Shown here: piece by piece, positions 1 through 64,000 of the stretch | Layout of the letters: each line of letters begins with the position of its first letter | How positions within the stretch are numbered: position 1 is the first letter of the stretch | From: Gordius sp. MW1 | Taxonomy: Eukaryota; Nematomorpha; Gordioida; Gordea; Gordiidae | Assembly: GCA_964036665.1 (NCBI GenBank) | Contig: OZ038530.1 | Location: forward strand, 10,318,501 to 10,382,500 | Direction of reading: 5' to 3' | Length of the DNA: 64,000 bases | Notes under the pieces: model-generated | Databases searched by the model: none | What the model was told of the DNA's origin: nothing | The model's input: the letters and a program-made list of their open reading frames with translations, nothing else | Made by a program: the position numbers and the translations under genes

Positions 1-3000
1 GAGCGGGAACTGGCAACAAAAAATGCATTTTTGTCACACAAAATGACACCAAAACGCGATTCGTGAGTCAAGACTTGTTGGACCTTTTGAACGACATGAT
101 AATCGATACCAAAATAGAGGATAGAGGTGAGCATTTCGAAATTTTACGTGACAAAATTTTGTTCGTTTTTAAATACGCGAGTTGAAAACATATATATTTG
201 AAATCACAGTATATTAACATGGGCGCAGTCAGGTTTTGGATGGGGGAGGGGCGAAAGTTGTTTAAGCTCAATTAGGGGGGGGGGGTGGCAAAACATAACT
301 TTTTTAATTTATAAGGGTTTTTGCAATGAAAATCTTTTTTTTGTCATTTAGGGCTCCCCTGGCTACGCCCATGTATATTAATATAGTCGGTAGTTAGAAC
401 ATTATATTACAATTTTTTGACTCTCTTGTTTCACCACTAGGTTTAACATTGGCAATCTAATATATTTAGCTAACTATTTCATTGATCTTTCTGACATCAA
501 AAAAAGCAAAAAAATATTTAGTCACAATAAAAAAGTTACTTGTTTTTACAAATTTACATCGTACTTTTTTGATTGGATTTCCTTTATTACTGTTAATGTT
601 TATTTATGCTAACGAAATTGTCGCAAATCATTTAAATTGAGGCAATGACATTGAGGGGATTCCAAGTGATTTGCAACCCAAATTTATTTAAATTTTTAAG
701 CCTTACCCGACCCTGTCCAAAATCCATTTTTAATTTACAACTCATGCGATTCCAATCAAGGCCCTAACCAACTGGGCTTTATAAAAGTATAAAAAGTTCT
801 AATTAAAACGCACAGCCCACCTAAGAGAGTGACAAAGGCAAGAAAATCGTCGCTTAAAATTTTCCTAAATCTTTTATCTTTCAAAGAAATGCGTACTTTG
901 TCGCGGGTTTTTACGAGGTTTATTTGTGCCATTACTATTGTTAGTTAATTCTCTCTTAATCCCTCAAAAATGTGATTCGCTTTTATTCACGCTCCGTAGA
1001 GTTGTAGTACGTAATGAATATAATGGTTTTTTCTTAATTATGCCATTTGAGGATGAAATTGTCGATCTAAGGGATTATTTTTTATAATCTCCCAGCATAT
1101 TAAGTAATGAATATCTTTATGAAATATTTCGCTTTAAATGCTATATTTTGGGATAAAGGATAATCTTATTTAATGGAGGAGATTAGCTAACTTACGGTTA
1201 TTTTTAAACCAGAAACCCTTAATTTTTAATCGTTTTAACGCTCGCCCTCTTATTTTTGTCGATTATATCAGCTTAGTATGGAGAGTGCAAATGCATTAGT
1301 GGCTTCAAATGCATTTTGGGTTTTAATTCAATGGAAAAATGTTGAAATTTTAAATTGTAACGATAATATGACGTGGACAGTCGATTTATTTAAGGCGGTT
1401 TAAAAATGTCTTTATGAATCTCTACTCCTCTTAAAAATGGGGTCTTTTTGATCCCAGCATGTTTAACTTAATTTTAAATTAATTAATACAAATATAAAGT
1501 ATCTTAAGGAGAATGCTATAAAATAAACGTAGTATGTATGCGCAATAGTAATTAGATCAATGCTAAAAGTGCGCGACATTCAATCCACTTGCTTTATCAA
1601 GCCGATGATACCATTAATAAAACCACCTTGCTTATATAATGGATTGAACATTTTCTGCGTGTTTTACCTCAATTTATTTCACTTAGCATTTTGTGAAGTC
1701 GACATAATTATGCCCGCTACGTAATAAACTTCATTTCAAAATTTTTTATAAAACATTAAATCCCTAAGGCCTTATAGTCTTTCAAATCAAAACTATTTTA
1801 ACGACCGACGGCCGACGGGGATCGGATTTGAGAAATGTAAGCATACACTTGGGACAAAGCATCAACGTGTTGTCGTCCCCTCGTTAAAATTGGGATAAAA
1901 TTTAAAGAATTCACATTCGAACTTGTTAATGGATTTAGCGATTATTTCATTAAAAACATTTTCTCAAATGACCTGAGTCATATTTGACACGAGCCTGCCT
2001 TCCTTATACTGCCCTCGTCGCATGGACACGGAGTGCATTAATCATTTCGTCATTGTAAACAAAACACTTCTCGTTTGGATGTAAAGCGGCGAGACCTTAT
2101 GAAATTTCGACAAATTATTATTATTATTGCATAGTTTTGCGAATACTCATCAAACCCCCCCCCCCCCCCCTTAGCATATTTACCCCCGTCATTACTTAAG
2201 GTAAAAAAATATCATCAAATATACTTGAATAGAGACTAATTCACTGTGAAAAAAATGCATTATCCTAACTCATTTTGTCGGGTAAGTGTTGAAGAGAGCG
2301 AGAAAGATAGAAATTTACATTTACCCGTTATAAATCACACCACACCATCATCGCATTGCATAATTGTGCGAGGATGTTAAGAGAGCTGATGGCGGGATAT
2401 GGCCTTAAAATGCAGTTATTTGTCATGATTGGAAATGTGTGAATTAACATATGAAATTGATCAATCGATCATCTACAATGATGCACAATTGCTTTGGGAC
2501 TTCTCTAAGTTTTCTTACAAAAAGTTTTCTCTTAGAGAAAGGTGTTTTGTACAGACTGAAACGCTTATTTTAATAAATAAGTTTGTTTAAAAATCTTTTT
2601 GAAATTAATCTTAAAAATCTATCCGTGATTCTTTGATTAAGGAATTCAGATTTTAAAGTTTATTTAGAGGGTACGATTTAAAGAAATTATGGCAATTGTG
2701 TGTAAATATTAGAGGATGCTAGCTAGTTTCACATATACTAATAGTCGTGAGTTTGATAAATTAAGTCATTTTTTAGTATTTTAGGACAATAAAATTTGCT
2801 ATGTCAAGTATTTAGGCAGCCAAAACTGGCCGGTTAAACGTATAAACAAATTAAAAACATTTTTCAGTTTGAAAAATATCTATTTTAATGTATTAGCTTA
2901 ATAATAAAATGCGTTTTGTACATGGGCGTGGCCAGCATTTAAATTAGAGGGGGGGCAATAATCATTTAGGGAGGGGCAAAATGATCATTTTTTGAAATTT

Positions 3001-6000
3001 TAGCCATAATTTTAATAAATTTTGACAAATTTTTGGATTTAGAGGGGGGCAGCCGCCCCTCCCTGCCCCCCCCCCCCCTTGGCTACATGGTTTAGTATAA
3101 ATTATATGTATGTAAAGTTATAAAGTGTTATTTTAATAACCAATTTACTGTGTGTAATAAACTTAAATGTCTTCAAAAAACTCAAATTGTCATATACATG
3201 CAGTCAGTCACACAATAATTTCACTCAAACATTCCTAGCCCAGATCGATGGTTCACTTAATATCCATTGATCTAGTCGAAAATTAGCGATCATCCCTTAG
3301 AAAATCTTTAAATTTCATTGCTTGAAATCAATTTGAAACATATGCCGCATGTAAAGTATTTAAATAAAAAATATTTAGACGATAACTCTCAAAATTATAT
3401 GGTATTTTTTCAATGGGAAATTCAACCATTTTTTGCGTTCAATTAACTAAAACACTCCTACGAATGATTTACATTATATGAATGCTCTTTGTAACCAAGC
3501 GCACATGACAATGTTATATTATTGTATAGAGGATGATGAGGGCATAGAATCAGACACTCTATCAGCCGGACTTTTAAAGGAGCGAGCCCGAGCCGAAACT
3601 GGCACAGCTTGCAATGGCAGCCTTAGCAGTTGTAGTAGTGGGGGAAGTAGTAATAACCTTGTCGGGGGGCTCAATCTAGCTCATCCGCTCCAACCATCGC
3701 GCTACGACGAGGAAAATATTTGCAGTAAACTGCAGTACCCCGGTTTAACCAGACGTCGAGTTCTTGAAGTAATTACGCATTGATTTCTCGTGAAATTTTC
3801 GATACTATACTCTTGTACGAAATGTAACGTGATGGCCTTTACCAGGGTCGTTTTTTGTGTTACATGATTTCGACTGATTTTCGTAGCAGCAGTAGCGGCA
3901 GAGTGCGAAACTTTATCGATTAGCATTAGATGGGATGGGACCGATTACAATAGTTTAAAATGTTTTTTTAATTTAAAGCGTAGTGATTAGATTTGGATGG
4001 CTTTTATTGTTGTTTAAATATAGGGTTGCGATTTTATTATTTCTATATCTTCTTCTTTATCATGTAATTGGTTCCACAGTCGTGGGGTTTGTTTTGATGA
4101 GTTTCTTCCATCTTGATCGGGTAAGTGCCATGTCTTGATTAATCTTATTAGCTTTCATAACTTTGTCGACTTGCCCTTTCCACGTGACACGAGGTCTTCT
4201 TCTTCTCGTCCCCGGTACCTCCATGTCTATTACTTCTCAATTTAAATCATTCTTTTTATTTCTCTAAATTGGAGAGATATATATGTATTATTTTGAACGA
4301 AACAATATAAATTGTATTTGGAACAATGAATAGTTGGCGAATTGTGAAAATCAAATATCGAGCTGAAACTAATAGGCTGCGCAATTTTTTTATTTTAGTA
4401 ACTTACAACTTGTTTTACTCATACCAATAGTCAGCTTAACCTCAAATTAAATATGTCCTATATTTAGTTTTTATTACAAAAATTTTAGAAGATGTCTAAA
4501 AATAAGATTCCAATTAATCTTCAACAAAATTAGATATTGCATAAAATTTAGTTAAATTTTTGAATTTTCCACTCTAATTATACTGTTTAATTGCCTATAT
4601 TTTGATAATTTCCCCTTTCTGAAATTTTTTCGATTAACAACCGAAAGCCAAATGTTAATTATTGGTAAAGATCGCGCACATAGTTCATTACAAGAACCAT
4701 AAAAATTTAAATATTTAATTAAGATGAATTGTTTAATTTTTACCTTATTAAATATCATAGCGTTGCTTGGACCACCTAAAAGGGTACCATTTCACGGAGG
4801 ATAACATATTGAGTGGATGCAAGGCCATTTGCAAATCGCTTGCCCTGGGCCATTCATCCATGGACGATCAAGTAGGCATGATGTTAAAAACTAATGATTA
4901 ACCTTTAACCTGATAAATGCGCAATGTTAGTAACTTAAAACTTAGAATAGCTTTTTAAAATTGTTTACAAAAAATACAGTCTTATGGCTTATTTTTATTA
5001 TAAGTATAAATGGTGAAAACATGAGTCGACTCAATAATTTTAATGCCTTGGGAGTTATTTAGAATTAAACATTGCTGTATATTTTACCTAAATTTAATCT
5101 GTTGCACATTTAAGCAATACAATCAATGAAAAATAGTCTTAATCTGAGATGATATTTATATGGGTCAAAATGACCAATTATGCTTACACAAAAACGTATT
5201 TTCCAAATTTCTGCTCGCTTTCGTTAGATTTATTAATATTCTTTATTAATTGCTATGCAATTTATGGGATCACTTTCCATTTTGTTTGTCCGCCTATTCG
5301 GTGTCTTGCATTCGGTGTCTTGTCTTGCATTCGGTGTCTTGTCTTGCATTCGGTATCTTGTTTTGTTTACTTTCAATTTTTGTTAATTTAACCAGTTTTT
5401 AAGTTCGAATCCCGGGTTTTTTTTTGACTATTATGATTGTTCCTGTTACTACCAATGTTATTATGACTTTTTGGCCGTCCGTTGGGTGCTGACCGATGGA
5501 AAAAAATGACCATTGGCCAAAATGTGAATCTAAGTTTATTTTTTCGTTTTTTTTCGACTATTATGATTGTTCCTGTTACTACCATTGCTATTATGACTTT
5601 TTGGCCGTCCGTTGGGTGCTGACCAATGAAAAAAATGACCATTGGCCAAAATGTGAATCCAAGTTTATTTTTCGACTATTATGATTGTTCCTGTTACTAC
5701 CATTGCTATTATGACTTTTTGGCCGTCCGTTGGGTGCTGACCAATGGAAAAAAATGACCATTGGCCAAAATGTGATTCGGAATTATTTTTTTCGTTTTTT
5801 TTTATTATTATGATTGTTCCTGTTACTACCGATGCTATTATGACTTTTTTGGCCGTCCGTTGGGTGCTGACCGATGGAAAAAAATGACCATTGGCCAAAA
5901 TGTGAATCGGAATTATTTTTTTCGTTTTTTTCTGATTATTATGATTGTTCCTGTTACTACCGATGCTATTATGACTTTTTGGCCGTCCGTTGGGTGCTGA

Positions 6001-9000
6001 CCAATGGAAAAAAATGACCATTGGCCAAAATGTGAAACGAAATTTTTTTTTGCGTTTTTTTTGACTCTTATGATTGTTCCTGTTACTATCATTGATAATA
6101 TGTCTTTTTGGCCGTCCGCTGGCTACTGACCACTGTAAAAAAATGACCATTGGCCAAAATGTGAATCGAAATTTTTTTTTCTCCTTTTTTTCGCTTACAT
6201 TGATTTATATACCATCTGTTGGTACTGACCAATTAAAAAAATGCCCATTGGCCAAAATGTGATTCGAAAATTTTTTTTTCGTTTTTGATTTGACTATTAT
6301 AAATTTATATCCACTTTTACGTGTCCTGGCTGCTGACCAATGAAAAAAATGACCATTGACCAAAATGTGATTCGAAAATTATTTTTTCGTTTTTTTGACT
6401 ATTATGAATTTATATCCACTTTTACCGTGTGCTGGCTGCTGACCAATGGAAAAAAATGACCTTAGGTAACTTTTTATGTTTGTTATTAAGTTTTATTAAT
6501 TATATTGTCTGGGTTTCTAAATTTTTAATTGATTTTATTACGTTTTTCGTTGCTTTTTCTATTTTTATATGTTCAAAATTTATAAATTTTACTCGAAATT
6601 TAAATTTTAGATAAATAGCTCTAATCCCATTTCCGAAATTTTAATATGAAATTCCAACAATATTCTTCCATTTATAACTACTTCCCTAAAAAAATAACTT
6701 TTCAATGGAGAAAAGTAGTAGCCAGGGTAATTTACAAATTATTATAAATCACTCGAGATTCTAGAATTTAATTTAGAAAATGTTAGTACTAATTCAGTAG
6801 GAGAAGAAGGGTAACATAGAGATCAGGCAGGATCAGGGTTATAATATAAGCTAAATATAAATAGATTCTAGAATCTATTTCCATATAAAAAGAAAGATTA
6901 AGTATTTGTTATATCTTTCTTAGTTAATCGTTCATCTATTTCAGCTAAACCTAATTCAAAAAGGCATTATACAACAACGAGATGTTGTAATAGGCTTCGG
7001 GGCTCAAAAAAAAGCTAATAGATCATTTTTGAATATCCCATTTTTTATACCATTTTTGAATATCTATACTATTTTATTTTTAGATATCTTATTAATTAAT
7101 CTAATTATTATTACATCTTATATTTAAAAGTCATATTTTTGAATATCTAACCCATTTTCATATATTTAAATTATATTTTCAAATTTGCTATGCGGCATAC
7201 ACCTCATAAGACATCAAGTACATTTTAGGGTCTAAATTTTTTATTAGCTTTTTTCTGATCATATTTCCTAGATACGCCTATGACAGTGAACAAAAGTAAG
7301 TTTTTAAATTCACTTGACGGCGTCGCGCATCTGTGCATCACATCACATTATCGATTAATTTATTATAAAGGGGAGAGAGGGGAGGGGAAAGGGGAGAAAC
7401 AGTAGAGCCCCTTATAATTCTAATCCTGCTTACGTCATGCAAATAAAATTGTTATTTAGCACAACGCTCTCTCCTAAAAATTTTAGCTAAAGTTTTAATA
7501 AATTTCAAATTAATTATGGATTTAAAGGGGGCAACTGCCCCTCTTTGCCACCCACTGGCTACGCCGATGTTTATTTGTACCTTCAAGTTCAAGGTCGATA
7601 GATATTAGGCTTATTATCTCTATACATGGGCGAAGCCAGGTTTTGGATTGGGGGGGGGGCAAAACATTTAAAAGTAAAAATAATATTTAAACTCATTTAT
7701 TTATAATTATTTATACATTAAGGTATATATTTTTTCTTTTTAACTTTCTTTTTAGGTTTTCTATGAAATCACAATCTAATTAAATGAAATATATTAACCC
7801 AGTAAAAAAATATATATACTTTTATAAGGTTAAAAATATATTACATAGTTGGCTGTCTTAGCCAAGGGGGAAACCCTAGTAATTATCCTACCCCCTATAG
7901 GGATTCTAGCCCCTTCTCACCTTTCTCGCCCATAAATTGCATAGCAAATAAGCTACATTTATACGTAGAATAGATGAGTCGTCCCCTCTTCCCTTCTCCC
8001 CCTTCTCCGGGGGTCTGGGGGCGGAGCCCCCAGGAGGTGGGGGTTTGGGGGCGAAGCCCCCAGTTACGCCCGAAGGGCGTATTTAATTTAACCTTAAGAA
8101 ATTAATCTGTAAGACCACACTTGCCCCGCTACGACCTCTTTTTTTAAACAAACGATAACTCACCATATTGCAATGCAAAATAGTTTAGTGATCATTAGAA
8201 GGTAATAAAATTAGTATTGGAAATAAAACTTAAAATAGCCCCGAAATTGATTCCCCCAAAATAAATAATCTTAGCCACTACCCGCACCAAAGCACGTTTT
8301 TTCTATATAAAACTATTTATTCTTATCTTTTCCAAACAAAATCTCTTTACCTACCCGCTATAATAAGATATACAAATGAATCAAATCCGAATTTTGAATT
8401 GTTTTTAAATTAAAATTTAGTTAAAAAAATACTAGTAACTGCAGGCTATAACTAGCCCCGGTCTGCCTCATTTGGATTAAAGGCGTTTAACCCTAAATTT
8501 TCTGTACCTCAGAATAATATTTTGTTTCTTATAATTTTAAATTCATTATTTAATAAATTATTTTAGGATCTGATGGGCACCATGCATGGCTTAAGCCTAT
8601 CAAACTCTCCGCAATCAAATATACCCGAATTTACTGACGAAAACTTAAACGAGAGCGTGAGTAATTTTGTAAAATTATTTAATTTATTATTTAAGACTAT
8701 GTATTTTGTTTAATTCAATTCAAAATGGTGAATTAAAGATTCCAAAGTAAATTAAAAATGTTATATTATGATATAAATTTCATTTTAAAATATAATTTAA
8801 TTTTATTTGCCAATTAAAAATTTAATAAAATGCAAAAACGAATAAAAATGTATTTTGATTTCATTGTAAAAAACGTGTTTTTAAAGAATTGGGACGACGT
8901 CATGGAGGAAATTAAAACAGGTGGCCTGATATTGAAATCCGTTACACCACCTATCGCTGCGAGTAGATATTCCTTAAGTGTACCTTCGGGTTTGGATAGA

Positions 9001-12000
9001 AATCACTTAAGTGGGAATGGTTTGCATCAATCCTACGGTGATATAGCCAAGGAAATTAAAATCAATTTCCCCACTCTACGTAAAACGCCGGTAATATTTC
9101 TAATTATTTAGTCTAAATATCGAGTTTTTATTTATTCTTTTTTGTTTCAATGTGAAAATTTATTGTTACTTATGGCCTACCCCCTTACGCTTATTTTGTC
9201 CTTAATGTTAGACCGCTGTTATATGCGAAATATTAAAACCCGTAATTAACTTTTCACTAAACTCTCATTCCTCTATTGAGAAAATGTTTTAAACTCGTCT
9301 ACTTGTAATTTTATAAAGCCACTCAATTTGAACCAAATAATTTGATTCGATAGGTATTAACATGGGCGTAGCCAGCTTTCGGATTAAGGGGGGGGGGGAG
9401 GCGAGAAAAAAATATTCGCCGAGACTAAGTGAGAGCAAAAAAAAAAAGGTCGCCAATTTCAATTAGGGGGGAGCGAAACACTAATTTTTTCCAATTTTTA
9501 CAAAAATTACATTAAAAAAAAGAAAAATTCTCATTTAGGGGGGAGCGGCCGCTCCCGCCTACGCCCATGGTTATTAAGATCATAGAAATAGGTTTTAGAA
9601 ACTGCTGGGTTTTTTGGTCGACCCTTGTTTGTATTTATTTTACTAACTTTTTTGGTCTGATTTTATTAGTCGACCTCAAGGCTTAGTCGAAATTTGAAAC
9701 ACAGACCAGGGTCGACCATTAGTCTTAGTTAAATCAAAGGTCGGCTAAACAAAATCCAGCCGCTTTTGCAACTCAAGTCAGGCCATTTGTTGCAAATGAA
9801 TTGTGTCTGGTGTTTTCGCGGGAAATAAATGTTCAACCAATTTTTTTTTTCATAGCAATTTTCACAACCATATTCGGAAATTTTACAACGCATTTTGTCA
9901 AAGTGTAAATCAAATTAAATAAGATGTATATATTATGTTTCTAGGTTTATATAAGCGTCTTAAAGTCTTTGATGTAACTAAATTATAATATTTTAACCCA
10001 TTTAATTTAGTTATTAATCAAAAAACAGGGGTCCCCCCCCCTCATTTACGCCACTAAGCAAAATAAAATTAAATTTTATAAAAATTAATACGTTGGACGC
10101 TTGATAGCACATCGTTTTGGTTAAATCAATTATATAATGGAATTCTAGGCGCCCAGCTTATAATCAATAAAAAAATAACTATGGCTTTTGTATCCAAAAA
10201 ATGCGATTTGTTTTGTCGTACTTAAAAAAATGTGCCTTTTTTATTTGATTTCAGTGCAAATCCATCCCTAATCCAGAATTAAAAGCGTCTCCAGTTACGA
10301 TCCACGAAAAATTGATGCGAGAAATACAGAGCGGCTTACGCTTAAATCAAGTCAAAACGATAGGTAAAATAATACGATGATTAAATTTGCATATATTAAT
10401 CATGTAAATTTTTAATGATAAAAAATTAAAGCCTTTTTTTAAGTATAGATGTCGCCAATACTCTTAATATCATATTATGCTTTGTTTGCCAAAATAGACA
10501 GGAGTATGCCTGCCCCAACAAGTAAAACGGGCTCAAATGCAAGTCAAACTTCGCTGGTAAATGCTTGACAATATACAAAAAGGGTTGAAGGCTTTTATTT
10601 TTCAAAATTTTAAAGAATTAAGCTTATTTTTCTTATAATGTTCCCTTATTTGTAATTATAACTATTAGTGTTTTTTATTTTACTAATTTGTAAACCTTTT
10701 TCAAATATTGCATTTTTTAAAAAGTACCTGGAGATTTGGGGTTTTAATGGTCAAAATAAATTTAATATTTTCAATTAAGCTAAGCTAAGGGATTCTATAG
10801 ATATTCGACTAACGCATAAATTTATGAATTGATAAATCGTTTTTCCCCAAGAATATTCTGCTATCGATCAGACGTACACTTTCATAATAGTATTCATATA
10901 TTCAATATTAAGTCATAATTTATCGGGTATTTCAGAATGTCGAAGTAAAGAGGCAATTTGGTTCACCGTTACCTAACCTAACCACACAAACTGCCCTTAC
11001 AAATCCTTGGATATATAATCATCCTCCATCACCTAAAAAGTCGAATAACAACAGTATTCTTCAACAAAATAATCCACTGCCTTCACCCTTCGTGCCTTTT
11101 TATTATTGCGATTTCGCCCAACAACAACCAATAGATAGCTTTAATTTTTACAATTGCGACCCCTTCGCACTGCCCAATAACCTGTTAAATAACCTTCCTA
11201 TGGGAGATGATCAGGATTTTTCCCATTGTAACGAGCGGTCAACATACGTTAACTCCTTTAGACGAAGCAATACCGGTTTGTTATCTTAAATTTTTGCTAT
11301 ACGTTTGCTTATTTATGACTTTTTACGAAATTATTTTTAAAAAGATTAATAATAAAAACTGATTTATTTACCTAAAATGTGCGTATTATGAATATCAGAA
11401 GTTCTTCTTGGAAAGTTATTATGATAGCTTGTTAAAAGTTGGCTGATATGAATGACCAATAGGTCGACGGAAGCACCCCGGATTTATTATAAAAATTGGA
11501 TCTTATTTTACCTTGTTCACGAGCTTCTTTTAATCAAACTTTCAAAGATAATGTCCAGTTATGCTAAATAAAATTAACTAGCTTAAATTTCCTATATAAA
11601 TTAGATATATTCAATGTGAATTTCAATGAAGGATAACATTTTATCAAGAATCAGACAATTTAGACTTCAATCATCTTTTTATATTTTAATGTATTAAAAT
11701 TATTAAATGTATATGATAATATTATGTCTCAGTTTTCCTTATAAAACTTATTGCTACGAAGTCAAAGACGACTATATAATTTAAGATTGTAATTAATTTT
11801 TAAACAATTTATACGCTTCAAACTAAAAATTAAACAGTTTCCATTCATTTTAGGTGCCAAAGGAGGCGGAAGGAGTCCATTTATGTATAAAAAAGGTTAT
11901 TTGGAATCTCAAGAATTGAACGTGGAAAAAAATCCAAATTTATTGAATCTTAATGGTAGGCGTAGCCCAAATCTCAAAACGAAAACCCGCCGGTTAAATC

Positions 12001-14029
12001 AACGAAAAAGCGATGAGCCAAATTTTACACAAAATAACGACGTATGTTAAACCTTTAGTTTTAACAATGTTTTGAGAAGTTTGATTTTAAATTGAGGTTT
12101 AGTAATTTTTTAGTTTAAAAATGTTATAAAATGGGTGTTTTTGAAATCTAATATTTTTAAGAATATCCTTGATAGCTAAATTGATTTCTAATACGTTGGC
12201 TATAAATTTATTTTTAAGCTTTAATCATGATATGATTTTAACAGAAAAAATGGATATCGTTAAGTTTCAAAGAATTCTGCCACATAAGAAGAGCTCTTTT
12301 TTCGGCTGAATTGGAAACTTATTACGTCAACAATATGTCGATGTACAAAAATTTTACATGCAAAAAGGTTACAGAAAATTTATATAAATAAATCAATAAT
12401 TATATATTTAGAAATTTGTAGATTAATTATAATTCTTAATTTTAGTAAAAAAAAAGGTTTTAACTAATTTAAAGTTTTAATAGGCGTTTTCCTAAACTCA
12501 GTTGTTAAAAACGGCGCCTAATAAATAACTGACGCATTTCCTTTACCTTTTTTATTAAATATACACTTTCCCAAAGCCTATATTATCTCAAATAGATTTT
12601 TGTAAAAAAAATACCAAATTATTTTATAAGAAAAATAATAGAATTAGCCATAAATTGACCAACTTTTGTGATAATTTGGTAGTATGTATACTATATTAGT
12701 TAAATTTGTAAAAAAAAATCTAAAAATTTCTTAATATTTATTATCTTTTTTTAATATTTAATCTAGGTATGCTCTGCCTGTCACAAAACTCGTTGGTCCA
12801 TTTTCGGACAACAAGGTGTTAAATGTCACATCTGCACCCGCATACTTTGCATGTCTTGCCACGAAAAGGTTCGTCATTGAATTTTATCACGCACAAATAT
12901 TAAGAAATTTATTTACGCATTTTATTGTTGCAGTGGACAATATTTTTTATAGATTTGCTTTAAATTTATTTTAAAAAAACTGTGAGATTAAGTAGACTTC
13001 TTTATGTAAACGTTTTATCCCTTTCTCCTATTAAAAATCATCATTATTTAGTGGTATTTGTTTGAAAATCTGAACTATAGATGTTTTTTGTCTCCAATAT
13101 ATCATTAAAACGTGATTAAATAGAATTTTTATTGCACTTTGATTGTTACTTGTTAAGGTTCGATATATTAAATCTTTATTAGATTAAAAATGCAAATTTA
13201 TATAATTAATTCCGTATTCGCATAGATGCAACTAACGGAGGATCACCTAACAAACATCCCGACCACCTCGTTAATTCCTCTACAACTATCGGTGGAAAAA
13301 TGTGAAAACTTTTTCAAAATACCATACGATCACTCACCCCGCACGTCCTAGTATATTTCTTAAGATAAAATTAAATAATTATTTGAAATACTAAAATTTC
13401 AGGATCCGATTTTGTGACCTATTTTTGGAAGAGTTTATATAATCTTTACAACTTTTATCGTGTAGTTGGATTAAAATATTTGTTAATTTTCTTGGAACTA
13501 TATTTGAAACCACTATATAAAGTTTTTGTGTTTTAGTCATGGCAATGCGACCAGACTGGTTGCCAATTCTCAAAGTCAATCTAATCAGCCCAAAGAAACA
13601 TTTAACTCTGTCGCTAACAATGAATGTACCACGCATAATTCATCTGCAACTTCTTTCAGTAATTCCCTCTCTAGCCAACACAACTCTGATATTTCTAGCG
13701 AAACTTCGTCTATTCACGACGTTACTGTAATTTTTGGCGAAACACGGAAAAATTATGAGGAAAAAGGTGTTACAAAAACACTAAAAATTGTACTAAATGA
13801 ATCTCCAAACTTATCCCAACGATCTTCCACCCGTTCTACAACTTCATCTCTGCTCCTGCCCGATCACGAAATAATCGTTTGTCGCGATTGCGGCGCCATC
13901 TTGAAAAGATCAATGATTTTGTCCAAACTTAAAAGGGTCGACACCAAGAAACAACGAGGTTCTGGGGCTTTGTTTCGAAATTCTAGCCATTGTACCCGCA
14001 TGAATACAAGCATAATATCTAGGTCATAA
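1..14029 (+). CDS. spire: Spire actin nucleator, 3' portion (12 exons, N-terminus outside window)
   Basis: Spire nucleates actin filaments through tandem WH2 domains and works with formins on vesicle membranes. Exons inferred by eye: <3-126, 3530-3768, 8567-8656, 8887-9090, 10255-10363, 10498-10556, 10936-11275, 11854-12041, 12245-12367, 12767-12868, 13226-13350, 13537-14029 (TAA). All have GT-AG borders and all phases agree (about 731 residues). WH2-like motifs are at residues 152-170 (VMEEIKTGG..LKSV), about 200-218 (DIAKEIK..FPTLRKT) and about 234-252 (LMREIQSGLRLNQV). The Spir box is exon 9 (WISLSFKEFCHIRRALFSAE). A modified FYVE zinc finger follows (three CxxC pairs in exon 10), and a further CRDC pair lies in the last exon. 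The KIND domain is not seen and should lie upstream; the first exon (residues 1-41) is not diagnostic alone and is joined by phase. The Spir box and zinc finger make the identity firm; exact exon ends are inferred. Confidence 0.88.
218..373. mobile_element. CATGGGCG-type MITE, perfect 8-bp target duplication
   Basis: The element opens CATGGGCGCAGTCAGG and closes CCTGGCTACGCCCATG, a terminal inverted repeat. TATATTAA flanks both sides (210-217 and 374-381), giving an exact 8-bp target-site duplication. An 8-bp duplication with ends of the form CANNG fits the hAT superfamily. The interior is a G-tract-rich, non-coding 130 bp. Confidence 0.85.
2921..3089. mobile_element. CATGGGCG-type MITE in Spire intron
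   Basis: The left end is CATGGGCGTGGCCAG; the right end is damaged (GGCTACATG). Flanks GTTTTGTA and GTTTAGTA match at 7 of 8 bases, consistent with an aged 8-bp target duplication. Confidence 0.75.
4047..4236 (-). mobile_element. 3' end fragment of the LINE also found at 37455-38936
   Basis: On the - strand it encodes the same tail-end peptides as the large copy (the GRGRPR..TW..QVDK region), then the 3' tail GATAAAGAAGAAG. Only about 190 bp remain, so it is a severely 5'-truncated insertion in a Spire intron. Confidence 0.7.
5240..6470 (+). repeat. Composite tandem-repeat element, copy 1
   Basis: The head is TTAATTGCTATGCAATTTATGGG followed by a tRNA B-box-like GTTCGAATCCCGGG near 5403. 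About eight tandem units follow, beginning ATTATGATTG at 5430, 5560, 5678, 5807 and 5938, so periods are 118-131 bp. Units contain a hairpin of the form CCAATGG..CCATTGG and GGCCGTCCGTTGG. Later units decay. An AT-rich tail at 7030-7145 matches the tail that directly follows copy 53270-54820. Confidence 0.8.
7030..7145 (+). repeat. AT-rich tail of the composite element, displaced from its array
   Basis: This stretch (ATACCATTTTTGAATATCTA onward) is nearly identical to 54830-54960, where it abuts the array. Here about 560 bp separates it from the last recognisable unit. Confidence 0.65.
7440..7569. mobile_element. Half of a degenerate CATGGGCG MITE
   Basis: It contains the typical interior and right end (CTGGCTACGCCGATG); no clear left end is seen. 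A separate left end, CATGGGCGAAGCCAGG, starts at 7625 with no matching right end nearby. Confidence 0.55.
7925..8085. repeat. GC-hairpin repeat, copy 1
   Basis: It starts with CCCATAAATTGCATAGCAA (reverse complement of the shared core), runs through GATGAGTCGTCCCC and pyrimidine tracts, and ends in short GC hairpins: GGGGGCGGAGCCCCC, GGGGGCGAAGCCCCC and CGCCCGAAGGGCG. The same order recurs at 55985-56216. Confidence 0.75.
9361..9569. mobile_element. CATGGGCG-type MITE in Spire intron
   Basis: Ends are CATGGGCGTAGCCAG and CCTACGCCCATG. Flanks GGTATTAA and GTTATTAA match at 7 of 8 bases. It lies in the intron between exons ending at 9090 and starting at 10255. Confidence 0.8.
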
Positions 14030-14116
14030 TCGCGCTCGAAATATTAACATAACGAAATTACTATTAACGCTCCCACATGTGCTTATTCCCTGATTTTAAA
14101 AAATAATATTTATTCT

Positions 14117-14122
14117 AATAAA
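14117..14122 (+). promoter_or_regulatory. Candidate poly(A) signal of spire
   Basis: AATAAA lies 88 bp after the spire stop codon and is the first exact match downstream. Confidence 0.5.
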
Positions 14123-14631
14123 ATCTGTTTTAATCTGCTAATCTTGGAAAGTATCGGTAATCTCAGATTTTTCCTTTTAATCGAAACCTGTTTCTTTAAG
14201 CGTTTGAAGGTAGGTTAAAAAATGAACGAATTGAAAGTATTATTGTTAAAAGTGTCCCACATTTTAAAAAGTTTCAATACTCTCCCTAGTGGAATCTTTG
14301 AAAAGTATTCTGTTTGTTATTTGCAATGTTAGAAAAATGGAATTGGATGGGGCATTTATAGCTCTTATGAGTAAACCAGGGGAACAATACTTTAATACTT
14401 TTATTGTTTATGTATTTTACAAGTTTCGTTTAATTGCCTTGGCACAAAAAAGCGATGGCCGTTGAAGTTTCTTTACAACTATTCAGATCAGGCTGTATAA
14501 GAGAAGGGGAGTGGACAATAGTAAAATATCGGGATCATTTTGATAATTTGTGAAAAGGGGATAGAAAAATCTTTTATGAGCATTGTTATATTACTACCAC
14601 GAACCTCGTCAATTTTTGCCTTCCAATTAAA

Positions 14632-15937
14632 GCCCTGCACAAGTTACCCGACCCGAACCCGGGTTGAAATTGTTAAAATTTTCTTCGGGTCGGGTTTTAG
14701 GTTGTGAATCTTACAATGCATAATAGGCATATCTTTTAAATTAATGCCATTATTTATAATAATATTTTATAATTAATATCAAAATGTAGGATTAATTTAT
14801 CTCATTCTGTCATTTATATTATTTCCTTGTAATTTACATCTCATTTTTGGATTTGCGCACTTTTAAACTCAAGAACGGTAAATATCTTGATATATGTAAT
14901 AAGTTCTTATAAATTTATAATTGATATAACAAAACTTTTTAACGATTGTCTGAACTCCCATTTTTCTTTTTCAAATATTAATGCCTCAGTGCAGGATAAA
15001 GAGAGGAGAGTAGATGAAGGGACAGAGATATGTGTTGGTAAATATCGCGTGTTTACAAGACATCGTGGGACGAATTTTGATAAGGAGAAGGGGTTTACGT
15101 AAACGCCTAAAAATTTAAATATAGAGGTTAAACAAAAAAACCATTATAATGGACCTATATATGGCACTTTGATCTACAGGAATAAATTTATATTTTTTGA
15201 TAAAAATTGAAAAATTCGTGGCAATCGACCCTCAAAAATGGGTTATAGAGGCATTATTTGCACCTTCAACCTAGTTTATCCAAAAAAACTAAAAGTTTTG
15301 GGAGCGCAAAATTCTAATTAAATGCTCTGACAGCGGGATGAAATCAAGAAGTCAATATTTGTAGAGTTGTGTTATTTATTAAACGAATGATTAAAATGTA
15401 TAAAAAAACATTAATTTACATATATGATTTAAAAAATTAAAGTTTTTAAAAAATGATCCAATTTTCTCTTTTCATTTCCGCTCAAATTGCTAAAACCATT
15501 ATTAGAGTTAAAATCAATTACTTGATAATACAGACAGACTCATTTTGATTAGCAAAAGTTTAGCAATATCTGCCTTTTATTTTTTATAGTGCCTACTTAA
15601 GATAATGAATGGCTTGTTAAGAAAGATACTTTGGGTGAAATATGATTTAAAAAATTTTTTTATAAATGCATTTTTTCCCTAATGCTTTTTCACTTCTGGC
15701 AAACACGTTTTAAAATGTGAAATATATTTTTGGGGGGAGATAACATGTTGCCATTTGAAACTATCAATATCAATTTTACACCAATAATTACTTTCGGGTT
15801 TGGGTTAAAAGCGCTTTCAAGTCGGGTGGGATTCGGGTTAAAAAATTTAAAACGCTTTCGGTTAGGTTTAAAATGCTTTCGGGTTGAAAAATTTTGAACG
15901 CTTTCGGGTCGAGTTCGGGTTAAAAAAGTGACTTGGC
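14632..15937. mobile_element. Degenerate element with CCCGACCCGAACCC ends
   Basis: The left end (CCCTGCACAAGTTACCCGACC) resembles the reverse complement of the right end (CCTTGCCAAGTCAC...AACCCGAACTCGACCC). Related single ends occur at 17168-17300 and 48680-48745. No convincing target duplication or coding sequence was found. An exon-like open stretch at 14990-15040 has no recognisable product. The rest of 14030-17640 looks empty. Confidence 0.4.
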
Positions 15938-16304
15938 AAGGATTTAATAAATGGTTAAACTAGAATTTGTTTTAGTGTTATCATCCGGCATTATACTTTA
16001 AAAGTTTAAATTCATTCTTTCTTTTTGAATTAGTTTATGACAACAAAAATTTTAAACATTAATTTTCTTTTTCCAAATTCTCTTGCCATAAAAACTTGGG
16101 TGGGAATCTTCCCCACGAAATTAACTGGCCCTCCCACACCATTAGCAATTTTATAAACTATTAGCTGGACCAAGCGTTGCTTTGGCATAGTCCTCAATCA
16201 GATAAATAATTAACAATAGGATATTTACGATTAAATAGGGAACAAATGTGAGAGACTTTTTGATGAAAAAAATTATGCCATAAAATGTAAATAAATATAA
16301 TAAG

Positions 16305-16464
16305 CATGGGCTCAGGGGGTGGCAGGGAGGGGCGGCTGCCCCCCTCTAAATCCAAAATCTCAAATATTTTTATCAGATTGTGACTAAAATTTACCAAAAT
16401 TGTTATTTTGCCCCTACCTAAATCATTATTGCCCCCCTCTATTTCCAATCCTCGCTACGCCTAG
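16305..16464. mobile_element. Degenerate CATGGGCG-type MITE
   Basis: Opens CATGGGCTCAGG and closes CGCTACGCCTAG around the usual G-rich and C-rich interior. The target duplication is not recognisable. Confidence 0.55.
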
Positions 16465-16704
16465 GATAATGAGTGTTAATAGAAAGGCTTATTTATTGAA
16501 TAAATTTTATATTCACATAAATTAATAAAAATCTTAAATCCATACATAGTGTGTATAAATTTTATGGGTCAAAAGAGCGAAATTTAGCGATAATATGCAT
16601 AATTAAATTACACAAAAATATAAATTAACCCCTGGTGTTTATAGATTAAGTAAACCCGTATAAGGTTCCACGGCATTTATTCAAAAATCACAAGTTGCAC
16701 AGTA

Positions 16705-16775
16705 CAAGGATAGGACGGACGGACGGACGGACAACCAAAAGCGAGCCCATAAGTTGCATAGCAATTAATGAGGTT
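16705..16775 (-). repeat. Solo core of the composite element with (GGAC)n
   Basis: GGACGGACGGACGGAC runs into CCCATAAGTTGCATAGCAATTAAT, the reverse complement of the composite element's head, without B box or tandem units. The counterpart at 23779-23830 has the same order in the opposite orientation. Confidence 0.6.
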
Positions 16776-17639
16776 TAGTATAATTGTTGTATACCACACA
16801 TTATAAATAGTGGAATGTCATAGTCTAAAATATATTGTAATAAAATAAATAATACATATCAAAAAACGTGCATATTTGGTGATGTTTATACAATAAATAT
16901 TATAAAAAGACTATCCAATAGTCAAAAATAGTAAAAACAACAATTAATAGATAGCAAAAAAGCACGTGCATATTAGGGTGAATCAATATAGTAAATATTT
17001 CAAAAACCGAGAATTTAGTATAGGTTTGATATGGTGAACGAGTTGTTGGTGATATTTGCATATTATAGAGAGCTATGGTCATGCTGACTAAAAGATATAT
17101 TGTTAATAAATTAATATGTATTAATTTAAGACTTGCAAGCGTAGGGAATGATAAGTTAGGTTGTACATAGAGCCCTGCAAAATGGAATTTCTTCTGCCCA
17201 AACCCATGCCGGAGCGCGACATTTTTTATTTCATTTTGTCCGAGCCCGACCCGTGCTTGATTTTTTTACTCGGGCCCGACATTTGAAATTTTTAATAATA
17301 AAATTTTTGATATTTAGAATACCCACCCGCACCTCATTTAACATAAATATATTTTGTCTCCTCTAAATAGCCAACTCAGCAAAAGAATTAGTAAAAAGTT
17401 TTAATAAACCAAATTTATAAACACGATCAGCATTATAAAAAGGATCATATGAATGACATGGGACTTCAAATCGATCGTGAGATGAAAATTTTTTCTTTAT
17501 AAAGTCGAAATCGCTTAAGTGATAATCGGATAAATGGTCATGTTTTTAAGTGATAAATAGTGATGTAATGGGCGCGCCTTTCTGCTAGAGTGATACTGAT
17601 ATTACATGAAATTAGAATGGTAAGAAGAATTACACTTAT

Positions 17640-17697
17640 TATGTTTAGTCGACTAAAACCAAAGGTCGACCAATCAAAACCCACCGTTTCTACAACA
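17640..17697. mobile_element. Right half of a GTTGTAAAAACGG-type MITE
   Basis: TTTAGTCGACTAAAACCAAA to CCGTTTCTACAACACT matches the right arm of the intact copies at 46538-46729 and 56729-56931. The left arm is missing. Confidence 0.55.
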
Positions 17698-17706
17698 CTA
17701 TTATAG

Positions 17707-17856
17707 GATATTGAGGCTGTGGCGAAGAGAGGAAGAGCACGACGACCTCGGTTGATAAATGAATTAGATTTATACAGGAGCTTATTTGATGTCCGACTTA
17801 AGTGTTTAACACAAGCTCCTAGACGGTGGAACCCAACGCACGATAAAGAGTACTAA
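17707..17856 (+). CDS. Orphan terminal exon, unrecognised product
   Basis: After a good acceptor (TTATAG) a frame of 49 codons runs to TAA. The peptide is basic then amphipathic, containing KRGRARRPRL, ELDLYRSLFDVRLK and the terminal WNPTHDKEY. Its residue mix and GC content stand out from the AT-rich flanks and look protein-coding. I recognise no family. No upstream partner exon was found between the spire stop and this point, so it may be a terminal exon of an undetected gene, a transposon remnant, or an alternative 3' exon. It is too short for a conventional ORF list. Confidence 0.4.
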   Translation, partial: DIEAVAKRGRARRPRLINELDLYRSLFDVRLKCLTQAPRRWNPTHDKEY

Positions 17857-18589
17857 GCTTACCAATTTTGATTTTCTTTTAGAAACTGATTTATAGCTTT
17901 ATTTTCAATCAAAGTGTACTTTTTATCGCTTAATTTTATATATGTCATACTTCGTCATGATGGTACAAATAAAATTATTAAAATAAAACAATTTTTTAAT
18001 AATAAAAGAAATGGCCTTGTTAGTTGTTATTATAATGGTGTACTGTCATCTATCTCATGATTAACGCATTACTAATTCTCAAGCCGGTCATTCCACATAT
18101 AAAGTCTATATATATTATTTATATAATAGTAATAATAAACATATAAAGTGAGCTTAATTATGTTTATGATCTCAATTTTAAAGATTTTTCTTATGTCGAG
18201 ATCGGTATACGATAATGCTGGTGTTTTTAATGGTATGACTACAACTATGTCAAAAAATACAACACCTCAATATATTTAAACTAATATTCGTTCATTGGAA
18301 ATTTAGATTCATAATACAATATATCATACATTTAGTTTAATTGCATATAAACCATCATCTTTAAAATTTTTGTTTTAAGATATCACGAAGTGCAACTTTA
18401 TTTGTAACATAGTTTGAGTCGATATAACCTTGCCATTCTTTTTTCTCAAACCCTTTCTACTGAAAAAAAGATTGCACATTTGCTTATACATTAAAAACAA
18501 AACTATGATCTTTAACAGCCAAAATTATCTTACAAATCGATTTAACTTAAGATTTGAAATAATAAGTTAATACATTGGTTTGTTATAAT
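17857..18589. other. Intergenic, nothing recognisable
   Basis: AT-rich sequence with no open frame, repeat end or RNA gene that I can support. Confidence 0.5.
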
Positions 18590-18710
18590 TAATACGATTT
18601 TTAAAAGATTTTTGATTTCAAGTGACTTATGATATATCAGTTCGAAATGCTTATATAACTCAAAATGAACATATTCTGACAAAAATTTCCATTATTTACA
18701 ATTAAAATCG

Positions 18711-18716
18711 TTTATT
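18711..18716 (-). promoter_or_regulatory. Candidate poly(A) signal of receptor A
   Basis: AATAAA on the - strand, about 165 bp past the stop codon. The same hexamer is kept at 31564-31569 in copy B. Confidence 0.4.
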
Positions 18717-18878
18717 AAGATAAATATATTGTGATTTTAATTTAATGCATTTATAATAATTTATGTGTTATAAATGGTTATAATGTGATCAACATTTTAA
18801 GGTATTATATTTTGAATGGCGCTCATATAACATGTAATAAAAATAATCATAATTTTCACAAGTTGCGCTAGTGTTATA

Positions 18879-20435
18879 TTATAATTGAGGAATAATTTGT
18901 CTATTATTTCTTTTGCAGCAAAACCAACTCATATTATAATAGTTAAAAAGCGCTATTACATCCTTGCGGTAAAACTTGTTGAATGCAAAGTTCAAATAGA
19001 AGGTAGAACATATGTATAAATATTCTAACATGTACAGACAAGACCAAATGAACAATGTTGTGTATGTTATATAAGACGTAGGAAGAAATGGCAAGATTAA
19101 GTGGAAAAGGGAGAGGGGCAATAAGAAAACGATAAATTCTAAGGCTAATATTAGAAGCAAAAATATATTATTTCGCAATTCGCATCTAATTTTTTCTATG
19201 CGTTTTAAGGAAATTTTTTTTGGTTCCTGCGAATCAATTATAGGCGAGGGGGCTGAGTCGGTGGCAGTTTCATTTTTATGAATTGCAGAAGATGCGATTG
19301 AATTATTTAAAATCTCTCCAAGTTCACAAAACTCAATTTGTTGCACGTAGGATTGGGACATATTTTTAAAAATTGACAGCCCCCAAATCTCTTTAAACCC
19401 ACGTTGGTAGATAATAAATATTTTTAATATTAGTTGAATAACGAATGGCAACAAACGTCCAAAAATATTGGCGCAAATTGTATATACATTAATGCCAGTT
19501 ATTCGTGGTGTGGCCCTGGATATTCGCACGTTTCGATAGATCGACGTCAACTTAACTATACCTGTATGGTTAGACAAAGGCTCAAACCCGATAGGCAAAA
19601 TTTTAGTATGCATTCCATTCCCATCTTGCAATTTCGTAACATTATTTAAATACCAGCTTGAATTATAAAATATTATCACTTGTTGATTAATTCTAATGTA
19701 GTGTAAATATGACAAACTCCATATCGCCGAGTAAATAAGTCCGATGATTGCTGCAATTTTGGCCCTATTCGGGGTGCAAATGGATTTGTACTTGTACGGA
19801 TAACTTATAGCGATTATTTGATTTGCCGTAAAAAATCCAGCAGTGATATAACTGAATGTCAATAAGATTCTGCCCAGAGGACTTTGAATGTAAACAAAAT
19901 AAAAGTGCCATTTTCTAATAAAATCAGGGTTTACCAAAAATATTAGGTAAGGACGTGCGAGGCATCTGATAGTGGTGATATATGTGGCTAACGTGTTGTT
20001 CTGCATTTGAGAGTTTATTGAAGATACATAACTCACAAAGGTATTTGATGCTATGGCTATACCACTTTTCCTGTTATACCAAACATCTGCTGTATATGGT
20101 ATAAGCGAATTTGTTGTAGTCATCGCCAATTCAGTCAATGGTGCAGCCCATTTTAAATTTTGTATTGGTTCGTTTAATTTCATCGCGATAAAATAATCTG
20201 TTAAAGGTCCAGGGATGATCAATAAACAGTTTAAAAAATTTGCCCATAAAATATATCGACTTAATTTAACGCCTAGAGTTAAGTGTTTGCTTGATTGATG
20301 GCTATGATACGATGTCATTAAGCCTACTCCATTTCCTAGCAAACCCAGAACGAGGATTCCAATTAAGTATGAAGTGTTGAAAATGATGTTTGTTTTCCAC
20401 TCGTAACATATTCTATATATATAGTTTAACCACAT
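18879..20435 (-). CDS. Divergent class A-like seven-transmembrane receptor A
   Basis: A single open frame of 518 codons encodes a plausible plasma-membrane receptor; the ligand is unknown. Seven hydrophobic segments fall at about 17-43, 58-80, 180-212, 226-246, 316-344, 423-451 and 456-487. Class A marks kept are GN at residue 35 (1.50), a TM5 proline at 330 and a TM6 proline at 440. Changed marks: the D2.50 position is Asn69; the E/DRY position reads A-N-Q (204-206), just before IIAISYPYKYKSICTP; CWxP reads FLLP (437-440); NPxxY reads TFYLN (478-482). The TM3 cysteine is absent. The loop between TM2 and TM3 is unusually long, about 95 residues. The Met start at 20435 is preceded by further open codons without a Met, so a spliced 5' exon is possible. 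A MITE sits about 45 bp upstream. The gene lies in the duplication whose other copy is at 31714-33189. Confidence 0.8.
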   Translation of the reverse strand: MWLNYIYRICYEWKTNIIFNTSYLIGILVLGLLGNGVGLMTSYHSHQSSKHLTLGVKLSRYILWANFLNCLLIIPGPLTDYFIAMKLNEPIQNLKWAAPLTELAMTTTNSLIPYTADVWYNRKSGIAIASNTFVSYVSSINSQMQNNTLATYITTIRCLARPYLIFLVNPDFIRKWHFYFVYIQSPLGRILLTFSYITAGFFTANQIIAISYPYKYKSICTPNRAKIAAIIGLIYSAIWSLSYLHYIRINQQVIIFYNSSWYLNNVTKLQDGNGMHTKILPIGFEPLSNHTGIVKLTSIYRNVRISRATPRITGINVYTICANIFGRLLPFVIQLILKIFIIYQRGFKEIWGLSIFKNMSQSYVQQIEFCELGEILNNSIASSAIHKNETATDSAPSPIIDSQEPKKISLKRIEKIRCELRNNIFLLLILALEFIVFLLPLSLFHLILPFLPTSYITYTTLFIWSCLYMLEYLYICSTFYLNFAFNKFYRKDVIALFNYYNMSWFCCKRNNRQIIPQL

Positions 20436-20478
20436 AAATAAATTTGACCATCCTTTTAGCCTTTAAAAAACTTCTAAT

Positions 20479-20644
20479 CATGGGCGTAGCCAGAAAGGGG
20501 GGAGGGGCGGCCCCCCCTAACAAATTTTTTTTTATAATATATAAACCGTTAAAAAAATAAAAATATGTTTTGCCCCCCCCCACCTATTTGAGCTTAAAAA
20601 TTTTCGCCCCCCCCCCCCTAATCCAAAACCTGGGTACGCCCAGG
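20479..20644. mobile_element. CATGGGCG-type MITE just upstream of receptor A
   Basis: Begins CATGGGCGTAGCCAG and ends TGGGTACGCCCAGG. CTTCTAAT is exactly duplicated at 20471-20478 and 20645-20652. Copy B at about 33307-33318 has only one target copy (CGTCTAATATAA), an empty site. Confidence 0.9.
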
Positions 20645-21299
20645 CTTCTAATATAGTTTGTAAATCTTAGTCTTTATTAAAATTCGTAATAAACCTCTAT
20701 TTTTTAGCATTGGCCCAATACAAAAGATCGAGCCCTATAAATTAAAGATGTAACAGACCGTTGTGGTTAAACAAAAGGTAACAACTTGTGCGAAAGGAAT
20801 AAAATTTTCAACTTTAAAACAAATTTTTTGCCGCAATTTTTATAATCAAATATATTATTAGTGTCTATCGTCGAAAGGACAAATATTTAAGTGATCTAAA
20901 TTTTAACGAATACGTTTAAGAACATTAATAATTCTAGCAATTATAAAAGTGTCCGGGGCATGTCATGACTTCTTCAAGATTAATGAAAAGATAATTTTTG
21001 TGAATACATAAAACAATCGTTTACATTTTTTCACATAAAAAATAAGCTTAATGCCAACACGACCCATGCATCCCTAAACACAAACATTGAATAAAATCCA
21101 TTTTCTACTTCTCATCTTGTTAAAACCAATGAGCTTATTTTTTGTTTTACAAATATCAAATTTATTTGTCATTTGTCATTTTGAATTATTAAATATAAGG
21201 AAATGTTAGCATTAACCCCCTCTCCAACTTGCCACAAACCCTAATTTTCAGACGAATTTTAATTTAGAATATTGTTATGCAAATAATGGTTGTTATTGA

Positions 21300-21606
21300 G
21301 GCCAATGTTACACGATCCAAATTCTTGTACCGTATAAGCGATCTGACATTCCATTTTCTTATTCGATCCAAAGAAAGTAATTATGTATCTTGAACCTAAA
21401 ATGACCTAACCCTAACCCTACAAAACCTGCTCTTGCGAGACCGAAATCACAATATGAAAACGTGAGTAAGAAATTTTGTTTATTTTTACGATTTTTTCCG
21501 AATGCGAAAAACACAAATCGGCGCTTCGTTATTTTTTGGATCGAATAAGAAATGGAATATGAGATCGCTTATACAGTACAAGAATTTGGATCGTGTAACA
21601 TTGGTC
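21300..21606. mobile_element. 307-bp MITE with ~70-bp inverted repeats and 9-bp duplication
   Basis: The left arm starts GGCCAATGTTACACGATCC and the right arm is its near-perfect inverse, for about 70 bp. TGTTATTGA is present exactly at 21291-21299 and 21607-21615. Long arms with a 9-bp duplication fit Mutator-like (MULE) elements. It is absent from duplication copy B. Confidence 0.85.
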
Positions 21607-21654
21607 TGTTATTGAAGGGTAGTTAAGAAATAAATATCCCATTATATATATATA

Positions 21655-21825
21655 CATGGGCGTAGCCAGGGGGGGGCAGGGAGGGGCGGCTGTCCCCCTC
21701 TAAATTCAAAAATTAGTTGAAATTTATTAAAATTATGGCTAAAATTTAAAAAAATGATTGTTCCACCCCTCCCTAAATTATTGTTGCCCCCCCCCACTCT
21801 AATTCTAATGCTGGCTACGCCCATG
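21655..21825. mobile_element. CATGGGCG-type MITE
   Basis: Ends are CATGGGCGTAGCCAGG and GCTGGCTACGCCCATG. It sits in a TA repeat, so its target duplication (TATATATA versus TATATAAA) is ambiguous. Copy B lacks it. Confidence 0.75.
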
Positions 21826-23279
21826 TATATAAATCAGCAAAATATGTTTATGCCACACAAAAGTTTGCCAAGGCTACACATTTTTCAAACCAATAATTTA
21901 TGACAAGATACATCAAATTTACATATTTAATCACTTTATTTTTAAAAATTATAATAAATCACCCCATCCTGTTGTAAGCCCCGGTGTCCGTATTCTAATA
22001 TTTTTATATAGCTATATTTATGTTTATTGAACATAAATAGAAACCCAAAAAATAAAAGAGAATTTTTAACTTTATAAACTTCTAAATCGTAAAATATATA
22101 TTTAATTTATAAATACTTTTGAGAAAGTGAATATTTGTTTCCCATTTAGAACGCCAATGAGGGTAAATCCAATTTTACTAATATTAAATTAACCTTAAGC
22201 AGCCAATGTGTATTAATTTGTGTGCAAATAAAATAATTAAATCGGAAGTAAACTAGATGCCAAATAACAATATAATTATATTATAGGCATGTTGATTTAT
22301 AACTAATTAAAATGTAACCTTGAAGAAATTGATTTGCTTATAAATTGGAACAATGATCAGAATATTAGATCTTAAAATTTTTTATGGTTATTTTAATATT
22401 TATCATTCAAACAAAATTGTTTTTATGCGCTGTTACCATCTTTTAAAAGAGATTTTAATTAATTAATTAATTAACCAATGCAGCTTTTTTAAAGCAATAT
22501 ACCATCATTAATTATTAGCGATAAAAAGTAACACATTTTGAGTTAATATCCAAATTGTTTTAAGGCTGTCCTAACTATTTTCCTAGGTTCCTTGTCGCAA
22601 CTAGCTTGTCAAAATCTTGTTTTTAAGGTCAGATGGTTTTTTATATCTAAGCGTGACAAACGGCTTTAGGGAATTTTTAAATTAAATTCAAACAAATCCT
22701 ATTGTTCTAATAATGAGGAAAAATTAACATTATTAAATAAAGATATAAATCAGCAGTTTTACAATAAATATATCAAGTCAGTAAGCAGTATATATATCGT
22801 TTTTGTTTACAAAACTGAAAATGTTATAAACTTATCCATAATCTAGTACCAATAAGATCGTTTAATGATAATCGTATAATTTATTTTATCTTGTCTTATA
22901 TAGGGTGACTTAATGTAACTCGTGCAAACATCTTAAACTCATTTAAGCTTAAATATTTCTCATAAGACTTTTCCTATTGGTTTAATCATAATCCGATGTG
23001 TAGCACTTATGACTATTATTTACTAAAAAAAACAAGAGGGATACAATGCTGAAGCTTTTAGTTCAACCGAAATTCACAAAAACGATCCATTGACTATTTT
23101 GCAACTATAAATTTAGCAATTATTATAGTTAAGCTCTACATCTATAAATAGTATACATTTCTTCCAAATTAATTAAAAAAAGGAAAGATCCAAAAACATA
23201 AGGTAAATTACAATTTGCGGGTGTGCATCATTTGTCGATAGCCATGAAATAGTTAATGTGGTGGAAATTAGAAAATCTT

Positions 23280-23425
23280 GTGGCGTAACCAGAAGGCAGA
23301 GATGGGCGGCTGTATCTGGAGGAAAGTCTTCCCCTATATCTAAAAATTCTTAATTAGTTAATTTTAATAAAAATTTCTTAATCAAATTGTTATTTCCCCT
23401 CGATTTTTCTTCCTTAACGCCTATG
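23280..23425. mobile_element. Old degenerate CATGGGCG-like MITE shared by both duplicates
   Basis: GGCGTAACCAGAAGGCAGAG to TTAACGCCTATGG keeps the family layout. Its counterpart at 36147-36304 occupies the same place in copy B, so the insertion predates the duplication. Confidence 0.6.
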
Positions 23426-23778
23426 GTTTAATCAAATCAAATTAATTAGCAATTAGTTGCCTAGTAGCTTACCTCCTTATGGACTAATTTAATTTCATTT
23501 AAGGTCAAAGAAATAATATCACACTGTTATACATAAAGTGATTTTATAATTCCTTTATTGGCATTGCCACAACTTTTTTCAATTAATTACACCAATGGTA
23601 AGATTGAACCACCGCCAATTTATTTAAAATGTCTTAAATCAAATAATAGTATAATTTCTAAATTTAATGAGTAATCTCAAAGGGTTTCAAAGACATTAAT
23701 TTTCAGTATTCTTGGCAAATCGTTTTGCGTATATAGCCAGACAAAGGGGATACCGGGGCTAGAGCTATCCCAATTACA

Positions 23779-26230
23779 TTAATTGCTATGCAATTTATGG
23801 GCTCGCTTTTTGTTGTCCGTCCGTCCGTCCAACGTTCTGAATCGCTGTTCGATCCCCGGAGAGGGCAAATTTTTTTTTCAAATTTTATTAATATATTGTT
23901 CTTGTTAATACCATTGATAATATGACTTTTTGACCGTGTCCTGGCTACTGACCAATGAAAAAATGACCATTGGCCAAATTGCGACTCGAAATTTTTTTTT
24001 CGATTTTGAATTGGTATATTAGGTTAACATTGATAATTACCCTATGCCCTCCCCTAGAAGGGCCTATGCCTCTACTGATATGGGTCCCTGTGCCCCCCCC
24101 CTACAAAAGCCTATGCCTCTCCTGATGTGGGTTCGAATCCCGGAGAGGCCAAATTTTTTTTATTTTTTTTGTTTAACTTAATATATTGTTCTTGTTAATA
24201 CCATTGATAATAAGACTTTTTGGCCGTCCGTGGCTGCTGACCAATGAAATGAAATGACCATTGGCCAAAATGTGAATCGAAAATTTTTTTTCTTTTGTTT
24301 TTGACTCTTATGCTTGTTCTTGTTAATACCATTGATAATATTTTTTGACTCTTAATTGTTCTTGTTACTACCATTGATAATAAAACTTTTTGGCCGTCCG
24401 TTGGGTGGTGACCAATGAAAAAAATGACCATGGGCCAAAATGTGAATCCAAGTTTTTTTTCGTTTTTTTTTGACTATTATGATTGTTCCTGTTACTACCA
24501 TTGCTATTATGACTTTTTGGCCGTCCGCTGGCTGCTGACCGATGAAAAAAATGACCATTGGCCAAAATGTGAATTGAAATTATTTTTTTCGTTTTTTTTG
24601 GCTAACATTGACAATTACCCTATGCCCTCCCCTAGCAGAGCCTATGCCTCTACTGATATGGGTCCCTGTGCCCCCCCCCTACAAAAGCCTATGCCTCTCC
24701 TGATGTGGGTTCGAATCCCGGAGAGGCCAAATTTTTTTTTATTTTTTTTGTTTAAATTAATATATTGTTCTTGTTAATACCATTGATACACTGGTCTACA
24801 AAAAAAAATAACCGGGAAACGGTCAACATATTCCGATAGAGTTTTTTTGTGGTGATCACAAATATGTTTTTCATTTTTTTCCTATACGTCAAGTTTTTTA
24901 GATATTTCGATTCAAAGTTACGAAAATGACTGTTTTTGACCCTTTTTGACCCTCAATAGAGCGATATTGAATGGCTAAAATTTTTTTTTTAAACCTCTAA
25001 GTGGTAGAACCAACTTAGTGCAAAACATTGAAAAATGATTTTTCCCCTATTGTTTTTACTTTTTCCAATATATTAAATTTCAATTAGTCCCTATGCGAAG
25101 CGGCATCTTTTGAGCCTCCCTCCCTCCCTCTCTATCTAATTGGATTTATAACACTATACTTTTGGTGCATGTGAGTGATTGATGGATGATGTGGGGGTGG
25201 GGGTATGTAAAAGTAGTGGCGTAATACGATTACGAGCTATTCCTCTAGTAGAGAGGGAGGATGACAGGCGTAGTAGTAGGAATAGTTCGTATTAACCCAC
25301 TAATCTTGCACCCACCACACTCATCAATCACTTACATGCACTAAGGGTATAGTGTTATATAAGCATATAAGCCAATTAGATAGAGAGAGAAGGAGGCTCA
25401 AAGGAAGCCGCGATTTCGCATAGGGACTAATTGCATTTTTGATATGTATTAAAAAGTAAAAACAATAGGGGAAAAAATCATTTTTCTATGTTTTACCCTA
25501 AGTTGGTTCTACCACTTAGAGGTTTAAAAATTTTTTTTTAGCCATTCAATATCGCTCTATTGAGCGTCGAAAAGGGTCAAAAACGGTCATTTTGGCAACT
25601 TTGAATCGAAATATCTAAAAAACTTGACGTATAGGAAAACAACGAAAAACATATTTGTGTTCACCACAAAAAACTCTATCGGAATATGTTGACCGTTTCC
25701 CGGTTATTTACACAAGACCATTATTTGTTGTCCAGTGAATTAGACTTTTTGACCGTGTCCTGGCTACTGACCAATGAAAAAAATGCCCATGGGTCAAAGT
25801 ATAAATCGTTTTCGTTTTTTTTCATCTCTCACGTATTTATATCCTTTTTGACCGTGTCCTGGCTACTGACCAATGAAAAAAATGACTATTGATTAAAGTA
25901 TATATAAATCGAAATTTTTTTTTCGTCTCTTATGTATTTATATCCTTTTTGACCGTGTCCTGGCTACTGACCTATAAAAAAAATGACCATTGACCAAAGT
26001 GTAGCAAATTTTTTTCTTCTATATTTTAAATATAGGTTATTTGGCCGTTTGCTGGCTACTGACCATGACCACTGGCCAAAGTGAGATTAAAATCGATTTT
26101 TTTTCCTAGATTATAATTATAAGCTAGTTATTTGGCTGTCTGCTAACCAATAAAAAAAATGACCACTGGCCAAAGTGATAGAAAAAATGACCAATGGCCA
26201 AGGTCTGATTGGAATTTTTTTAAGTTTTTT
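23779..26230 (+). repeat. Composite tandem-repeat element, copy 2, split by a palindrome
   Basis: The core ATTGCTATGCAATTTATGGG and CCGTCCGTCCGTCC lead into decayed tandem units with TTGGCCGTCC..GACCAATGAAAAAAATGACCATTGGCC. Two stretches (about 24045-24150 and 24615-24730) repeat a module with GCCTATGCCTCT and a tRNA B-box-like GGTTCGAATCC (24129-24139 and 24708-24718). The array is cut by the palindrome at 24789-25737 and resumes to about 26230. Confidence 0.75.
24789..25737. mobile_element. 949-bp near-perfect palindromic element, copy 1
   Basis: The left arm (CACTGGTCTACAAAA, then ACCGGGAAACGGTCAACATA) is mirrored by the right arm ending GTCCAGTG. Complementarity runs almost to the centre near 25250-25265, with arms of about 470 bp and hardly any loop. 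There is no coding frame. The right arm carries about 17 extra bases (CAAGACCATTATTTGTTG) absent from the left; copy 2 shares this asymmetry. The superfamily is unassigned. Confidence 0.85.
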
Positions 26231-26574
26231 AAGATCTTGTTTATACCATACATATGCGCATGATTTGAATAGAGTCTATAATCATAATTCAAATAATGTG
26301 TCGCCTACACCAAATTGTTTAAATATATATAGTACCAATAAAACTCTAAATTGAAAGTTTTACGTTTTGGAAGGATGACTATTGGCTTTTCCAAGGTCAG
26401 ACCCTCTATTTGCGTTCCTTTCGTCATTATGATTAATTTTGAAGTTGATAAATAAGAATGAATGAAAGAAAACCTATTGCTCAATAATAGCAGGTTATAC
26501 AAAAATTTAACTTTTTAAAAATTTGTATTAATAATTAACTAATCATTTTGCATTTTATACCCCCCTACAGGCTT

Positions 26575-26712
26575 TCTCGCCCCTTCCCACCTTTCTCCCC
26601 ATAAATCGTTTATACGGAGTATAGATGAGTCATTCCCCTTTCCCCCCCCCCCCCCCCCTCCCCTTCCCCTCCTCCCCTTCCCCCTTCCCACGAGGACCGA
26701 AGGCCCGAGTTA
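26575..26712. repeat. GC-hairpin repeat, copy 2 (decayed)
   Basis: Carries the CTTTCTCCCCATAAAT head, GTATAGATGAGTCATTCCCC, pyrimidine tracts and CCACGAGGACCGAAGGCCCG. The core is partly lost. Confidence 0.6.
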
Positions 26713-27630
26713 TTTACTAATAACAGATCAAAATCAACGGGCAAACTGTTTTAAGATTCTAATAGTATATTATACGGTAAAGACATTGTAATTTTAGTTT
26801 TTTTCCTTTTACGTCAAGCTTTTGAATATTTGCTGTTAAAGATATTAAAAACTGTGATTTGGGGGGTTTTGAAACGTCAATAATTGAAAATTTATTGGCA
26901 AAATTTTATTTTAATAACTTTAATTCAAAGAAAGAGGAATTCATTAAAAAGGTTTATTTGCCCTAGCTCTATTAATTTTCGATTTATTTACAAAATTAAT
27001 TTGTCCCTTTCTTTTTACTTTGGCACATTGCCCCAAACTTGAGGTCGTCTCCCCTTCCCTTTAGAGCTATGAATTTGTTAAACCGTGTAATTTGTACCCA
27101 GTCAATTGTATATCGAGGGGAGACCGAGGCTACTTTAGCCATAAAAAATTAAATCGCGTTTCAAAAAAAACTAAAAACAACTCTGCCAAATTTTTTGTTG
27201 GAATATATTTTTACTAAAAACAACTCTGCCAATTTTTTTGTTGGAATATATTTTTAAGGTCTATTTTTACTATAGGAAAAAAATTTGGAAGGAAATAAGT
27301 AATAGTTTTCTCACAAATTAAGTTTAAAAAAAACAAAAATCTAAAATTTTTTGAAAATGCCCGGGGCTAATCATAGCCGCTAGATTAACTCTGACGTTTT
27401 CACTTCTTATTAGTGTATGCTAACTCAAATCAATAAAAATATTGTTCCATTATAAAAAATGTTGAAAATGCAAATGTAATATAATTATTTTTTTTATAAA
27501 ACAAATAAAAAAGGATCAAGATGACAATTTGACTTAGGAACACTTAAAAGACGGATTTAGCAATGGAAAATAACTTTTAGTCGTTTTGTACATAGTCTAT
27601 TTCTATTCCAAACAACACTAAGTTAGATTA
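26705..27630. repeat. Half palindrome arm and duplicated flank, no gene
   Basis: 26712-26900 (CAACGGGCAAACTGTTTTAAG onward) matches 36665-36860 and one arm of the palindrome-like element at 49827-50089. Sequence to about 27115 belongs to the segmental duplication. A 30-bp unit with AACTCTGCCAA..TTTTTGTTGGAATATA is tandemly doubled near 27178-27258. The remainder to 27630 shows nothing. Confidence 0.5.
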
Positions 27631-28148
27631 CACTGGTCTACAAAAAAAACAAACCGGAAAACGGTCAACATATTTTGATAGAGTTTTTTGTGGTGAACAC
27701 AAATATATTTTTCGTTTTTTTCCTATACGTCAAGTTTTTTAGAAATTTCGATTCGAAGTTGCAAAAATGACCGTTTTTGACCCTTTTCGATGCTCAATAG
27801 AGCGATATTGAATGGCTAAAAAGAAAATTTTAAACCTCTAAGTGGTAGAACCAACTTAGTGTGAAACATTGAAAAATGATTTTTTTCCCTATTGTTTTTA
27901 CTTTTTCCAATATATCGAATATTCAATTAGTCCCTATGCTAAATCGCGCCATCCTTTGAGCCTCCCTCCCTCTCTATCTAATTGGCTTATATGTTTATAT
28001 AACACTATACCCTTGGGAGCTGTTAAAGTTCATCTATGATACGAACTAGTTCAAGTTCATTTTTTTTTAAAAGTAACTAGTTCAAGTAGGAAAAAATGTA
28101 ACTAGTTCATGTTAATAGTTCAATTTTACAAAAATAACTAGTTAAAGT

Positions 28149-28365
28149 GAATCGGGGTCAAAGTCGCAGAAAAAAAGCAGCAGAATTGGTCAGATCAAGA
28201 TTTTAGATAATCATTATATTAGAATTAAATCTCAAATGGGGAAGGAATTTGATGTGCATCTAACCCTAACCCTAACCTAAAACGCTGACCTAAAACACTA
28301 ACCCTCCTGACCAATCTTGATCTGACCAGTTCTGCTGCTTTTTTCTGCGACTTTGACCGGTTCCC
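28149..28365. mobile_element. 217-bp MITE nested inside the hAT element
   Basis: The arm GGTCAAAGTCGCAGAAAA..GCAGCAGAA..GGTCAGATCAAGATT is inverted at the right end. GTTAAAGT is duplicated exactly at 28141-28148 and 28366-28373. The middle contains CCCTAACCCTAACC. Confidence 0.85.
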
Positions 28366-28685
28366 GTTAAAGTTCAGTTCATTTTTTTAAATATGATAAA
28401 GTTTAAATCTAATCCAATTTAGGAAATGATTCCTGAATTAAAATCAGTTTTTTTTGAATCCTATCCAAAATTTTAAATAAATTTCATAGTTTATTATATA
28501 TTTGAAAATCTAATTTAAGGAAATATTCATATATAACAAAATCCTCAACTATACGATTTTAAAATCTTTATTACAAACAATATACAATTATAATTTACAA
28601 TAAAAATCATGTGAAAGTAGATGTGAATTGGACTTTAATAAAATATTGTTCTCAAAATTATCGTTTAATAAACAAGTAAGTTTAT

Positions 28686-30573
28686 CTCCAAATATAAGCT
28701 TTCCCAGACTGAAAAAGCCTTTCAACTGGAGCACTAGATGGGAGGCAAACATTAAATTTGATAAAAATTTGCTTTAGATTGGGAAATTCATCAAATGAGG
28801 TATTATTTAATATAGTCTTCAATTGTTTCTTTATTAGAATTCTCACGTATTATACCAAAGAAATCTAAACCATTCTGTGTATCATGCACCTCCATATTTT
28901 CAGTTGTTTGTGGCACTAGTAAATTTATTGCTTTTAAGATTCTGGACTTTTCTTCCACATTTTCCGGTGACCGGATCCAAGCCGAGTCTGTCTTAAAAAT
29001 TGGATGCAGGACAGCTGCAATATTGTCCTCATCATAGAGATCAGGAAATCTTAAAACCATATGATTTATAGTATTAGAATCCATTTATATTTGGTACCTG
29101 ATGTTTATGCCTTTCAAAATAGCATCTTTTAATGGTTGAGCCCATCTTAAGTTAACCATATTCTGCAGACATAACTGAATTTGGCTTATGGTAGGTGTAT
29201 AATAAGCCATATACATATATGTTTGCCACTCCAAAATTTCAAGGGCCTTAGCAAGTGGCTCCATTACCTTAAATAAATTTAAAATAATGACTCACTAAGT
29301 GATATTCCTGTAAAAATTTGATTCTTGCAAAGAAAGCCTTTCAAGCCTTAATTCATCACAGAGAGTATGAAAATCACTAGGCTTATTTTGAATTATTTTT
29401 ATTATTACAGAGATGGAATCAAATGTTGAATTCCATCTAGTTACTACAGGGTAGGGTATGTTACACCCAAAACGGTTACGTATGGTTTGTGCAGATATTG
29501 CGGATCTGCTATTGAGGTTCCAAAGTGCCTGGCACTTACAGAATGAAAAATTATATAATTTAGTAAACCCATTATTTTTTTCAAAAGTTCGTTAACATCA
29601 GTAGTAGTAATTAGATTTAGGGTGTGACAAGCACATCTCTTATGTTTGGGTAGATAATCATAATCATCTTGATTATGTCCCTCTAAATCAGCCCAATCAA
29701 GTATATCTTTAAGAGATACTACTTCCTCCTGCATCTCATCATTTTCATTAAAAATCCTATATAAAAGTTAGGAAAGAAGAATTATATAAATAGTACCTCA
29801 ATGCTTTAACGAATTTAGATCCGTTGTCAGTAATTGTACAGATATTTTTGTTTTGAATATGATACTCTTTGTAAATTTGAGTAAGGGATTTGCATATAAC
29901 ATCAAAAGAGTGCCTCTCTTCTAAACATTTGCAGGCTAGAACTGCATCAACTCTTTTAAGACTCTCATCGTCTATCTATCGAGCTGTTACCCCAATAAAT
30001 GACCTAACAAAAAAAAGGAATTGACAGTACTTATTAAATGCTGTCCAACAGTCTGCAGTTGTACATACATACTTGGGTGCCATTAACTTTGTTCTAACTG
30101 TATCTTTCATCTTTGCAGCAAATTTCATCACCTTCCCTGTGAGTGTTTGCCTACAAATTGTTTTTGCTTTTGGATTAAAAGCCCTCAACAATACATTGAA
30201 GTGCTCATCATCACATAGCGAAAATGAGTCTGTGTTAACTTTTTGTTAGCTTCACAACTTTTTCCAGTCTTATTCTTGACAGCCTTCTTAATCTCCTCAT
30301 GTTTTTGAAGGTGAGACACCTAGATTTTATATTATAAATTATAATAAGTTATTACCTTTATATATCTCCATAAATTGGCTGTTGAGGTTCTTGAAGCCGC
30401 CACAACGTTAGTGCATACTGCATAGTTTGCACTTAACTTTGAATGAATCTTTATCTGACGATACATATTTGAAGTATTCTTCCATTGAAGGCCAAGGTAA
30501 AGAGGTAGATTGAGCTGCCTCGTTCCTATTATCTACTTCAGAGCAAATACCCGAATCCCTATTGGTATCCATC
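28686..30573 (-). pseudogene. hAT transposase, broken
   Basis: Reading on the - strand from about 30573: a BED-type zinc-finger start (SMEEYFKYVSSDKDSFKVKC, then KLC), a central part near 29976-30191 with VCTTADCWTAFNKY and FIGVTAR, further pieces at 29444-29734 and 28803-29084, and a C-terminal hAT dimerisation segment near 28690-28800 (FPNLKQIF, then [11 protein letters not shown]). The pieces lie in different frames with stops between them. Some gaps could be introns, but no continuous frame exists, so it is treated as inactive. hAT transposases cut and paste elements with 8-bp target duplications, which matches this element's ends. Confidence 0.8.
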
Positions 30574-31713
30574 TTTTCTAAATTATTTTGTGTTTTTAAA
30601 ATCAAAAATGCGCGGTTACTGTGTGTCTGTATGATTACCGACAAGACAATGCACGTCAAATTGTTGATGATATACACTCGGCTTATAAATTTATTTTAAA
30701 TAATATATTTGTGATGAACTAGTTCAATTACATTGTATAGTTCAAGTTCAAGTTCAGAATTTGAAAAAAATAACTAGTTCAAGTTTTATCTTAAATAAAA
30801 TGAACTAGTTCAAATTCACAGTTCAAATTTTTGGGAAGGTAACTAGTTCAGTTCTAGGTTCAGAAAAAAGTGAACTAGTTCTATGAACTAGTTCAAAATG
30901 AACTAGTTCTTAACAGCTCTACCTTGGTGCATGTAAGTGATTGATGAGTGTGGTGGGTGCAAGAGTAGTGGGTTAATACGAACTATTCCTACTACTACGC
31001 CTGTCATCCTCCCTCTCTACTAGAGGAATAGCTTGTATTACGCCACTACTTTTACACACCCCCACCCTCACTCATTCATCAATCACTCACATGCACCAAG
31101 AGTATAGTGTTATAAACCCAATTAGATAGAGAGGGAGAGGGAGGCTCAAAGGATGCCGCTTCGCATAGGGACTAATTGAAATTCGATATATTGGAAAAAG
31201 TAAAAACAATAGGGAAAAAAATCATTTTTCAGTGTTTTAACCTATGTTGGTTCTACCACTTAGAGGTTTAAATTTTTTTTTAGCCAATCAATTTCGCCCT
31301 ATAAAGCGTAAGGGCCAAAAACGGTCATTTTCGCAACTTTGAATCTAAATATTTCAAAAACTTGATATAGAGGGAAAAAACAAAAAACATATTTGTGTTC
31401 ACCACAAATACCTCTATCTAAATATGTTGACCGTTTCCCGGTTGATTAAGCAAGACCATTATTTGTTGACTAGTGTAATTAATCGGATTTTAAAATTTGA
31501 TTTAAAATGACTTATGAAGGCTAAATGCCTATCTAAAATTTCCATTATTATCAATTAAAGTAGTTTATTAATATAAATATTGTAATTTTAATTCAGTGCA
31601 TTTATATATGTGTTATGATGTGGTAAACATTTTAAGATATTATGTTCTTAATTATGCCCATATAACATGCAATAACAATAATCATGATTTTCACAAGTTG
31701 CGCTAGTATTATA

Positions 31714-33189
31714 TTATAATTGAGGAATAATTTGTCTATTATTTCTTGTGCAGCAAAACCAGCTTATATTATAATAGTTAAAAAGCGCTATTACATCCTT
31801 GCGGTAAAACTTGTTGAATGCAAAGTTCAAATAGAAGGTAGAACACATGTATAAATATTCTAACATGTACAAACAAGTCCAAATGAATAATGTTGTGTAT
31901 GTTATATAAGTCGTAGGAAGAAATGGCAAGATTAAGTGGAAAAGGGAGAGGGGCAATAAGAAAACGATAAATTCTAAGGCTAATATTAGAAGCAAAAATA
32001 CATTATTTCTCAGTTCACCTCTAATTTTCTCGATACGTTTTAAGGAAACTTTTTTTTGTTCCAGTGAATCAATTCTAGGCGAGGGGGTTGACTCCGCGGC
32101 AGTTTCATTTTTATGAATTGCAGAAGATGCGATTGAATTATTTAAAATCTCTCCAAGTTGACAAAACTCAATTTGTTGCATGTAGGATTGGGACATATTT
32201 TTAAAACTTGACAGCCCCCAAATCTCTTTAAACCCACGTTGGTAGATAATAAATATTTTTAATATTAGTTGAATAACGAATGGCAACAAACGTCCAAAAA
32301 TATTGGCGCAAATTATATATACATTAATGGCAGTTATCCCTGATGTGGTCCTGGGTATTCGCACGCTTCGATAGATCGACGTCAACTTAACTATACCTGT
32401 ATGGTTAGACAAAGGCTCAAAACCGATGGGCAAAATTTTAGTATGCGTTCCATTCCCATCTTGTAACTTTGTAACATTATTGAAATACCAGCTTGAATTA
32501 TTAAATATTATCTCTTGTTGATTAATTCTAATGTAGTGTAAATATGACAAACTCCATAACGCCGAGTATATAAGTCCGACTATTGCTGCAATTTTGGCTT
32601 TATTCGGAGTACAAATGGATTTATACTTGTACGGATAAGTTATAGCGATTATTTGATTTGCCGTAAAAAATCCAGCAGTGATATAACTAAATGTCAATAA
32701 GATTCTGCCCAGAGGAGAATAAATGTAAATAAAATAAAAGTGCCATTTTCTAATTAAATCAGGTTTTACCAAAAATATAAGGTAAGGACGTGCGAGGCAT
32801 CTCATAGTGGTGATATATGAAGCTGACGTAATTTTTCGTAGTTGGGAGTTTATTGAAGATGCATCACTTACAAAGGCATTCGATGCTATGGCTATACCAC
32901 TTTCATTATTATACCAAACATCTTCTGTATAAGGTAATAGTGAATTTTTGATATTAATCGTCGATTCAGTTAATGGTGCAGCCCATTTTAAATTTTGTAT
33001 TGGTTCGTTTAATTTGATTATGATAAAATAATCCGTTAAAGGTCCAGGGATGATCAATAAACAGTTTACAAAATTTGCCCATAAAATATATCGACTTAGT
33101 TTAACGCCTAGAGTTAAGTGTTTGCTTGTTTGATGGCTATGATATGATGTCATTAAGCCTATTCCGTTTCCTAATAAACCTAGTAACAT
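31714..33189 (-). CDS. Divergent class A-like seven-transmembrane receptor B
   Basis: Paralogue of the receptor at 18879-20435, with no internal stop and the same C-terminal NNRQIIPQL. The first in-frame Met (33187-33189) lies inside TM1. The frame stays open upstream to about 33290 and matches receptor A there, but the codon aligned with A's start is ATT (33268-33270). So either an upstream exon supplies the start in both genes, or B has lost its start. TM segments and unusual motifs are as in A: Gln at the E/DRY arginine position, FLLP for CWxP, TFYLN for NPxxY. Substitutions cluster in the long loop between TM2 and TM3 (for example ELAMTTTNSLIPYTADVW versus ESTINIKNSLLPYTEDVW), while TM3-TM7 are almost unchanged. 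Confidence 0.78.
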   Translation of the reverse strand: MLLGLLGNGIGLMTSYHSHQTSKHLTLGVKLSRYILWANFVNCLLIIPGPLTDYFIIIKLNEPIQNLKWAAPLTESTINIKNSLLPYTEDVWYNNESGIAIASNAFVSDASSINSQLRKITSASYITTMRCLARPYLIFLVKPDLIRKWHFYFIYIYSPLGRILLTFSYITAGFFTANQIIAITYPYKYKSICTPNKAKIAAIVGLIYSALWSLSYLHYIRINQQEIIFNNSSWYFNNVTKLQDGNGTHTKILPIGFEPLSNHTGIVKLTSIYRSVRIPRTTSGITAINVYIICANIFGRLLPFVIQLILKIFIIYQRGFKEIWGLSSFKNMSQSYMQQIEFCQLGEILNNSIASSAIHKNETAAESTPSPRIDSLEQKKVSLKRIEKIRGELRNNVFLLLILALEFIVFLLPLSLFHLILPFLPTTYITYTTLFIWTCLYMLEYLYMCSTFYLNFAFNKFYRKDVIALFNYYNISWFCCTRNNRQIIPQL

Positions 33190-33455
33190 GATTCCAATGA
33201 TGAATGAAGTGTTAAAAATGATGTTTGTTTTCCACTCGTAACATATTCTAAATAGATAATTTAACCAAATAAATAAATTTGACCACCCTTTTAGCCTTTA
33301 AAAAGACGTCTAATATAATTTATACACCCTAAGAATTTATATAAATTTGTAATATACCTCTATTTTTTGCATTGGCCCAGTAACTGACCGTTGTGGTTAA
33401 ACAGAAGCTTAAATCTGTCCCTAATGAGGTCTATGAAATAGCTTGTACTATAGGT

Positions 33456-34713
33456 TAGAGGTCTGCATGGGCCGAAATTTTAGGTTCAGGCCCGTCCCAT
33501 ACCCGCACAAATATCATTTTTTGGCCCGCACCCGGCCCGCAAAAAATCTCAATAATTGCGCCACATCAGGCCCGCACGATTAAAAACATAAGTTGTTTCA
33601 AAATATTTATTTGAAAAAAAACTATTTTGTATTGTTTAAAATAATAATTAAGCTATAGCATATAAAATCGATTTGAATTAAAAATTACAATATAATATTG
33701 TTTAAAAATAAATAACTATCAATTCTAACAGGCAATAATTTCGTTCTTTTCTTTTCTATAAGGCACTTACCTTACCGAATGTGCGTTCACTCGCAGCACT
33801 GTTGGCTGGAATTGACAAAATACTGACTAGCTAATTTTGTTAAATTTGGTAGCGTAATTTAGTGTTCTTTCCACCATAAAATTACATCAGCCTGAGCATC
33901 TTTAGGTTTTAGATTATATTTAAGATAAATATCAACTTCGTTGAAATCTTCAATCTTTTCCGTTTCCATCGTCCCAAATAGAAAAAATTAATAGATGATT
34001 GCTTAGTGTTGCACACCTGAGCTGGATTAGTTGGACGACTTATGCAAGAAGATCTATGCAAGAAGAGCCTATGCAAGAAGAGCCAGGATCTTCTTGCATG
34101 GATTTCTTTATAGTTTTTACGAAGCTTCTTCATATTCAGGTAGCATTTTTAACATGCGAAACTAGTAAACAAGAAAAATTGATATTTTATGATAATATTT
34201 AATTTAAACATAATTAGCATAGTTTGGGCTCTTGACTTCAATTTGTAGATCTTTGAGTCAATAGGATCATCATTACACGTAGGAGATGCAAACAAATTTG
34301 GGATGCTTTTTAATGATGCATAAAGGGTAATATTTTATAGAGTGTTGGTGTCTTATCCGCTTCTAACTTGATGCTTGCCTTTTTATAAGGTGAAAGCATA
34401 TTAAATAGCATTATATTATTTATAGAAATGCCTTCAAGTTATTCTATTAAATCTTTGCCAGATTAAAAACTGATTATATCATCATACATCTCATGCAAAC
34501 TTTTTAACATAATGTTTTTTGAGTTCCACCAGATTGTTGTTCGGAAAATAAATTTTTTTATCATTAAGCTAATAAGTGCATTTTTTGTTTCTATATTATA
34601 ATTATAGTATAAAGTTAAATAAATTCAATTTTTTTCACTTTTTAAAGCCCAAGAGCAGCCCGAACTTTTTTTATTGCTCTATTTAAGCCCGGCCCGGCCC
34701 ATGCAGACCTCTA
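33456..34713 (-). mobile_element. hAT relic with TAGAGGTCTGCA ends, present only in copy B
   Basis: Left end TAGAGGTCTGCATGGGCC, right end GGCCCATGCAGACCTCTA. On the - strand near 33770-33890 a broken hAT dimerisation domain is readable (ILWWKEH, then IPANSAASERTFGK in another frame). The flanks CTATAGGT and CATAGGTT are an imperfect duplication. The same terminal type occurs at 46914-48036. Confidence 0.8.
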
Positions 34714-36146
34714 CATAGGTTAGGGGAAAATTTCATGTCCAATTAGAGTCTATTTTTCGATAAAAATAAGTGTTCAAAATTTTGGCAAACAAGTTTGAAA
34801 AAATTAAAAATCTAGAAATTATAAAAGTGTCCGGGGCAAGTCATGACTTCTTCAAGATTAATGAAAAGATATTTTGTGAATATATAAAAAAATCGTAAAT
34901 TAGATATTTTACATTTTTTTCATATAATAAATAAGTTTAATACCAACATGACCCCTGCATCCGTAACCACAGACATTAAAAAAAGTCTTTTCTCTAATTC
35001 TCACCTTGTCAAAACAAATGAGCTTATTTTTTGTTTTATAAATTTTAAATTTATTTGTCATTTGCCTTTTATATTAAGGGAAGGTTAGCATTAACCCCTC
35101 TCATCAACAAATTTTTTATGTTTACAGAAAATTTTGCCAAGGCTACACATTTTTAAAAAACAATTTTTCTGACAAGAGACAAAAATAATTCTAATTTACA
35201 TATTTAATTTTTTTTAAATTGTTTATGTCACCCCCTGTTGTAAGGCCCGGTGTCCCTGTTCTAATCTTTATAGCTAATTTAAATTTATTTGATTTGTTAT
35301 TAGAAAAAAAAAATAAAAGAACATTTTTAACATAATAAATTTCTAAATCGTAATATATATTTTATTTATGAATACTTTTGAGAAAGTGAATATTTATTTT
35401 CCATTTAGAACGCCAATGGGGGTAAATCCAATTTTAAATTAACCTTAAGCAGCCAATGTATATTAATTTGTGTGCAAATAAAATAATAAAATTGGAAGTA
35501 AACTAGATGCCAATAACAATAATTATATTATAGGCATATAAATTTATAACTAATTAAAATTTAAACTAGAAGAAATTGATTTGCTTATAAATTGGAACCA
35601 TGATCAGAATATCAGATCTCTAAATTCATTATGGTTATTTTAATATTTATCATTCAAACAACAAAAATTGTTTTTATTCATTGTTACCATCTGTTAGATG
35701 CAAATGCAATTTTTTAAAGCAATATACCATAATTAATTATTGTTATTAAAGTAACACATTTTGAGTTAATATCCAAATTTAAAGTTTTAAGGCTCTCCCT
35801 ACTATTTTCCTAGGTTCTTTGTCGCACCTTGTTTGCCAGAATCTTGTTATTAAAAGCTTAAATATTCCTTTCAAATCTTTTCCTATGACAATTATTTTTA
35901 CTAAGAAAAACAGAAAGTATACGATGCTGAAACTTTTATTTCAGCCGAAATTCACAAAAAACAATTCATTGATTATTTTGGAACTATTGATTAGTACTTT
36001 AATTTTATAGTTAAGCTCCACATCCACAAACAGTATACATTTCTAAATTAATTGAAAAAAGGAAAGATCCAAAAACATAAGATAAATTACAATTTGCGGG
36101 TGTGCATTATTATTCGAGAGAATGTGGTGTAAATTAGAAAATCTAG

Positions 36147-36304
36147 TGGCGTAACCAGAAGGCAGAGATGGACGGCTGTATCTGGAGGAAAGTTCCCTAT
36201 ATCTAAAAATTGTTAATTTATAATTTTGATAAAAATTTCTTAATCAAATTGTTATTTCCCTTCCATTTTTCTCCCTTTTATTTTATATTTTGGTAGCACC
36301 TATG
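36147..36304. mobile_element. Old MITE, copy-B counterpart of 23280-23425
   Basis: TGGCGTAACCAGAAGGCAGA marks the left end; the right end has decayed by a short insertion before GCACCTATG. Confidence 0.55.
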
Positions 36305-37454
36305 ATTTAATCAAATTAAATTAATTAGCAATTAGTTGCCGGGTAGCTCACTTCCTTATGGACTAATTTCAATTCATTTAAGGTCACAGAAATAATATCA
36401 CAGTGTTATTCATAAAGTGATTTTATAATTCCTTCATTGGCATTTGGCATTGCCACAACTTTTTTTAATTTATTACACCATTGGTAAGATTGAACCAACG
36501 CCAATTTACATATAATGTTTTTAAGTCAAGTAATAGTACTATTTCTAAATTTAATTAATAGTCTCAAAGGTTTGCAAAGACATTATTTCAGTGGCGGCTC
36601 ATTTTGCATATAAAGCCAGATATAGGGGATACCGGGGCTATACGTATCCCAATTATTTTATGTGCTAATAACACCGGTTAAAATCAACCGGCAAACTGTT
36701 TGCAGATTCTAATAGAATATTTTACGGTAAACACAAATACAATTTTAGTTTTTTCCCTTCACATCAGGTTTTTAAATATTTGCTGTCAGAGATATTAAAA
36801 ACTGTGATTTGGGGGTTTTCAAACGTCAATAACTTGAAAATTTATTAGCAAAATTTTGGGTTAATAATCGTAATTAACGCGTAGAGGAATTCATTAAAAA
36901 AAGTTTTTTATCCTCTATTAATTTTTGATTTATATACAAAATTAATTTATCCTTATAATTCTAAATTGACAAATTGCCCCAGACTTGAGCCTCCCTTCCC
37001 TTTAAAGCTATGAATTTGTTCGACCGTGTATTATACCCAGTCAACTGAATATTTAAATTACGTTATAAAAGTCCCAATAATGAAATATTGTTTGAACAAA
37101 TTATTAAAGGTCAAACATTAGAGAAAAGGGTCTTTTAAGCCTAAAAATTCTTTCTTATTTTTGTAACATTTTAACTTTCAATTTTTGTAAAACAAGCTTT
37201 AAATAAGAAAGTGTGATTTAGAAATATAAAGTTTTGGTTAAATGACTCTGTCATAACAATTACCGAAAAAATATTTAATCATAAATGGCTAATGGCAACG
37301 GGGTTATAAATTCTTTATTATTTATTCTTAAAGTCAAATCCTATCCATGTAAAAGAATCAGGTTCATGATTATGGAAAGTTGAATTAAAAGATTAGCATT
37401 ACCTCCCGCCCCACCCTTCAAAAAAATTTATACCAGATCTCCCTTTACCCACCC

Positions 37455-38936
37455 TCCTTCTTCTTCTTTATCAATTCGTAGGTCCCACATTCGTGGGGTT
37501 TTTTATCAGTTTCTTCCATCTAGATCGTGTTAGAGCCATATTGGGATCGATCTTCTTATTGAGCATAACTTTGTCCACTTGCCCTTTCCAGGTATCACGA
37601 GGTCGACCTCTTCCTCTTTTTCCCGGCACTTCCATGTCTAGTACTATTCGATTGACGTCACTCGCATTTCTTCTCAAGATATGCCCATACCATCTTAGCC
37701 GGTTTTCGTTAATATAGTCGGCTATTGGCTGAATACCCATTTTTTCTCTTTTCATTCGTCATATGGTCCAACTTTGTGTATCCCAAGCTCCAGCGTATCA
37801 TTCTCATTTCCGTCCCTTGTAATAGTTTTTTTTGGGTCGCGTTCAAGGCCCATGTTTCACTTCCGTAGAGTAACACCGGTCTTACGATAGATTTGTAAGC
37901 TTTACTCTTCAACCATATTGGCATCTTCTTGTCACACATTACACCGGATACGCTACGCCATTTTAACCATCCCTTCTGAATTCTTGCATTAACTTCTTTC
38001 GCACAACCTCCCTCTTGATGTAGCATCGAGCCGAGGTACGTAAACTTGTCAACTCTTAGGAATTTCAATTGTTCATTCATCGATTGTGTGCCTTTTGCGT
38101 TCATCTCCATGTATACCGTCTTTCGGTCATTGACTTTGAGCCCATATCTAGCCAAACGTTTCGACCACTTATCGGCTTCTTCAAATACGATATCCTTCTT
38201 TTCCTCGCATAATACTATATCATCGGCATATAGCATACACCAAGGGGATGGCTTCTGTAAGTCCCTCGTTATCGTGTCTATAATAACGTTAAATAGAAAC
38301 GGACTAAGGGCAGAACCTTGGTGTAAACCAATATTGACCTGAAAGCACTTAGACTCTCCAACTGTCGTTCGAACGCACGATGTTGAGGCTTCATAGATGT
38401 TTTTGATTAGCCGTACATATGCATCCGAGATGCTCTGTCTTCTCAAGCACCACCAAATCAATTCGCGGGGAACCGTGTCATATGCTTTCTCCAAGTCTAT
38501 GAAGACCATGTGTAGATTCCTTCTTTTCCCTCCATACTTGTCCATAACTTGTCTTAGCGCGAAGATCGGGTCGATTGTGGATTTACCGGCCACAAAACCA
38601 AATTGGTTAGTCGATATGTCCACCTCCGTCTTCAACCTTGCTACTAAGATTCTTTCCATCAGTTTCAAGGAGTGGCATGTCAGCTTGATGCCTCTGTAAT
38701 TACCACAATCTTGAGGGTCTCCTTTCCCTTTGAATATGGGTATGATCGTGCTTTGTCTCCATTGGTCAGGGATGCGTTCTTCGGCCAATATCTTGTTGAA
38801 TAGCTTCGTCATAGTCGTGATTCCTTCTTCCCTGCACCCTACCAACGCTTCCAACGGAATTCCGTCTGGTCCATTAGCTTTTCCTTTTTGCATCTTTTTC
38901 ATTTGTACCCTAACTTCCCAACCCTACTCTCGTTAA
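37455..38936 (-). pseudogene. 5'-truncated non-LTR retrotransposon reverse transcriptase
   Basis: A frame of 397 codons (37709-38902, open a little further upstream) encodes reverse-transcriptase fingers and palm: IIPIFKGKGDPQDCGNYRGI, FIDLEKAYD (about 134-142) and the catalytic YADD (225-228). Near 37750 a frameshift moves coding into a second frame (37471-37755) that holds RLRWYGHILRR and the GKRGRGRPRDTW tail. The endonuclease half is missing. On the - strand the element ends in GATAAAGAAGAAGAAGG, the tail also seen in the fragment at 4047-4236. The layout resembles RTE-like LINEs, but I do not assign the clade firmly. It sits just past duplication copy B. Confidence 0.85.
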
Positions 38937-39065
38937 TAAAAAGGAGAGTAGGGTTTCTTCAGCATTAAAACCAAAAGACAGTCTCAAAGATTTATGATTT
39001 ACCCATAGAAATGTAAGCAAATAATTTATGAAAATATCACAAAAAAAGAGTTCTTTTTTATGTAT

Positions 39066-39130
39066 CACAGTTTTAGGGTTCGTTTTGATATGCTTCATCC
39101 ATCTTGATCAAATAAAAGCCATATCATTCC
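39066..39130 (-). mobile_element. Short LINE 3' fragment
   Basis: TTTTGATATGCTTCATCCATCTTGATC parallels the 37490-37530 and 4085-4120 segments of the LINE tail. Confidence 0.5.
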
Positions 39131-39226
39131 CCTGCTAGTCCATGTCCTGTACTTTAAATTCCCCCGTTTTATTATAACAATCAATAGCAATTTAATCGCA
39201 AAATTAAATTTCAAATCTTTTTCGAA

Positions 39227-39442
39227 TTATTGGTCTATGATATATGGCTTTAATTCAAACTTAAGAGACCTGTGGTTCCAAAAAGGCTCCACTTTCGTAA
39301 TTTCGGGAAGTGGGGAGGTTACTCTTATAATCGAGGCACTAATTTTAGGTTTGGGGGAAGGAATAGAGTTTCTATTCAATGGGGATTTATTTTTTAGATT
39401 ATGGGCTTCGGGAATAATGTCGACTCCAAAAATCGAATACAT
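39227..39442 (-). CDS. Unrecognised 71-codon open frame
   Basis: A Met-initiated - strand frame in a patch with higher GC than its surroundings. The peptide is proline and serine rich (SIPSPKPKISASIIRVTSPL, then EITKVEPFWNH). The opposite strand is also open over nearly the same span, which weakens the case. No family is recognised and no splice partner identified. It could be a gene fragment or chance. Confidence 0.2.
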   Translation of the reverse strand: MYSIFGVDIIPEAHNLKNKSPLNRNSIPSPKPKISASIIRVTSPLPEITKVEPFWNHRSLKFELKPYIIDQ

Positions 39443-40798
39443 TTAGCGATTTAGATTTTATATCTCAAATTATTATATAATCAATTTCGCCGCGAATTTG
39501 ACACAAAGGTGACTGGGGGAGGGGGTTCGGATGGGGATCACATTAACACGTTCCTTTGCCAATACAAATGTTTTCACAGTACACTGTAAAGTATTAACAG
39601 TCCTGTCAATTATTGGTAAGGAAAATGTTCTCCAACAATTAGGTAAAATAAAGTATTTTTAAAAAAAGTGTTCTCGAAAACGTTCTGATTATTAATAACC
39701 ACGGCCTTTATATTCTTCATCCTCTGACTGGGCTCCAAAAAAATATTTTTTTGTTTCTTTAATCTATTATGGAGTGCTAAGCTTTAATCTATAATGCAAC
39801 ACTTTTAAGGGTTATGGATTTCTATGATGACATTTTTGCTTTTCTGTTCAATTTATCAGGCCAACTATTAGTTTATCGCCTTTCAGTGTCAAAGAATCTG
39901 GATTTTTGATAATCTTCTTACGTCCTTAGCCCACTTTTCGGAGCTAATAATAGATCTATAGCCCACCGATTTCTCTACTCTTAGGCGCATTCCTTATGAG
40001 GTGCGCAGCCTTGACCCAATCGTCATTGGTAACATGACAATAACAAAAGTTATTAAAGCCACCTATTAACACAATAACCACATGCACCACTCAAATATCA
40101 AACAGAATTTCACCTATAATATGGATTGAAATTCTTAACAATTCAGCGGAAATGTTACCACTTAAGGTAAACTTCTAAATAGAAAATCGCTGAGCAAAAG
40201 ATAAAATTACCTTGATTTATAATGTCTATTTTCTATAAAGTTTTATGTTTTATACGTAAAATTTATATCTTTTTAGAAAGTCAGGCTTATTAAAAAATTT
40301 GCCAAAACCCAGCCCGGTCCAACTTTACACTAAACTGCCCGCCGGGTTTACAAACCCTTCTAGTCCGCCCGGTCATGTTTAACTTATTAAAGTTATAAGA
40401 ACTTCTCAGTTTGAAATAATGAATTTTAAAGTATTTAGCAATAATCTCATTGTATTTTATTTTCGAAAAATTACTTGTTCTTCTAAAATAAAAAATACGA
40501 TATACTATATAAAAAGGTGACATAATAATACCCCAAAAAGATATGATGCACCATATAAAAATCTTATTAGGCCCGAATTGCTCGATTTTGTTATGATGCC
40601 GTCCCTGGCCCACCTGAAAATCGAATTTTAAGAAGTATGCAAAATAAGTAAATAATAAAATATTTCATGTAAAATTTGATAATAAGAAATATGAAGAGGA
40701 AACATGACAAGCTTGTTACATTGTATTAAAAAACGAGATGAGCCAAATTTTTTCAAAACATCGAAATATGAAACGGCCTATAAAGTTACATTCATAAG

Positions 40799-43700
40799 AT
40801 GGCCGCCTCCATAATAAAGTGGAAAAAAATAATTAGCTCGCAGGGGCCAAGCCCCAAACCTCGACATGGTCATAGGGCGGTCTCCATTAAGGAACTTATG
40901 GTAATTTTTGGAGGTGGAAATGAAGGAATTGTCGATGAGTTGCACGTCTATAATACTGGTAAATTTTTTTAATGGTATATATATATATTATAGCTACAAA
41001 TCAATGGTTTACTCCCCCAATAAAAGGAGATATTCCTCCAGGTTGTGCTGCCTTCGGTTTTATATGTGATGGCACGCGTTTACTTATTTTTGGTGGTATG
41101 ATTGAGTATGGGAAATATTCAAATGAATTATATGAATTACAAGTAATGTTTTACGGTGTTATCATCCATTTTGAATTTAGGCTAGTAGATGGGAATGGAA
41201 AAGATTAAAACCCAAACCACCAAAACATGGACCTTTCCCATGTCCAAGACTTGGGCATAGTTTCACCCTCATTATGGGAAAAGCTTACCTTTTTGGTGGT
41301 TTGGCAAATGATAGTGAAGACCCAAAAATTAATATCCCAAGGTTTATAAAATAGCTATAATTAAACTACATATTTCAACAGATATTTAAATGATTTGTAT
41401 GTATTGGATTTAAATCCAAGTTCAATATCTTTAAATTGGGAAATTCCATTTACATATGGCACTCCACCCTCACCACGTGAAAGTCATAGTGCAGTTGCTT
41501 ATATGGGTGTAGATGGTAAATCTCCTAAGCTTTATATATATGGAGGAATGGATGGTAATAGATTAGGGGATTTATGGATATTGGATATTAGTAAGTCACT
41601 TTAATTTATTTATTAGCAATATAATGATTTTGACTGCATAAAGATTGTATACATACTTTTTTCATTTGTTTGTGTTTTTTTAATTTAACAGATAATATGC
41701 ACTGGACTAAACCACAAATTTATGGTATACTACCACTTCCTCGCAGTTTACACACAACAGCTGTCTTAGGAAACAGGTATTAAATTAAAAAAATGTTTTG
41801 ATTTATGATTTAATCACTTTATTTATTTAAAATTTATTTCAGAATGTTTGTTTATGGTGGCTGGGTGCCTTTAATTCCTGAAGATTCTGAAGAGGAATCC
41901 AATGAAAAAGAATGGAAATGCACACATACTTTAGCAGCTCTAAATTTAGGTTTTTTTTAAATATATAAATTATAAAGTATATCAATTTTCATGTGTACTT
42001 TAGATACCTTAACTTGGGATCCACTTATATTGGATATGACTGAAGAGAATATGCCTAAAGCAAGGGCAGGTCATAGCTGTGTAGCCATAAATAAGAGACT
42101 CTATATATGGAGTGGGAGAGATGGTTATCGAAAGGCATGGAACAATCAAGTAATTTATCCAACTTTTTTTAGCCTGGCAAAATCAAGTTTACTCACTTCT
42201 TTTTTTTGGGCAACCAAAATAATTTTGAAATATTTGGTTGAAGATGTAGTGGTTTTTATTAGGCCATCATAAAGCTGATATAACCATGGGCGTAGCCAGG
42301 GTTAATATTCAAAAAATGAATGACTAAAATATTAAAAATTATCATTATTGCCTCCCTCTGAATCTAATCCTGGCTACGCCTTTAAATAAATATAACAATA
42401 AAGTTTTTGGAATTGAATATCTTAAAACTCTAAAAGCTGATCATTTTTTTGAGCTAAGATTGAAATTTAATGCCTTTTTAACATTTTTAAAAAATGTTGA
42501 GGTTTTTAAACATATGAGTCAAAAAGAAGGGCAAATTTTTGCAATTTAAGGAAGCTTGTACTTATCATTTTAATTGGTAATGTGATAATTTAATAGTATG
42601 TTTTAACAGACAAACCAAGTGGTTAAAATAACTCTCAAAGAATATTGATTTGTGTAATTTGTTTCATGTATCTCTATTTTAATATTGAAAAAAAGCGAAA
42701 TCGTCATTTATGAATTTTATATTTAGGTGTGCTGTAAAGATCTCTGGTTTTTGGAAACGGAGAAGCCACCTGCTCCCTTAAAAGTTCAGCTGGTTAAAGC
42801 TAACAACAAAAGTTTGGAAATTAGTTGGACCCTCATCTCCACAGGTTTTTGTTTAACATATAATTACCTATATTTTATTAATAATAATTATATCATAGGA
42901 ATTACGTTTATTTTTAATTTGCTTTCCGAAGTTATAAAAATCGTTTGTAAATTAATTAGATCTTTTTATAAATATTACCCTAAATTGCATTGTATTGAAA
43001 CACATGGCATTCTGTAACTGTTATCCTCACTTTCTTTTTTAAATTGAATTATTCACAAATCTTTTAGTTTAGTTTGAACGTTTTACATAATATTCGACGA
43101 TAAATACAGGAGGGAAAAGCTTTTTAATTTGGCAATAATTTTTAGCAGAAAATGATTAGAGGACGGTTATTCTGCTCAAAATCAAAAATTGGATTTTTAA
43201 AATAATTTTACCCAATATTATTTAAGCTTTTATATCCATTAAACTGGATGCTAAAATAAGGTAGATGTTATTAAATTTTCTGGCTTTTTATAATAAGACG
43301 ATGACAATAGTTATAAAGTGTGGGATAAATAGATCCCAAACTCACTTCCTTTCAACTATAATTTTTAACAAAATATTACGTTTTTTAAACTTATAACCTT
43401 TGAAGCAAAATATATATTAAATGCGAATTATATATTTCCTAGCCGAATCATATCTCGTTCAAATACAAAAATTTGAGGTACCCAGCGTACCCATTTCAAT
43501 GGCTACGCCTTCTAACTCCTTACCCCACCTCAACTTCACTGCCCCCCGAGGTTCAATGGCACTCAATCATATGAATATGCAGGTAATTTTGGTAAACGGA
43601 TATTTTACTCATTAAACTAAAAATAAATTAAATCAATTTTAATATTTATCAGAGTATACTAAATTGACTTTAGCTTTTAATTGCTATAATTTTCGATTTT

Positions 43701-46700
43701 TTTAAGCGCTTTAGACAATTATTTGTTTCAGATAAAGGATAATAGTTTCGGTTTCGCGCAATCGTTTAGCTAATTGAAGTAACTATTTGAACAAGGGGAC
43801 AAATTATTTAATTGTCAGGATCCTCCTATTATTTTTAATACGGACCCTGACATAAATTTAAATTGGTCAACCAATGGCTTGTTTCACTTTCTAATTTAGC
43901 CATCAGCGTGGAGGCATGGAGGGGCAGTTGTCCCCCCCCCCCCCCCCCATCTTCGCTAATAAACATTAAATCCTAAAACATTACATTTTGCATGATATTT
44001 TGATCCATTTCACCTACCTGGGGTTTAATTTCCGATGCAAATCAACGCAAAATCCTAGTTGGCTTATCTTTGTACTATAATAGCGGGTATAGCGAGGGGG
44101 GTAGCCAGTATTAGGATTGGATTAGAGGGGCAATAAAGATTTAGGGAGGGGCTAAATGATAATTTTTAGTAATTTTAGTCATAATTTTACTAAATTTTGA
44201 AGAATTTTTGGATTTGGGAGGGGGGGGGGGCAGCCGCCCCTTCCTGTTAGCTTCTGGCTACGCCCATGGTTATAGCAACAACATACGGTTAAGTCGGGGG
44301 TGATGAAAGTTATTTTTGAACCTTACCCTAGGTTCATTAATGAACTTTGGCCCTTTATATATTGGCTTTTTAATATGGATTCAATAAATTATAGCTATTT
44401 TACCTACATTTTTTGAGAAGTCGTAATATAAGACGAATTAAAATCGTGGTTCAATTAATTAAATGTGATTCAGATGAGGCAACTAAAACTTTTTATAAAC
44501 TTCTCTGTAATTTTTATTCGCAGGCCAACGCTAAACCTTTCGGTTCCATCTACTCTCACCTAAACATGTCCGGGGGACCCGTGCCCCAATTCAGAGGCCC
44601 CGCCTCTAAAATTATAATTCCCCAAACGCCCCTTCCAGCCCTCCTGACCGGGAGTAAGAGCACGTACCAGCAAAATTTGCAAAATTACCTGCAAAACAGC
44701 CTGAACGCTTCCAACCAAAAATTTGTAAATTCCAACAATACCCGTTTTCAATTGTCACAAAACGGAGGCACTACCATTATATCCCTGCCCAACGCAACCA
44801 AAGTAAGGCAATATTACTAGCTTACCAGATTAACTTTTGGTTTAGTATATTGAAGAAGATAGAATAACCAACTTAAAAGTGCACTCTAGTTAGCGCCATC
44901 TATAGGCAATTTTAATTAGAGACTAATTTGACTTTATATTCCCCATCTTTTTTAGCGTGTGACTCGAAAATGATAACGACACATAACGTTTTCATTCTTA
45001 TTTGAGCCATCAGTATGCCATAGTTAATTTTTATAGCCTAATATATGCTGGGCCTCGAAGGACTTGTTTAGACAATAGCATGTTTTATACATGGATATCA
45101 AGCAATATTGAGAGTGAAGATGTTAAATGAAATTGTTATGTTTTAACCTCGGAATCCTTAATGTTTAGTTTGCAAAAGTGGTCAATTTAAACAATATTGC
45201 GTAGGGAAGTTGTTTAATTGTATTTTTGTATTCTTTGATTTTGAATCGCAACTCGCATTGGAACGAGTAAATAGAAATGTTACCATATTAAATATATTTT
45301 CTATATTCTCGAAGAAACACTTTGTTTAAAGGTTTAAAAAAAGTTTATCTTTTTGAAATACTATTTCTAAGCCACTCACGACCATGGCTGGAATTGATGC
45401 TTTGGCAGCAGCTGCGGCGCAAACGCAGAAATTAACGATGCAACAAAATAGCCCAGGAATTACGGTACTCAACATGCCCCAACTGTGCTGTAAGTAGTTT
45501 TAACATGTGATTTATTACGATTTTATAATATTGAATCGTCCCTTTGTTGACTATTGTCCACACTAACCATCTTCTTATTAAAAATTAGATTAAATTTTTA
45601 CTTAGAAATTTCCTTTTTTGCTTGTTAAAATATCCAATTTTTAATAATTTTTTAGAATGATATTACAGAAGCGAAATAGATTACACGATTCAATGTAATT
45701 TTTTGATTAACGGTTTAGACGTAAACCTCCTTGTATTGTAGCCAATTTTCATGTATTTAAACCTTGTGCGATTTAGTCAATATCTCGGTTGCATTAGCAA
45801 AAAGACACGGAATTATATCGCCCTGGTAAGCTTTTTCCATTTCGTTTCAAAATTTATCTTTGTTAGGTTATGAGGTGTTGCACGCTCATGTCTTGAAAAA
45901 GCGGTTTATTTTAAAGTTGTACCGCTCTAATTGGGGTCATTCTTACTAGTGTTGTAAAAACGGCTGGGTTTTGTTTGGGCGACTTTTGGTTCAACTAGGA
46001 CTAACGGTCCACTCGGGTCTGTTTTTCAAATTTCGACTAAGCCTAGTGGTCGACTCAGAGAAACAGACCAAAAGCGTTGGCCTGTTTATGTTTAGTTGAC
46101 TCCAGCCATATTTACAACAATAATTCTTACTCCATCGCTATTTGGTTATATAACCAAATAAATGTTATTTTTGAGAAAACTTGTTTAAATCACTCAATGC
46201 AATTCTGATTGAAACATATATCATTTCTTTGTATCGTTTGTAGCAGCCAACCAAACCCTGAAAAATTTGCCCTTACTCACGTATCCCAGCATCACCTCGC
46301 AAATCAAAACGCTCTCAGGCCTTACAGCCTCTTCATCTCCCGCCATTTTGAATGCGGCTAACGCCATACGAGTTTCTTCCATCTCCACCCTCTCCAACAA
46401 TAAATCGCCCCAAATCATAACGCTGCCCAAAGGACTGCCCATCTCTAGCATAAATTCCGGCACCGGCTTGCCTCAGATAGTCACTCTGATTAAAACGTCT
46501 CAAGGCGTTCAAATAGCTACGGTACTTACTTTCGATTAGTGTTGTAGCAAGACCTGGGTTTTGTTTGGCCGACCTTTGCTTTTAGTCGACACACTTTTTT
46601 GGTCTTTTTCTGGGTCGACCTCTAGGCTTAGTCGAAATTTGAAAAAGAGACCCGAGTCGACCGTTAGTCTGAGTTGAACCAGGGGCCGACCAAACAAAAC

Positions 46701-49700
46701 CTAGCCGACCCAGCCGCTTTTACAACACTCTTTTGATAATTTATAAATTTTATCTTTAAGTTTCTCCCAATTTAACATTTAAAATTTAAAGTTAAATTTA
46801 ACCTTATTACCCAGCTATTTAAGATTAAGAAAATTTAACCTACACTATGTTTCTGTGTTTTTATAATTATTGCCTATCTTCTGATTTCTATGATTTATCA
46901 CCTAGGCTGGTGGTAGAGACCTGCACGGGCGGCACGAGGCCCGGCCCGGAAAAGCCCGGGCCCGGCCGGGCTCGGGCCTTAAATTTTTAGGCTTTCAAAT
47001 TCCGGGCCGGGCCTAATTTATAAATTATAGGCTCGGCCCGAAATAATTTAGAAGAGTCTAAGTAGTCTTTTATTCTGTTTAAAACAATCTATAATATTTC
47101 AAAAAATTTATTACAAGTTATTGAATCTGTTAAACACTTATTTATTCATTTCGCGCTTATTCTAATATACAAACAATTAAGTATGGAATAAAAAAAATCT
47201 ACTGCTAATAGCTGAAAATATTCAAAAAGAATTCTATAAAAAAGAAAATCTTAGAGAAAAGAGTGAAGTATAGAAAAGATTATAAGAAAATAAATTTTGT
47301 TTTTTGTAAGATTTGCAGGAATGTGTTATCCTATAATTCCTGCTCATCAGGCAATATTTATGTTAGTTTTGATAATGCTTAATATGGAACACCCATCTCC
47401 AAAAACATAAATGCTGTAAAGAAATCCATGAAAATAAAAATTGGACAATTTCCTATGCAAGCCACTTTTAATAAAATTTACAAATCCAGCAAAAATCAAA
47501 AAAGATCTCATATCCTCAATAGCCCAATTTTGTTGAATGGATATGGCATGAAACATCTTCTATGAAGAAAGAGGTAGAGGAAAATAAAATTGACACCAAC
47601 ACAAAGTTAAAGATCAATGAGAAAAAAAAATTATCGGATTGGTCGAAAGACCACAGTGGTCATTTCCAGCGCTTAGCCCTCTTGTTTGTAAGATTTTTCG
47701 ACACCTGATTTGGCCTCGAGTGTGAGGTGTTTTTCGTCAGCTGGCCGCATTTATGAAGAGCGGAGAACAAATCTAAAACACGGAAATTTTTGATGCCTGT
47801 GTTTTTTGCATCAAAATAGATTTTTATCCATTTATCATTTTTTTATGTGCGTTTTATTATATAAAATTTTTTACCAAAATTCAGTTTGATTAAGTTTTTG
47901 AAATTACCAAAATTCCGGGCCGGGCTCGGGCCTTGTTTTTAAAGATGCTAAAATACGGGCCCGGGCCGGGCCTATTTCCCAATTTTAATTCCGGGCCCGG
48001 GCCGGGCCTTTAAAAAATTGATTTTGCAGGTCTCTAGCTGGTGGTCAGTCCTTTCAACTTTAATTTCCATTTGTCTCTATATTTACATAGATCTTAATCA
48101 ATTTCGTGCAATTTCGTGTCGTGCATTATTTTTTGAATTCACCTGACCTTGTGTCTTCCGCTTTTAACTTTCCTGCAAAATTTATCTTCTCTTAATGCCT
48201 ATAACAAACTAATTCTTTTGAGCATTTTGAATATAATTTATATAGTTTAAGTTCTCTGATTTATTAATTAATTATTGATCTTATTATATTTGATAAATGA
48301 AAGTTTGTTATTGTATATTTAAATATATATATACATATATTATATATTTAGTTGCCCAAAGTATTGACAGCCCAAAAAGCGACTACGATAGGCCACGCAG
48401 GCGCTAACGTTGTATCTTCCATGTCCTTAACATCAAACTCTGTAGTTAATTCAAAGTTTCAACACATAAATATAATGGTAAAGTTGTGTTTAGAATTTTA
48501 TTAACAGTCGTCGATTTTTCTCTGTTTATTTTCGTTATTGTCGAGAAACAATTTTGTAATCTTAATGTAAAATATGATTTAGATGAATAATATGAATTTT
48601 TTAGCGAAATGGTATAACCCTGTTGCCCTATTAATTCTTATACAGCTTTAATGCATTATTTCGTCCTAATTGAGAGAGGTCGGGTCCGGGTCGATGCTTT
48701 CGGTTTGGGTTCGGGTTAAAAGTAACTTTGCAGTCCCTTAGGTGAAGCGCTTTGACTATCCAACACAGTGTTACTAAAATGAAGGCGTTTTAACATTGCC
48801 CCGATTTGTATATGAATTGAATCTGACGCAGGTCGATGCACCGAGGTCGTGCTCAATTTTTGAAAGGGTTTTATCTTTTCAATGCTTACGGTGAAGTATG
48901 ACTCATTTTTGTCTGAATTTAACGTGATTAAAACAAAAAGAAGAACATTTATAAAATTTATGAATTAAGGCACAAACTAAGGGTTGGTTGAAAGTTGGAC
49001 TGAATACCTTTATGTCTAAATTTGTTGGGCGTCTTGTCTAGGTTGTGACTAAATAACTCCCTGCAAATTAACGATGACCGCTGCTTGCTTCTACTTTGTC
49101 TGTCTGCGCCCACGTTAAAATCCTTGTTAATTGCTATCTTTTTATATGATATTATTTATAAACGCCCTACCGTGATGTATCCCACAAATAAAGGAGAAAA
49201 AAGATTAATAATTTCTTGCTATTTCATTACAAATTGCAAAAGCTATCTTTTGAATGGCTTTACACGAGCTTCATTCATTGCATATTATAATTTTATCATA
49301 TTTGCTTATATAAAGGGCAAAGGTATGGTGACTTTGCCTCAGGGAACCACATTTCTCAAAATGATCAATAGCGGAAATTTAAACTTATTGAACGTGGGAA
49401 AGGGGTTGAGTACCTCAACCGACGGTTTCGACAAAAAGGGTATTACCACTTTGACGATTCCACAAGCCCTCTTGCCCGCCACATCATTGGTGAGGAGTTG
49501 AACATTTCTTTTTCTTAAAAATAATACACGAAATATCAAGAAAGCAGAAAAATATAGGAATAATTGGTAAAATCACATAGGTAGCTGCTAACATGGGCGT
49601 AGCCAGCATTGGAATTAGAGGGGGGGGGCAATAATGATTTAGGAAGGGGCAAAATGATCATTTTTTAAAATTTTAGCCATAATTTTAATAAATTTCAACA

Positions 49701-52700
49701 TATATTTGTGGGAGGGGCGGTTGCTACGCCCATGGCTTTCATTATCAATATATTTGGTTCATATTTGTGGTATTCATTTGTTTTTCCGGACGTACATTAA
49801 GATGTTATATCTTAAACTTACACGGTTTAGCAACATCAACCGGCAAACTTTTTCAGATTTTGGTAGAGTTTTAAATCAAATTTATTAAACTAACATTTTA
49901 CCGATTGTTTTGCAAAATATTGACGTTTGAAAACGCTAAAATCGCTGTTTTTAACAACTTTAAATTTCAAAAAACTTGACGTATAGAGAAAGAACTAAAA
50001 ATATATTTGTCTTTACCGCGAAAAACTCTACCTGATTCTGCAAACAGTTTGCCTGTTGATTATATGAGTCCATTATTTGTTGACCATTGTTATTTAATTT
50101 TATTGAAGCTAAATTCCTATGACTTAAGACGGGTAAGAGTTTTAAGATTGTTTAATGAAATACAGCGTCTACTCATTGATAGACTTATCAACTTGAGATT
50201 TATGATATAGTAATATAATTTAAACTACAGCCAGTTAACTTAGGTGCCATTGGAAGCTTAATATACTTGAAATTTTATTTAAAATTTATTTTTTCTACAT
50301 TGAGAAGTAATAAAAGTCATTACATCCTCAACTATTATCTTCCAACCATATTCATTTATTATTTTTATAACAATACATACTTTGTGAAGGTATTCCTGTT
50401 TAATTACAGTTTTTTGGGGGAATATTATATGAGATTTATGCCTTTGGGTTTCAATTGTTTTATGTACTTACTTAATTACGCAGGCCAGTAGTGCGGAAAA
50501 TAGAACCTCAGCAAATCAAAGTTTACCAGGTGAAACGAATTCGACTGCCCCGTCTGACACCAAAGATGCTCCTGTCCTCAAAAGTGCTTACTTTGAAATT
50601 ATATTTTTTTAATTCCTAAATGTGTAAAATTTATTTTTATTAAGATTATATTAGTTTTTTTGGTTTTGATATTTATTGAGCAGTGATTTTTTGGGACAAA
50701 TCTTTCAAGATATTATCTTATTATATGTATAATGTGACTTATTGCAAATAATGTTTAATTATCCTTTTTAAATTTTAATTAGCCTTCACCATTGTCAGTT
50801 CGCAAGAGCCATATTCTAAGGTAACATAGTTATTTCCTTTTACAATAAAATTTACTATATTTAACATCTCACAATATTTTATTTTAATTTCTTCAATTAT
50901 AGCAGTATTATTTAGTTATAAAGTTATCGATTTTATATCGAACAATTTTTTAACCCTCTTATTCATCATTTCCTATCGCTTACAAACTTTGACTTCTATA
51001 ACGTAATTAGTAAATTTTCTTTATTTAAAAACCTTTTATTTGATCTCTACATTATATCAATAATTTTATTAAACGATACAAAATAAATACATTTAGGACT
51101 AAAAAAAACGCGCTAAAGCTAAACGGATGGCATTGATCCGTGTATGGAAATCGTGTTGGATTTAACGATTCCTTTGTGATCTTTTGCTTGATAAAATAGT
51201 ACTCTTACAAATTTAAAGTAGATTTGAATTTACAATCTTGCAATATATCCTCCCCCAACCATTATTACTAGCTATATGACCACTGTTGTGAGAAACATTT
51301 TGTCACACCATTAATATTTCATCAAAATATCTCTAATTTCAAGACACCCTACGTATGTGCTGACGGTCACAATTGTCCATCGCCCCTTTCAACGGATCTC
51401 AGCAGTAAAGTTGCCACTAACAGCGACGCAACGACAGGGTTAGTAGCTCTTAGCACAGTTTCTCAACAAGAGGACAACACTCTCACCCCCTCTTCCAACA
51501 CAAATAATCACCCTTCTATGTATCAGGAACTTCTCTCTTCGACCTCACAAAGTACGTGTTATTTTGAACAGACCAGTAGGTACCTTACCATTTAAAAGGT
51601 CTTTATAATAATGCAAAAACCTTGCTTGGGACGACTTATATTTTGATTAGTTTTCATTGAAATAACATACAAACGACCCAAAAGTGTAATCAATCCATGT
51701 GGATGAAAAAGAAAGTTTTGTTTGATCATATTGTTCATGATTTATATATAATTTGGTGATGGTACATCGTAACCAAGATGTTTATTATTTATTATATCTT
51801 TGGTTAATTAAATTTTTAATTAAAATTGGATTTTTTTGCTTATTAAAGCTTTACCTTAATATGGATGAATTATTTGTTGAAATATTGGCCTTCTTTTATA
51901 ATCGGTTAAATACAAACAAATATCATGGGGAATCATACTTTTATTTAGTCTTCGATTTCCAGCAATAAGCGGGCCCAAGTTAAAACTAATTCCACCATAA
52001 TGAATCCGAACATTTCATCCGTTAATTTTTGTCTGTTCTCGTGCGGTTTTAATATTTGAAATCAAATTATAAACATGGTTTTGTTATGTAACTAAACTTT
52101 ATAAAGGATTGCTGCTATTTAATTTGTTGCCTATATAGCTGTACCTCCAACAACGGTCCCCAACCTGCAATTGCCTCTACAAATGGGATCGCCGGACAAT
52201 TTGAGTTTTTCCGACAGCCTGTTTTCTCCAATCGGTAATTTTATCACTTTCTCATCACAAAATTACAGCTAAATTAAAATATCCAAATAAATTGTCCCCT
52301 TAAAAACATCTTTAGTCATTTGATAAATCTAACGTCTCAGTGTCAGCATGTTGGTAAGATATCCGGCATTTTACATACCATTTCAATTCAATTTGACTGC
52401 AAAAGCGTGAGACAATTACAAACTTAGTTGTAATGTCACATCTTCATATAAAATTTATTCTTAAGCATTGCGTTTTAGTAGGGAAATTCAGTAACAAAAT
52501 TTTTTGCCTTTTTTCGATGGGACTTAAGTGGTAGCATCTATCTAGCAGGAATTTTTACTTTTTGAATCGAATAATATTTCTTATGTTTAGAATTCATGAC
52601 CATGTGCTAATTTTAGGATTTACCATAATCCATAACCTTAAAATTTGCTTTTTTCCTTGGGATTATACCTAAATTTGAAACGTGTAATTTTCTTTTTTTA

Positions 52701-55700
52701 AACTTACGCGTACTCTTTTCATAGACGCGAGGTCGTTTAAAGATAGCTTGCCCGGGTCGTGTAACGGAGCATTCGAAGATATATTTGGCAGTCCAACCTC
52801 GGGACCGCCCCTGATAGACGATATAGTACCGACCCTATTAAATCTAAATCCAAGCAACCCAACGCTAGAACAACAGCAGCAGCAACAGGGTAATGGTAGT
52901 TTGAGTGCTGGAGATAGCGGTAATATAAGCAATTTTAAGACGGAATTTACCCCGGATTCGATTTTGGACATAGATCAATTGCTGTCTCAATACGGACAAC
53001 CTACGATTTCTCACAATGGTATTGACCACTCTCATTTTTTGCATTTTTAATTTGAAAGCTGAGTCTAGTAGATAAGTTGCCGATAAATTTTTCATCTAGA
53101 TGGTTACAATTGATTTTGGATATAACTTCACTCGTACTTTTGTCCGATCAGATTATATTATGGTTTTCGGACCCTGTTTTACGGTGTTTACATCTCGTTT
53201 TGGTTTACCAATAGTAATTTATTGATCAGAGAGTCGGTTTATTTGGATAAGTGAAATATATAATAAAGTTTATTAATTGCTATGCAATTTATGGGCTCAC
53301 TTTCCATTTTGTTTGTCCGCCTATTCGGCGTCCGCTATTCGGCGTGCGCACCGAACGTGGATGTCTTGCACCGAATGTCTTGTTTTGTTTACTTTTAATT
53401 TTTGTTAATTTAACCAGTTTTTGGGTTCGAATCCCGGGTTTTTTTTGACTATTATGATTGTTCCTGTTACTACCATTGCTATTATGACTTTTTGGCCGTC
53501 CGTTGGCTGCTGACCGATGGAAAAAATGACCATTGGCCAAAATGTGAATCCAAGTTTATTTTTTCCGTTTTTTTCGCCTATTATGATTGTGCCTGTTACT
53601 ACCATTGCTATTATGACTTTTTGGCCGTCCGTTGGCTGCTGACCGATGGAAAAAATGACCATTGGCCAAAATGTGAATTCAAGTTTATTTTTTCCGTTTT
53701 TTTCGCCTATTATGATTGTTATTAATTGCTATGCAATTTATGGGATCACTTTCCATTTTGTTTGTCCGCCTATTCGGCGTCCGCTATTCGGCGTGCGCAC
53801 CGAATGTCACGCACCGAATGTCTTGTTTTGTTTACTTTTAATTTTTGTTAATTTAACCAGTTTTTGGGTTCGAATCCCGGTTTTTTTTGACTCTTATGAT
53901 TGTTCTTGTTACTACCAATGTTATTATGACTTTTTGGCCGTCCGTTGGGTGCTGACCGATGGAAAAAAATGACCATTGGCCAAAATGTGAATCGGAATTA
54001 TTTTTTTCGTTTTTTTTGATTATTATGATTGTTCCTGTTACTACCAATGCTATTATGACTTTTTGGCCGTCCGTTGGCTGCTGACCAATGTTATATAATA
54101 AACATAAATAAAAGTTGTTTACTTCTAATTGCTATGCAATTTAACTAGTTTTTGGGTTAGAATCCCGGAGTTTTTTTGACTCTTCTGATTGTTCTTGTTA
54201 CTATCATTGATAATAAGACTTTTTGGCCGTCCGTTGGCTGCTGACCAATGAAAAAAATGACCATTGGCCAAAATGTGAATCGAAAATATTTTTTTCGTTT
54301 TTTTTGACTATTATGATTGTTCCTGTTCCTACCATTGCTATTATCACTTTTTGGCCGTCCGCTGGCTGCTGACCAATGGAATAAAATGACCATTGGCCAA
54401 AATGTGATTCGAAAACTTTTTTTTCGTTTTTTTTGACTATTATGAATTTATATCCACTTTTACCGTGTCCTGGCTGCTGACCAATGGAAAAAAATGACCA
54501 TTGGCCAAAATGTGATTTGAAAATTTTTTTTTCGTTTTTTTTTACTCTTATGAATTTATATCCACTTTTACCGTGTCCTGGCTGCTGACCAATTAAAAAA
54601 AATGACCATTGGCCAAAATGTGATTCGAAAGTTTTTTTTTGTTTTTTGTTTTGACTCTTAAAAATTTATATCCACTTTTATCCTGTCCTGGCTGCTGACT
54701 AATGAAAAAAATGACCATTGGCCAAAATGTGATTCGAAAATTATTTTTTCGTTTTTTTGACTATTATGAATTTATAACCACCTCTACCCTGTCCTGGCTG
54801 CTGACCAATGAAAAAAATGCCTTATACCATTTTTGAATATCTATACTATTTTATTTTTAGATATCTTATTAATAAATCTAATTATTATTACATCTTATTT
54901 TTAAAAGTCATATTTTTTAATATATAACGCATTTTTATATATTTAAATTTTATTTTCAAAAATTTTTATTATAAGCCACAATAGGAATTATCCCAATTTA
55001 ATAACATTTTACATTAACCAAAAGTAAGCTATTAAATTTTATCATTTTTAGATGTGCGGTCGTAACAGGCAATCCAATTCTCTATTATTATTAAAAAGTT
55101 GATTAATTAATTTTCTAATTTCCGCCTGTTGTTATTTTAATTGAAACTATTTTCTAACACTTAAAATTAACCTAATATTTAGGTTTGAAATTGCAGTTGT
55201 CATAATTGAAAATTACAACTAGATAATCAATATATTAGAATTATTATTATATAGCAATTAAAAGGGGAAAGGGGGAAATTATTCCTTCGTCATTTTATAT
55301 TGATTTTTTTTTCAATGGCGCTATGCCAAGGTTAAACCCCTACCCCTATCTTCCTCTCTTAGCCGCCCACCGCTAGGGGGCGGGAGTGGAGGAGATGATA
55401 TTTATGCCGAGTTTAGTATGTAGTAATAACATTAAACATGCATAATACGTCATCATATTTACATGGATATTGAAAGGATTTATATATGGAAGAGAATACC
55501 AATAGTTTTATATTAATAGTAGTAGCCAGAATTTAATTTAAGGTTCATCAATTGGCCTGGTTATTTTTATAACCCCCTTCTTGCCTTTTATATTTTAGCA
55601 AATAAATTAATATAAAATTAGTAATACACTAAAGAAAGCCTAACCTAGACGAGGATAATTGTTGTTATAACTGGAAACATTCTTTACGACAATATGGATT

Positions 55701-58700
55701 TTTGAATTAATAATAGAATTTTTAAAGTATATTTGATTATTTTAATGTTCACATTTCATTTTACAAAACAATCCCTTTAGACATGGCCAGCTTCTGCCAA
55801 ATTAAAAAAATACTATCTTTTTCTTCTTCAAATTTTTATCACATGCAAAACATACGTTATAAAACGGCTAGTAAAATTGAGGTTTTAAATTTAAATGAAT
55901 TTTATTTTTTTTTTACGAAAAAGTAGATTTTTATGTTGTGTAACTAGCATGGGAGTAGCCAAGGGGGAAACCCTAGCAATTTTCCTACCCCATATAGGCA
56001 TTCTCGCCCCTTCACACCTTTCTCGCCCATAAATTGCATAGCAAATATGCTACATTTATACGTAGAATAGATGAGTCGTCCCCTCTTCCCTCCCCCCCTT
56101 CCCTTCTCCCCCTTCTCCGGGGGCCTGGGGGCGGAGCCCCCAGCAGGGGGTTTGGGGGCGAAGCCCCCAAGGGGGTCTGGGGGCGAAACCCCCAGTTACG
56201 CCCGAAGGGCGTATTTTTATGTAATTATAGTAAATTTTTAACATTGTTTAAGCGCCGGCTAAGAAATGCTCTTTGCATACATAATGGTCCAGGACTAACC
56301 TTTAAACAATCAATTTTTATATAGCTTTAATTTTATATGATTTTTTTAGATTTGGTAAAACTCTTAGTTTTTCTAACTTTTACATATCAAAAAACACTGG
56401 ACTTTAATGAAAACTTTTTTAAATCAAATCAATATTTGTGTTTATACAGCAAACCAATCGTCCCAATTACAAGGGAACGCGACTGATTTTAACGCTACAA
56501 ACAACAAATTACCCACTACGACGGCCATTGCCCCACAACAAGCTATGGTGAATATGTCTTCTTTCTCATATTCCATTTTAACTTTTTCAAAACACTATAT
56601 TCATTTAAAATTACAACTTGATTATTATCATAGGGAATCCTACTAGTTGGCAAAACATTACATATAGGCTTTAAATAACCCATAAATTGTATAGCAATTT
56701 AAATCTAGCCTAATAATTATTTAGGACTGATGTTGTAAAAATACCTGGGCCTTGTTTGGTCTAACGTTGGCCCAACTAAGATTAACAATTCACTCTAATC
56801 TGTTTTTCACATTTTGATTAAGTTTAGAGGTCAACTAAGAAAAAACATACCAAAAAACCTTTGCTCCTTTTATGTTTAGTCGACTAAGACTAAAAAGGTC
56901 AACCAAACTCAACCCAGCCGTTTTTACAACATTTAGGGCTGGAATATAAGTCATTAGACAGTTTTTTTTATATTTATGACAAATAAAATCATTAATTTAT
57001 GAAGAAAAATAATCATAACCTAAAATTTGCCCTCGCATAATTTAGGATTTTTCGGTGCCAGTTGTTAAAATGGAACCGCCGGAGGATGATTTAAACGATA
57101 ATGAAGATGGGGACTGGTTCACCGTTTGTACCATATCCACAAATCACTGCATAGTCACTCATTACGAAATACCCAACCGTGCATCATCCGTAAGTTTGGT
57201 GTTTAAAAAATTGTTTTTGCTTTTATTTTGTATAAAAAAACGCTTGCCAAAATTAAAAAATACTCAATAAAATCCCTAATAAATGTCACCAGAAAATAAT
57301 TACATTTCTTTTTGTTTAAACTAGAGCAATTAACTTAAAAACTATGCAATTTACAAAGCCATATCCCTTCCAAGAGACTGTTTGGAGGAGGTTTTACCAA
57401 TTGTACCCCCTTTAAAAGACTGCGGAGTTAATTAATAAAATAAATTTAATAGGTGTGTTTATTTTAAACACTTTGTTATTAGCTGTTATACCATTTTCAT
57501 ATTTTTTTAATTTTGTAAAAATAATTACATCTACAATTAGAAATGAGCTAAAACCTAAAAAAAATGCTCGAAAAATCTTATTATTTAAAATAAGATTTTG
57601 GATTTTGGGCGTCGTCGAAATTTCCATCCAAAGTTATAATCACTCTGCTTTTTTGGTTCAGATTGATGCGAAGACTCTTAAAGTAGAATTGCTGCCCGCT
57701 ACGGCTTACAAATTTCGCGTGGCAGCTATAAATGCTTGCGGCAGGGGACCTTTCTCCGAAATCGCTGCTTTCAAAACGTGCGTCCCCGGCTTCCCCGGAG
57801 CCCCATCCGCCATTAAAATCACTAAAGTACTTCACGGTTTTTTAAATTTTTATTTCAGGTTTCTAGAGATATTATTTTATGCTAGAGATGTTCGAAGCGT
57901 ATTTTCTACTTTTAAAACTCACCTGCGTTTTTAGCCTTCAGATATATTTGTAACTTTCGGTGAAATCGAATTAGATAAGAATATATGCTCTTACATACTG
58001 ATATAGCACCTGCGTCTAGATTGATTCTACAATGATCCTAAAAATTTGTATTAATTTAAACTTAAGATGTTATATGCATCTCTCATATACAATTGGTTTT
58101 TGGCATGTTATTTATTAACCAATATTTTTAAATAATTACGATGCCTTGATATTAAGATCATGGGGGAACCCAGGGTTTCAATTTGGGGGGGGGCAAAACG
58201 TTTAAAAGTTCATTTAGAGGGGGGGGCAAAACATAATTTTTTAATGTTTTTGCATTGAAAAAATTTTTTTTTCTCGTAAATTAGGGGGGGGGGCATGAGT
58301 TATTTCTACTCAATTAACTCTTTTGATAGACTTTTATATTCTTTTCGTTTTAACGTCGCTAATGATTTTAATCAAATTTATTTAATGTATAAAGTCAATA
58401 ATATCATTAAATCAATCAATAATTCAAAATTATTCTAATGATACACCTAAACGATCTTTCATAAATAGCCTTGTATTTACGAAGAGCGAATTTTAAAAAT
58501 TGTGCATCTCATTTTCTAGTCACCGGACGGCGCTCAACTATCGTGGGATCCCCCGCAAAACGTTTCGGGTAAAATAAACGAATATTCCGTCTACCTAGCC
58601 GTGAAAAATAGCGTGGGTCAATCACAGACAGCATCTCAACAACAAACACAACAAGTATCTTCGCAGCAGCAGCAATTATCCTTCATTCGCGTTTACTGCG

Positions 58701-59840
58701 GACCATTCCCCTCTTGCCTCGTTCTCAATTCCGTTTTAACCAACGCCCAAATCGATTGCACGGCCTCGAATAAGCCGGCCATCATATTTAGAATTGCGGC
58801 TCGCAATGAAAAGGGCTACGGGCCCGCCACGCAAGTTAGATGGCTACAAGGTATTAGTTCAGTAACATTATAACGCGTTCGTGTTTGCGGTATTTTTATC
58901 CCTTGAGCTTACGGCATATAGGAATGGGTGTGTTTATGCTTAACAACTTTTTCTTACTAATAAATAGCTAATTTTGGGTATTGAAACATACGTAATAATT
59001 GCCTTTGGGTGAGATTATATTATTGGAATTGAGTTTTAACTGTCAAGCATGTTTATCTTATTGTTTGAACTTTTTAATACCTTAGGTATAAAGTATGAGT
59101 CGAAATCTTGTTTCTGATGGTCTTTAGATGAAAATGCTTAAAGAATAATTAAATAATTACCACTATGTGAGGTCTAGTTCGTACATACCCATAAAAGTCT
59201 TTTTAAGGTATTTACTTTACTCGATTACAAACGGGGGAATTTGTAATAGAAGCTAAGGGCGGTCATTTTAAAAGATTTCAGTAGTGTAAAATCGGATGAT
59301 TATTTTTAGCGACTTCTATGCAAACAATTTCTATTAAAGAAGCAAATACATATACTTTAAGTTTCAATCCGTACCGTAAGGTCAAGAATTTTCATCGCGT
59401 CTTTTTTATATTATTGACCAATTTCTGGATTTTAAACAAATGAAACATTCATTTCTAAAAAAATTAAGTTAAACTTGTTTCTACATAGAATCTGCGAACG
59501 TTACCTTTCCCACGACCAACACCATAAAACGACAGCTTATCCAATCTCCTCAAGGGTAATTTTGCGTTTATTATATTATTCATTGTATGTCAAAATGGTG
59601 AGCATATTGTGTCTTTTATATTTTTTAACTACATATTGGTTTAACAAAATAATTAAAGATAAGTCAATTAACTTCCTAAAATATAATGTTGCAATTTTTT
59701 TGTTGATTGCGCACCTTAATATCTTTGTATTAATTACTTTTACATATTGTACTTGCACATTCTTTATATAAATTTTATTGTCATAATTATTTCCTAGAAA
59801 CGTGTTAGCCAAGAAGAAAAAATTTGATGAACCTTTTTAA
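40799..59840 (+). CDS. hcf: Host cell factor (HCF) homologue, complete, 25 exons
   Basis: Nuclear chromatin and transcription co-regulator that bridges sequence-specific factors to histone-modifying complexes. Inferred exons: 40799-40958, 40994-41142, 41181-41341, 41382-41590, 41692-41776, 41843-41949, 42004-42149, 42727-42844, 43443-43582, 44524-44802, 45372-45489, 46244-46521, 48352-48477, 49316-49489, 50484-50583, 50783-50820, 51344-51551, 52139-52234, 52725-53018, 56450-56547, 57046-57189, 57662-57826, 58520-58850, 59489-59555, 59798-59840. Phases agree throughout (1277 residues). Residues 1-339 form the Kelch propeller ([50 protein letters not shown]). An FN3 half follows (340-425), then a low-complexity middle, and C-terminal FN3 repeats from about 1028 ([40 protein letters not shown]). 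The tail KKKKFDE is a likely nuclear signal. Exon 15's donor is uncertain (alternative after 50529). No HCF cleavage repeats are seen. Confidence 0.93.
42285..42387. mobile_element. Short CATGGGCG-type MITE in HCF intron 7
   Basis: Starts CATGGGCGTAGCCAGG and ends CCTGGCTACGCC with the last bases decayed. Flanks GATATAAC and AATATAAC match at 7 of 8. Confidence 0.7.
44094..44268. mobile_element. CATGGGCG-type MITE in HCF intron 9
   Basis: The left end is decayed (GGGGGGTAGCCAG); the right end is intact (CTGGCTACGCCCATG). Flanks GGTATAGC and GTTATAGC match at 7 of 8. Confidence 0.7.
45948..46122. mobile_element. GTTGTAAAAACGG-type MITE, exact 9-bp duplication
   Basis: AGTGTTGTAAAAACGGCTGG opens it and CCAGCCATATTTACAACA lies at the right end. 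ATTCTTACT is duplicated exactly at 45939-45947 and 46123-46131. It lies in HCF intron 11. Confidence 0.85.
46538..46729. mobile_element. GTTGTAAAAACGG-type MITE
   Basis: AGTGTTGTAGCAAGACCTGG and GCCGCTTTTACAACACT are the ends; flanks CTTTCGATT and CTTTTGATA match at 7 of 9. It starts only 16 bp past the donor of HCF exon 12. Confidence 0.8.
46914..48036 (+). mobile_element. 1.1-kb hAT relic in HCF intron 12
   Basis: Ends are TAGAGACCTGCA and TGCAGGTCTCTA, with GCTGGTGG duplicated exactly at 46906-46913 and 48037-48044. Both subterminal regions are rich in GGCCCGG and CCGGGC. On the + strand at about 47700-47790 a hAT dimerisation relic is readable ([20 protein letters not shown]). Most of the transposase is gone. 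Confidence 0.88.
48680..48745. repeat. Single end of the CCCGAACCC repeat family
   Basis: GGTTCGGGTTAAAAGTAACT and TTGCAGTCCCTT mirror the ends of 14632-15937. It lies in HCF intron 13. Confidence 0.4.
49592..49734. mobile_element. CATGGGCG-type MITE in HCF intron 14
   Basis: Ends CATGGGCGTAGCCAG and TTGCTACGCCCATG are intact. The flanks do not give a clear target duplication. Confidence 0.7.
49827..50089. mobile_element. Small palindrome related to the 949-bp family
   Basis: CAACCGGCAAAC..GGTAGAG at the left is mirrored by CTCTACCTGATT..GTTTGCCTGTTGAT at the right. The right end TCCATTATTTGTTGACCATTG parallels the 949-bp family's right terminus. It lies in HCF intron 14. Confidence 0.65.
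53270..54970 (+). repeat. Composite tandem-repeat element, copy 3 (best preserved)
   Basis: Head TTAATTGCTATGCAATTTATGGG, then CGCCTATTCGGCGTCCG, then GGTTCGAATCC at about 53424, then units starting at 53451, 53580 and 53709 (129-bp period). The head and B box recur at 53728 and 53868, and a third shortened head occurs at 54127, followed by more units to about 54820 and the AT tail (to about 54970). It lies in HCF intron 19, the largest (3.4 kb). Confidence 0.82.
55985..56216. repeat. GC-hairpin repeat, copy 3 (best preserved)
   Basis: Head CCCATAAATTGCATAGCAA, then GATGAGTCGTCCCC, pyrimidine tracts, and four GC hairpins in a row: GGGGGCGGAGCCCCC, GGGGGCGAAGCCCCC, GGGGGCGAAACCCCC and CGCCCGAAGGGCG. 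It lies in HCF intron 19; the frames across it are not genes. Confidence 0.78.
56729..56931. mobile_element. GTTGTAAAAACGG-type MITE in HCF intron 20
   Basis: GATGTTGTAAAAATACCTGG and CAGCCGTTTTTACAACA are the ends; flanks TTTAGGACT and TTTAGGGCT match at 8 of 9. Confidence 0.82.
58159..58297. mobile_element. Decayed CATGGGCG-type MITE in HCF intron 22
   Basis: Left end CATGGGGGAACCCAGGG and the G-tract interior with GGCAAAACAT fit the family. The right end is reduced to GGGCATG. Confidence 0.45.
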
Positions 59841-60629
59841 AAATGTTCACAATCGATGGAGTAAAAACGTTAGAAAATGGATCCATTCAACGCGCTCCTT
59901 TATATTTAGTACTATTTATTGATAAAGTTACACACACTTGTAAATGTATGTATATATTGTACCCCGTACCTCAATGAATATTTTTAATATTAAAAATAAG
60001 TGTGAAAATAACATTTTGCCTTATTTACATTTTGTGAACACGCTTTTTGATCGAAATCATGTAAACGCGCCATTTATTTTACAAATGGATCAAAATCATC
60101 TCCAAAAAAATTGTGTATAACTGTTACCGCGAAGTACCTGTTAACAATCATGGAATATGTTTTTTGAAAAATTACATCATCATAAATTGCTTTGTATAAA
60201 CTCTTATGCTGAGTAATATTTTTTACTCGGATTTGATTAAATTTAAATTATTTCAGTTAAGAGCTATAGAAATATTTTGATAAGCCAGATCTTTTTGTTT
60301 AGTCCACTTATGTTAACTATTTTATTTATCATACGTTAAAATTTTAAACAGGCCTAAGGTTGCAAGAACAAGCATTTTGAATTTATTTTACACCATACAG
60401 CGATGTTTTAAGTAGATTTTTAAGTGTTTATAAGTAACTACATATTCCTCTTTTGCATAATCCTGATTCTTATCAATCCATTCCCATATGTGCGCGTAAC
60501 ATCACCACACTTTTTTATGTATATTTGGGGGAATTTTGTTTTATGCACGATAAGTCGATCACAGTGTTTGTAAATGGCAAAAATTTTAAAAAATTCTCTT
60601 ATAATTATACCAATTATAAGCTTAATATG
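59841..60629. other. HCF 3' flank, nothing further recognised
   Basis: AT-rich sequence after the HCF stop with no exact AATAAA close by. Short frames on both strands overlap each other and look like chance. Confidence 0.5.
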
Positions 60630-60791
60630 CATGGGCGTATCCAGCATTGAAATTAGAGGGGCGGCACTAATGATTTAGAGTCGGGCAAAATGAACATTTT
60701 TTTAAATTTTAGCCATAATTTTAATAAATTTTAACACATTTTTAGATTTAGAGGGGGCAGCCGCTCCTCTCTGCCCCTGGCTACGCCCATG
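60630..60791. mobile_element. CATGGGCG-type MITE, exact 8-bp duplication
   Basis: Ends CATGGGCGTATCCAG and CCTGGCTACGCCCATG; TTAATATG is exact at 60622-60629 and 60792-60799. Confidence 0.88.
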
Positions 60792-60937
60792 TTAATATGA
60801 CTGAGTTTCAGTTAAAAAAATTTAACACAGTCGTCCTCGTTTTGGCTTAATGGTTTGATTGATATTCATTTTTGTCAAATGTTTAATCGAAATAATAATT
60901 TAACAAATGAATGTTTGATTAATTTTAGATTATAAAA

Positions 60938-61098
60938 CTCGGGCCTTCGGCCCTCGTGGGAAGGGGGAGGGGAGAAGGGAAGGGGGGAAGGGAAGGGGGG
61001 ACGACTCATCTATACTTCGTATAAGTGTATCATATTTGCTATGCAATTTATGGGCGAGAAAGGTGGGAAGGGGCGAGAATGCCTATAGGGGGGTATTA
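60938..61098. repeat. GC-hairpin repeat, copy 4 (opposite orientation)
   Basis: CGGGCCTTCGGCCC, purine tracts, GGGGACGACTCATC, then the core TTTGCTATGCAATTTATGGG and GCGAGAAAGG. This is copies 1 and 3 reversed. Confidence 0.72.
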
Positions 61099-61339
61099 AA
61101 TGCCTAATGATTAATTAATTATTTATACAAATTTTCCATTTATAGGCAAAATGTAATATAGGCAAGGGTTAGGGTTAGATTTAGTGTTTGCATCTAGTTG
61201 CGTATTACATTAGTTTTTACGGCCTTTAGTGATTATGGGTCTAACAAACATTATATTATAAAACATCACAATGTTAAGAATTTGCAGAATTGTTGGGAGA
61301 AATTTTTGTTAAATTTGAACAATTTTTAATTAAAATAAT

Positions 61340-62072
61340 CAAAAATTTGGCGAATGGTCATTTTTTTTCCATTGGTCAGTACCAACAGATACTCTATAAG
61401 TCAATGATAGCCAAAAAAAAGGGAAAAAAAAATTTGAGGCTCACTTTGGCCAATGGTCATTTTTTTCCATTGGTCAGCAGCCAGCACACGGTAAAAATGG
61501 ATATAAATTCATAAGAGTAAAAAAAACGAAAAAAAAATTTTGGAATCACATTTTGGCCAATGGTCATTTTTTTCCATTGGTCAGCAGCCAGGACACGGTA
61601 AAAGTGGATATAAATTCATAATAGTAAAAAAAACGAAAAAAAAAATTTCGAATCACATTTTGGCCAATGGTCATTTTATTCCATTGGTCAGCAGCCAGCG
61701 GACGGCCAAAAAAGTCATAATAGCAATGGTAGGAACAATCATAATAGTCAAAAAAAACGAAAAAATAATTTAGATTCACATTTTGGCCAATGGTCATTTT
61801 TTCCATCGGTCAGGAGCCAGCGGACGGCCAAAAAGTCATAATAGCAATGGTAGTAACAGGAACAATCATAATCGTCAAAAAAAAAGAAAAAATAAACTCG
61901 GATTCACATTTTGGCCAATGGTCATTTTTTTCATTGGTCAGCAGCCAGCGGACGGCCAAAAAGTCTTATTATCAATGATAGTAACAAGAACAATCATAAG
62001 AGTCAAAAAAACTCCGGGATTCTAACCCAAAAACTAGTTAAATTGCATAGCAATTAAAAGTAAACAACTTTT
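61340..62072 (-). repeat. Composite tandem-repeat element, copy 4, reversed
   Basis: About five units reading TTGGCCAATGGTCATTTTTT..CCATTGGTCAGCAGCCAG..GGACGGCC, then AACTAGTTAAATTGCATAGCAATTAAAAG, the reverse complement of the head at 54108-54150. Confidence 0.78.
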
Positions 62073-62073
62073 A

Positions 62074-63802
62074 TTTATATATAAAAATGAAACTATGTAT
62101 ATATGTGTGTGTGTATGCCGCCACCAATTTTGGAGAACTACCGGACCGATTTGGCTCAAAATTTCACAGTTTATTTCCCACACTCCGGAGCGTGTTTTAA
62201 GATATGTTCCAGCCAAATCGGTCAAGTAGTTTTCGAGATATTGGGTTTTATGCGTTTTGACGTTGTATCGAACGTCAATCAAACGCCCTCATCACGTACT
62301 GTCTATCTATATCTATCGTGTAGTGTAGGTAGTGTGATAAATGCAGTAGGCATGTGTTGCGGAAAATGAAAACTTTTTACGCACTTTGAAACATATCAAA
62401 GCCATTTTTTGCTTATTTTTCACGTCAATTATTATTAATTTTATTATTATAAGACAGTCGTGTCCCCCCCCCCTCCTGCGTGGCTAAATAAATTAAAAAA
62501 TCTAATTTTGTAATTTTTTGCACGTTAAATAAGAAGAAAAATGAAAATACTTTTAACAAAGTGCCAATAAATGTTGATATATCCATGGGCGTACCCAGGT
62601 TTTGAATCAGGGGAGGGGGGCAGATTAAAAAAAAAGGTCTTGACTACCCAAAAATTTTCCTGAGAGCAAAAAAAAATAAAAAAAACGTCTCGACTATCCA
62701 AAAATTTTCCTGCGACCGTAATTTAAATTTCATTTTACCAAAATAATTTATATTTATGTGTAAATTCGCTAATACGCATCTGTATTATTTTGAGTTAAGT
62801 TCAAATAGGGGGGGGGGCAGCCGCGCCCTCTGCCCCCTGGCTAATAGAGGGGGGGGGCATATAGATAAATTTCAATAGATTGAATATATCAAATATAATT
62901 GGTAAGTGTTTATTATGCACAAAATTTTAAACAAATAGTTAAAGAGGGTCCAAGGCCCAGGCCCACCCAAGAGAGAAAACCTGGCTCCATGGCCCCCCCC
63001 AAGGAAAAAATCTTTGGCCCCCTGGCCCTTCAAGCAATTTTTTTTATTTTTATGTAATTAGAAACAATATCATAATCATGGGCGTAGCCAGGGGGGAGGC
63101 TGCCCCCCCCCCTAATTAGCCAGGGGGAAGCAAGGGGCGCGGCTGCCCCCTTCCTAATTTAAAAGAAGGATTTCAATACAAAAACCCTTAAAAATTAAAA
63201 AAATTATGTTTTACCGCCCCCCCCCTTAATTAGCCAGGCGGGGGCAGGGGGCGCGGCTACCCCCCCCCCCTAATTAAAAAAAGGATCAAATTTCAATACA
63301 AATACCCTTAAAAATTAAAAAAAAAATTATATTTTGCCCCCCCCCTAATTTAAATTACGGTCGCAGGAAAATTTTTGGATAGTCAAGCAAAAAATTTTAA
63401 TAATCTGTTCCCCCCCCCCCCCTAATTCAAAACCTGGGTACGCCCATGGTATATATTCTGCTAATACACCCGGGTAAATGGCAAAACAACGTTTGATTTT
63501 TCGTTAAATAAACTATATGCGTATCCGTATCCGCCTTTTGTTTATAGTTTCATAAAGACCAGGCGCAATATTTTTTTTTTGATTATAGGTAAATATGACT
63601 TAAAAAAATTTGCTTCATAAAAATTTAAATTCGAACATTATTGAGGTAAAATTTTGTGTTTTTAACCACCTTTAAAAATATCAATTATTATTATTTTTCG
63701 TATAGTTGAGTTTTTAAAAAAAAATTTTGGTAGTTTAATTTTCTTATTTAAATTTTTTAATTTTTTTTTATATGGCAAAACAACGTTTGCCGGGTCAGCT
63801 AG
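62074..63802 (+). mobile_element. Non-autonomous Helitron
   Basis: The 5' region (TATATATAAAAATGAAAC, then GAACTACCGGACCGATTTGG) matches the common arthropod and invertebrate Helitron start in my recollection. The 3' end is typical: hairpin GGCAAA-ACAACG-TTTGCC (63774-63791) followed by GGGTCAG and a terminal CTAG (63799-63802) before T. It encodes no Rep/helicase and contains the nested MITE block 62584-63448. Confidence 0.78.
62584..63448. mobile_element. CATGGGCG-type MITE cluster nested in the Helitron
   Basis: Outer ends CATGGGCGTACCCAGG and CCTGGGTACGCCCATG enclose at least one more copy starting at 63078 (CATGGGCGTAGCCAGGG), plus G/C homopolymer tracts. Flanks GATATATC and GTATATAT match at 6 of 8. 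Confidence 0.65.
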
Positions 63803-63819
63803 TTACATAATAAAATGAA

Positions 63820-64000
63820 ACAATAATAGAACAAGCGGACGGCCAAAAAGTCATATTATCAATGGTAGTAACAGGAAAAATATATTAATTTAATTTTTCA
63901 TAAAAAAAAAATTTTGCCCTCTCCGGGAATCGAACCAGCAAATCAGAACGTTCGCCGGGGTTCGAACCCACATTAATAGAGGCATAGGCTTTTGTAGGGG
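63820..64000 (-). repeat. Composite tandem-repeat element, copy 5, cut by window end
   Basis: GCGGACGGCCAAAAAGTCAT, then CTCTCCGGGAATCGAACC and GGGGTTCGAACCC (B-box-like, reversed), then GAGGCATAGGCTTTTGTAGG. This is the module of 24049-24160 in reverse complement. Confidence 0.65.

Follow-up and report, generated by a model that had tools for sequence, protein, structure and literature searches.

Two Tandem Receptor Genes in the Window

The window (the whole 64,000-nucleotide stretch of DNA analyzed) carries two related genes on the reverse strand. Copy 1 is an open frame at 18879–20435 (518 aa), and copy 2 is an open frame at 31714–33189, which comprises 491 aa when counted from its first ATG, although the frame homologous to copy 1 extends to 33270. 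The two proteins share 87% identity over 518 columns, and the genes are tandem duplicates with a dS of 0.15. The duplicated unit and the gene layout are as follows:

18682–23788, no strand assigned: duplicated unit at copy 1 (from blastn between the two regions)
31535–36667, no strand assigned: duplicated unit at copy 2 (from blastn between the two regions)
18879–20412, reverse strand: copy 1, long 3′ coding exon, covering TM1 through the C-terminus and the stop codon (open frame; its first base, 20412, is the third position of the R8 codon in the 518-aa frame, and copy 2, L003 and L004 are similar from this codon on)
20413–20414, reverse strand: copy 1, putative splice acceptor AG (predicted from the DNA rather than from a transcript)
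31714–33247, reverse strand: copy 2, long 3′ coding exon, layout as in copy 1 (open frame; 87% identity between the copies)
33248–33249, reverse strand: copy 2, putative splice acceptor AG (likewise predicted)

Within the duplicated unit, blastn aligns a coding-containing stretch at ~91% identity and three longer upstream stretches at 80–82%. The initial annotation described these genes as tandem paralogues, and both frames are indeed open, but the start given for the second gene (33189) appears misplaced, and the account is incomplete, since the genome has about 76 loci of the family to which the pair belongs. The ATG at 33189 sits within TM1, and is unlikely to be the true start of copy 2, because the position of the copy 1 ATG reads ATT in copy 2, and because the similarity common to all four close paralogues starts at an AG in one codon. 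This AG resembles a splice acceptor, and it opens the same codon in 7/7 subclade members inspected. Both genes probably begin in a further upstream exon. We scanned ~8 kb above both putative acceptors for an ATG, an open frame and a phase-2 donor, and this exon was not found: the scan left four candidates for copy 1 and 14 for copy 2, with one common to both, MHTRK (near 23211–23228 and 36090–36107). A pattern search for the letters of this candidate found nothing in 5 kb of DNA upstream of L003 and 1.5 kb upstream of L004, and it is at most a candidate 5′ exon.

Replacement of the Class A Core Residues

Both copies lack D2.50, C3.25, E/DRY, CWxP and NPxxY, and R3.50 is Gln in each. The replacements, with copy 1 coordinates first and those of copy 2 in brackets, are located as follows:

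20238–20240 (33073–33075), reverse strand: N66, replacing D2.50 (alignment with the genome's canonical 7tm_1 ORFs)
19815–19823 (32650–32658), reverse strand: N-Q-I (205–207), replacing DRY (alignment and profile comparison with class A)
19422–19424 (32257–32259), reverse strand: K338, replacing Y5.58 (alignment)
19137–19139 (31972–31974), reverse strand: E433, an acid added at 6.43 (E in 35/41 family members)
19116–19127 (31951–31962), reverse strand: FLLP (437–440), replacing CWxP (alignment)
18990–19004 (31825–31839), reverse strand: TFYLN (478–482), replacing NPxxY (alignment)

Most of the motif reading in the initial annotation stands. The GN of TM1, P5.50 and P6.50 are present in both copies, and the exchange of NPxxY for TFYLN, CWxP for FLLP and D2.50 for Asn, as well as the absence of the TM3 cysteine, map to the canonical-motif columns of the 7tm_1 ORFs. 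E/DRY is also absent as claimed, but the residues aligned with it are N-Q-I and not A-N-Q, the earlier register being one residue off. The canonical ORFs are the 29 best 7tm_1 matches in the genome (28 distinct, since L054 equals L059, and several of them intron-cut), and in the same columns they carry D2.50 in 25/29 (four gaps), C3.25 in 27, R3.50 in 24, W6.48 in 18, P7.50 in 18, and Y7.53 in 18 (with six gaps at 7.53). As these motifs fall in the same columns, we reject a shifted alignment as the cause of the missing motifs. The DRY of related genes, and some of their Y7.53, also lie in these columns, and not at the shifted positions that the initial annotation would have counted against its reading.

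The Receptor Family in the Genome

By a hand tally of places, the family comprises about 76 loci in the 212-Mb assembly, of which about 59 have an open frame of at least 370 aa, which is not in itself proof of an intact gene. We set some 26 weaker places apart from this tally as bridging or unsorted, the alignment covers the places whose sequence was retrieved, and the counts are those of one genome. In the census of 41 aligned members (with L067 and without L085), R3.50, Y5.58, W6.48, P7.50 and Y7.53 each occur in 0/41, with one gap at 7.50 and 7.53. The loss of the motifs is not due to chance: R3.50, W6.48 and P7.50 are missing from 41/41 members, with a single gap, at 7.50. Compared with class A (PF00001), the family retains N1.50, P3.57, P5.50 and P6.50 (41/41), and mostly F6.44 (36/41), S3.39 (25/41) and R8.51 (39/41), whereas D2.50 and C3.25, together with the five residues above, are replaced. 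Q3.50 is found in 37/41 members, K/R5.58 in 36/41 (K5.58 being near-fixed), N7.53 in 37/41 and N2.50 in 34/41, with E6.43 (35/41) and the xFYxN of TM7 also near-fixed; the exact QKN triad is present in 30/41, and 11/41 deviate from it, one via a gap.

ECL1 is 85–91 residues long in 7/42 members and 6–17 residues long in the other 35. An ECL2 Cys is present in 36/42 members and absent from L001–L004, L007 and L085, and thus from the window copies. Among the 36 members with a Met ahead of TM1, 32 carry a Cys between the first such Met and TM1; with residues above the first Met included, the count is 39/42. A disulphide between the N-terminus and ECL2 that replaces the C3.25 bond is therefore ruled out for the window copies, their ECL2 being without Cys, and for the rest of the family such a bond would be a guess.

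As a separate observation on the source genome, the 14,798-bp mitochondrial contig contains perfect inverted repeats in nad1 (108-nt and 53-nt arms) and atp6 (95-nt arms), both genes being named by eye. Coding mtDNA palindromes are known from Nematomorpha, with sparse cases in other invertebrates, according to PMC6649704; in this respect the assembly is like Nematomorpha, and the animal is very probably a horsehair worm.

Relationship to Class A Receptors

A 17-member family profile gave 244 PDB matches at E 10 or better, of which the best 60 of 244 are all class A, with the beta-2 adrenergic receptor as the top match (E 4.9e-7). Using a 41-member HMM, 13/29 canonical ORFs beat the best of 76 decoys (0.0015), a count that includes L062 and takes L054/L059 twice; L062 was found at 2e-28, the next canonical ORF at 4e-9, and the other 16/29 were no better than the best decoy. 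In the direct search, neither window protein has a Pfam match above cut-off, nor a 7tm_1 match. Among 50 proteins, 16 match 7tm_1 at E 0.01 (5/9 bridging and 11/41 family, copy 1 not among them), and the family member L018 exceeds the 7tm_1 cut-off (34.7 vs 30.5 bits). The profile check against class A that the initial annotation proposed is thus borne out for homology by profile, but not for a 7tm_1 match of the window proteins themselves. Judged by these profiles, the family is homologous to class A.

R3.50 is retained by other 7TM genes of this genome, namely L062, L083, L084, L086, L087, L088 and L090–L093, whereas the family mostly has Q. The bridging ORFs excluding L085 have R3.50 in 9/10 and Y7.53 in 5/10 (L062 also has Y7.53), and the 11 including L085 have W3.20 in 7/11 and N2.50 in 9/11. 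With 15 motif columns removed, a careful tree of 56 rows, in which L085 counts as a family member and L062 as bridging and from which the long rows L090, L092, L094, L051 and L055 were dropped, recovers the 41 family rows as one clade with 100/100 support, L062, L083, L084, L088, L091 and L093 being the nearest outgroups. We note that these 41 rows (L085 in, L067 out) are not the 41 of the census (L067 in, L085 out). In a first quick tree (61 rows, 12/29 canonical ORFs), where L085 was filed as bridging, the 40 family rows had a support of 66, and 94 together with L085; L067, L086 and L087 are absent from both trees. As far as this genome shows, the family would thus descend once from class A.

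Proposed Explanation and Alternatives

Class A activation is usually traced to a core made up of R3.50, D2.50, W6.48 and NPxxY. The explanation that we favor, and consider reasonably probable as a whole, is a maintained, chemoreceptor-like expansion that arose once from class A and in which the transmembrane core was rewired. D2.50 would have become mostly N while an acid was gained at 6.43, the activation triad R3.50–Y5.58–Y7.53 would have changed to mostly Q3.50–K5.58–N7.53, and the core would have lost W6.48, the TM3 cysteine and the NP in NPxxY, with xFYxN becoming near-fixed. The receptors would most likely be chemoreceptors binding diverse ligands on their outer side, and would activate a heterotrimeric G protein in the customary way, by TM6 swinging outward, while the work of R3.50, Y5.58 and Y7.53 would fall to K5.58, Q3.50 and N7.53. 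Both the chemosensory role and the G-protein coupling are predictions from sequence, and the "atypically signaling" reading that the initial annotation gave to the pair may be taken in the same sense. A more specific proposal is that the internal charges of the class A activation machinery have moved: K5.58 would supply the base in place of R3.50, and E6.43 the acid in place of D2.50, while Y7.53 changed to N and G-protein coupling was kept; we put this forward tentatively, as a possible but somewhat doubtful course of events.

Alternatively, the family may have no G-protein coupling, and be non-signaling or scavenger-like, or signal via arrestin or a partner receptor only. In line with this, none of the 41 members has R3.50, Y5.58, W6.48, P7.50 or Y7.53 (columns 7.50 and 7.53 each include one gap), but the replacements are nonrandom (K/R5.58 in 36/41, Q3.50 in 37, N7.53 in 37, E6.43 in 35), positions on the cytoplasmic side are conserved (P3.57 in 41/41, R8.51 in 39/41), and large clustered expansions are more typical of chemoreceptors, such that we consider this rather unlikely.

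The family could also be a nematomorph branch of a nematode SR family (Srw, Srsx or Srx), in which case its changes would belong to an already known pattern. Nematomorpha are the sister group of Nematoda, the nematode families share with the hairworm family numerous clustered genes and altered class A motifs, and some of the bridging relatives match Srsx, Srw and Srx: L088 scores above the cut-off for both Srsx and Srw, and L090 matches Srx at 9.1e-5, under the cut-off. Against this, matches at E 0.01 among the 50 proteins are few (Srsx 1, Srw 1, Srx 2, Srxa 2), with L088 the only one for Srsx and Srw, the family member L018 (0.0025, also under the cut-off) the second for Srx, and no family member among these matches above the Srw, Srsx, Srx or Srxa Pfam cut-off. 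In favor of an SR origin, SRX and SRXA have an NR motif in TM3 that is nearly invariant, according to PMC2576165, but SRX retains the R in this motif whereas the hairworm family has Q at 3.50. We therefore judge an SR origin unlikely.

Selection and Topology

The dN/dS values of the six pairs formed by the four close paralogues are 0.26–0.43, with upper bootstrap bounds of at most 0.62, and those of the TM segments are 0.20–0.40, well below 1 as the initial annotation had anticipated. In 3/6 pairs dN clearly differs between TM segments and loops (4–6 of 1000 permutations). The remaining three pairs show no clear difference; the window pair is one of them, and its difference is not significant (116 of 1000 permutations). 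Together with the near-fixation of the same replacements over 41 members, these ratios uphold the view of a maintained lineage rather than decay. Decay of the receptor genes, with erosion of their motifs, would fit the C4 cluster, where three loci (near 10.475, 10.508 and 10.523 Mb) are split or bear stops, and the absence of the copy 1 ATG from copy 2; however, the low ratios and their upper bounds, the open frames of at least 370 aa at about 59 of about 76 loci (hand tally), and the putative upstream exon, which would account for the loss of the ATG, lead us to reject decay as very improbable.

Hydropathy alone gives eight segments, the extra one (150–168) falling within the long ECL1 stretch. 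K+R exceeds D+E in ICL2 (16.4 vs 1.9 per 100) and in the C-terminus (20.5 vs 4.7), and sequons per 100 amount to 3.29 in the N-terminus, 2.64 in ECL2 and 0 in ICL2. ICL3 is not clearly inner-like in charge (11.3 vs 9.0), and its 1.94 sequons per 100 exceed those of ECL1 and ECL3. Charge and sequons thus point to an N-terminus outside, with ICL3 neutral. AlphaFold predictions of the window proteins from a two-sequence alignment place helices near the expected TM1–7 and helix 8, at a confidence too low to use (pLDDT 33, pTM 0.22). We predict a 7TM topology for the family. Insect odorant receptors have their N-terminus inside, and an ion channel of that kind, or another 7TM fold unrelated to GPCRs, would suit the lack of a Pfam match above cut-off for either window protein, but is hardly credible and was rejected given the class A homology from two profile searches and the location of charge on the GPCR-like inner side.

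Implications

No report of GPCRs or chemoreceptors from Nematomorpha is among the literature matches listed, in a search whose coverage mostly excludes subscription journals. If the charges did move as proposed, natural evolution would have arrived at a second solution to GPCR activation, and the same genome may preserve stepwise intermediates (R3.50 kept, FYxY in TM7). With about 76 loci, a core swapped as a set, purifying selection (on four close paralogues) and relatives that keep the motifs, the family would provide a natural test of which residues are required, and lets one ask how a GPCR switch can be rebuilt. Hairworms are parasites that steer insect behavior, and the family may be a lead to their chemosensory receptors.

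Core Residues of the Receptor Family

The two tandem receptor-like genes of the window (copies 1 and 2) belong to a family in which most class A signature residues are replaced. Our motif census covered 41 aligned family members, with Ballesteros-Weinstein numbers (such as 3.50) assigned through alignment with the 29 best 7tm_1 matches of the same genome (the canonical ORFs), and N1.50, P3.57, P5.50 and P6.50 are each present in 41/41 members. At the signature positions, D2.50 gives way to N (34/41), S (6/41) or C (1/41), R3.50 to Q (37/41), E (2/41) or H (2/41), Y5.58 to K (33/41), R (3), Q (3), E (1) or I (1), W6.48 to L, M or I (39/41), P7.50 to F (40/41, with a gap in 1/41), and Y7.53 to N (37/41); none of the aligned members has a cysteine at 3.25, and E6.43 and N8.47 occur in 35/41 and 39/41, respectively. 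The triad at 3.50-5.58-7.53 is QKN in 30/41 members, and the other 11 differ (one through a gap). Among the canonical ORFs (28 of them distinct), it reads RYY in 11 and RY plus a gap in six, where some ORFs are cut by introns and selection as best 7tm_1 matches itself favors canonical motifs. The initial annotation had read A-N-Q at the E/DRY site, but its register was one residue off, and the DRY columns hold N-Q-I.

Relationship to Class A and Nematode Receptors

A profile built from 17 family members found the beta-2 adrenergic receptor as its best PDB match (4.9e-7), with the best 60 of 244 matches all being class A, and in this alignment the family's N-Q-L falls on D-R-Y. With an HMM of 41 members, 13/29 canonical ORFs outscored all 76 reversed or shuffled decoys (best decoy 0.0015), led by the ORF L062 at 2e-28 and the next canonical ORF at 4e-9, while 16/29 did no better than the best decoy. 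Conversely, 7tm_1 matched 16 of 50 scanned proteins at E 0.01; as five of these are among nine bridging ORFs (related 7TM genes of the genome), 11/41 family members match. Judged from sequence, the family is thus class A-derived and not a canonical class A member, since it shows homology to class A and lacks the class A signature.

Motif-keeping relatives exist in the same genome. R3.50 is kept in 9/10 bridging ORFs and Y7.53 in 5/10; L083 and L084 have N2.50, DRF or DRY, and CFYLY in TM7, whereas D2.50, DRF and NFxxY are all retained in L062. In a tree computed without 15 motif columns, the 41 family rows form one clade (support 100/100), which adjoins six bridging rows and lies apart from nine canonical receptors. 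Several rows have long branches. The deeper branching order is uncertain and the bridging rows split into two groups, so that taking the bridging ORFs for stepwise intermediates is an interpretation rather than an established result.

In style, the nematode SR chemoreceptor families come closest among known receptors, and the present genes might be a nematomorph branch of one of these, which we consider improbable, as none of the family members passed an SR Pfam cut-off among the matches at E 0.01. As described in PMC3963977, Srw alone among the SR families is clearly tied to Rhodopsin, and Srw-like genes are present in other protostomes; SRX is described as carrying an NR motif in TM3 (PMC2576165). 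Among the papers listed by our literature searches, the coverage of which leaves out most subscription journals, we found no description of a receptor family such as the class A-derived one presented here.

The Window Pair and Its Gene Model

The two copies and the unit duplicated with them, delimited by pairwise comparison of its two sides, are as follows:

18879-20435, minus strand: copy 1 open frame, 518 aa
31714-33189, minus strand: copy 2 open frame, 491 aa counted from its first ATG
~18682 to 23788: duplicated unit, copy 1 side
~31535 to 36667: duplicated unit, copy 2 side

The frames lie 12.8 kb apart and share 87% identity over 518 columns when copy 2 is translated from the homologous codon at 33270, and the unit is ~91% identical in the stretch with the coding part and 80-82% in three longer upstream stretches. 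A Pfam scan gave no match for copy 1 and a single weak, unrelated match for copy 2. The first ATG of copy 2 falls inside TM1 because the ATG of copy 1 reads ATT there. Similarity common to the four close paralogues (copies 1 and 2, L003 and L004) starts at an AG in the R8 codon, above which L003 and L004 depart from the window pair, while copies 1 and 2, being young duplicates, remain similar. AG opens the same codon in L007, L008 and L010; a stop stands immediately above it in L008 and L010, and an open frame with an ATG extends above it in L003 and L007. We infer a splice acceptor at this AG, with exons starting at 20412 (copy 1) and 33247 (copy 2), and an additional upstream 5' exon in both copies, although our search upstream of these putative acceptors did not find one.

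Other features of the window include a reverse transcriptase ORF (37712-38902, minus strand; RVT_1 E 1.2e-33) from a retroelement adjoining the duplicated unit, and, between the receptor copies at 24806-25709 and 25343-28014, a fold-back element (arms of 42 nt, perfect, and 222 nt, 89%) and a second inverted pair (363 nt, 92%). Tandem arrays at five places (5418-6461, 24185-24599, 25745-26000, 53438-54819 and 61413-62011), with units of ~100 to 290 bp and a common stretch like CTGACCAATGAAAAAAATGACCATTGGCC, look like one minisatellite family. Short stretches near copy 1 (~20475-20645 and 21655-21830), with ends resembling GGCGTAGCCAG / CTGGCTACGCC by eye, are perhaps small mobile elements, and an ORF at 57455-57934 (plus strand), which matches fibronectin type III partially and below cut-off (E 0.00036), may belong to a larger gene as one of its exons.

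Selection and Topology

Nei-Gojobori estimates of dN/dS (own script) among the four close paralogues were 0.26-0.43 across all six pairwise comparisons, with upper bootstrap bounds of at most 0.62. The expectation that dN/dS in the TM segments would lie well below 1 was borne out (0.20-0.40 in the six pairs). TM dN was lower than loop dN in three pairs (5, 6 and 4 of 1000 permutations); the other three gave 116 (the window pair), 66 and 59 of 1000. Nine motif residues checked are the same in all four paralogues.

Across 42 family members, K+R versus D+E per 100 residues are 16.4/1.9 in ICL2, 20.5/4.7 in the C-terminus, 15.6/5.9 in ICL1, 11.8/6.2 in ECL2 and 11.3/9.0 in ICL3, and sequons per 100 residues are 3.29 (N-terminus), 2.64 (ECL2), 1.94 (ICL3), 1.34 (ECL3), 1.3 (ICL1), 1.18 (ECL1), 0.97 (C-terminus) and 0 (ICL2). 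On balance, this pattern fits an N-terminus that would lie outside. ECL1 spans 85-91 residues in the seven-gene window subclade (copies 1 and 2, L003, L004, L007, L008 and L010) and 6-17 in the other 35/42, and is perhaps an extra outer domain in the former. ECL2 contains a cysteine in 36/42 members, but in neither window copy. AlphaFold yielded no usable model of the two window proteins (pLDDT 33).

Genomic Spread

The assembly comprises 211.8 Mb in 12 contigs, and the window corresponds to positions 10318501-10382500 of contig C4. Copy 1 as query gave 89 matches at E 0.001, and three other family members gave 115, 121 and 125; merging these by hand, with some 26 weaker places left out, yields ~76 loci spread over all eight large contigs, ~59 of which have an open frame of at least 370 aa (hand tally). 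The window subclade is distributed as follows:

C4, 10.34-10.54 Mb: copies 1 and 2 (L001, L002), L003, L008 and L010, with three broken places interspersed
C4, 17.58 Mb: L007
C6: L004

This layout, with its broken places, is birth and death within a large receptor family.

Contigs C1 to C7 range from 28.2 down to 21.1 Mb; C8, the longest at 37.4 Mb and the last listed of these eight, may at a guess be a sex chromosome. The 14,798 bp contig C12 carries a COX1 gene in which TGA is a sense codon (translated with the invertebrate mitochondrial code), and its nad1 and atp6 stretches (genes named by eye) contain perfect inverted repeats whose arms measure 108, 53 and 95 nt:

C12 (L031), 119-225, 656-891 and 4092-4281: inverted repeats in mitochondrial nad1/atp6

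These resemble the coding palindromes that PMC6649704 describes in all four sequenced Nematomorpha, with some in atp6, nad1 and nad5 common to all four; other invertebrates show sparse instances, and the scale in this phylum is described as exceptional. On this likeness we take the animal to be a horsehair worm. COX1-like copies with TGA codons also lie on C8 (2829490-2830827), C1, C3, C4 (several, in repeated sets) and C5; one spans the whole profile with a score similar to that of the mtDNA copy. They are probably nuclear copies of mtDNA.

Proposed Mechanism

Large, clustered chemoreceptor families with broken copies are familiar from nematode SR and vertebrate odorant receptors, and by analogy the size, clustering and broken copies of the present family suggest a chemosensory role. 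The near-fixed replacements and conserved cytoplasmic positions, in turn, point to receptors that would activate G proteins through TM6 movement. On a more novel, less probable reading, the positive charge missing at 3.50 could come from K5.58, and the negative one missing at 2.50 from E6.43. Our confidence is tempered by the missing ECL2 cysteine in the window copies and by the 16/29 canonical ORFs that score no better than the best decoy, and with this in mind we somewhat favor the view that these are chemoreceptors with a rewired core, in which G proteins would be activated via the TM6 movement typical of such receptors.
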